Positions 1 to 37,182 of a stretch of DNA of 37,182 nucleotides are shown piece by piece. The notes under the pieces were generated by a model. It was not told the DNA's origin and did not search any database. It saw nothing but the letters and a program-made list of their open reading frames with translations. A program made the position numbers and the translations under genes. Source of the stretch: a virus; the IMG/VR virus record IMGVR_UViG_3300048586_000848, positions 1 to 37,182 of that record; one strand, 5' to 3'. The stretch's first letter is position 1; each line of letters starts with the position of its first letter.

Positions 1-1188
1 ATGTCAGAAATTTTTAACTTTGTCGATAAAAGATTAATAGATATCAAGCCTCCAGACAAAGGACAGGTAATGTACAGAGATGAAAAAGAAAAAGGTTTAG
101 TTCTGAGAGTAAGCTACGGAGGTAAAAAAGTTTTTTATTTGTACAAAAGATTTGATGGTAGACCTCGCTTAATCAAAATAGGTAATTTTCCTAAAATTTC
201 TATTACTGATGCTCGTATTGCGGTTCGTAATTTAAAAACAAAGATAGAAAAAGGAGAGTATAATACAAAAGTAAACTCTACTCAAAAAGGATTAACATTT
301 AAACAACTTCTTGATAAGTACCTAGACCAACATATTAAAATTAATTCACTAAATCCAGAAAGAAGTATTAAAACTATTCTGACTGAAATGAAAAATGTAA
401 CGCAGATTTATAACAAGTTAATATCTAGTATATCAAAGCAAGATATATTAGATATTTTTAATAAAATTACAGTCAGAGCTCCTATTCAGGCTAATAGAGT
501 GATTGTTAAGTTAACAGCAATATTTAATAAAGGAATTGAATGGGGGGTACTCGATCAAAATCCTGCTCAAGATATTAATAAGAATAAAGAAATACCTAGA
601 GATAGATATATTACTATAGAAGAAAAAGATAGATTCTTTCATGCGTTAACAGAATTAAAAAACCAAACAATGAAAGATATTTTTCTGTTATCTCTGTTTA
701 CTGGAGCTAGAAAGGGTAATATTGTATCTATGAGATGGGATAAGATTAGTTTTGAAAATAAAACTTGGAGTATACCAGCTAAAAGTAACATCCGTTCTCA
801 AGGTTCAAAGAATGGCAAATCAATTCTCGTGCATCTTAATCAAAATAGTATTGATATACTTTTAAAAAGAAAAGAGAATTCGCAATCAGAGTGGGTATTC
901 CCAAGTAAAAATAATAGCAAAAGCGGTCATGTAGAAGAACCCAGAAAGGCATGGATGGAGCTTTGTAAAAAAGCTAATTTAAAAGATATAAGAATACATG
1001 ACTTAAGACATACTCATGCTAGTTGGATGGCTATTAAAGGTGTAAGTTTACCTATTATAGGAAAAGCTCTTGGACATAGGAGTCTGCAATCTACAGCAAG
1101 ATATGCCCATTTGAATGATGATTCGGTAAAGGAAGCAGTAAATGGTACATTTAATGACATAAAAATAAATCCCAACAAAGAAAATTAA
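1..1188 (+). CDS. Tyrosine-type integrase with DUF4102 arm-binding domain
   Basis: This is a site-specific tyrosine recombinase of the P4/DUF4102 integrase class, which inserts and excises mobile DNA at an attachment site. The 395-aa length is normal and the gene is complete, with its ATG on the first base of the window. The N-terminal ~85 residues form the DUF4102 domain (the GGKKVFYLYKR...LIKIGNFPKIS pattern), followed by a SAM-like core-binding region at about 95-195. The catalytic domain shows R237 (TGARKGN), H333 and R336 (HDLRHTH), H359 (LGHRS) and the nucleophile Y368 (ARYAHL). All expected residues are present, so it is probably active. It sits at the left edge, which suits an element boundary just upstream. 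Whether it serves the island arm or the whole 36-kb region including the prophage cannot be decided here. Confidence 0.93.
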   Translation: MSEIFNFVDKRLIDIKPPDKGQVMYRDEKEKGLVLRVSYGGKKVFYLYKRFDGRPRLIKIGNFPKISITDARIAVRNLKTKIEKGEYNTKVNSTQKGLTFKQLLDKYLDQHIKINSLNPERSIKTILTEMKNVTQIYNKLISSISKQDILDIFNKITVRAPIQANRVIVKLTAIFNKGIEWGVLDQNPAQDINKNKEIPRDRYITIEEKDRFFHALTELKNQTMKDIFLLSLFTGARKGNIVSMRWDKISFENKTWSIPAKSNIRSQGSKNGKSILVHLNQNSIDILLKRKENSQSEWVFPSKNNSKSGHVEEPRKAWMELCKKANLKDIRIHDLRHTHASWMAIKGVSLPIIGKALGHRSLQSTARYAHLNDDSVKEAVNGTFNDIKINPNKEN

Positions 1189-1271
1189 TAAGTAATTTTC
1201 ATCACAAAACCAAAAGAAATGTATATATAATAATATACGTAATGGGAGAGGTATTTTCTTTTTAGCAAAAG

Positions 1272-1385
1272 AACAAAAATTATTAACAGCCACGTTTTTG
1301 TTACTCAAAGGTAAAAAGTTTTTTGCTCCTAAAGAAAGCAAAAAAAACTTTTTACCGCCATTGAAGTAAATAAATTTTTTTACTT
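1272..1385. repeat. Cluster of three AT-rich hairpins upstream of the DnaA-like gene
   Basis: Three inverted repeats lie between the integrase and the DnaA-like gene. The first pairs AACAAAAA at 1272-1279 with TTTTTGTT at 1295-1302. The second is a long stem, 1310-1327 with 1337-1356, about 18 bp with a 2-nt bulge. The third pairs AAGTAAA at 1364-1370 with TTTACTT at 1379-1385. None ends in a clean downstream T-run typical of a terminator. They may be a palindromic element, a regulatory structure, or part of a replication region next to the initiator-like gene. The function is not known. Confidence 0.5.
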
Positions 1386-1400
1386 AGTGATAGACAGAAT

Positions 1401-2009
1401 ATGAAACAAGAAGAAACTCATAATCCAGAAACCAAGAAAATGCTACTTTCAGCAGCGATTTTTGAGACCTTTGGAGAACCATTTGCAAATTTATTGCATA
1501 ATGGCTGTACATTCATCCAACTAGAACCATACAAGATAGGGATTAAAACTAATGCAGATGTAACTCTTAACGATATTGAAAAAGCTAAAATACGAAAATG
1601 TATCAAATATGTTTATGGTGAGAATGTCAAGATTGTTACTGCTAATAATATAAAATCTATAACAACGGATGAATTTGGTAATAACAAAGATGGTAATCAA
1701 TTAGTAAGAGTTTTTAGAGCTAATTTGATGAAAGCGTTACTTGAAAAATATGAAGAAAAATATGCTCAGCATATTTTTAATAACTGGTTTGATAAACTAT
1801 GCTTAAGTAAGAAATCCAGCAATCATAAGCTGGTTCTAGTAGGGTCAACTTTTGTCCTTAATTGGATTGAGAGAGAATATTTAATATTCCTGGAAAAAGC
1901 TGCTATTCATAGTAATTTTCTAATTGAACTGCATTACCGGCATAACTTGGAGAGACCGATTGTATTTTCAAAAAAGACAATAGTAACCAAGATAGCAGTT
2001 AAGAGTTAG
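1401..2009 (+). CDS. DnaA N-terminal-domain-like replication protein
   Basis: The 202-aa protein has a C-terminal half (about residues 105-185) resembling the DnaA N-terminal domain. It carries the spaced pattern of a helical segment, an F-x2-W-F stretch, then hydrophobic strands ending in a W-I-E-R-E-Y segment. In DnaA this domain recruits helicase and other partners. There is no AAA+ ATPase module and no C-terminal DNA-binding domain, so it cannot be a full initiator. Proteins with isolated DnaA_N-like domains are known on Rickettsia plasmids and RAGEs. A hairpin cluster lies immediately upstream, and a small gene plus a RepA-like ATPase follow, which suggests a plasmid-like replication or regulatory module. 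The N-terminal ~95 residues are not recognised. Confidence 0.6.
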   Translation: MKQEETHNPETKKMLLSAAIFETFGEPFANLLHNGCTFIQLEPYKIGIKTNADVTLNDIEKAKIRKCIKYVYGENVKIVTANNIKSITTDEFGNNKDGNQLVRVFRANLMKALLEKYEEKYAQHIFNNWFDKLCLSKKSSNHKLVLVGSTFVLNWIEREYLIFLEKAAIHSNFLIELHYRHNLERPIVFSKKTIVTKIAVKS

Positions 2010-2010
2010 A

Positions 2011-2040
2011 AGCCATACCCTTTAATGGATATGACTTTTT
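2011..2040 (+). terminator. Putative intrinsic terminator after the DnaA-like gene
   Basis: An imperfect hairpin (AGCCATACCC, loop TTTAAT, GGATATGACT) with two mismatches is followed by a T-run. It starts 1 nt after the stop codon of the DnaA-like gene. Position and T-tract fit a Rho-independent terminator on the plus strand. Confidence 0.5.
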
Positions 2041-2081
2041 CTAATTTTTCTATAAATATAAATACTAAGATTTTTTAAATC

Positions 2082-2333
2082 ATGATAAATCCTATAAGAC
2101 AGTTAATCACTCTTTCATACGAGTATATCAATCCTGACAATTTATTTGTGATACATAAAAACCATCCTATTGCTACAAGGGACGATATTTTAGAGTTGTA
2201 TCAGCGGAGAAGGTTTTTTATATCAAAGTTTAGGACTCACCTTACCAGCGTTGCCGAATTAATGGAAGAAATTGAATATTGTAATTGTCAGTTAAAAAGA
2301 ACTCTCGAAAAAGAATCTGCTAGAAACAAGTAA
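2082..2333 (+). CDS. Small hypothetical protein coupled to RepA-like ATPase
   Basis: An 83-aa, basic and mostly helical protein with no recognised domain. Its stop codon overlaps the next start in a TAATG arrangement at 2331-2335, so it is probably translated together with the RepA-like ATPase. That coupling is the main support for it being a real gene. A contribution to the same replication or DNA-transaction module is inferred from position only. Confidence 0.5.
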   Translation: MINPIRQLITLSYEYINPDNLFVIHKNHPIATRDDILELYQRRRFFISKFRTHLTSVAELMEEIEYCNCQLKRTLEKESARNK

Positions 2334-3268
2334 TGGCTTTAAAAACAGAACCTATCAATATACAGGATGACTACCTAGTTCTTCCTTTAGAAAAACGTTT
2401 GCAATACAATTTTCCTAAAAGAAACTTGATATTATCTCCGTGGCTTACGGAAAGCTCTTTGAACATGATATATTCTTGGCGAGGAGTAGGAAAAACACAT
2501 GTAGCACTGGGTATAGCCTATGCGGTAGCTAGTGGCGGTAGTTTTTTAAACTGGAAAGCCGATCAACCGCAAGCAGTGTTGTATATTGATGGCGAAATGC
2601 CTGGAGATGTTTTAAACGAAAGACTAGAAAAAATACAGCTTTCAAATCAGGATATATGTCCATCGAATAGTTTATGGATATTTGGATGCGATCCGTACTT
2701 GAAAGAAATGCCTGATCTTGCCACAGAGGAAGGGCAAAAAATAGTTGATAAATATATTTTACCTCAAACAAAACTGATTATCATAGATAACCTCTCATGT
2801 TTAGTGCGAAGCGGCGGAAAAGAAAATGAAGCGGAAAGCTGGAGAGAGGTTAGCGGTTGGGCATTACAAAAAAGAGCACAAGGTAAAAGTATAATATTTA
2901 TTCACCATTCAGGCAAAGATGGGTCACAAAGAGGCACATCAAAAAGAGAAGATATACTGGATGTAGTAATTACCTTAAAAAAACCGCACGATTATGAACC
3001 GACTCAAGGAGCTAGGTTTGAAGTCCATTTTGAAAAAGCACGTCACTTACACGGCGATTGCGTAAAACCATTTATTGTAACTTTAGAACAAAAAGAAGAT
3101 AATTATAAGTGGAACACTGTAACTTTAAACGAATCCAATAAGCAGAAAATTATTACCTGCTACCTAGAAGGGATGCGAAGCAGTGAAATAGCAAAAGATT
3201 TAGGTATTTCAAGGCAAGCGGTACACAAACACTTGAAGAAAATCAAAGAAGAAAAATTGATTGAATAG
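2333..3268 (+). CDS. RepA-like AAA ATPase with C-terminal helix-turn-helix
   Basis: A 311-aa P-loop NTPase of the AAA_25/RepA-RegA type, a RecA-fold hexameric helicase-like group common on plasmids and phages. Walker A is SWRGVGKT at residues 48-55. An acidic IDGE motif follows at 85-88 (YIDGEMP), Walker B is LIIIDN at 148-153, and a sensor-like FIHHSGK stretch lies near 190-200. The last ~38 residues form a helix-turn-helix (SEIAKDLGISRQAVHKHL). It is probably a DNA-dependent ATPase for replication or maintenance of the mobile element. It follows the 83-aa gene with a 1-nt overlap, and the DnaA-like gene lies upstream. Partner and substrate are not known. Confidence 0.82.
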   Translation: MALKTEPINIQDDYLVLPLEKRLQYNFPKRNLILSPWLTESSLNMIYSWRGVGKTHVALGIAYAVASGGSFLNWKADQPQAVLYIDGEMPGDVLNERLEKIQLSNQDICPSNSLWIFGCDPYLKEMPDLATEEGQKIVDKYILPQTKLIIIDNLSCLVRSGGKENEAESWREVSGWALQKRAQGKSIIFIHHSGKDGSQRGTSKREDILDVVITLKKPHDYEPTQGARFEVHFEKARHLHGDCVKPFIVTLEQKEDNYKWNTVTLNESNKQKIITCYLEGMRSSEIAKDLGISRQAVHKHLKKIKEEKLIE

Positions 3269-3395
3269 TGAATAGTTCAGGAGTTCCGCACTTAGCGTTT
3301 TTAAGTTTAATTCATCATATTTTGTCATACCTATCATAATTATAAAAGGAATTTCTAGATTTTGAATAATTTCTTTTTAGTTAGTTTTGTTAGAT

Positions 3396-4235
3396 TCAAG
3401 TTTTTTGTTTTTGACTTCCCTCATGTCGTGAGAGGGTTTTTTTAATATATGTAAAAACTTCTTTTTTCGCTAGTAATTGTATTTTTTCTTCTTTTTTTAT
3501 AACACTTGTATATATTTTATCTAAATTATCAATTATTTCTGATTTTAGATGATAACTTAAATCTTGTGATTCAATCAAGAACATATCAGTATTACGACCG
3601 ACTCCGGGAGCAATTTCTGATCTCTTTTTAGCGTTGTGTATTAACAATAAAGCATCAGAAAAGCTAAAATAAGGAGTATATTTATCTAGCATAAGTTGAG
3701 AATTTGCATGTCTTGCACCACTACCAATTGCAACAAATCCTATTTGGTTATAGCATATTGATCTTTCATTATTTATAACATACAATTGGGTGCCGTGTTT
3801 ATCTATTCCTGTTATTATAACAGAAACGTTAGAAAGTTGTCTTTTGAAATTGTATTTGTCTTGAATTATCGATTCAACTACTGGTTTAGAAAGCGAATTT
3901 TGGGTTTTGAGGAATGTTTTATAATTCAGTCCCCAAGTTGCAAATACAGCGTCATCTAATTTTTGTAAAATTAGCCTATTACGGCAATTTATATACTCAT
4001 CCACAATATCTTTAACAAGCCAATTATTTTTATTTCCTCTATTTTTTATTTCATTTTCTAGCATTAATAAAATTTCTGTCGATAAAGTAGCATCGCCTGA
4101 AGTCATAATAGCTATTGATTTAGTAATACCAAAGAATTTTTGTGAAGACTCAAACGTAATATCCCCAGAAGTTTTTAATCTATCAGAAGCTCCAATTATA
4201 CCGCTTCCACATATAGCAGCAATGCAAACTGTCAA
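3396..4235 (-). CDS. Proteasome/HslV-type Ntn hydrolase, stand-alone
   Basis: The protein resembles the beta-subunit fold of proteasomes and HslV. Counting Thr of the MTVCIAAI start as residue 1, it shows T1, D17 (GASDR), K32 (SSQKFF, equivalent to K33) and an SGD turn at 45-47. Further on come the exact HslV-like AIGSG motif (about 168-172) and a GVGRNTDMFLI segment like the HslV GG-x-IDVAVI region. The pattern predicts an active N-terminal threonine hydrolase. The TTG at 4235 has an AGGA ribosome-binding site 7 nt upstream and lets Met removal expose Thr. The longer frame from the TTG at 4307 begins inside a promoter -35 box. At 278 residues after Met it is about 100 longer than HslV. No HslU-like unfoldase is adjacent. 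The natural substrate is unknown. Confidence 0.75.
   Translation of the reverse strand: MTVCIAAICGSGIIGASDRLKTSGDITFESSQKFFGITKSIAIMTSGDATLSTEILLMLENEIKNRGNKNNWLVKDIVDEYINCRNRLILQKLDDAVFATWGLNYKTFLKTQNSLSKPVVESIIQDKYNFKRQLSNVSVIITGIDKHGTQLYVINNERSICYNQIGFVAIGSGARHANSQLMLDKYTPYFSFSDALLLIHNAKKRSEIAPGVGRNTDMFLIESQDLSYHLKSEIIDNLDKIYTSVIKKEEKIQLLAKKEVFTYIKKTLSRHEGSQKQKT
3418..3443 (+). terminator. Putative intrinsic terminator (CCCTC/GAGGG stem plus T7)
   Basis: CCCTC pairs with GAGGG around a short loop at 3418-3436 and is followed by seven T on the plus strand. It would end transcription from the RepA-like gene. It lies inside the last codons of the minus-strand Ntn hydrolase gene, so that protein's extreme C-terminus (RHEGSQKQKT) is encoded by the terminator DNA and may be a run-on tail. 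Confidence 0.5.
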
Positions 4236-4277
4236 TCCTATATCCTGCTCAGCTTTTGTAAAAAGTATACATGAAAT

Positions 4278-4307
4278 GCTATACAGTACATCTGCACTTA
4301 ATGTCAA
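4278..4307 (-). promoter_or_regulatory. Sigma70-like promoter for the Ntn hydrolase gene
   Basis: On the minus strand an exact TTGACA (4307-4302) is followed after 18 nt by TATAGC (4283-4278), a 4/6 match to the -10 consensus. Transcription would begin near 4271, about 35 nt before the TTG at 4235. This argues that the longer reading frame starting at 4307 is not the translated form. Confidence 0.55.
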
Positions 4308-4478
4308 GGGGCAATTATTTAAACTTATTAACCGCTAAGTGATGGTTTCCACCAATTATAACTGTCTCCAATAGTCCGCTCTTAAATATTATCTGCAAAA
4401 ACAGTGCCAACTCCTCTGTACTCCTGCTAATTACAGTGGTAGCAGTGGATTGCGTTAATTAATTTATAGGTAAAATTT

Positions 4479-4709
4479 ATGAGTAACAAAGAAGCTAAAA
4501 TAGAAGAATTATTAATCATGTTAAAAGACATCGAGGTAAAAATAACGAATCAGGAAAAAGATGTTAAAACATATATTGATAAAGCATCTTCTACGGCAGA
4601 AATAACAGAAATACTTATTGCTCACATGAGGTCATTAAAAACCTCGATAGAATTACTACGGGATGAGATTGATGAATTGGAACAAATTATTCTTACTCAA
4701 AAGACCTAA
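4479..4709 (+). CDS. Small coiled-coil hypothetical protein
   Basis: A 76-aa, highly charged and entirely helical protein with heptad-like spacing (IEELLIMLKDIEVKI..., SLKTSIELLRDEIDELEQII). It has no signal peptide or membrane segment. No family was recognised. It is free-standing between the divergent Ntn hydrolase and the MFS transporter gene. Small helical proteins of this type can be antitoxin-like or adaptor proteins, but nothing here proves a function. Confidence 0.5.
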   Translation: MSNKEAKIEELLIMLKDIEVKITNQEKDVKTYIDKASSTAEITEILIAHMRSLKTSIELLRDEIDELEQIILTQKT

Positions 4710-4822
4710 ATGCTAACACATAACACTTTTTGACCTCTTTAAGCAAGAATATCGTAAGTTAGGCAACCTTAAATTTAAAAAAGTTATTGCATTATATTAT
4801 TTTTAATAATAGCTTTTTTTAT

Positions 4823-6124
4823 ATGGTAGATAAAAAAAGTGTAGTGATGACAGTAGTTGCAGATCAGACCCAAAAAAGCCTTACCAGAGAACAGAAAGAA
4901 GCAGTTGGTTTATTATCTATAGGCACGTTTTTAGAGTATTTTGACCTTATGCTGTTTGTTCATATGGCAGTACTTCTTAACGAGTTATTTTTCCCTAAAA
5001 CTGACCCTTTTACTTCTTCTTTACTTGCTGCATTTGCGTTTTGTTCTACATACTTGTTGAGGCCTGTTGGAGCTTTAATATTTGGATATATTGGTGATAA
5101 CATAGGGCGTAAACATACAGTTATAATTACAACATTGATGATGTCTGGTTCTTGTGTAGTTATGTCAGTGCTCCCGACCTATGCTGAAATAGGTATAACA
5201 GCTTCGTATACTATTATAATTTGTAGAATTATACAAGGTATGTCTAGTATGGGGGAAATTATTGGAGCACAAGTATATCTGACTGAGATAGTTAAGCGTC
5301 CTATACAATACGCTGCCGTTTCTTTTGCATCAAATTTTAGTACTGTAGGTTCGATGGCAGCTTTAGGAGTTGCAAGTTTAGCCACTTCATCGATTACTTC
5401 TTTTAATTGGCGTTTTGCTTTTTTAATTGGTGCAGGTATAGCTCTTATTGGGTCATATGCAAGAAAAGCGCTTAGAGAAACCCCAGAATTTGCCGATGCA
5501 AGGAAAAGATTAATTTTAACTAAACAACACAATCATTATAAGGATATTAATATAAAATCTATTCTAGCTTACTTTGCTATAGAATGTGCCTATCCTGTCT
5601 GGTTTTATATAGCATATGTGTATCTTGGACAAGTACTAAAAGATAAATTTGCACTTACACCTCACCAAGTTATCACAAATAATCTATATGTTTCAATAAT
5701 AGGATCTCTCAGTTGTTTTATTATTGTTTATATAGTACGTACTGTACATCCATTTAAAATATTGAATGTAAAGCTAATTATATCATTTATACTAGGATTA
5801 GTATTTTTATTATTGGATTCGATGAATTCTCCTGTACAAATCATGGTTTTCCAAATGTGCATTATTGTATTTAAAACTAGTAGCTTTCCGGCCATGTCTG
5901 TTTTTTTTAAACATTTTCCTACATTACATCGTTTTAAATGTAGCAGTATGGTTTATGCAATGTCACGTACAGTAATGTCTGTGATTACTACATTTGGTAT
6001 AATATACTTAGTAAGGGATTATAGCTATCCTGGAATCTGTATTATATTGTTTCCAATACTGATCGGGTACGCTATTGGTCTTAATTATTTTCAAAAGTTG
6101 GAGAAGGCAGATTATAATCGTTAA
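4823..6124 (+). CDS. MFS transporter, ProP-like metabolite:proton symporter family
   Basis: A 433-aa membrane protein of the major facilitator superfamily, MHS/ProP-like branch, in the inner membrane. About twelve hydrophobic helices are visible. The family loop signature GYIGDNIGRKHT lies between TM2 and TM3, and the first helix contains GTFLEYFDLMLF, typical of ProP-like carriers. Multiple ProP paralogues are known cargo of Rickettsiales genomes and RAGEs, where they are thought to import host solutes. The ATG at 4823 is preferred over an upstream in-frame TTG at 4787, and another ATG lies at 4847; no strong ribosome-binding site decides. The 3' end overlaps the convergent HD hydrolase gene by 44 nt. 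The length is normal, so it looks intact. Confidence 0.88.
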   Translation: MVDKKSVVMTVVADQTQKSLTREQKEAVGLLSIGTFLEYFDLMLFVHMAVLLNELFFPKTDPFTSSLLAAFAFCSTYLLRPVGALIFGYIGDNIGRKHTVIITTLMMSGSCVVMSVLPTYAEIGITASYTIIICRIIQGMSSMGEIIGAQVYLTEIVKRPIQYAAVSFASNFSTVGSMAALGVASLATSSITSFNWRFAFLIGAGIALIGSYARKALRETPEFADARKRLILTKQHNHYKDINIKSILAYFAIECAYPVWFYIAYVYLGQVLKDKFALTPHQVITNNLYVSIIGSLSCFIIVYIVRTVHPFKILNVKLIISFILGLVFLLLDSMNSPVQIMVFQMCIIVFKTSSFPAMSVFFKHFPTLHRFKCSSMVYAMSRTVMSVITTFGIIYLVRDYSYPGICIILFPILIGYAIGLNYFQKLEKADYNR

Positions 6125-6758
6125 AAGATAAAAATCGGTGATACTTTTTATAATAAAAATTATAATCCTGTTTATTAGCTATAATTTTATATGAACCCAT
6201 ATAAATACATTCTTCTAAATTTATGTCATCAAATTCAGTAGATATGATTGCCACATGTCTTAAAGTTTCTTCAGCTATATCTTTCTGCTTTTCAATTTTC
6301 ATGCTTTCTATAGTTTGAATATTATGCAACCTATCAATTAATTTAATTAATAACACTTCCCTGTCTTTATGCTTATAAGCATTTTCTAAAATTTGCTCTA
6401 CACTTAACTTGGTACCATTAGGTCTATCACGGGTAAGTCTGTCAACCATTTCAGCTATTCTCTGCCCAAAAGTACTTTGTATCATTTCTACAGTAACCTC
6501 GGTATCTTCGACAATATCATGTAATATACTAGCGGCTATTACGTCAGTTTTTAAATTATAACCAGATACCATATAAGCTACCTCTAGGGGGTGAGAATAG
6601 TATGGCTCACCGCTTTTCCTTTTTTGGTTACCATGATATTTCCTAGCCCAATAGATAGCTTTGTTAATTAACTCAAAGTCTAGTGCATTTTGAGTATCTA
6701 ACGACTTCAATTTTTCTATTAATCTGATTGAATAATTACAAGGTACTGAATAATCCAT
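6081..6758 (-). CDS. RelA/SpoT-type HD-domain alarmone hydrolase (stand-alone)
   Basis: A 225-aa HD-superfamily phosphohydrolase matching the hydrolase domain of RelA/SpoT enzymes, which removes pyrophosphate from (p)ppGpp. It shows the RKSGEPYYSHPLEVA motif with H56, the metal-binding HDIVED at 80-85 and KLIDRLHN at 139-146 with D142. Metal ligands and the ED pair are all present. There is no synthetase, TGS or ACT domain, so it is a small alarmone hydrolase or a SpoT fragment. Such split SpoT proteins are established cargo of Rickettsiales mobile elements. It is divergent from a Panacea gene across a 199-nt spacer and convergent with the ProP-like gene. The C-terminal ~50 residues are less conserved. 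Confidence 0.88.
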   Translation of the reverse strand: MDYSVPCNYSIRLIEKLKSLDTQNALDFELINKAIYWARKYHGNQKRKSGEPYYSHPLEVAYMVSGYNLKTDVIAASILHDIVEDTEVTVEMIQSTFGQRIAEMVDRLTRDRPNGTKLSVEQILENAYKHKDREVLLIKLIDRLHNIQTIESMKIEKQKDIAEETLRHVAIISTEFDDINLEECIYMGSYKIIANKQDYNFYYKKYHRFLSFNDYNLPSPTFENN

Positions 6759-6807
6759 AATTAATTAATAATATATTGTTTTAAAGTCACTATCTATTAG
6801 TTACAGT

Positions 6808-6831
6808 GTAAATGATTTTTTTTACATTTAC
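6808..6831. promoter_or_regulatory. Operator-like inverted repeat in divergent intergenic region
   Basis: GTAAATG (6808-6814) and CATTTAC (6825-6831) form a perfect 7-bp inverted repeat with a 10-nt spacer between the HD hydrolase and Panacea genes. It could be a binding site for a small dimeric regulator or a hairpin. It is a candidate only, because such repeats arise often in AT-rich DNA. Confidence 0.35.
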
Positions 6832-6898
6832 CAAAAATTTTTTTATATTTGTTATGGATTTTTCTGCTAATAATGCAAAATTAATAAAGCTATTATAG

Positions 6899-6951
6899 TT
6901 TACAGTACACACTGATTAAAGTATCACTATAAGTAAAATATAGCTAGGAGG
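6899..6951 (+). promoter_or_regulatory. Promoter and strong ribosome-binding site of the Panacea gene
   Basis: TTTACA (6899-6904) and TATCAC (6922-6927) are separated by 17 nt and match sigma70 boxes at 5/6 and 4/6. An AGGAGG ribosome-binding site at 6946-6951 lies 6 nt before the ATG at 6958, the strongest one in this part of the window. Confidence 0.5.
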
Positions 6952-6957
6952 CTCCAT

Positions 6958-7449
6958 ATGAATAAAGTAACAGCACATGATGTTGCTAAGTACATAATTG
7001 CCGAGTTTCATGAAGCAGAGGATTTTATCACTAATATGAAAGTTCAAAAACTTTTATATTATGTTCAAGGGTGGTATTTAGGTTCATATGGAGCACCAGT
7101 ATTCGATGAGCAATTTCAAGCTTGGGTTCATGGGCCGGTACAATATGAAGTGTATAATGAGTATAAAAATTATCGTTGGAATCCAATTTCAGAACCTATA
7201 GAGAAATCAGAATTTGAACCTGCATTAATAAAGCACATTCACGAAGTCCTGCATGCTTACGGCGGAGAAACCGGATATATGTTAGAGATACTCACTCATC
7301 AGGAGTGGCCATGGATAGAAGCCAGAGATGATTTAGCATCGGATGCCTTATCTCAAAATATTATTTCTATTAAAACCATGAAAGAATTTTTTGCTGAAAA
7401 AGCTAAAAATAATGAAAGAACCGGTAATTTTATTAAAATTAGAAGGTAA
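6958..7449 (+). CDS. Panacea-domain (DUF4065) protein, antitoxin-like
   Basis: A 163-aa protein of the Panacea/DUF4065 (SocA, GepA-like) family. Diagnostic segments are ITNMKVQKLLYYVQGWYL near residues 24-41, then FDEQFQAWVHGPVQYEVYNEYK near 51-72. In characterised systems the Panacea domain is an antitoxin that directly neutralises diverse toxins, including toxic small alarmone synthetases, and SocA is a proteolytic adaptor antitoxin. Here no obvious toxin is adjacent. The divergent neighbour is an alarmone hydrolase and the convergent neighbour is a tiny ribbon-helix-helix protein. The start is secure because of the AGGAGG site 6 nt upstream. Antitoxin activity is inferred from the family. 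Confidence 0.82.
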   Translation: MNKVTAHDVAKYIIAEFHEAEDFITNMKVQKLLYYVQGWYLGSYGAPVFDEQFQAWVHGPVQYEVYNEYKNYRWNPISEPIEKSEFEPALIKHIHEVLHAYGGETGYMLEILTHQEWPWIEARDDLASDALSQNIISIKTMKEFFAEKAKNNERTGNFIKIRR

Positions 7450-7477
7450 CTTACAATATAAAGCATAGTAAAAAGCA

Positions 7478-7639
7478 CTAGCCTTGTATATTTTTATAGT
7501 ACTGTTTCACTATATATTCAACCTGCGATTTTCTTGTACGTACGTTATCCGCAGCGTCCTTGTCTATCTTATCCACTAATTCTTCATCAAGATGAAGATA
7601 TATCGCAATTTTTTTATTTTTAGCCATTTTGTTTAACAT
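7478..7639 (-). CDS. Ribbon-helix-helix DNA-binding protein (CopG/Arc type)
   Basis: A short reading frame encoding 53 residues. It fits the ribbon-helix-helix layout: a strand IAIYLHLDEELVDKIDKDAA, then helix A, the turn NVRTRKSQ and a second helix VEYIVKQYY. Such proteins bind operators as dimers and are often antitoxins or plasmid copy regulators. A second ATG at 7627 would give 49 residues, and neither start has a clear ribosome-binding site. It is convergent with the Panacea gene, 28 nt between stop codons. No toxin gene follows or precedes it, so it may be an orphan antitoxin or a regulator of nearby mobile genes. Confidence 0.72.
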   Translation of the reverse strand: MLNKMAKNKKIAIYLHLDEELVDKIDKDAADNVRTRKSQVEYIVKQYYKNIQG

Positions 7640-7846
7640 TTTGAATTTTAGTTTTTAACTCACCTTATGCAAAAGTAATATAAAAGTATTATAATATTAA
7701 AAAATTATTTTTTTTGTACTACTTGTATAACAGAAATATGGCAGAGGTTAAGTTAACTTTACTATAATTTATAGAGAAAGTTACTTTTTTATGACTGTTT
7801 TATCCAATTTATGGGGTAATTTTGCTTTTGTGTAAGTGGTAAGTTT

Positions 7847-8110
7847 TTAAGTAAACCTTTCTTCAGCATCTTCAATTTGTGCCGTGTAATACTTAATTAT
7901 AGCTCTCAGCTGGATGATTATGGAGTGGTCATTTGGCGTTGCTTCTATAACAGTTCTTAGAGCTTCTCTAAAATGTTCGGCGTTCTTTCTTGCATTTTTT
8001 ATGATTTGGGTTTTAAAATCTTCGTCAGAATCCGAGTCATATTTATATATTGGACCCATATCCACGATTCTTTCGCCGTCTTCGTCTAGGTATATAATTG
8101 GTAATGTCAT
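7847..8110 (-). CDS. Small acidic hypothetical protein
   Basis: An 87-aa acidic protein with no recognised family. The N-terminal part is Asp/Glu rich (YDSDSDEDF) and the C-terminal 50 residues are predicted helical. The start is supported by a GAGG site about 7 nt upstream of the ATG at 8110. A plus-strand frame over the same bases lacks such support and reads like a shadow. The gene is solitary in a gene-poor region. Confidence 0.5.
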   Translation of the reverse strand: MTLPIIYLDEDGERIVDMGPIYKYDSDSDEDFKTQIIKNARKNAEHFREALRTVIEATPNDHSIIIQLRAIIKYYTAQIEDAEERFT

Positions 8111-8138
8111 AATTTTACCTCATTATTATTTTATTTAA

Positions 8139-8799
8139 TATGAATGAAATGTGTTACCTGCTTATGTTTATAGTTACATATTATAACAACTATTTTTTAG
8201 TATCAACAATTTTTTTCAATTAAATACAATTATTTTTAATTATAAATAATTTTTACAAATTAAATGTAATTATCTTATGCAAAAAATATATTTCTACTAC
8301 TTACTATTTAATTATTAATAATGTTAATCTTAAACTAAGAGTGCTATTGTAGTTTTTTTAATTTTTATTAATTACTTTTAGCTATGAAAAATAATGCCAT
8401 AACAACTAGAACCACTGATTAATAATCAGTAGGTTATAACTAATATTACACCCTTATATTCCTTATTAACTAAGGTTTATAACTGTTACTAAAAATATAC
8501 CGAGTTCGTTGAGATTACTTTATAGATTACTTTTTTTCTAAAAATAGGGGGGATGCTAGCATTTTTTTGCATTAAAAGGGGGAATTTTGCATGCAAATCG
8601 CTATATATTAACCCTATTTTCATCATAAATCAGGATAAATTGCAGGTAATATTATAAAACAATTTTATTTTTGTCCGGTTATTTTTCATATATTAACCGT
8701 AGGTAACGCTGTTGACATAACCAAATCAGGAATTATATTATAGCCTTTAACATTGTTTAAATATAAAAAAACAGATTTTAACTTATTTATTAAAAAATA
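8139..8799. other. Gene-poor AT-rich spacer with palindromes
   Basis: No convincing gene was found in this 660-nt stretch. It holds an approximate direct repeat (8217-8233 and 8257-8273, about 17 nt, three mismatches, 40 nt apart) and two hairpins around 8410-8475. Two short palindromes, TGCTAGCA and TTGCATGCAA, lie near 8550-8600, flanking two G-runs. It may be decayed coding sequence or a junction between the island arm and the prophage region. Confidence 0.6.
8410..8475. repeat. Two adjacent palindromic hairpins
   Basis: AACC-ACTGATTA at 8410-8421 pairs with TAATCAGT at 8423-8430 and, after one bulged base, GGTT at 8432-8435, around a 1-nt centre. A second hairpin is CCTTA-TTAAC-TAAGG at 8461-8475. 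Each is followed by a similar GGTTATAAC / GGTTTATAAC sequence. The function is unknown. A protein-binding site or a remnant palindromic element are both possible. Confidence 0.45.
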
Positions 8800-8931
8800 A
8801 TGAAAAACATAGATTTTACTAATCAGGAACTACAAAAATTTAAGGAACCCTTCGAAGAACAAAAATGTACAGGATATGACGAGGATTTAGTTAATAAAGG
8901 TTTATCCGAACCTTTATTCCTCGTTCTTTGA
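8800..8931 (+). CDS. Small hypothetical protein, first half of an overlapping pair
   Basis: A 43-aa charged reading frame from ATG at 8800 to TGA at 8929-8931. Its stop overlaps a TTG start of the next frame in a TTGA arrangement. It has no recognised domain. It is either a tiny gene translationally coupled to the next one, or the N-terminal half of one gene split by a 1-nt frameshift between about 8898 and 8928. Confidence 0.4.
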   Translation: MKNIDFTNQELQKFKEPFEEQKCTGYDEDLVNKGLSEPLFLVL

Positions 8932-9209
8932 GCCGAAGCTTTCTTAATGAAAGCTGTCAAAAAGATTATTTATTAAATATTTTACCTGAGTTAAAAGCTA
9001 ATTTCTTTGATAATAGCCCAGAATTAACAGAAAAATACTTACAATGGCTAGGAGGTTATTACGAAGAATTATTACAATCACGCTACTATGACCCTAATGC
9101 ATCGGTGCAAGAATTTTTAGTAGAAGATGAGTTAACAGTAGAAGAACTAGAATGGCTTGATTCTGTTTTCTTATTCGGTCAAAATAGCGAAGAGAGTACA
9201 GAACAATAA
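8928..9209 (+). CDS. Small acidic hypothetical protein, second half of an overlapping pair
   Basis: A 93-aa acidic helical protein beginning at a TTG that overlaps the preceding stop codon. The composition (many Glu/Asp, aromatic residues at regular intervals) looks like real coding sequence. No ribosome-binding site precedes the TTG. It therefore depends on coupling with the upstream frame, or is the C-terminal part of a frameshifted gene of about 137 residues. No family was recognised. Confidence 0.5.
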   Translation: MSRSFLNESCQKDYLLNILPELKANFFDNSPELTEKYLQWLGGYYEELLQSRYYDPNASVQEFLVEDELTVEELEWLDSVFLFGQNSEESTEQ

Positions 9210-9567
9210 AATTTATCTAAAAACAGTAAAAAAGTTCCTATAACTAGCAGCCTTGATAATGCGTAGTAGATTTTTTATGATAGCAATAATAATAATTTTA
9301 GTAGTCTTACCGGCACTGCTACCATACTATATATACAGCTTTACTGACATCCTAGTAGTCCTACCTAAATCTTCCTAAAAATCACCTGTAGTTTCTCTAA
9401 GTATTTTATCTTTATTTATAAATTCTTCTAATACTTCTTGGTTAGGGGTGAATTGAGAAAAATATTTATAAACTCATCTCTTGACTGGCATAAATTTGTA
9501 ATATTGCAAATAGCAAAGTGTCTAAGTATGTGCTACAAATAATTTATAATATAAAATAGTTATATGT
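9210..9567. other. Short-gene or non-coding spacer
   Basis: This 358-nt AT-rich spacer contains only one candidate small membrane-peptide frame (9259-9378). A TATAAT-like sequence lies about 20 nt before the nuclease-like gene that starts at 9568. Nothing else was recognised on either strand. Confidence 0.5.
9259..9378 (+). CDS. Candidate small single-span membrane peptide
   Basis: A 39-aa frame beginning MRSRFF, followed by about 20 strongly hydrophobic residues with an Ile/Val-rich core and a short polar tail. The layout of positive residues then one membrane span resembles small membrane peptides, including some type I toxins. There is no clear ribosome-binding site and AT-rich DNA easily produces Ile-rich frames, so this is tentative. 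Confidence 0.3.
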   Translation: MRSRFFMIAIIIILVVLPALLPYYIYSFTDILVVLPKSS

Positions 9568-10443
9568 ATGGGAACCATAGGAGTGTGGAGTGATGAATTA
9601 AGAGCAGACGAATTAGATTTTACTCAAAAAATTATAACTTCATTTAAATCGCAAAATAATTGGACTAGTCAACTACTAAATGATGCTAAAATCAGAAGTA
9701 CGCTAGCATTGCTAGAACATCCAAAAAATATGAGTACAGATAATAGAAAAGCAGTAAAAGCCGATTTATTTGAAATACGCATTGCTAATGCGATCTATCA
9801 ATCGGGATGTAATGCAATTTATGAGTATAAAACAGGTGTTAATAAAACTTCGGTAGACTTTTTAATTCATGGCGACGAAAATAAAGGGCAGCATGATTGG
9901 TTAGTAGAACTAACAAGTTTGCGAGATAGTGAAGATATAAAACAAGCTACCACACAAAAGAGTGGTATATATTTTTACATTTCACCTGATAACAATGATG
10001 AAGTGAAAGATATCTGGAGAACTCAGCAAGCAATTTTAAGTAAAGTAGCAAAAAAGCCAGCTATACCTATAAAATTTCCTGTGCCAAATGCTACAACCTA
10101 CAATGCAATAGTTATTGATATGCGTGCTATAAATTTAGGGAAGGTAGATAAATATGATTTACAAATTATAATGTACGGTAGTCAACATCTTAGAAATATT
10201 GATGACGGGTTTTTATATAGAGAATTTATAACAGCGGATGGTTTTCGTAAGCCGATTCTAGGTATATGTGATCCAAAGTATGAAGATCCGAGAGCTCGAT
10301 ATTTTCGTGAAAGAATACATGCTGTTGGATTTATTAATGAAGAAAAATATGAACAAGGCGAGATAAATTCTCATATTCAAACTTATTGTAATCCTCATCT
10401 GATACCTTTAGGCCTAAAGATAAAGCTGCCCATTGAGAGTTAA
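9568..10443 (+). CDS. PD-(D/E)XK-like protein, possible lone nuclease
   Basis: A 291-aa protein of unrecognised family. Residues 60-120 show a restriction-endonuclease-like layout: E69 in a helix (KADLFEIRIANAIY), D97 in a strand (SVDFLI), then E114 in the strand WLVELTS. This gives an E...D...ExT signature rather than the usual ExK, so catalysis is uncertain. The C-terminal half carries alternating strands and helices with no known motif. The gene stands alone, with no methyltransferase or helicase beside it, just before the terminase genes. It could be a defence nuclease, a mobile-element toxin or a degenerate restriction enzyme. The function is inferred from motif spacing only. Confidence 0.5.
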   Translation: MGTIGVWSDELRADELDFTQKIITSFKSQNNWTSQLLNDAKIRSTLALLEHPKNMSTDNRKAVKADLFEIRIANAIYQSGCNAIYEYKTGVNKTSVDFLIHGDENKGQHDWLVELTSLRDSEDIKQATTQKSGIYFYISPDNNDEVKDIWRTQQAILSKVAKKPAIPIKFPVPNATTYNAIVIDMRAINLGKVDKYDLQIIMYGSQHLRNIDDGFLYREFITADGFRKPILGICDPKYEDPRARYFRERIHAVGFINEEKYEQGEINSHIQTYCNPHLIPLGLKIKLPIES

Positions 10444-10751
10444 TAACTATAAAACGTATGTAATCCGTGGAATAAATTATACAGATATACTGATAGTAGT
10501 CCCAAATACTTTTGTTAAAACATGTAAATTGAACTTATAAAACCATCAAAATTCATTGGGAAATACATATGATTCATTGACTATCGAAAAGTCCATTATT
10601 ATTATTTAATGATGACAACTTCTATTGGGTTTATTGTCCGTCAAGAGATGATTGCGTAAACTTATAATAGCCAGTTTTATTAAAACTTCTCCTTTATCTC
10701 TTATAACATGCTAAAATAAGGTTAAATTATTTTAATCGTTCATATATTTTC
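10444..10751. other. Non-coding spacer upstream of the terminase operon
   Basis: This 308-nt AT-rich spacer carries no convincing gene on either strand. It must hold the promoter of the late (virion) operon if that operon has its own. TATAAT-like sequences occur near 10665 but without a well-spaced -35 box. No attachment-site core could be recognised by eye. Confidence 0.5.
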
Positions 10752-11204
10752 ATGGTACAGACATCATATTTAAAAATCCTTGACGGAATCGGTGAAGATA
10801 GTCGTGCATTTTTCGGTAGTAAAAAACGAATAAAAGAATTTCTAGATTTAGTTTCTAATTGCGGTTCTGTAGCACTAGCTAGCAGTAAATGGGGATTATC
10901 GCCTTTGGAAGTACAGGAAGTGATCAGGAATGATACTGTTTTACAGAATTTAATTAGCCTTAGCATGAAGTTAGCCCTGGAAATTGCAGAAGGCGTGTTA
11001 TATGAGCGTGCCGTTAACGGTTATACTGAGGAAACTATTGTTGACGGGGTTAAGACGGGAGAAAAGAAGAAATATAGCGATAGCTGTCTGCTTAGTTATT
11101 TAAAAGCCAATTCCGGTAAATATAGCACTGCAAGAATTAGTGTCGGTAACAGGTCAAGTGATTTAGGACAAGGTTATGATATCGAGATACCTGATTTTGA
11201 GTAA
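10752..11204 (+). CDS. Phage terminase small subunit
   Basis: A 150-aa protein matching the small terminase subunit layout, which recognises the packaging site on phage DNA. The N-terminal ~60 residues are helical with a possible helix-turn-helix. Then comes the characteristic ALEIAEGVLYERAVNG segment, a turn rich in Gly/Asp/Lys, and YSDSCLLSYLKANSGKYS (around residues 115-132), a pattern widely seen in this family. The gene precedes the large terminase by 80 nt. The ATG at 10752 has no obvious ribosome-binding site. Confidence 0.82.
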   Translation: MVQTSYLKILDGIGEDSRAFFGSKKRIKEFLDLVSNCGSVALASSKWGLSPLEVQEVIRNDTVLQNLISLSMKLALEIAEGVLYERAVNGYTEETIVDGVKTGEKKKYSDSCLLSYLKANSGKYSTARISVGNRSSDLGQGYDIEIPDFE

Positions 11205-11284
11205 TTAGAGCTTTGTTTTTGCACCACCGGATGAACGCTGTGTGTTATTCTATTGATAATTTAAAGCTTTAGTTAGTAATTCAG

Positions 11285-12667
11285 GTGAAGAAACTACCCA
11301 AAATTAAATTTCCATGCAACTGGAGGCCTTATCCGTTTCAGGTAAAATTATGGAATTATTTACTTAGCGGCGGCAAGCAAGCCGTAGCAGTATGGCATAG
11401 ACGCTCAGGAAAAGATTTAGTCGGCCTGCATTGGATTACTTTATGTGCGCTGCGTAATCCGGGACTTTACTGGTATGTATTTCCAACCTTTGAACAGGCA
11501 AAACTTGCCATTTGGGATGCAGTAACCCTAGACGGCCGTAGTTATCTGTCGTTTATACCAAAAGATATGATAGCTAAAGTTGATAACGGTAATTTAACCA
11601 TAAGATTTAAAGGCGGCAGTATCATTAAATTTGTCGGTTGTCATACACCGGATAATTTAAGGGGCGCAGGAATTAAAGGTGTAGTAGTTAGTGAATATGC
11701 TGAAATCAATAAACCGGAAGCTATAGCCTCGGTATTAGTACCGATGCTGATTCGCTCGGGCGGATGGGTCTTATATTTATATACGCCAAGTAGCGATAGC
11801 TCTAAAACCCACGGCTATGATCTATATAAAAAGTTAGAGGAAGAAGAAGGTGCTTTTGCCCAGATTTTAAATATTGAGCAAACCGCCGACCATGAGGGTA
11901 ACCCACTGATAAAAGATACGGAATTAAAGGCAAGCGGTTTATCGGCGCAGCAAATAAGGCGGGAGTTCTATTGTGATTTTGATGCCGGAAGATTAAAACG
12001 GGAAGAAACAACTTTCGGTAGGCAACTGCAGCTAGCACAAAGCGAGGGTAGAATTACTCATATCCCTTATGATTCAGCTTTACTTGTTAATACTTACTGG
12101 GATGTTGGAGTTGTTGATTATACGGTTATCTGGTTTGTGCAGGAAAAAACCGAGTATTTAGACGTTATTGACTGCCATATTTCACGGGGTAAGGATTTCT
12201 ATTTCCTGTTAACGGAATTGAAAAATAAAGGTTATAAATACGGCAGGAATGTGCTACCCCACGATATGGGCAGGCGGCAACCGCCTAAGTTGGATACAAG
12301 GCTTAAACAGGCTAATGAAATAGCCGAAAAAATTGGATTTAATCCTTTTGTATTAGGGCGAATGTATCATAGGGAGGAAATGATCAGTAAAACACGGGAG
12401 CAGATTGGAAAATGTCGTTTTGATGCAAGTAAATGCGCCCAAGGGTTAAATTGCTTAGCTGATTTTGATGCAAGTAAAAGGAAGACCAACAGTAATTCAA
12501 CAATGATGACTGATGTTGCCGATAGTTTCATGTATATGGCTATGGATGCCGTAACCAAAAAAGAGCGGGAATTATTACAACCAAATTTTAATCGGAAATT
12601 ATTTAGCGTTATTGAAGAATATGACGCAACCAGCTCTGTTATTGATTATAATCCTTTTAAATATTAG
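11285..12667 (+). CDS. Phage terminase large subunit
   Basis: A 460-aa packaging motor with ATPase and nuclease domains. Walker A is WHRRSGKD at residues 37-44, Walker B ends at E138 in VVVSEYAE, and an SSDSSKTHG coupling-type stretch follows near 169-177. The RNase H-like nuclease shows three acidic residues: D273 (YWDVGVVD), D327 (LPHDMGRR) and D413 (VADSFMYM). All key residues are present, so the enzyme looks functional. The start is a GTG at 11285. The next gene begins 8 nt after the stop. The short length fits terminases of podoviruses and gene-transfer-like phages. Confidence 0.93.
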   Translation: MKKLPKIKFPCNWRPYPFQVKLWNYLLSGGKQAVAVWHRRSGKDLVGLHWITLCALRNPGLYWYVFPTFEQAKLAIWDAVTLDGRSYLSFIPKDMIAKVDNGNLTIRFKGGSIIKFVGCHTPDNLRGAGIKGVVVSEYAEINKPEAIASVLVPMLIRSGGWVLYLYTPSSDSSKTHGYDLYKKLEEEEGAFAQILNIEQTADHEGNPLIKDTELKASGLSAQQIRREFYCDFDAGRLKREETTFGRQLQLAQSEGRITHIPYDSALLVNTYWDVGVVDYTVIWFVQEKTEYLDVIDCHISRGKDFYFLLTELKNKGYKYGRNVLPHDMGRRQPPKLDTRLKQANEIAEKIGFNPFVLGRMYHREEMISKTREQIGKCRFDASKCAQGLNCLADFDASKRKTNSNSTMMTDVADSFMYMAMDAVTKKERELLQPNFNRKLFSVIEEYDATSSVIDYNPFKY

Positions 12668-12675
12668 GAGGGAAT

Positions 12676-14316
12676 ATGGGGTTTGGCAGATTTTTTAAAA
12701 ATCCTTTTAAAGCAACGGCAGCTGCTTTTGGCTTAAAGAAACAGTATAAAAGATTAACGGGAGAAGATCAGAAAGAGAAAGCACATGAAAGGTTGCGCTG
12801 GGCGCAGAATGCCTATAATGAGGCAGGAAGATTAAAGCAGGAATACGATAATTCCATCACCCCGCAAATTAAACAGCTAGAAGAAGCTTTTAATTCGGCA
12901 ATTCGCAGTCGTGCCAATTATGATTTAAAATTATCCGGTCAACAACTAAGTGCTCGTGAGCTGGAAAATATAATTAAAAGCAGAGAGCAGAAGTTAGAGC
13001 ATATAGGATCGGATATTGGAGCTAAAACTTCAGAATACGAATCTGCATTGGCTTATCATAAGGAAGAAGTAACAAAATTTCATGAACAGGGAACATCCTT
13101 GCAAGGTTTAGTTGATGTATTTAAAAAAGAATTACCGGATTTATCAAAGTCCATAGAAGAATATCAGAATTTGCCGCAGGAATTTTTAACCGGTTTTGAG
13201 CAGGCAAAGGAGAAGAGGTCTAAACTGGAAGGTTTTAGCCGAGAAGAAAGAGGAAAGGAAATTGACGAGTTTGAGGCAGGGGTTAATGAATTAAAGCAGA
13301 AACAAAGTGCCCTTGAGAAAGCCATCAAGGAGAAGTACGGCAGCTTATCGGCAAAACGTGAGGATTTACTGGGTAAACATACACAATTAACTTCTTCTTT
13401 AAAAGAATATAAAGACAGGCAGGATCAGTTAATTGCCAAGGAAGATATTTATAATCGCAAGCGCCATGAACTTGAGAATATAATTAGCGGTTACAGAGAA
13501 GAAGAAAATAAATATCGGGTTGAACTGGAAAAAGCAAAGAAAATAAAGGCTGATTACGATTTAAATGTTAAAGCGTATACGGAGAACGAAAACAGTATTA
13601 GCCGGTTACAGAAACAGGCAAAGGAGTATCAGAATATTACCGAAAACTATCAGAATCAAATCAATCATCAGTTAAGCCAGGGAGAAAAGTTTGAAGGCTG
13701 GGCTAAAGGTCATGCCAAGAAAGCCGGTAAAATCGCCGGCCTAAATTTAATCGGGGGTACGCTACTTGGAGGTTTGATAGGTTTTGGCGGCAATGGGCTC
13801 ATGGGAGGTCTTGCCGGAGGTATGCTTGGGGGTTTGGGCGGTCATTTAGCTAACAAAATATCCGGTCTGAATAAGAAGTTTCCTGCTATTAATGTTCCGG
13901 ATACCAATATCAATACAAGCCGCTACGAGGATTTACAGACTATTCTAGCAGGTAGAGCGGAAGATGGAAGAAAACTCGGTAAGAATGCTCCTATTTCTAG
14001 CGGCATGCTCGGCAATATCCCTAAAATCAACATACCCGAACTTGGGGGATGGCAAAGCCCTGCTCATTTTGGGCTCGACCAACTACCGGAGGTTCATAAA
14101 CTACCGACCATCGAGTCGGCACTCGGTAGATTAAAAGATCCAAAAGAATTAAATAATCTAACCCTAGGTTTGCCAAAAGTTACGGGACGAAGCGGTAAGG
14201 AGTATAATTTTGCGGTATTATATGATCCTATGTATATAACAAAATTTAAAAGTGTTATGAAGAAAGCACAAAAATATGGCGGTAATCTACTTGGTGGTAA
14301 TAAAGTTTATATATGA
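12676..14316 (+). CDS. Coiled-coil protein with glycine-rich hydrophobic segment (virion?)
   Basis: A 546-aa protein of unrecognised family. Residues about 30-340 are a long charged coiled coil. Residues about 350-395 are a glycine-zipper-like hydrophobic stretch (GGTLLGGLIGFGGN, GGLAGGMLGGLGG) able to insert in membranes. The last ~140 residues are Pro/Gly/Leu-rich and end in a lysine-rich segment. It lies between terminase and portal, with an AGGAGG-type site just upstream and an ATGA overlap with the portal gene, so it is co-translated with head genes. A structural or DNA-ejection role is inferred from position and the membrane-active segment. It is not a known terminase or portal partner. 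Confidence 0.6.
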   Translation: MGFGRFFKNPFKATAAAFGLKKQYKRLTGEDQKEKAHERLRWAQNAYNEAGRLKQEYDNSITPQIKQLEEAFNSAIRSRANYDLKLSGQQLSARELENIIKSREQKLEHIGSDIGAKTSEYESALAYHKEEVTKFHEQGTSLQGLVDVFKKELPDLSKSIEEYQNLPQEFLTGFEQAKEKRSKLEGFSREERGKEIDEFEAGVNELKQKQSALEKAIKEKYGSLSAKREDLLGKHTQLTSSLKEYKDRQDQLIAKEDIYNRKRHELENIISGYREEENKYRVELEKAKKIKADYDLNVKAYTENENSISRLQKQAKEYQNITENYQNQINHQLSQGEKFEGWAKGHAKKAGKIAGLNLIGGTLLGGLIGFGGNGLMGGLAGGMLGGLGGHLANKISGLNKKFPAINVPDTNINTSRYEDLQTILAGRAEDGRKLGKNAPISSGMLGNIPKINIPELGGWQSPAHFGLDQLPEVHKLPTIESALGRLKDPKELNNLTLGLPKVTGRSGKEYNFAVLYDPMYITKFKSVMKKAQKYGGNLLGGNKVYI

Positions 14317-15806
14317 TTAATCCTGAGCTGAACCTAATATTTGAGCATTTTGAAATATTAAAGGGCGAAAGAAACTCCTGGGAGTCATCACGAGCGGATA
14401 TCAAGAAATACGTTTGTCCGTCTTCTGAGAGAACCAGAGACGTATATGCAAGTATTCCAAGCTATGCAGCGGGAGTGCTAGCGAGTAATCTACAAAGTCT
14501 GCTAGTTAATCCTGCATCCAATTGGTTTTCTTTAACCCTGCCGCAAATAGAGGAAGATAAAGATACGCTTAAGTGGTGCCAACTGGTTACAAACAAGATA
14601 AACGAAGTATTTAACTGTCGGGCAACGAATTTTTACAGTCAGATTCATGAATTCTTTTTAACGTTGGCAACTTACGGGAGCGGAGTGTTTTATGTTGAGG
14701 AAGATCCAAAATTGCAGTTTTGCAGTTTTTTTCGGAATATTCCCCTCGATGAATGTTATTTTGAAGAAAACAGGCTTGGCTTTGTTGATAGTATATATCG
14801 TCAGTTTAAAATGGCTCTTAAGGTAGCAGCGAATGTCTGGGATAAGAATAGTAAACTGAAAGCAAAAGCAGAAAAGTTTCCCGATGAAAAAGTTACGATA
14901 TTACATGTAGTACGCCCTAAAGGTGATAGTAAGAATAAATCTTACGAATCATTGTATATTTTAATGGAAGATAAAGAAGTATTAAGCGAGTCCGGATATA
15001 ATTATTTTCCGTTTCTGGTTACTCGCTGGATAAAACATGAGGGAAGCGCTTACGGATATGCTCCGGCTCATCATGTGATGGCGGATATTAAACTGCTGAA
15101 TGAATACAGGATGCTTGGTATCAAGATCAAGCAGAAACAGGTTAATCCACCGCTACTTATTCCTCGGCAAGGGTATTTTCTACCTTTGAATATGGCACCG
15201 GGTCAAGTTAATCTTTATGAAAATGCCACTGCCGATAAAATAATTCCTCTGGCTAATCTGGAAAATATAGAATCAACGCTGGATGAACAGGAAAGATGCG
15301 AGATGGCTATTCGGGCGGCATTTTTTACCGATGTATTTCACTTACCGAAAGAAAACAAGGAAATGACGGCAAGTGAGGTAAGTATTCGTAGCGAGGAACA
15401 GATGCGGATGATGTCTCCTATTGTCGGAAGAATTGAGGCGGAATTGTTAGACCCTTTAATTCATAATGTTTTCAATATTCTGGTTAAATACAAACACATA
15501 GATATAGGAGGGATGAAAGAGCCGGCGATTGAAGCCCATTATATATCACCGCTTGCACGGGTACAAAGACTGGAATCGACACGTTCAATGGAAAACGTGC
15601 TTAGGTTTTTAGGAACTTGCGGGGCGGCAAACTTTGCACCGGAAGTTTATGATAATTTTAACTGGGACGAGGTTCTTAAATTATTTGCCAATTTGCATAA
15701 TTGTCCGCAAAGCATATTTAAAGACGAAGCGGAAGTTGCAAAAATCAGGCGTCTTAGAGAGCAGCAGCAACAATTAATGATCGGGCAACAAGGAGCAGGA
15801 AATTAA
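14313..15806 (+). CDS. Portal protein (T7 gp8-like head-to-tail connector)
   Basis: A 497-aa portal of the Head-tail_con family, the dodecameric ring at the capsid vertex through which DNA enters and leaves. Family hallmarks include an early ERNSWESSRADIKKYVCPS stretch, then AGVLASNLQSLLVNPASNWFSL near residues 50-71, and EDPKLQFCSFFRNIPLDECYFEENRLGFVDSIYRQFKM further on. The C-terminus carries a Gln-rich tail (RLREQQQQLMIGQQ), as in the T7 group. The start overlaps the previous gene by 4 nt and the stop overlaps the next start in TAATG, so it is tightly coupled within the head operon. Confidence 0.9.
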   Translation: MINPELNLIFEHFEILKGERNSWESSRADIKKYVCPSSERTRDVYASIPSYAAGVLASNLQSLLVNPASNWFSLTLPQIEEDKDTLKWCQLVTNKINEVFNCRATNFYSQIHEFFLTLATYGSGVFYVEEDPKLQFCSFFRNIPLDECYFEENRLGFVDSIYRQFKMALKVAANVWDKNSKLKAKAEKFPDEKVTILHVVRPKGDSKNKSYESLYILMEDKEVLSESGYNYFPFLVTRWIKHEGSAYGYAPAHHVMADIKLLNEYRMLGIKIKQKQVNPPLLIPRQGYFLPLNMAPGQVNLYENATADKIIPLANLENIESTLDEQERCEMAIRAAFFTDVFHLPKENKEMTASEVSIRSEEQMRMMSPIVGRIEAELLDPLIHNVFNILVKYKHIDIGGMKEPAIEAHYISPLARVQRLESTRSMENVLRFLGTCGAANFAPEVYDNFNWDEVLKLFANLHNCPQSIFKDEAEVAKIRRLREQQQQLMIGQQGAGN

Positions 15807-16090
15807 TGCAGATAGTTTTTAACAACTCCAAAAAAGAAAACATAAATTTTGAAACGTTAACTTCGTCGTATCGCAAGTTATTTTTAGGAACAAAAGAGGG
15901 AGAGATCATATTGAATGATTTATCACAAAAAGCTAGAATATTTATACCCTTAGGTAGTAGTAACTCTTCTGATTTATTGTATATTGAAGGTATGAGGGCA
16001 TTGTTTTTTTACATTGCTTCTTATTTAGAAGAAAAGCTAACTGAGGAAACTTGTATACAGGATTATGACCCATTTGAGAAGAAACACTAG
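15806..16090 (+). CDS. Bbp19-like small phage protein
   Basis: A 94-aa protein starting in a TAATG overlap with the portal stop. The pattern YRKLFLGTKEGEIILNDLSQKA followed by an EGMRALFFYIASYLEEKL helix resembles the Bbp19-like domain found in podoviruses related to Bordetella phage BPP-1, next to portal and capsid genes. Its role in those phages is not well defined. A part in head or tail assembly is plausible. Confidence 0.6.
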   Translation: MQIVFNNSKKENINFETLTSSYRKLFLGTKEGEIILNDLSQKARIFIPLGSSNSSDLLYIEGMRALFFYIASYLEEKLTEETCIQDYDPFEKKH

Positions 16091-16099
16091 GATAAAATT

Positions 16100-16951
16100 A
16101 TGACAGACAAGGAATTTAGCGAAAAAGAAAATTTGGCAATTTTTGAAGATTACAACATTCGTAGAATATATGATGAAAAAACCGAAACTTGGTTTTTTTC
16201 CGTAGTAGATGTGATTGCAGTCTTAACAGCGCAAAACAATTATAAGGTAGCACAAAGTTATTGGACTACACTTAAAAGTCGCTTAAAAAAAGAGGGCAGT
16301 GAGTCTGTCACAAATTGTGACAAACTGAAATTACAAGCCGCGGACGGTAAAAAGTATTTAACAGATGTTGCTAATGCAGAAACCTTATTAAGGTTAATTC
16401 AATCTATCCCTTCACCTAAGGCTGAACCTGTTAAGTTGTGGCTTGCTAAAGTAGGTTACGAGCGCATACAAGAGATTGCAGATCCGGAAAGATCAATGAA
16501 TAGGGCTAGGGAAAACTGGAAAAAGCATGGACGTAGTGAGCAATGGATACAGCAACGCATGCTTGGTCAAGAAACTCGTAATAAATTAACCGATTACTGG
16601 AAGGATCACGAAATTAAAGAAGGAGAGGAGTTTGCTACATTAACAAATATTATCCATGAAGAATGGGCAGGAGTAAGTATAAAGAAGCACAAACAAATTA
16701 AAGGTTTAAAAAATCATAATTTACGTGACCATATGAGCAATGCAGAGTTAATTTTCACGGCACTTGCCGAATTATCGACAAAACAGGTCGCTGAGAATCT
16801 TAACGCTACGGGGATGAAGGAAAATAAGAAAGCAGCTAAGGTAGGTGGTAATATTGCCAAGAATGCAAAATTGGAATTAGAAAGTAGAACCGGTCAAAAA
16901 GTAATTTCATCAGCTAATTACCTAAAGCCAATAAAGCAAATAAAGGAATAA
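16100..16951 (+). CDS. Bro-N family phage antirepressor-like protein (moron)
   Basis: A 283-aa protein. The N-terminal ~105 residues look like a Bro-N domain (YNIRRIYDEKTETWFFSVVDVIAVLT, then a region ending VANAETLLRLIQSIPSPKAE). The C-terminal half is the charged domain seen in DinD/BRO-type proteins (QRMLGQETRNKLTDYWK, NHNLRDHMSNAELIFTALAELST). Bro-N proteins bind DNA and often act as antirepressors. It sits within the virion operon between the Bbp19-like and scaffold genes, which separates genes that are usually close together, so it looks like an inserted moron. Spacing to neighbours is 9 nt and 3 nt, so it is still read with the operon. Confidence 0.78.
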   Translation: MTDKEFSEKENLAIFEDYNIRRIYDEKTETWFFSVVDVIAVLTAQNNYKVAQSYWTTLKSRLKKEGSESVTNCDKLKLQAADGKKYLTDVANAETLLRLIQSIPSPKAEPVKLWLAKVGYERIQEIADPERSMNRARENWKKHGRSEQWIQQRMLGQETRNKLTDYWKDHEIKEGEEFATLTNIIHEEWAGVSIKKHKQIKGLKNHNLRDHMSNAELIFTALAELSTKQVAENLNATGMKENKKAAKVGGNIAKNAKLELESRTGQKVISSANYLKPIKQIKE

Positions 16952-16954
16952 ACT

Positions 16955-17818
16955 ATGAGTGAAGATATTGTAGAGAATCTAAGTCAGGTTATAAATAACT
17001 CAGGCTCAAGCGGTACAGATAATAATGCAGTTGACTCTGGCTCAACTCTTACGTCAAATCAGAGCGACTGGTTACAAAGTTTACCCGAGGATATACGCAG
17101 TAGTAAATCACTGGCTAAATTTAACGACTTTCCTGCCCTTGCCAAGAGCTATCTGGAACTGGAGAAGAATCTGGACAAGAGAATCCTTATGCCGAGCGAG
17201 GAGGCAAGCGACGAAGAATGGAGCAAGGTATTTGCAAAGCTTGGGATGCCGGAGGATAAAAAATATATTGCCGATGAGAAAAAAGCCGAACTTCTAAAAA
17301 ACAATCTAGCGGATGAAGAGACGCTATTATTATATGAGGATTTATTCCACAAGGGGAATTTAACCCGCAGGCAGGGAGAAAAAATCCTAGAGCGGATAAT
17401 AGAGAATGCGCAAAATAGCAGTAAAGAGCTGATAGAAGCGAGGAAAACAGCAAGGGAAGCCAATTTGGCAAAATTTCAGGAAACATATAAGGAATCAACC
17501 TCCGAAAAGCTGAATATTTTAAAAGGCGTAATGTCCAGATACGGGAGTGCGGAATTAGTCGATTTAGTTGAAGAAACAAACTATGCACCGGTATTAATTG
17601 ACTTGTTATTAAAGCTTGGGGAAGGGATAAAGGGTGATTCACTGGTATCCGGTAAAAGCAATCCGTTAATATCCGATAAGGAAACTGCCAGAAAAGAGAT
17701 CAAGCGACTTGAATCTGACAAAGAGTTCATGGTAAAATATGCAGATAAAGGTCATGTAGGTCATAAGCAGGCAGTTAAAGAGCTTAATGATTTATATGAT
17801 ATAGCTTATAAAGAATAA
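16955..17818 (+). CDS. Capsid assembly scaffolding protein
   Basis: A 287-aa acidic, helical protein just before the capsid gene. It has a Ser/Asn-rich flexible N-terminus. Then comes the scaffold-family segment DWLQSLPEDIRSSKSLAKF, ALAKSYLELEKNLDKR, and EEWSKVFAKLGMPEDKKY at residues about 85-105. The C-terminal third is lysine-rich and helical, suited to binding the inner capsid surface. Position between portal and capsid genes fits. Antisense frames over this gene are shadows of its helical codons. Confidence 0.75.
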   Translation: MSEDIVENLSQVINNSGSSGTDNNAVDSGSTLTSNQSDWLQSLPEDIRSSKSLAKFNDFPALAKSYLELEKNLDKRILMPSEEASDEEWSKVFAKLGMPEDKKYIADEKKAELLKNNLADEETLLLYEDLFHKGNLTRRQGEKILERIIENAQNSSKELIEARKTAREANLAKFQETYKESTSEKLNILKGVMSRYGSAELVDLVEETNYAPVLIDLLLKLGEGIKGDSLVSGKSNPLISDKETARKEIKRLESDKEFMVKYADKGHVGHKQAVKELNDLYDIAYKE

Positions 17819-17989
17819 TCATTTCACATACCGAGCAATCGATAATATCACTGAAATTAAATTATTCCGATCAAGAGATAATCTATAAACCGGACCGAGA
17901 GGTAATCCGCACAAGTAGACCTTAAGAAAGCAAGCTGGAGATTATTGGTTTAATTTTTAGAAGATTTTTCTTAAAAACGGAGGATAGTT

Positions 17990-19291
17990 GTGCCATATAT
18001 AACCGAAGGTTTAAAACATCAATTTGCTACAAACATCGAGCTTGTTGCTCAGGAAAAAGGGAAACTAAGGAAACTGGTTCAGGAAGAGGAAATCGAGACT
18101 GAAGTAGCATATTTTGAGACTGCTTCAAATATTGAAGCTCTACCGAGAACCAGAACAGACCTAGGCGGCGCTCCCGGGGGGTACGGCACATATGTTGCCG
18201 ATCCTGCCAACCCTGCCCTTGCTGATACGGAACTGCGTTTTCCGCAAATTACCAGACGTCAGATCAATGCGGCAGCGTATTATTGGACTGCTACTATGGA
18301 CAGGAACGACAAAGCCAACTTACTTGCCGATCCGACTAGTAAATTTCCTCAAATGGCAGGTCTTGCCATGGCAAGGGCAATGGATAGAACAATTATAAAA
18401 TCCATAGGAAGTCCGGTCATGTCAGGATTAACGGGGACAACTGCCATCCCTTTTGATATGATAAATAACGTTGTACCTTTAGGGCTTCTTGCTAACGATG
18501 GAGCTACCTTAGGTTTTCATAACGATAACGGCTCGCAGAATTTTCAGCTTCTTCCAATCGGTGATGATGCCGATGCAGACCATGTAAGCGTAGCTAACCT
18601 GCAAAAAGCAAAACTAACGGTAGAGAAGCTGATTGCAGCAAGGCAGATGCTTAATCGCGGTACGTTTAACAGCGATAAAAAAATGTATTTTGTCTGTACT
18701 TCCCAGCAACTTACTGATTTGCTAGCGGATCACAGGATAATTAATGCCGACTATAACAGCGTAAAAGCCCTGGTTAACGGAGAGCTTAACAGTTTTATGG
18801 GATTTACATTCATCATCTCGGAATTACTTACCGGTATTGCCGGCCCAAGAAATGCTAATGATCCTGTAGTTGCCCATAGCTATTCAATAAGGGAGTGTTT
18901 TGCCTTTACTGAAGATGCGATCAGATTTGCAAGTGTAAAAGGAACAAGCATCACGAAAACGGATGAATTGCCGATGAAACACTATGCACCGATGTTATAT
19001 CATGGCAGTTCATTTGGAGCGGCAAGGGCATCTGAGGGAGGAGTAGTCATTATCAAGTGTCTTGAGCCGGCACGTCCTGACCACCACGGGGTTAACGGCT
19101 GGGTACAACCTATTGCTGCAGGCGATGATGCTGATCAAAGAACGGCAAGATTAACAAGAGCCAGTGTAGTCCCAAGCCATGCTACTACTTGGGCAACGAA
19201 TAGTTTTGATAATACGGGCGGACTTGCTCATTTTGGTAATGCCGGTCAGATTCAGGCTGCATTACTGGTTATAGCACAGAAAAGGCTATAG
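17990..19291 (+). CDS. Major capsid protein
   Basis: A 433-aa protein in the canonical place after the scaffold gene. It starts at a GTG with a GGAGG site about 9 nt upstream, as expected for a highly made protein. It resembles the HK97-fold capsid proteins of BPP-1-like podoviruses. The N-terminal helix region (ITEGLKHQFATNIELVAQ) leads into ITRRQINAAAYYWTATMDRND and a conserved MARAMDRTIIKSI helix. The C-terminal half has FTEDAIRFASVKG and a terminal strand-rich extension. No cleavage site or protease gene is evident. Assignment rests mainly on order and general resemblance. Confidence 0.8.
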   Translation: MPYITEGLKHQFATNIELVAQEKGKLRKLVQEEEIETEVAYFETASNIEALPRTRTDLGGAPGGYGTYVADPANPALADTELRFPQITRRQINAAAYYWTATMDRNDKANLLADPTSKFPQMAGLAMARAMDRTIIKSIGSPVMSGLTGTTAIPFDMINNVVPLGLLANDGATLGFHNDNGSQNFQLLPIGDDADADHVSVANLQKAKLTVEKLIAARQMLNRGTFNSDKKMYFVCTSQQLTDLLADHRIINADYNSVKALVNGELNSFMGFTFIISELLTGIAGPRNANDPVVAHSYSIRECFAFTEDAIRFASVKGTSITKTDELPMKHYAPMLYHGSSFGAARASEGGVVIIKCLEPARPDHHGVNGWVQPIAAGDDADQRTARLTRASVVPSHATTWATNSFDNTGGLAHFGNAGQIQAALLVIAQKRL

Positions 19292-19310
19292 AGGATAAGA
19301 TGAAACAATC

Positions 19311-19865
19311 ATGTTCATTCAGGAAAAGATCATCAAACAGGCAGTAGCGATACTGGGAGCTACGCAAAGTATTCAGAATGCAGGTAATAAACTCGATAAT
19401 GCCGAAAGAATATGCAGTGTATTTGTATCTTCGGCAATGGAAGAGGTATTTTTATCCGTTCTATGGAAAGATGCAGTGGAATTAATTCCTAAAACCGAAG
19501 GGAAAACGGATGAATTCATACAGGTAACGATTGATGACTGCATTAAGATCATCGGTATTACTCCTTCAAATATAGAATGGTACGTGGATAAAAATAAACT
19601 TTATTTTAAAGGGGAAAGTTTGGACGGCGGTTTTTACTATTCGAACCGGTTATTAAAAAAATTACAATCCAATATCGAAGTAGAACTGCCCAGCACCTTT
19701 CTTATTTTATGTAGTCTGTATCTGGCATCAAACGTAGCACATGCTTTATACTCGGATAGTATATTTACCGATGGAATGAAGAAGCAATATTTACAAAAAG
19801 TGGAAGAAGCAAGGAAGTTACACTTTTTTGATTACCATTTAGTTAATTCTGCACGGTTTGCCTGA
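19311..19865 (+). CDS. Tail adaptor (tail tubular protein A-like)
   Basis: A 184-aa helical protein between capsid and tail nozzle genes, the place of T7 gp11-like adaptors that form the ring under the portal. The features are those of this group: an N-terminal helix pair, a W-x-x-AVELIP strand, the hairpin WYVDKNKLYFKG, and a C-terminal LPSTFLILCSLYLASNVAHALYSD helix followed by EARKLHFFD. The ATG at 19311 is chosen because the ATG at 19300 opens another frame that stops quickly. Confidence 0.68.
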   Translation: MFIQEKIIKQAVAILGATQSIQNAGNKLDNAERICSVFVSSAMEEVFLSVLWKDAVELIPKTEGKTDEFIQVTIDDCIKIIGITPSNIEWYVDKNKLYFKGESLDGGFYYSNRLLKKLQSNIEVELPSTFLILCSLYLASNVAHALYSDSIFTDGMKKQYLQKVEEARKLHFFDYHLVNSARFA

Positions 19866-19867
19866 AA

Positions 19868-22800
19868 ATGTCAAAAGAGCAATGGGTATATTCCGTTAAA
19901 AACAGTTTTTCAAGCGGTGAGCTTACGCCGACTATGGAAGGGCGTAATGATTTGCCTATTTATCAGCACGGAGTAAAAAAACTGATAAACTTCATGATCC
20001 TGCCTTCAGGGGGCATCAGTAGAAGATACGGCACGCAGTATGCCCATGTTTTTAAAGAAAAAATCCCCGTTTCCAAACGCATGATCAATATCATGTATTT
20101 GAGGGAATATAGTTTTCTAGTTGTTTTGTCCGATGTCGACCGCCAAAAAATCCGGATTGAAGTTTTTATTAACGGTGAAGGTGATCCGGTAGATTTGGGG
20201 ACTATAGACGTTGTTCTGGATATTGATCAATTTTCGTATACCACTTATCAGGGAGCGGCATATATATCGTTTGGTATCAACTATCCGGTATGGATCGTGC
20301 AGGTTGATCCTGATCAGGTGGAAAAGTTATACCGGCTAGATGACCTTGATATGGAAGAAAGAGGCGGGCTTTTTCATTATGATGTTTTTAAGGTCAAAGG
20401 TGAAATATACGATACGGAGTTTTCTCAGCGCAAGATGATAGGAGAAGTGTTATTTGGAAGTGCCGATGAAGTTAACCAGAAGTTAAATGAGACGCCAAAA
20501 ACGCAGGTAGAAACACTAAGAACCAACAGTCTCAGTATTTTTGAGGGAAGATTATGGATTTTTGGAACGGGAAAAAACATTCATGAGATCTGGGCAAGCA
20601 GTATAGGAACAATGGATGAATTCAATCTGGCTTATCATTCGCTACTTGAGGCAAGAAACCCCTTGTCTGCATTTGCTGCAACTTTTGTCTCATCCACCTT
20701 TGACAATGTAGTATGGTCGATACCTTTTGCCAAAGAACTATTACTTGGTACAACCGATGGTATTTATGTATTGAAAACCGGTGATAGAACAAAAGACGAA
20801 TTTGTAAATATCCATAAGGATATTGATATTAGTGTGGCAAATATTGCTCCGATAATATGCGGTAAAACCATTTTTTTTGTAGAAGGAGACAGGAAAAAAA
20901 TCCACAGTCTATATTATAGCGAAGAAAAAGGAGGATATCAGATATCCTGCATTACTACCTTTGCCGAGCATTTATTTACTTCAGGAATAAAGCAGATTGT
21001 AGCAGTCAATTCGCCTTTTAACATGATTTTTGCAGTGTTAAATAACGGCTCATTTGCAACTTTTACCTATTCACAGGATTTAAAGATCATGGGCTGGGCA
21101 CAGCACCACCTTGGGGGAAACGGCAAAGTTATTGAAGCACTTGCCTTCTTTGGAATGGATGGTGATAAGGTATATTTCAGGGTAAGAAGAGAAGGGACTT
21201 TTATTGAGGATGAAAAGTTTGTGCCTGTTGTTAAGGAATATATCGAGTATTTTGATTGCAAATACTTAAGCGGTCATATTCAAAACAGGATTCATGAGCC
21301 GCTATATGCCGATTGTTACAGTCATTTTAAACGTGAAGGCGAAGAGGAAATTGATCAGGAATTTAAGCAGGCTTTAAGAGCGGGCAATGTTTTTGAATAT
21401 AAAGAAGATTTATCCAGACTGGAAAACCTGATTGTAAAACAGACCGAACTGGAAAGAGTTTTTCCGGAGATAGATATAATAGACAATTTTGTCGTAGGAG
21501 GAGTACATTTAAATCGATTGGAAAACGTAGAGGAAATAGATAATACCGATTTAAAGCTTGATGAAGATGATAGACCGGTCCATAGCGTTAATTTAAAAAT
21601 GCTATATGCAGAATTTATCGGCAGGTATTTTTCCCAGTACCTAACGCCCGTACAATTATTGCTTGGACTTGAAATAGCGATGATCCGCAAGTTACAGAAA
21701 TTTAACGGTTATGTAATTAATGTATTACTGGGAAAACGTGAAGATATAGATTATTTAAAACCGATCATACTGGAAGCAGATACCATAGTTAACGAGGCAA
21801 AAAAACTGGCTCAGGAAGTAAAACAGATTGAAATTAACAAACATTTAAAGGAAAGGGAATTTGATTTTATTGCTCATAAGGAAAATACCAGATACAGTTT
21901 CTCTGTAGCAGGTATTATTGCTTTGCAGGATCAGGATAGGATAAAGAGTTTTACCAACTTTGTTAATGGCATGGATAGAACGGTAGTGATGCTCAAATAT
22001 TACTTTTCTTCTCCTGAATATTTTACTCGGGATTATAAAACGAAGTTATTAAAAGAATTTAATTTTAGAGCCAATTATCAATTGTTAAAGGCAGGTGTTG
22101 CCGTTAACGTTGAGAGCCTTGATATTGAGGAATATATTGAGAAAGCTGCCCAAAAAAAGAAAACTCTGGAAAGCCAAATGGATCAATTACGCATTGAAGG
22201 CAATAATATGATTGTTAGCTGTTTCATACTGGATCAGCTTAAACCCGAAGACCATTTTATTGAATATTTCAAGATAAATGAAGGGGATTTATTATTTAAT
22301 GAGGGCATTCTAGATGCAAATACCGATGAACTAATAGAGTTTTTCAGGCAGGAACTGGCTTATATGGTAGCTGCTGTTTATAATTCTTATAATCACGGAA
22401 TTATTAATAATCAGGTAGTAGTAAAAGTAATTACCGATGTTTTTAGAAATTTTTTAAATTTACTGGGTGCTATTGCTTCCGAGCAGAAAGAGGATTTATA
22501 CCGCGCAATACCTGAATTGGTAGACTTATTCATGCAGGATTACTTAAGCGGCAATGAGGAATTAGCTGATCTGGTTGGCAGAAAAAAGATTGAGTGGCAG
22601 GTAGATGAAATCATCAAAAAGGCAAATGATTTACCTTTAGAAAATCAGGAAGAGTTTATTCATGGGAGTCCGGTGGAAATCAAAGCTGAAGTTTTAAGTA
22701 AGTGGAATACTTTAAATAAAGCTCAGTATTACCGCGAATATAATGAATTAAAAGAGCAGGTTGATAATTATATCGATTCTGAATATGAAGAAAATGACGT

Positions 22801-23899
22801 TGACGAAGGAATAGCGGAATATCCCGAGATAATTAGAGAAGCCCTTAAAAATTACTGGAAAGAAAAAACAGGTCAGGAAGTAGGAATTGATTGGGAAAAT
22901 GATTTGTTCGGTGAGAATAAGGATCAAGAGGAGCTTATCTCCTTTGTCCGTTTTACTATTGTCGGTTTTTTAGTAGAGTCAAAACACGCCGATGAGATTA
23001 ATTTAGGTGCACTAAACGATATAGAAAACGATTTCCTGTTTGCCCAAAAAAAATATTCTATCCTTAAAGAATATAATAATAAATATTTAGTGCTGTTATT
23101 CATGCTTGTAACAAGAAGCAGTAATATGTTTAAAGCAATATTCAGCAGTTTTATTACAATCAGCAACCTGCTTATTCCATCCGAAGAACAGGAGCTGTTA
23201 CGTATTTCAAATGATCTGTCACATCCGACAAAAATTGATAAATATTTGTTACTAAGTGCGCAGTACTTTCCTATTTTCAGGCAGAATTTTCCCGATATTG
23301 ATATTGAAATGATTAAAACTCTAGTTCGCCATATTAATGCAGGAATCGATAAAATAGAATCCGAAGAGCTGCATAAGATATATGGCGGGATGGAAACAGG
23401 TTTTATTGGGGATAATGAGCTAATATCGAATAATAGATTGCCTGCAGTAAATTTAGGGGTGATTTTATTAAACAGATATGTACGTTTTTTAAGCTTCGGT
23501 TTTATTTACAGCTCCCTCTTGCAAACTTTTCCATTTATTTTTGAAGGTGAGTCTGAATATATCGATAAAAAGGATTGTGCCGTCGGGTTAAAATTATTTA
23601 ATACTAAAGGCGGTTATATTGAAGAATCCACAACTAAAGGTAATGAAAAACGCCAGTTTATCAATGCTCCCAGATTAAATCTTGATAATATGCAATTTTA
23701 TTTATCGGATAAGAAATATTTAATGGGAGAGGCAATTAGGGCGATTACTACTCCTTATATCTCGGGATGGGTGCATTTTAGCACTAACAGGGAAATTTCC
23801 AAGGATGTTGATTTGGTATACATAGTTGATAAACCATATCCTGCAAGTATTTTAAAAATATACGCCAAGGCAAAGTTAATACCACATTATCTGAATTAG
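19868..23899 (+). CDS. Tail nozzle (tail tubular protein B-like) with large helical insertion
   Basis: A 1343-aa protein. The start is typical of T7 gp12-like nozzle proteins: NSFSSGELTPTMEGRNDLPIYQHGVKKL..LPSGGISRRYGTQYAHVF (residues 11-55), then a strand-rich propeller region to about residue 480. The end is also family-like: FLSFGFIYSSLLQTFPF, KLFNTKGGYI and the final PYPASILKIY (residues 1207-1333). Between YADC (480-483) and about residue 1190 lies a region of some 700 residues that is highly charged, Glu/Lys/Ile-rich and almost wholly helical, with no resemblance to the family. Family members are usually 600-850 residues. The reading frame is unbroken. The insert may be an enlarged tail appendage or receptor-contacting domain. 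Confidence 0.82.
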   Translation: MSKEQWVYSVKNSFSSGELTPTMEGRNDLPIYQHGVKKLINFMILPSGGISRRYGTQYAHVFKEKIPVSKRMINIMYLREYSFLVVLSDVDRQKIRIEVFINGEGDPVDLGTIDVVLDIDQFSYTTYQGAAYISFGINYPVWIVQVDPDQVEKLYRLDDLDMEERGGLFHYDVFKVKGEIYDTEFSQRKMIGEVLFGSADEVNQKLNETPKTQVETLRTNSLSIFEGRLWIFGTGKNIHEIWASSIGTMDEFNLAYHSLLEARNPLSAFAATFVSSTFDNVVWSIPFAKELLLGTTDGIYVLKTGDRTKDEFVNIHKDIDISVANIAPIICGKTIFFVEGDRKKIHSLYYSEEKGGYQISCITTFAEHLFTSGIKQIVAVNSPFNMIFAVLNNGSFATFTYSQDLKIMGWAQHHLGGNGKVIEALAFFGMDGDKVYFRVRREGTFIEDEKFVPVVKEYIEYFDCKYLSGHIQNRIHEPLYADCYSHFKREGEEEIDQEFKQALRAGNVFEYKEDLSRLENLIVKQTELERVFPEIDIIDNFVVGGVHLNRLENVEEIDNTDLKLDEDDRPVHSVNLKMLYAEFIGRYFSQYLTPVQLLLGLEIAMIRKLQKFNGYVINVLLGKREDIDYLKPIILEADTIVNEAKKLAQEVKQIEINKHLKEREFDFIAHKENTRYSFSVAGIIALQDQDRIKSFTNFVNGMDRTVVMLKYYFSSPEYFTRDYKTKLLKEFNFRANYQLLKAGVAVNVESLDIEEYIEKAAQKKKTLESQMDQLRIEGNNMIVSCFILDQLKPEDHFIEYFKINEGDLLFNEGILDANTDELIEFFRQELAYMVAAVYNSYNHGIINNQVVVKVITDVFRNFLNLLGAIASEQKEDLYRAIPELVDLFMQDYLSGNEELADLVGRKKIEWQVDEIIKKANDLPLENQEEFIHGSPVEIKAEVLSKWNTLNKAQYYREYNELKEQVDNYIDSEYEENDVDEGIAEYPEIIREALKNYWKEKTGQEVGIDWENDLFGENKDQEELISFVRFTIVGFLVESKHADEINLGALNDIENDFLFAQKKYSILKEYNNKYLVLLFMLVTRSSNMFKAIFSSFITISNLLIPSEEQELLRISNDLSHPTKIDKYLLLSAQYFPIFRQNFPDIDIEMIKTLVRHINAGIDKIESEELHKIYGGMETGFIGDNELISNNRLPAVNLGVILLNRYVRFLSFGFIYSSLLQTFPFIFEGESEYIDKKDCAVGLKLFNTKGGYIEESTTKGNEKRQFINAPRLNLDNMQFYLSDKKYLMGEAIRAITTPYISGWVHFSTNREISKDVDLVYIVDKPYPASILKIYAKAKLIPHYLN

Positions 23900-23958
23900 A
23901 GTTTTGGTATCTTTACTCCATGCGGTAAGATTATGTTATAATAAGAATAAGGTTTTTT

Positions 23959-24232
23959 ATGGAAAAAGATACACATAAAGGATTTTGGAAAGAGAATATT
24001 TTATCCTTATATATCATATTAATCTTAACTGCATTTTTAATATCATTTATCGTCTTTGCCGTTAAGGTTATTGATAAATTGGATTCTATAGAATACGGCA
24101 CTTACGAGATAGAACTGCAAGTCCGGCAAATCAATAATAAGCTTAAAAAAAGTTAATGGTAAACTTGATCACCTTGATAAGGAAGTTAGTAATATTAATA
24201 AATTACTATGGGACGAGTATATGTGGAAATAG
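23959..24232 (+). pseudogene. Small membrane coiled-coil protein split at an A7 run
   Basis: From ATG 23959 a 65-residue frame has a lysine-rich start, one membrane span (ILSLYIILILTAFLISFIVFAV) and the start of a coiled coil, and then stops at 24156. An A7 tract at 24145-24151 precedes the stop. Moving to the +1 frame there continues the same heptads (VNGKLDHLDKEVSNINKLLWDEYMWK) to a TAG at 24230-24232, 3 nt before the next gene. The full product would be about 90 residues. Either one A was gained, or expression uses polymerase slippage or ribosomal frameshifting on the A tract. A small type II membrane protein in the virion operon suggests a lysis or ejection accessory; the role is unknown. 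Confidence 0.65.
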
Positions 24233-24235
24233 TTT

Positions 24236-26296
24236 ATGAGTAAATGGGAACAGATAGCTAAGACTACCGAAGTTTTAAGCAAAGGGTTCAATGAGATATG
24301 GGATAGGAAGCTCCGCAAAGATGCCAGTGTTATTGTCGGGGATAAGTGGAGTCAGTTTATTCTTGATAGTACTAATGACTTAAAAGAGGCACAGAATCAC
24401 GTTGAGGTAGGTATTGATGCAAAAACAAATACCTTAGCGTGCATTATGAAGTTACCTGATACTCATCCTGATAGCCTGGATACCGGGCAACCTTTTTCTA
24501 CGTTTGTAATGAACAGGGTTAGCATACGCGGTAATCAGATTTTAGATGAGGTTAAAAACCCCTATGCCAGAGAATTATTAACGAATCAGATCAATTCTTA
24601 TAAAGCGCAACATGCCGGACAAATAGCAGGTTATGAGGCAAGTCTGGTTATGGACAAAAGGCATAATATGGCTATTGAGAACATTGAAAAACTGGCAAAA
24701 GCTACTTATAACAATCCACAGATTTATAGTCAGAATAGAGAAAATGCATTAATAGCCGTCAATTCCCTTGATATTGATCCGGTTCACAAAGGAAAGCTGG
24801 CCAGAAAAGCAAAAGAGGAAATAGCAGAGGCAGCGGCAAGTAGTGTCCTTGCCTCTAACCCTAGGAGTATATTAAATCATGACGTTAACTATGAGTGGAA
24901 AAAAGATTTAGATTTTAGAAGCTTGGCAAGAATAGAAAATCAGGCAAGAGCGGCTGTTACCTATAATATTAATAAAAACATAAGAGAATTCAATAAATTA
25001 TCCGAGATACATTTTAAAAATATATTAACTCGCGGTAAAGGTATTGAAGGGATTGAAGATAAGCTATCGTCTCTTCCTACTGAGGCGGTATTAGAATTTG
25101 CAGCAAAAGAGCAGATGCATATAAATGCTTATGAAGTATTAGAACGAGTTAAATATGCTCCTTTATCTTCTAGTAAATCTGAACTTGCCAAGTTAACTCC
25201 AAATCCTGAAGATGAGAATTATGAGGTGCAGCTAAAGCTATATGGCTTGGTTGCTACAAAAATTAATGAGCAGAAAAATCTTGCCAAGGCTGATCCGGCT
25301 CTTTTTGTTGAGAAGTTATTTATAGATGAAATTGATGAAGCCGTACCTTTGCCTGAAAAAATTAATAAAAGGTTGAATCTGCAAACTCAAAAGGATATTC
25401 CGGTTTATTTACAAAAAATGCTGACTAACGAAGAACGAGAAGGTTTTGCAGGCATGTTAGATAGCAGGGATGCTAATATAATCAGAGCAAATTTGAATAA
25501 TATACTCGGTATTGAATCGGAATACGAATCACTCGGACATGGAATAGTAGAAGAAATATTACATGATAATAAAAAACTGCCTGTTCTGACCCATTTTTAT
25601 ATAGATGCTAACCTTTATAATAGGGGAAATCTAAAGAATGATCTAGCAAGGGCAATGGCAAGTAATCAGGCAATCGGTGAAATGTCTAAAAAAGATGAAA
25701 AGGAAATTAAGGAGCGTATTGATGAACATATTTCATTATGGCGGGAATCAATACTTGCGGGTCAAGCAGATAATGCTCCTGAAGTACTCATGATGCAGGC
25801 AGGATTACTGGAACTGGCAAGATTTTATCAGTTTGATAAACACATGAGTATTAAGGAAGCAACCAATACGGCAATAAATAATTTATTTGAAGCAAGTTAT
25901 ATAGCCCCTTATAGAGACTGGAACTATGGAAAATTTTATATTCCAAGGACGATAATTAAAGATAAGGAGATTATAGAACTTGATGAGGAAAAGGTAAATT
26001 ACGGGTTAACAAAACTGCGAAGCGATTTAATTGGAGATAGGATCGAGTACGATAAATACGCAACTTTTTCTAAGGACCATGAGCCATTTCCGGAGGAGTT
26101 AGAAAAATCCTTAAGAGGAGGGACTTTTAGACTATCCAAGGATAAAAAAAGCGTATATTACGTATATTTTAGTAAAAAAGGAGAGCAACCCTTGATGAAA
26201 TCAGCTGATGAAATACTAACTTGGGATTTACTTGGTTTTAATGAAATATTAGTGCCAAACTCATTATTATATCTTCATCCATACGGAGCAATATAA
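24236..26296 (+). CDS. Internal virion (ejection) protein, T7 gp15-like
   Basis: A 686-aa, mainly helical protein right after the tail genes. It resembles the mid-size ejectosome component of short-tailed phages (T7 gp15 class, about 750 residues). Typical content is a long helical array with repeated patterns such as HAGQIAGYEASLVMDKRHNMAIENI, NPQIYSQNRENALIAVNSLDIDPVHKGKLARKAKEEIAEAAASSVLASNP near residues 125-205. Such proteins leave the capsid and help build a channel across the cell envelope. Its stop overlaps the next start (TAATG at 26294-26298), coupling it to the larger partner. Confidence 0.68.
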   Translation: MSKWEQIAKTTEVLSKGFNEIWDRKLRKDASVIVGDKWSQFILDSTNDLKEAQNHVEVGIDAKTNTLACIMKLPDTHPDSLDTGQPFSTFVMNRVSIRGNQILDEVKNPYARELLTNQINSYKAQHAGQIAGYEASLVMDKRHNMAIENIEKLAKATYNNPQIYSQNRENALIAVNSLDIDPVHKGKLARKAKEEIAEAAASSVLASNPRSILNHDVNYEWKKDLDFRSLARIENQARAAVTYNINKNIREFNKLSEIHFKNILTRGKGIEGIEDKLSSLPTEAVLEFAAKEQMHINAYEVLERVKYAPLSSSKSELAKLTPNPEDENYEVQLKLYGLVATKINEQKNLAKADPALFVEKLFIDEIDEAVPLPEKINKRLNLQTQKDIPVYLQKMLTNEEREGFAGMLDSRDANIIRANLNNILGIESEYESLGHGIVEEILHDNKKLPVLTHFYIDANLYNRGNLKNDLARAMASNQAIGEMSKKDEKEIKERIDEHISLWRESILAGQADNAPEVLMMQAGLLELARFYQFDKHMSIKEATNTAINNLFEASYIAPYRDWNYGKFYIPRTIIKDKEIIELDEEKVNYGLTKLRSDLIGDRIEYDKYATFSKDHEPFPEELEKSLRGGTFRLSKDKKSVYYVYFSKKGEQPLMKSADEILTWDLLGFNEILVPNSLLYLHPYGAI

Positions 26297-29200
26297 TGTT
26301 TGACGTATCGTTGCCGCGCCTTAAACCTGAATCAAAAGCGGATGAGTATTTAAAAGATAATTTAGAAATTTCAAGAATCACTACTTTAAAGGCTGCAGCA
26401 ACAAACGCATGGCTTGATTCACCTGATTTAAGCACCTTGCTTGATATAGCAGGCTACCGGGGATTAGATCCCGATATGCTATATTTACAGGAAATATATA
26501 ACGCAGATCCAAGAAACAAAAAATATACGGAAGAAGAGTTTGCAACGAGTCATGGGGATTCAGGTCTTCAGTACGATCCTAATTTTACCCCTGCAATAGT
26601 TGAAAGGATACTAGAAAAAAAGCGTAAGATGGCTATTAACGATTACATAATAGCTAACGGCAAAGGTGACTTACTTGACAAGGCCGGGCAAATGGTCGGT
26701 GGAATAATAGGCGGCAATATTGCTCCGGTAAATCTGGCTACTAACATTGCAACCGGTTTTATACCGGGAGGAGCTTTATTTAAAGGAGCATGGTGGGCAG
26801 CAAATCCGGTAAAGACCAATATGGTAAAGTTTGCCATAGGCGGAGGAATAGGACAGGCAGCATTAGAGCCATTAATTGCAAGGCAAATGGACCTGGAACA
26901 AAGGGAATACGGCATAAGCTATTCTTTAAAAAATATTGCAGAGGCTAGTTTATTTTCGGCTAGCTTGCCTGCAATCGGTTATGGCATAAAAACCGCTTAT
27001 GTCGGTAGCAGCAAATTTGCCAGAGGTAAATATCAGGAATTCCGCAATCGTTATTTTGCAACTCCGGAAGAGTTAAAAAGCGAATATAGTGCTAATGATT
27101 CAGTACTAGATATGCAGTTCAGGCATTTAGTCGATGAATTAGCCCTTGAAACTGCTCCTGCCGCTTCGGAAGTTGTTAAGGAGTCATTTGATACATTGAA
27201 CCTTACTCGCAAAAACATCAGGAATGAAGGAAAGCAAAAATTTCCGGAGTTTTTTGAGATGGAGGATAAGGTAGCGTCTTTAGAAGATCGGTTACATAAA
27301 GAATTTGCAACAGGTGGAGATTTAACTCTTTTGCCTAAAGAAATTCTATCGGTACTAGACAATCACAGAAACAATCTTAAGGCAATTTATAAAAAATTTG
27401 AAGATGTAGAAGAATTTAAAGAAATCCTCGAAAATCTGAATCTGATAAATGAACAAATCAGCAGCAAATTAAAACAGGAACAACAGGAGATAAAAGGCTA
27501 TGATTTTGACCAGACTGACTTAGCAATTGCCAGAAATCAACTGGAAACAGATAAGTACGTTGATCTTGACGATCCTAAAAATGCGAGGTCAATATTTGAA
27601 GAAAAAGATATATTACATACGGAGCAAGAATTACAGAAGCAAATTCAGGAACTAGAACAAGTAGCACGGGACTTGCCGGAGTACGCAGGGTGCATACAGG
27701 AGCTTAAGCAGATACTCGCTCGGGGAATAGAAAGCCAAGAGGATATTAATTTAATTCGCCGAGATAAACTAATAAACTTAATTAGATTTGAAAATGCCAA
27801 GCAAATTATAATAGCACGAGCAGAAAAAAAAGGAGTTAAGGACGGCTTTACCGAATTACTGAAACAGGCAGATATGAGAGGAGTTGTCGTATCAAGCGAA
27901 CTTAGTAACGGATTAATGAATGATTTAATCAAGTCAGATTTACTTGATTATTTCAGGAATAAAAACTTTGAAAAGGATATCGCTCAGGAATTATGGAATA
28001 TAAGCCATCCGAATAAAAAACCGACTAACTCCAAGATAGCAAAGGACATAGCTGATTTGGTGCATAAACGTCAACAATCGGCGATTAATCGCATTAACAA
28101 CGGGGGAGCTCATATTAATCAGTTAGAAGGTTACATTACCCGTCAATCGCATAATGCCCTTAAAATAAAACAAGCCGGATTTGAAAAGTGGAAAAACTTC
28201 ATATTACCTTTGCTTGAAGTAGAAAAATTAGATGAAGATATTGATTTATATCAGATATGGAAGAATCTTGCTACAGGTAATCACCTATATCAAAATATAG
28301 AATATATGCCGAGATTCGCTGCTTATAATAATATAGCAGGTAGATTTGCTCAACCAAGAAAGTTACATTTTAAATCGGCTGATAGTTGGCTTAAATACAA
28401 TAACGAGTATGGTACTCATAGCCTTGCCCATTCTATTGCAATTAATTTAAAAAAACTGGGGCATAATATTGGGTTAATTGAGTCTATGGGTAGTGAGCCT
28501 TTGACTTTACTTGCCAAACTTAAAAACGATTTTGCAAATTCATTACAGGAAGCAGCAGCTAAAGGTAATAAAGCTGCACAAGAAGAGCTAGATTTTTTAT
28601 CCTCTCGCAGGCTGGAAGGATTCCTTGAGTACATTATCGGCATCTCACCCGAAAACCTGACATTAGCTTCTATAGGCCAAAGCTTGCGTAATGTAAAAAC
28701 CATGGCAAGTCTTGGTAAGGTAGCTGTTTCTTCAATACCCGATAGCGCAACGTTTGTTGCCGAGCAGATGTATAACGGAATACCTTATATAGAAGCACAA
28801 AGTAATTTATTAAAAGCAGTTACCAACTCTTTTAATAGTGAGCAGAAGAAAGAATTTGCCAGATTGCTCGGATGTGGAACGGATAATTTAATGGGTATGG
28901 TTTATTCAAATCTTAATGTAGAGAATTATATCGCCGGCAAGATCGCAGGTAAAATAACAACTGCTACCAATTATTATTTTAAATTAAATTTAATGGATTG
29001 GTGGGATAATAGTTTTAAATCTGCACTCGGTTTTGTTTTATCAAACCATCTGGCACATTATACAAAACGTTCATACAAGAACGCTCCGATTGAACTTAAA
29101 AATAATTTAAAGCGCTATGGTATTGATGAAAAAGATTGGCAGATATTAAAGAGCTTCATAAAAAAAGCTGATGACAGCAGGGAATATATTATTCCTCCGG

Positions 29201-29856
29201 AATGGACGGCTGGTAGTGATCAAATTAACGAGACGGCAACAAAGTTTAAAACTTATTTAAAAGATAGAGTCGACACCGGTATACCTACAGCTCACGGATT
29301 AGAGCGTTATGTTGCAACGTGGAAAGGAACAAAAGCCGGTACACCGGCAGGTGAAGCTATTAGAATGCTAATGCAATTCAAACAGTTTCCTATTACCTAT
29401 ATAATGCGTCCCTTAAGGGATTATAGTGGAAGTCCCAAGACATTATCTACAATGATAGTTCTTGCCACTATCGGGGGATATCTCTCGCTATCAGCTAATA
29501 AATTATTAAATGGTGAAGGAATACCGGAGCTTAATTTAAGGACATTACAGGAGTCAGCTGAAAAAGGCGGTGGATTAGGTTTTTATGGGGATTTTATATT
29601 CGGTCAATATAATAGATATGGTCATAACATCTTTCAGTCCATGTCGGGCCCTATCCCTTCCGACATTGCCGATTTTTTCAAGATTTATGGAGATTTAAAA
29701 GAAGGTAAGGAGGAACAGGCTATACATCGGGCTAACAGTTTAATACATCGTAATATCCCGGGACGCAATTTGTTTTACCTTGCTCCTGCTTTAAGGGCAA
29801 GCGGAGTAAGTCAGGAGTGGATTGACAGAAATCTGAATGCTAAAAATATCAAATAA
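26296..29856 (+). CDS. Large internal virion (ejection) protein, T7 gp16-like
   Basis: A 1186-aa protein with features of the large ejectosome subunit. Residues about 130-250 are a Gly/Ala-rich membrane-active region (GQMVGGIIGGNIAPVNLATNIATGFIPGGALF, FAIGGGIGQAALEPLIARQ). A long coiled coil follows at about 310-500, and the C-terminal third contains RMLMQFKQFPITYIMRPLRDY near residue 1030, a stretch common in such phage proteins. No lytic transglycosylase motif like that of T7 gp16 was seen. The start overlaps the stop of the gp15-like gene. Antisense frames across it are shadows. Confidence 0.72.
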   Translation: MFDVSLPRLKPESKADEYLKDNLEISRITTLKAAATNAWLDSPDLSTLLDIAGYRGLDPDMLYLQEIYNADPRNKKYTEEEFATSHGDSGLQYDPNFTPAIVERILEKKRKMAINDYIIANGKGDLLDKAGQMVGGIIGGNIAPVNLATNIATGFIPGGALFKGAWWAANPVKTNMVKFAIGGGIGQAALEPLIARQMDLEQREYGISYSLKNIAEASLFSASLPAIGYGIKTAYVGSSKFARGKYQEFRNRYFATPEELKSEYSANDSVLDMQFRHLVDELALETAPAASEVVKESFDTLNLTRKNIRNEGKQKFPEFFEMEDKVASLEDRLHKEFATGGDLTLLPKEILSVLDNHRNNLKAIYKKFEDVEEFKEILENLNLINEQISSKLKQEQQEIKGYDFDQTDLAIARNQLETDKYVDLDDPKNARSIFEEKDILHTEQELQKQIQELEQVARDLPEYAGCIQELKQILARGIESQEDINLIRRDKLINLIRFENAKQIIIARAEKKGVKDGFTELLKQADMRGVVVSSELSNGLMNDLIKSDLLDYFRNKNFEKDIAQELWNISHPNKKPTNSKIAKDIADLVHKRQQSAINRINNGGAHINQLEGYITRQSHNALKIKQAGFEKWKNFILPLLEVEKLDEDIDLYQIWKNLATGNHLYQNIEYMPRFAAYNNIAGRFAQPRKLHFKSADSWLKYNNEYGTHSLAHSIAINLKKLGHNIGLIESMGSEPLTLLAKLKNDFANSLQEAAAKGNKAAQEELDFLSSRRLEGFLEYIIGISPENLTLASIGQSLRNVKTMASLGKVAVSSIPDSATFVAEQMYNGIPYIEAQSNLLKAVTNSFNSEQKKEFARLLGCGTDNLMGMVYSNLNVENYIAGKIAGKITTATNYYFKLNLMDWWDNSFKSALGFVLSNHLAHYTKRSYKNAPIELKNNLKRYGIDEKDWQILKSFIKKADDSREYIIPPEWTAGSDQINETATKFKTYLKDRVDTGIPTAHGLERYVATWKGTKAGTPAGEAIRMLMQFKQFPITYIMRPLRDYSGSPKTLSTMIVLATIGGYLSLSANKLLNGEGIPELNLRTLQESAEKGGGLGFYGDFIFGQYNRYGHNIFQSMSGPIPSDIADFFKIYGDLKEGKEEQAIHRANSLIHRNIPGRNLFYLAPALRASGVSQEWIDRNLNAKNIK

Positions 29857-29863
29857 TTGCACC

Positions 29864-29889
29864 ATTTCAAAAATGGGATTCGTTATAAT
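29864..29889 (+). promoter_or_regulatory. Hairpin and exact TATAAT box before the coiled-coil gene
   Basis: CCATTT-CAA-AAATGG forms a perfect 6-bp hairpin just after the ejection gene, followed by an exact TATAAT at 29884-29889. A good -35 box at 16-18 nt is lacking. The pair may mark a transcription boundary between the virion operon and the downstream genes. A similar TATAAT also lies near 23936 before the small membrane gene. Confidence 0.35.
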
Positions 29890-29919
29890 GCAAATAAAAG
29901 ATGAGTGGTTTTTATTGGC

Positions 29920-30975
29920 ATGCAAATTTATAAATTAGTTCCAAGAAAAGATGTTATAACTGCAATAAATGATATCCTGAAAAATAAAAATATTGAAAAA
30001 AGGTTTTTATTCCTGAAGTTGACTTTTGTGGTTAAAGATGCTGATTTTACTCCCTATAAGTTTGCAGGTATTAGCTGGTATGGAGGCAAGAACCAAGAGG
30101 GGTCAAAATTAATTCTTGAAACACATCCTGATCAAATCCGTTTCTTTCAGAAAACAAGAGACAAAGTATTTATAGATGTAGAACCTAATACTGATGAAGC
30201 AGGGGTATATTCGGTTTTTCCTTTTAATGTCAGTGATAAGGATTACTTACAGACAATACTGGAATTACTTAATGACAAATCATATAAGAACCTGTATCTG
30301 GTAACCAAATATGAAGAAGCGGAATTAAGCCTATCGCTTAACACTTCTGTTGATTATGGAGCAAGTAGTCTTGTACCTTCTTTTGATAATTTAGGGAAAG
30401 CATTAATCGAGCAGAAAGAATACTACGAGATCAAGTTAAGTGAACTTAATAATCATATAGAAAAACTGCAAATCGATTTTCAGCAGAATTTAGACGATAC
30501 GAGAAATTATCTGTTAAGGGATAAGGAACAGGTAGTTGGTCATTTACAAAATGAAATAAATACACAAAAAATAGAAATTGATCAATTAAATGCCCGTTTG
30601 CTACATGAACAGAATGAAGTAGACCAATATAAAGGATTGGCAGCGGAAAGGCAAAATAGGATTGTTACTCTGGAAGGGCAATTAAATGATACCATTCTCG
30701 ATAGAAATAATTGGCAAAGTCGTTTCATGGAAGAACAGGTAAAAGTTACCGATCTACAAAACCGGCTGAATCTTTCAAAAACAGAGCTAGACAACTTAAC
30801 AGCTCAATACAATCTATATTATCAGAAAGTACATAATAGTAAACAGCCTGAATGGTTTGATGTTGGAGACCCATTTATAGGTTTGTTTAGATTTGATTGT
30901 TATACCGGTACTCTGGAAGTAAATATTGATAGGAATACTCATAAAATTACCTATAGCTTTCCTAATATAAACTAA
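29920..30975 (+). CDS. Coiled-coil phage protein, possible tail appendage
   Basis: A protein of 351 residues from ATG 29920; a GTG at 29905 would add five residues. The N-terminal ~150 residues are a mixed alpha/beta domain (KFAGISWYGGKNQEGSKLIL, KVFIDVEPN, VYSVFPFNVSDKDYL). Residues about 165-310 are a strong coiled coil, and the end is a small strand-rich domain (GLFRFDCYTGTLEVNIDRNTHKITYSF). No family was recognised. A globular head, coiled stalk and terminal beta domain between ejection and lysis genes would fit a tail fibre-like appendage, but a non-virion role is possible. Confidence 0.5.
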   Translation: MQIYKLVPRKDVITAINDILKNKNIEKRFLFLKLTFVVKDADFTPYKFAGISWYGGKNQEGSKLILETHPDQIRFFQKTRDKVFIDVEPNTDEAGVYSVFPFNVSDKDYLQTILELLNDKSYKNLYLVTKYEEAELSLSLNTSVDYGASSLVPSFDNLGKALIEQKEYYEIKLSELNNHIEKLQIDFQQNLDDTRNYLLRDKEQVVGHLQNEINTQKIEIDQLNARLLHEQNEVDQYKGLAAERQNRIVTLEGQLNDTILDRNNWQSRFMEEQVKVTDLQNRLNLSKTELDNLTAQYNLYYQKVHNSKQPEWFDVGDPFIGLFRFDCYTGTLEVNIDRNTHKITYSFPNIN

Positions 30976-31000
30976 TAAAGTAAAACAACACGTTAATAAG

Positions 31001-31441
31001 ATGATAGCGTTACTTGGTAGTTTAGCAGGGTTTTTAAGTGCCCTTATCCCTGAAGTCTTGGGTTTTATTAAGGATAAAAGGGATAAAGCGCATGAACTTG
31101 CTCTTGTTAAACTTCAGATTGAAGCCGGTAAAAACTCTTCATCTTCCAGAATAGATGAAGTAGTAATCAAGTCTGATCTTGATAAAGAAAGGCTTATATA
31201 CTCTCATGCAAAACCTATCGGTATTCCTTGGGTAGATGCATTATCTGCACTTGTCAGGCCGCTAATTACCTATTTATTTCTAGCATTATATATCGGCGTT
31301 AAATTAACTATCATTTTTAGCTATCAAATAGGTGTATGTATGCCGGTATGGACTAATGAGGATGAAGTGCTTTTATCGGTGATTATGGGATTCTGGTTCG
31401 GTAATCGCATGATAAATAAATATAAAACCACACATGGATAG
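31001..31441 (+). CDS. Holin of the GTA 3-TM type
   Basis: A 146-aa membrane protein: an N-terminal hydrophobic helix (IALLGSLAGFLSALIPEVLGFI), a charged linker (KRDKAHELALVKLQIEA), then two spans. The C-terminal part carries the pattern common in 3-TM holins, ALVRPLITYLFLALYIGVK and IMGFWFGNRMINKY. Holins permeabilise the inner membrane and release or activate endolysin. It is 7 nt upstream of the endolysin gene, the usual lysis cassette order. Confidence 0.8.
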   Translation: MIALLGSLAGFLSALIPEVLGFIKDKRDKAHELALVKLQIEAGKNSSSSRIDEVVIKSDLDKERLIYSHAKPIGIPWVDALSALVRPLITYLFLALYIGVKLTIIFSYQIGVCMPVWTNEDEVLLSVIMGFWFGNRMINKYKTTHG

Positions 31442-31448
31442 ATAAATA

Positions 31449-31979
31449 ATGAGAGACACTAAAGCTATAGAAAAAGCGATGGAATTAATTAAGGAATTTG
31501 AAGGTCTAAGTCTAAAACCTTATTTTTGTCCTGCGGGTCTTAAGACGATAGGCTACGGCCATGTTATAGGGAAACATGATAATATAACAGATGATATTAC
31601 TATTGAAAGAGCCGAAGATCTGCTTGAAGAAGATATACTACGAGCAGATAGTTGTCTGTATAGGAATGCAAGAAACGTAGATTTAAACCATAACCAGAGA
31701 GCAGCATTAATATCGTTTATTTTTAACTTGGGCGGCGGTGTTTTTCAAAGTTCTACTTTAAGGCAGAAATTATTGCGCGGTGAATACTTTGATGCCGCTA
31801 ATGAAATCAGCAGATTTGTTTTTGCCGGCGGTAGAAAATTACCCGGGCTTGTTAGAAGAAGGGCAGCAGAAAAAGTACTTTTTAATACGCCTGTTGATTT
31901 AGTGGAACAAAAAAGCTTAGGTTTTGTTATAATTAGCTATGTAAAAAACGTTTTTAGACATGTTAAGGCAGAAGTTTAA
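31449..31979 (+). CDS. GH24 endolysin (T4/lambdoid-type lysozyme)
   Basis: A 176-aa muramidase that cleaves peptidoglycan at lysis. The catalytic signature is E18, eight residues, C27, five residues, T33 in KEFEGLSLKPYFCPAGLKTIGYGH. This is the E-8-C-5-T variant known in some phage endolysins in place of E-8-D-5-T. The core QRAALISFIFNLGGGVFQSSTLRQKL and a final GLVRRRAAE segment are classic. There is no signal-arrest N-terminus, so export should depend on the holin just upstream. The last ~25 residues (LGFVIISYVKNVFRHVK) form an unusual hydrophobic-basic extension, and the next gene starts inside it. Confidence 0.93.
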   Translation: MRDTKAIEKAMELIKEFEGLSLKPYFCPAGLKTIGYGHVIGKHDNITDDITIERAEDLLEEDILRADSCLYRNARNVDLNHNQRAALISFIFNLGGGVFQSSTLRQKLLRGEYFDAANEISRFVFAGGRKLPGLVRRRAAEKVLFNTPVDLVEQKSLGFVIISYVKNVFRHVKAEV

Positions 31980-32262
31980 AGCAAAACCGGTTTATCATGA
32001 CGGTATGAGGTTTGCATCCATTAAGGAGGGAAAAAGGTATCTGGAGCTGAAGGCATTGCAAGTTGCCGGAGAAGTAAAATTTTTTCAGAGACAAACGCCA
32101 TGGCACTTACCGGGAGGAGTTAAATACGTACTTGATTTTCAGGTGCGTTGGACAAACGGGCAAGATACGTATGAGGATACAAAAGGCTTTAAAACACCGA
32201 TGTATCTAACAAAGAAAAAAATGGTAGAAGCTATTTATCCGATTAAAATTACCGAGGTTTAG
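31960..32262 (+). CDS. DUF1064 phage nuclease (Holliday junction resolvase-like)
   Basis: A 100-aa protein of the DUF1064 family, small PD-(D/E)XK nucleases of phages proposed to resolve recombination junctions. It shows FASIKEGKRYLELKALQVAGEV with E23 and Y27, then YVLDFQVRW with a conserved Asp, and YEDTKGFKT with the D-x-K pair. Its start lies 20 nt inside the end of the endolysin gene. It opens the recombination block of the prophage. Confidence 0.83.
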   Translation: MLRQKFKAKPVYHDGMRFASIKEGKRYLELKALQVAGEVKFFQRQTPWHLPGGVKYVLDFQVRWTNGQDTYEDTKGFKTPMYLTKKKMVEAIYPIKITEV

Positions 32263-32265
32263 ATT

Positions 32266-32379
32266 ATGCAAACAGTTTTACTAATAGTTGTATTGGGAGT
32301 AATGGTTTATTCAGGCTACAGAATCGTTAAGGCTTTGATTGAGATAAGGAACAAGAGGGGAGGTAGACATGATGATTAA
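32266..32379 (+). CDS. 37-aa single-span membrane peptide
   Basis: A short frame fitting between DUF1064 and DUF669 genes with a 3-nt gap upstream and an 11-nt overlap downstream. It encodes MQTVLLIVVLGVMVYSGYR followed by a basic tail (KALIEIRNKRGGR). One N-terminal membrane span plus a positive cytoplasmic tail is clear. The strong GAGGGGAGG site for the next gene lies inside its last codons. The close fit supports a real gene. It could be a lysis accessory or an inhibitor, but the function is unknown. Confidence 0.5.
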   Translation: MQTVLLIVVLGVMVYSGYRIVKALIEIRNKRGGRHDD

Positions 32380-32932
32380 TTTTAATGACGTTGCACCTGC
32401 TTTTAGTCTTATTCCTGCAGGTACTATAGCTAAAGCAGTAATTACTCTAAAATCCGGTAATTACGGAGAGCAAAAATTACTGACCAAAAGTGATAAAACT
32501 GGTTCTATAGGATTAAATGTCTGTTTTACCGTTACCTCCGGAGTTTATACCAATCGCAAGATACATCAGCTTATTGGTTTTCAGGGAGCTAAAAAAGATG
32601 AGAATGGCAAGGACAGGTGGGGAGAAATGGGATTAAGTTTAATTCGTAGCATAATTGAGTCATCAAGAAATATTGATCCAAGTGATACAACTTTGGAAGC
32701 TATGGCAAAAAGAAAAGTGGCTTTGAGTGAATTACACAATATGCAGCCCATTATCAAGATCGGGGTTGAAGTTGACAAAAGCGGTAAATATCCCGATAAA
32801 AACAAAGTTTTCATGGCAGTTACTCCGGATAAGAAGGAATATAAGGAGTTTATGAATATATCGACTTTTGCCAAGACCAAGGAAAATAAAGTTAGTGATG
32901 AAGATTTTGCCGGTGATGAGATTCCTTTTTAG
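32369..32932 (+). CDS. DUF669 protein, ssDNA-binding-like with SSB acidic tip
   Basis: A 187-aa phage protein of the DUF669 family, commonly beside Sak4/RecT-type recombinases and thought to bind single-stranded DNA. Early residues FNDVAPAFSLIPAGTIAKAVITL and KIHQLIGFQGAKKDENGKDRWGEMG fit the family. The C-terminus ends in DEDFAGDEIPF, matching the acidic DDDIPF tip with which bacterial SSB recruits repair and replication proteins. The start is ATG 32369 after a GAGGGGAGG site; an ATG also follows immediately. Partners are likely the Sak4-like ATPase and the nearby nuclease genes. Confidence 0.78.
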   Translation: MMINFNDVAPAFSLIPAGTIAKAVITLKSGNYGEQKLLTKSDKTGSIGLNVCFTVTSGVYTNRKIHQLIGFQGAKKDENGKDRWGEMGLSLIRSIIESSRNIDPSDTTLEAMAKRKVALSELHNMQPIIKIGVEVDKSGKYPDKNKVFMAVTPDKKEYKEFMNISTFAKTKENKVSDEDFAGDEIPF

Positions 32933-32972
32933 AAAGAGAAGAAAAAGCTTCAAAGTTATAGTTTAGAGGAAT

Positions 32973-33371
32973 ATGCATAAGAGAAATACGGCGATATTCA
33001 AACCGATCTACCGCAATTTGGAGATAACACCTATCCGGTTGTATGATGATGCCTGGTTACCGCCTGAAGATAGCGATGATTTAAAATATGCTTCAAGTGA
33101 GGTGGATTTAAAGCTTGAGGAATTAGTTAAACTGCAAACTGAGAGAAAAAACATTGAAAAACAGGAGGAATTATTAAAAGCGGATATTATGGATTATATG
33201 GGTAGTTCTTCTTTATTGAAAAGTAATACCGGTTATAAAATAAGCTGGAAACCCCAAACTCAGCACAGAGTAAATATCGAGTTATTAAAGAAACAACAAC
33301 CTGAAATTTATAATCGATTTGTTTGTAATATCAATATCAGGCCTTTTAAGTTACTAAGGGAGAAAGTGTAA
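32973..33371 (+). CDS. YqaJ exonuclease C-terminal-like fragment
   Basis: A 132-aa protein whose middle and end resemble only the C-terminal helical part of YqaJ/lambda-exonuclease proteins: ELVKLQTERKNIEKQEELLKADIMDYMGSS, then GYKISWKPQTQHRVNIELLKKQQPEIYNRF and a final RPFKLL. The nuclease core with its D-ExK residues is missing. No matching nuclease sequence lies directly upstream, since DUF669 ends 40 nt before. It is either a relic of a deleted exonuclease or a stand-alone subunit that works with DUF1064. A GAGG site precedes the ATG, and the stop overlaps the next start (TAATG), so it is still translated in the operon. Confidence 0.5.
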   Translation: MHKRNTAIFKPIYRNLEITPIRLYDDAWLPPEDSDDLKYASSEVDLKLEELVKLQTERKNIEKQEELLKADIMDYMGSSSLLKSNTGYKISWKPQTQHRVNIELLKKQQPEIYNRFVCNINIRPFKLLREKV

Positions 33372-33904
33372 TGTTTTTCCCTATAGTAGCAACTGCGCTG
33401 ACAGCATTTAACGTTTATGCAAATTTGCAGAATAATAAGGCCAGAACGAAAGAAGCTAAAGATGCCGTAGAAACTAATAATCGATTACTTTCCCGTTCTT
33501 ATGAGGCTCAAAAGACCGTAACGGCTGAAATGACCGAAGAGTATTCATCTATAGTATCCTATAAATGCGACATGTTACGTCAGGAACAGCTGCATAGAAG
33601 GCAAGTTATAGGATATAATTTACTTAAAAGCGGTACCGGTATAAGCCCTAATGACTCTGCCGGCTTATTACTTCGTCTGCAGGCTCATAAAGATGAAATG
33701 GAGGCAAGAGCACAGGAAATGGGATATTTCTATAACAGGCCACGAATGAAGATAGATAAAGAGGGACTGGATATATCGATTGCCGCAGGAAAACAGAGAA
33801 TAAAAGGGTTAAATAGCGCATTGCCTTGGGCTAATGCCGGGTCAGTAGTTAGTGGCGGCATGGACTTAATGAATGTGTTCCATAAATCAGGATCAATGGT
33901 TTAG
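33371..33904 (+). CDS. T7 gp14-like small internal virion protein
   Basis: A 177-aa protein with a hydrophobic N-terminus (FFPIVATALTAFNVYA), then a long helix, a Gly-Thr-Gly-Ile turn (LLKSGTGISPNDSAGLLL), another helix, and a small Gly/Ala C-terminus. The layout resembles gp14-class internal virion proteins, which insert in the outer membrane during ejection. If correct, it completes a gp14/15/16-like trio, though displaced about 3.5 kb from the other two and embedded among DNA-processing genes. Its start overlaps the preceding stop. Confidence 0.45.
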   Translation: MFFPIVATALTAFNVYANLQNNKARTKEAKDAVETNNRLLSRSYEAQKTVTAEMTEEYSSIVSYKCDMLRQEQLHRRQVIGYNLLKSGTGISPNDSAGLLLRLQAHKDEMEARAQEMGYFYNRPRMKIDKEGLDISIAAGKQRIKGLNSALPWANAGSVVSGGMDLMNVFHKSGSMV

Positions 33905-33938
33905 TTATTGAAAAAAAAGAAGTAGTGAAACGGAATGA

Positions 33939-34811
33939 ATGATGACAAAGCCATTAGCGGTATTGGATATTTTTTCAGGTATAGGCGGTTTTTCTTTAGG
34001 GCTGGAAAACGCCGGCATGAAAACCATAGCTTTTTGTGAAATCAACTCCTTTTGCCAAAAAATATTAAAAAAACACTGGCAATCAGTACCTGTATTTTCT
34101 GATATTACCATATTAACAAATAAAGATTTTAAAACTCTTCCGAAAATTGACGTAATTGCCGGAGGTTTTCCCTGTCAGGATATATCGGTAGCAGGTAAAG
34201 GAGGTGGAATTGCTGCCAAGCGTTCCGGATTATGGAAAGAATTTGCAAGGTTAATAAATGAAATCAGACCAAAATATGCAATTATCGAAAACGTGGCAAA
34301 TCTTCGCAGTCAGGGACTTATCAGCGTGCTGCAGGATTTATGGGAGATCGGGTATGATGCACAGTGGCATTGTATACCGGCTTCCGCCTTTGGCGCACCT
34401 CACCGACGGGATAGAATCTGGATTATTGCCTACCCCGCTTGCATCGGCAAAGCCGGATTCTCCTGCAGAGAGAAAACGAACCAATCCATCTCTAGAAGCA
34501 ATCGTAAAGATGTCTTCGGCTATAAGGTTTCAGGGTTGCAAGGAAACTATCAGTTTAAAGAAGTTCGCAGGGTCTCCTGCGAAGAAATTAGAACTTACCG
34601 CAACACTAAAGGATTTGCCCAATGGGGGATAGAACCGGAAACGATACCTAGGCTAACAGAAGAAAGGTTAAATCCTGATTGGGTAGAATGGTTGATGGGT
34701 TTCCCTCATGGCTGGACTGAGGGAGGAAGCCGTATGCAGCGTTTGCAATCGCTGGGGAATGCAGTAGTACCTTTAATTCCTGAGTTTTTAGGAGAAGTAA
34801 TTTTAAATTAA
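33939..34811 (+). CDS. C5 cytosine DNA methyltransferase with scrambled recognition region
   Basis: A 290-aa Dcm-type enzyme that transfers methyl from AdoMet to cytosine C5. Motif I is FSGIGG (12-17), motif IV GGFPCQDIS with catalytic C79, motif VI ENV (117-119), motif VIII PHRRDR (154-159), and motif X LGNAVVP near the end after LNPDWVEWLMGFPHGWT. Core motifs are intact. Between about residues 165 and 228 the frame uses many C-ending codons foreign to this genome. The +1 frame over the same bases reads GLLPTPLASAKPDSPAERKR...NPSLEAIV, like the usual variable region of phage methylases. A pair of frameshifts or a deletion scar is likely, so specificity may be altered or lost. No cognate endonuclease is nearby. 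Confidence 0.85.
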   Translation: MMTKPLAVLDIFSGIGGFSLGLENAGMKTIAFCEINSFCQKILKKHWQSVPVFSDITILTNKDFKTLPKIDVIAGGFPCQDISVAGKGGGIAAKRSGLWKEFARLINEIRPKYAIIENVANLRSQGLISVLQDLWEIGYDAQWHCIPASAFGAPHRRDRIWIIAYPACIGKAGFSCREKTNQSISRSNRKDVFGYKVSGLQGNYQFKEVRRVSCEEIRTYRNTKGFAQWGIEPETIPRLTEERLNPDWVEWLMGFPHGWTEGGSRMQRLQSLGNAVVPLIPEFLGEVILN

Positions 34812-34824
34812 GATTATAAGAACA

Positions 34825-35640
34825 ATGACAATATTTTCTGCTGAAAATTATAAACCAAATAGAAAAATAATACCGCCCCTTATGACTATATACGGCTCTG
34901 TCGGTGTTGGTAAATCTACTTTTGCGGCAGGTTTTCCCAAGCCTTTCTTTTTTGATTTCGAAGGTAGAACCATGCATATCAAAAATATAGTAAGAGATTG
35001 CGATTATGGAATCGATATATTAAGCCTGCAAAATTGGGGGCAATTAATTGATGCTATTAAAGAATTAGCGACTACCGATTTTGAGACTATAGTATTTGAC
35101 GGAATTACAAAGCTACAGAATTTTGTATGGGAAGAGGTCGGAAGACAGTTAAATCATCCTAATCCTAGGACTATGCCTTACGGAGTCGGTTATGCCCGTG
35201 CCGGTGAATTATTTGCAAGCTTGATGTTTGTTGCCAAGGAATTACAGAACAAGCATAAAAAAACGATTATTTTTGTTGATCACGAAAAGGTAAAAGAAGA
35301 GGATTCTTCGGTAGTAAACAGCCAAAGTCTTACTAAATACTACCCTGAATGTATGAGCGGTATATCCAGAATTCTTGTTAAAGAAAGTGATTATATTTTC
35401 AGATTAACCGAAGATATTACTATTATCGAAGATAAAAAAACAGGTGAAACTAGAGCAATATTTAACAATCTTGTTTTACATACCGATAGAAAATGCAATC
35501 TTGAAGCTGAACTTAAGTCTTCATTACCTCTACCGCCAAAAATCAAGGCTACTTATGCTGATTTTAGAGCCGAATATAAAATAGCTTACCAAAAAATTCA
35601 TGAAAGCCAAAAAGATAACAGGCAAGAACCGGTAAGCTAA
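34825..35640 (+). CDS. Sak4-like AAA_24 recombination ATPase
   Basis: A 271-aa RecA-fold ATPase of the phage nucleotide-binding (AAA_24/Sak4) group, single-strand annealing or RecA-like recombinases that work with SSB proteins. Walker A is GSVGVGKST at residues 24-32. An FDFEGRT motif follows near 43-49, Walker B is TIVFDGITKL near 88-97, and IIFVDHEKVK near 148-157 resembles the sensor region. It starts 13 nt after the methyltransferase gene and its end overlaps the convergent adenine methyltransferase stop by 4 nt. With DUF669 and DUF1064 it forms a recombination set. Confidence 0.8.
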   Translation: MTIFSAENYKPNRKIIPPLMTIYGSVGVGKSTFAAGFPKPFFFDFEGRTMHIKNIVRDCDYGIDILSLQNWGQLIDAIKELATTDFETIVFDGITKLQNFVWEEVGRQLNHPNPRTMPYGVGYARAGELFASLMFVAKELQNKHKKTIIFVDHEKVKEEDSSVVNSQSLTKYYPECMSGISRILVKESDYIFRLTEDITIIEDKKTGETRAIFNNLVLHTDRKCNLEAELKSSLPLPPKIKATYADFRAEYKIAYQKIHESQKDNRQEPVS

Positions 35641-36425
35641 TAATTTGTTATGATCACTTCTTTTTTGGCATTTTTATAGTTATCTATAGAGTAACTGGTA
35701 TCAATAACTCTGATATTATATCCCTTATATAAATTAGTTATAAAATCTGTAGCACTGTTGGATAGCATGACCTTAACGCCTGATGAGTTTAGGCCATCCA
35801 CAAAATTCTTCAGTCTCGTCTGTTCCGGTTCACCAAAAGGTAACCTTGTATAAAACGATTCACCGGAATTGTGATAAGGAGGATCAAGGTAAACAAAGTC
35901 ATTTACTTGCGGTTCAATAAACGAAAAATCACCGGCATAAATGGCTGCATCTTTTAATAAGGTGCTACTTTCCTGTATTTGGCCGGATAATCTGTTTTTA
36001 TAAGTTCTCGCAGAGCAGGATGTTTTAAGTTCATTATCCATATTTAATCTATATATTCCCCTAAAAGAATATCTGTTTAAATATAGAAATCTTGCACTAA
36101 TTACCGCAGGGTTGTTGCTGTTATTAATGCCTCTAACTTGATAAAAATACTCCTTTGAATGATTTTGCTCATGCATATCAAGTAATTTACAGACTTCATC
36201 CGGAGTTTTTTTTACGGCATTATATGATGTAACTAAATCAAGATTAATGTCGGATAAAAAAGCTTTTTTAACTTTATCTTTTATATTAAAAAACAATGCC
36301 CCACCACCTAAAAACGGCTCATAATAATTATTCAAGCCCGAGGGGATATACTCCATTAATTTGTCAATTATTTTTCTTTTACCGCCTACCCATACAATAA
36401 ATGGTTTGGATTTGTTACTACTCAT
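35637..36425 (-). CDS. D12-class N6-adenine DNA methyltransferase (Dam-like)
   Basis: A 262-aa methyltransferase of the D12/Dam family that methylates adenine N6. It shows the N-terminal WVGGKRK motif, AdoMet-binding EPFLGGGALFFN (residues 36-47), the family NRYSFRGIYRLN segment (117-128) and the catalytic DPPY (181-184). All key motifs are present and the length is usual. It is the only minus-strand gene of the prophage, convergent with the Sak4-like gene. A perfect 11-bp inverted repeat overlaps its start codon and an extended -10 box lies just upstream. No restriction enzyme is adjacent, so protection of phage DNA or gene control is more likely than a restriction-modification pair. Confidence 0.9.
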   Translation of the reverse strand: MSSNKSKPFIVWVGGKRKIIDKLMEYIPSGLNNYYEPFLGGGALFFNIKDKVKKAFLSDINLDLVTSYNAVKKTPDEVCKLLDMHEQNHSKEYFYQVRGINNSNNPAVISARFLYLNRYSFRGIYRLNMDNELKTSCSARTYKNRLSGQIQESSTLLKDAAIYAGDFSFIEPQVNDFVYLDPPYHNSGESFYTRLPFGEPEQTRLKNFVDGLNSSGVKVMLSNSATDFITNLYKGYNIRVIDTSYSIDNYKNAKKEVIITNY

Positions 36426-36459
36426 AATTACACTTTTTTACTTGAGTGTAATTATATCA
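36424..36459 (-). promoter_or_regulatory. 11-bp inverted repeat and extended -10 box over dam-like gene start
   Basis: ATAATTACACT (36424-36434) and AGTGTAATTAT (36445-36455) are perfect reverse complements with a 10-nt spacer. On the minus strand the extended -10 box TGATATAAT lies at 36459-36451, so transcription would begin inside the repeat and the ATG (36425-36423) touches its far arm. No ribosome-binding site is visible. The repeat could be an operator or an RNA hairpin that masks the start codon. Confidence 0.5.
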
Positions 36460-36480
36460 TAGCTGAAAGTTCGGATGTTG

Positions 36481-37182
36481 CTAAATGTCAAATCTTAATC
36501 CAATACCGACAACATGCCCTTTATAGCGAGGATAATCTAATGTTGGGGGGTCATTACGCGGTTTTAATTTTCCGTAATCCTGATAATTATAAGCAATATC
36601 CAATTTGAATGAATCATTCAATTTTATAGTGCCGCCCACGATAAGTGAATATGTAAAATTAAAACATTCCCTATACCTTGATAATCGATCCTGATCAAAT
36701 AATATGTTCGCCGTGGTATATTCGCTTGTATTAACCCGAACATTTTCCATTAACTGCGCTATTCCGGTTCCTGCCCCTGCAAATAAGCTAAAATCGCTTA
36801 GTTTAATAACATCAACGTAACAGTTAAACATTGCGCTATAGATGTTGGCTTTCCTTTTCTGAACAAATTTACTTATGCCGGTATTACGATAAAGGGTATA
36901 ATGTCCTTCTTTAAAATCAATAAAATTAGCACCGAATACAAAATCACCCCTGATGGAATCACTAAAATAATAACCTATTCCCAAACTATATAAAGGAGAG
37001 TACTTGGATTTAGATCGTATTGTATCAGGGGTACTGCTACTGAGTAACTCACCTATAGTATTATTTTTCATCATGGCAATCCCTGTTTTTAGGTAAAAGC
37101 TGGTTTTTTCCGGTTCTGCTAGGGTATTACCAGATAGTAAAAACATTACGATTAATGTAAGCAACTTAGATTTAATTTTCAT
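36481..37182 (-). CDS. Outer-membrane beta-barrel protein
   Basis: A 233-aa protein with a clear signal peptide (MKIKSKLLTLIVMFLLSGNTLA, cleavage near residue 22) and alternating hydrophobic strands typical of an 8-10-stranded outer membrane barrel of the opacity/OmpW-like kind (SLGIGYYFSDSIRGDFVFG, VGGTIKLNDSFKLDIAYNYQ, HVVGIGLRFDI). Long polar loops are Ser/Asn rich. The ATG is the last base triplet of the window, so the ribosome-binding site lies outside. It is probably a host chromosomal gene flanking the prophage, though a lysogenic-conversion gene cannot be excluded. Function in the envelope is structural or adhesive by family, not proven. Confidence 0.72.
   Translation of the reverse strand: MKIKSKLLTLIVMFLLSGNTLAEPEKTSFYLKTGIAMMKNNTIGELLSSSTPDTIRSKSKYSPLYSLGIGYYFSDSIRGDFVFGANFIDFKEGHYTLYRNTGISKFVQKRKANIYSAMFNCYVDVIKLSDFSLFAGAGTGIAQLMENVRVNTSEYTTANILFDQDRLSRYRECFNFTYSLIVGGTIKLNDSFKLDIAYNYQDYGKLKPRNDPPTLDYPRYKGHVVGIGLRFDI

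Follow-up and report, generated by a model that had tools for sequence, protein, structure and literature searches.

We found that the window, a stretch of 37,182 nucleotides (positions 1 to 37,182 of the IMG/VR virus record IMGVR_UViG_3300048586_000848), carries a gene whose product is, as judged from its sequence and its structural model, a proteasome-type Ntn hydrolase, and that at least 8 of the 13 distinct loci of its family are passengers of IS1595- or IS1-type transposons or remnants of such units. The protein is a further lone proteasome-like homolog. Proteasome homologs without an unfoldase, some of them phage-borne, are a kind that has already been published (Fuchs, Alva & Lupas 2021, PMC8665760), and the window protein resembles these homologs (above all the PHI and PMI families) in its predicted Ntn fold, in T1, D17, K33, and G47, in having no AAA+ partner, and in being carried by a phage. 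The window gene is therefore a real accessory gene and not a new kind of system, although the first-pass annotation of this DNA had suspected an unfamiliar one. The transposon carriage of the relatives, in contrast, is a new observation that specialists would not have expected; it is established for the relatives and not for the window copy.

The gene (Table 1) is an open reading frame of 279 residues including fMet, found exactly where the first-pass annotation had placed it, and it is known from a single copy. Its product starts with fMet-Thr-Val-Cys, and every full-length homolog starts with the same Met-Thr-(Val/Leu)-Cys. A second in-frame TTG is located upstream at position 4307 and would make a protein of 303 residues. 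Because of the shared start of the full-length homologs and the AGGA ahead of the downstream TTG, we consider the longer form unlikely. Methionyl aminopeptidase cuts off a Met that precedes Thr, and, therefore, Thr2 is predicted to become the N-terminal nucleophile.

Table 1. Features of the Ntn hydrolase gene and of its surroundings in the window
Feature	Position	Strand	Evidence
Tyrosine integrase of the prophage	1..1188	+	Domain match; homologs in related prophages
DnaA N-domain protein, replication module	1401..2009	+	Domain match; homologs upstream of terS in related prophages
Replication-module ATPase (AAA_25/RepA-like) with HTH; no unfoldase	2333..3268	+	Domain match
Inverted repeat, left arm (weak, imperfect); candidate transposon-end remnant	3289..3310	+	Score in 0.58% of shuffles
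Proteasome-like Ntn hydrolase, TTG start	3396..4235	−	ORF, PF00227, AlphaFold2 model, Foldseek
Gly47 codon (oxyanion-hole Gly47)	4095..4097	−	14/16 homologs
Lys33 codon (Lys33, proteasome numbering)	4137..4139	−	16/16 homologs; aligned to Lys33 of 1j2q_H
Asp18 codon (Asp17, proteasome numbering)	4182..4184	−	15/16 homologs; aligned to residue 17 of 1j2q_H
Thr2 codon, predicted N-terminal nucleophile (Thr1 once Met is removed)	4230..4232	−	16/16 homologs
AGGA, Shine-Dalgarno-like, 7 nt ahead of TTG 4235	4243..4246	−	Sequence
Inverted repeat, right arm (weak, imperfect)	4319..4341	−	Score in 0.58% of shuffles
MFS transporter (ProP-like), accessory; start called mechanically	4787..6124	+	90% identical in Ca. 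Megaira
HD/SpoT-type hydrolase, accessory; partner of the MFS gene in Rickettsiales	6081..6758	−	Domain matches
SocA/Panacea-domain protein, accessory	6958..7449	+	Domain match
Phage packaging, head, tail, lysis, recombination genes	10752..35640	+	Profile matches

The window protein matches PF00227 of Pfam (35.7 bits against a gathering cut-off of 22.4, E = 8.8e−9), and its best NCBIfam matches, which score far under their equivalog cut-offs, are the beta and alpha subunits of archaeal proteasomes. Searched against the PDB, a profile of the family also retrieves proteasome alpha and beta subunits. An AlphaFold2 model built from a 16-sequence alignment (pLDDT 89.1, pTM 0.82) has the Ntn strand order and the alpha-beta-beta-alpha sandwich, and not some other fold; its best Foldseek matches in the PDB are alpha and beta subunits of the 20S proteasome (E ~1e−12, probability 1.00, TM to target ≤0.82). 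HslV, the type to which the first-pass annotation had assigned the protein, is absent from the best 60 PDB profile matches and from the best 50 Foldseek matches.

All of the motifs that had been reported for the protein (T1, D17, K32(33), SGD, and AIGSG) are present and in order: T1 is residue 2 of the reading frame, D17 is residue 18, K33 is residue 33 (K32 of the mature protein), SGD spans residues 46 to 48, and AIGSG spans residues 169 to 173. In phmmer alignments, D18, K33, and G47 fall on residues 17, 33, and 47 of the beta subunit of the A. fulgidus proteasome. Given the PF00227 score and the conservation of these positions among 16 aligned family members (Table 1), of which the others are only 19 to 36% identical to the window protein, the match at T, D, K, and G47 exceeds what chance would give in the aligned sequences. 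The fold match also implies that Thr1, Asp17, and Lys33 would lie together in the model. The AIGSG motif fared less well, since its Ser (the Ser129 position) is Ser in only 7 of 15 family members and is otherwise variable, and the motif is therefore partly a coincidence of the window copy. Unlike in the 20S subunits, neither Ser129 nor Ser169 is conserved in the family: the Ser169 position holds Ala, Ser, or Pro (mostly not Ser), and Asp166 is replaced by an invariant Glu207, with all three positions (129, 166, and 169) assigned from the sequence alignment rather than from a structural superposition. Since only some of the proteasome helper residues are retained, the enzyme could be a weak hydrolase or use another chemistry instead.

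The elements of the model follow each other in the order of the proteasome: S1 to S4, H1 (residues 49-66), H2 (74-96), extra helices (98-101, 105-114, and 117-134), S5 to S8, H3 (174-183), H4 (192-206), two further strands, and, at the C terminus, a helix of 43 residues (232-274). The roughly 100 residues by which the protein exceeds HslV, as noticed from the sequence, are accounted for in this layout by a helical insertion at the pore-loop position (98-134) together with the C-terminal helix. Both additions have counterparts among the published homologs (PMC8665760). A helical insertion following H1 and H2 is described for PHI, PMI-3, and PMI-4, and long C-terminal helices are described for Anbu, WPH, ACC, and some PHI; the window protein resembles each of these groups in the respective feature. 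An insertion between H3 and H4 characterizes PMI-2 to PMI-6, and PMI-4 has insertions at both sites. The window model has the insertion after H1 and H2 and lacks that between H3 and H4, which argues against PMI-2 to PMI-6. PHI proteins combine the H1/H2 insertion, no H3/H4 insertion, and, in some members, a C-terminal coiled coil (PMC8665760), and PHI fits the modeled architecture best when published cluster descriptions, rather than sequences, are compared.

The 20S alpha and beta subunits are the nearest matches of the window protein in both sequence profile and fold, but the window protein is longer, has extra helices, and is encoded without a partner subunit gene. It shares with HslV (ClpQ) the catalytic Thr-Asp-Lys and a bacterial setting but has no adjoining HslU, in addition to its greater length and the absence of HslV from its best profile matches. 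Like PPH and AAH, it is carried by a phage. However, PPH proteins have about 140 residues and no H2, whereas the window protein has 279 residues and an H2 at 74-96, and AAH, a group I protein, is compact and has no insertions, unlike the window protein.

There is no AAA+ unfoldase among the window ORFs and no adjoining hslU, in agreement with the first-pass annotation. The nearby AAA_25/RepA-like ATPase (2333-3268) is of a replication type, is convergent with the Ntn hydrolase gene, and belongs to a different fold class from the unfoldases. Similarly, a Walker-A scan (not a profile search) of the flanks of all family members (up to 5 kb, or shorter where a contig ended) yielded no credible AAA+ ATPase gene. 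The absence of a partner across the family is in line with the absence that has been published (PMC8665760).

To place the window in a genomic context, we note that the record contains integrase, terminase, portal, capsid, tail, and lysozyme genes, and that packaging, head, tail, lysis, methylase, and recombination genes extend from terS (10752) to DAM (36425). The window represents a podovirus-like prophage; other Rickettsiales have related ones, whose portal proteins are 47 to 49% identical to that of the window and whose gene order from terS on largely matches. These related prophages occur in three genomes (G234, G244, and G247; L198-L209), with several per genome in two of them. They also have a DnaA_N gene upstream of terS, and an integrase and DAM at the prophage ends. 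The accessory genes that they carry from DnaA_N to terS vary; among these genes are a toxin-antitoxin-like pair (RelE-like/HTH) and ORFs of a DUF1828-like type (names assigned by reading the sequences). The corresponding interval of the window contains the Ntn hydrolase gene, the MFS-HD pair, and the SocA/Panacea gene. Because this slot is variable in the related prophages, the Ntn hydrolase gene probably sits in a prophage accessory slot and not in the RAGE-type setting that had been supposed; conjugation (tra) genes were not recognized in a reading of the window's ORF list, and phage structural genes are present instead. The part of the first-pass annotation that saw a self-standing Ntn hydrolase carried as accessory cargo on mobile DNA is borne out by the intact reading frame, the predicted fold, and the prophage slot. 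Searches of the window for prophage att repeats and for structured RNA gave no convincing att repeat and no structured RNA. Pfam, PHROGs, NCBIfam, and PADLOC all gave nothing for a 291-aa ORF at 9568-10443.

The host, probably a Rickettsia-like symbiont, is likely to be Megaira-like: the MFS gene at 4787 and its counterpart in the Candidatus Megaira endosymbiont of Mesostigma viride have 90% identity, the DNA identity of the MFS-HD block is 87%, and the final gene of the window resembles the Rickettsia adhesin Adr. MFS-HD pairs are also found in ordinary chromosomal settings in Megaira, and the stretch with the Ntn hydrolase and MFS-HD genes could, as a residual alternative, be a host segment caught between two elements. 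A second IMG/VR contig (L002:1-5832) is 99.97% identical to window positions 10888-16719 and represents the same phage again.

No relatives of the window protein came up when phages, plasmids, GTDB species genomes, and IMG/VR were searched with its sequence alone. The family was opened with the degenerate start pattern MTVC(I/V)AA in IMG/VR, followed by an alignment-based scan. It comprises about 15 distinct proteins, all of which have MTVCxAA and the Lys33 region, while the clade of the window protein also has AKKR(S/A)EVAPGVG and mostly TDM. Two further start-pattern matches were set aside (L139, a very remote relative, and L141, not a relative), and L112 was rejected as a chance match. The family profile detects all 14 source records and found no true member in 301 Rickettsiales, 399 Pseudomonadota, and 318 Alphaproteobacteria genomes; the only match in the last set (L210) proved to be a chance match once its sequence was read. 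The family is rare and scattered in the sampled genomes, in a picture that is biased because a collection of viruses was the source of its members.

The family tree has two supported clades and does not resolve the order inside the first. Clade A includes the window protein, L161, L165, L162/L163, L164, L166, L167/L168, L169, and L170; clade B includes L118 (= L124 = L131), L130, L142, L150 (twice), and L171. In L166 and L167/L168, the Ntn hydrolase gene is located within modules of phage structural genes, near phage portal or major head proteins. The L167/L168 pair differs by 5 synonymous and 2 non-synonymous substitutions, which fits selection for function in a sample too small for proof. 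Several neighborhoods contain other genes: a DNA methylase with a fused nuclease domain of the Mrr type, encoded on the strand of the Ntn hydrolase gene and about 350 bp upstream (L169:1344-4025), a methylase ORF related to this one about 2.5 kb from the Ntn hydrolase gene (L164:1610-2872), and an ORF that by eye looks like AbiV (L170:2876-3430). At L150 (3762-5699), the Ntn hydrolase is present twice, as divergent copies in tandem next to the remnant of a transposase.

The loci counted as transposon passengers or remnants are L161, L165, L164, L118/124/131, L130, L142, L150, and L171. In L161, inverted repeats of 27 nt enclose the Ntn hydrolase gene and a convergent IS1595 transposase (PF12762, E = 7e−34), and a perfect 8-bp duplication, TTAACTAT, bounds this unit (7873-9981). 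The L165 unit (7900-10454) has the same arrangement, with inverted repeats that are 95% complementary and a perfect 8-bp duplication, TGGTTAAG. In clade B, a convergent IS1-type transposase or its remnant abuts the Ntn hydrolase gene at each locus. Local alignment did not pick up the inverted repeats of the IS1-type units, but a search for end motifs did: the units of L124 (1888-5524) and L171 (7415-10306) have ends GGTAGTGGGTCAGTTTG on both sides, and the L130 unit has a variant end, GGTAATGGACCAGTTTC, on both sides. One-sided ends were found at L150 (GGTAGTGGGTCAGTTTG) and at L164 of clade A (GGTAGTGTCTCAGTTTG). Target duplications were not found at the IS1-type units that bear the Ntn hydrolase gene. 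However, transposons of alphaproteobacterial plasmids (L172, L174, and L175) with the same ends and other cargo have perfect 8-bp duplications, which validates the IS1-type ends.

Transposons of an IS1-type family with ends GGTAGTG(GG/TC)TCAGTTTG (L124:1888-5524, L171:7415-10306, L172:793-4162, L174:1264-3897, and L175:555-4778) sit on plasmids of Alphaproteobacteria and on phage-like contigs, and their diverse cargo consists of the Ntn hydrolase, XRE/HTH proteins, and small histone-like ORFs. A RES-Xre toxin-antitoxin pair on the L174 plasmid was considered as a fellow passenger and rejected, as it lies outside the transposon ends. We found no prior report of a link between Ntn hydrolases and transposons in the literature, most subscription papers excepted. 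Fuchs et al. (PMC8665760) do not mention transposon carriage; they describe more than 20 uncharacterized families of lone proteasome homologs and saw no genomic context that hinted at a function. The L161 and L165 units with their 8-bp duplications provide such a hint, namely that the gene may be selected as a passenger on mobile DNA.

We propose, with moderate confidence, that the window gene encodes a stand-alone, unfoldase-free Ntn hydrolase with narrow substrates and is an accessory (moron) gene of a Rickettsiales prophage; a substrate-specific Thr hydrolase is our best guess at its activity. Removal of the initiator Met would expose Thr1, which, with Asp17 and Lys33, would form the catalytic center. 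The single-chain protein would combine the helical insertion at the pore-loop position with the long C-terminal helix, and these two additions make a small or open assembly likely, rather than a closed, unfoldase-fed barrel of the HslV kind. Acting without a dedicated AAA+ partner, the enzyme may be a specific protease or amidase on limited substrates, or it may have the alternative chemistry of a transpeptidase, as in connectase. Carried as a moron in the slot between replication and terminase genes, it would benefit the phage or the host.

A reasonable rival, which we nevertheless consider unlikely, is that the hydrolase helps the element that carries it in an anti-defense or addiction style, by cleaving a defense or toxin protein of the host, or else a protein of a phage. 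The presence of the family on unrelated mobile elements (prophages, IS1595-type, and IS1-type transposons), the RelE-like/HTH pair in the same slot of related prophages, and the methylase-nuclease or AbiV-like ORFs near the gene in three relatives are consistent, by association, with such a role. However, PADLOC gives no defense match for the Ntn hydrolase, no neighbor is common to the window and the other loci, and the plasmid RES-Xre pair is not part of its transposon.

Could the window copy itself be mobile? An imperfect inverted repeat of 22/23 nt, CACTTAGC(G)GTT..AAGTTTAA, brackets the gene, bounds a gene-sized interval (3289-3310/4319-4341), and is a weak candidate for a transposon-end remnant; the clade A members L161 and L165 are IS1595 passengers. 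A transposase-less cassette moved in trans by an IS1595-like transposase is, however, improbable: the repeat was noticed after the fact (P ~ 0.006), has no target duplication, and is unlike IS1595 or IS1 ends, and IS1595 transposases of Megaira-like genomes, considered as movers, were found in none of 16 such related genomes. In the window itself, there is no transposase and no IS1595-type end, and a single poor IS1-type match lies at 30.5 kb. Compared with the transposon units of its relatives (L161 and L165; L124, L130, and L171; remnants L150 and L164), the window copy lacks a transposase, ends of a matching kind, and a target duplication.

That the gene is a decayed or inactive relic is more doubtful still. 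Its identity of at most 36% to any relative found, its TTG start, and the AT-rich, decay-prone lineage of its intracellular host would suit a relic, but the full-length open frame, the three intact catalytic residues, and the confident model speak against one. Least probable of all is an HslV paralogue that forms a barrel and makes use of a housekeeping unfoldase, the host HslU or another one: the superfamily is shared and HslV-length PF00227 proteins are present in 37 of the 40 related genomes searched, but the sequence and predicted fold are closer to proteasome alpha and beta subunits, HslV has neither an insertion at the pore-loop site nor a long C-terminal helix (model; PMC8665760), and no hslU is nearby. 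Because the host group has its own HslV, the Ntn hydrolase gene is not a stand-in for it.

For the family as a whole, we tentatively conjecture that these are "passenger proteasomes," unfoldase-free enzymes spread by transposons and phages, which were repeatedly taken up as IS1595 and IS1 cargo that helps the element or protects the host cell, and of which the window copy settled in a Rickettsiales prophage; we see this as possible rather than probable. The transposon units with the Ntn hydrolase are small natural test units of about 2 to 3.6 kb, and the window adds a proteasome-type enzyme to the prophage accessory genes of an obligate intracellular bacterial lineage. Another lone PF00227 protein (252 aa, MTVVIGIYCSDG) is encoded at L113:4482-5662 adjoining a 142-aa winged-helix/PadR-like ORF; the pair is a possible two-gene unit, and the bacterial genome in which it is found contains an HslV-like gene as well.
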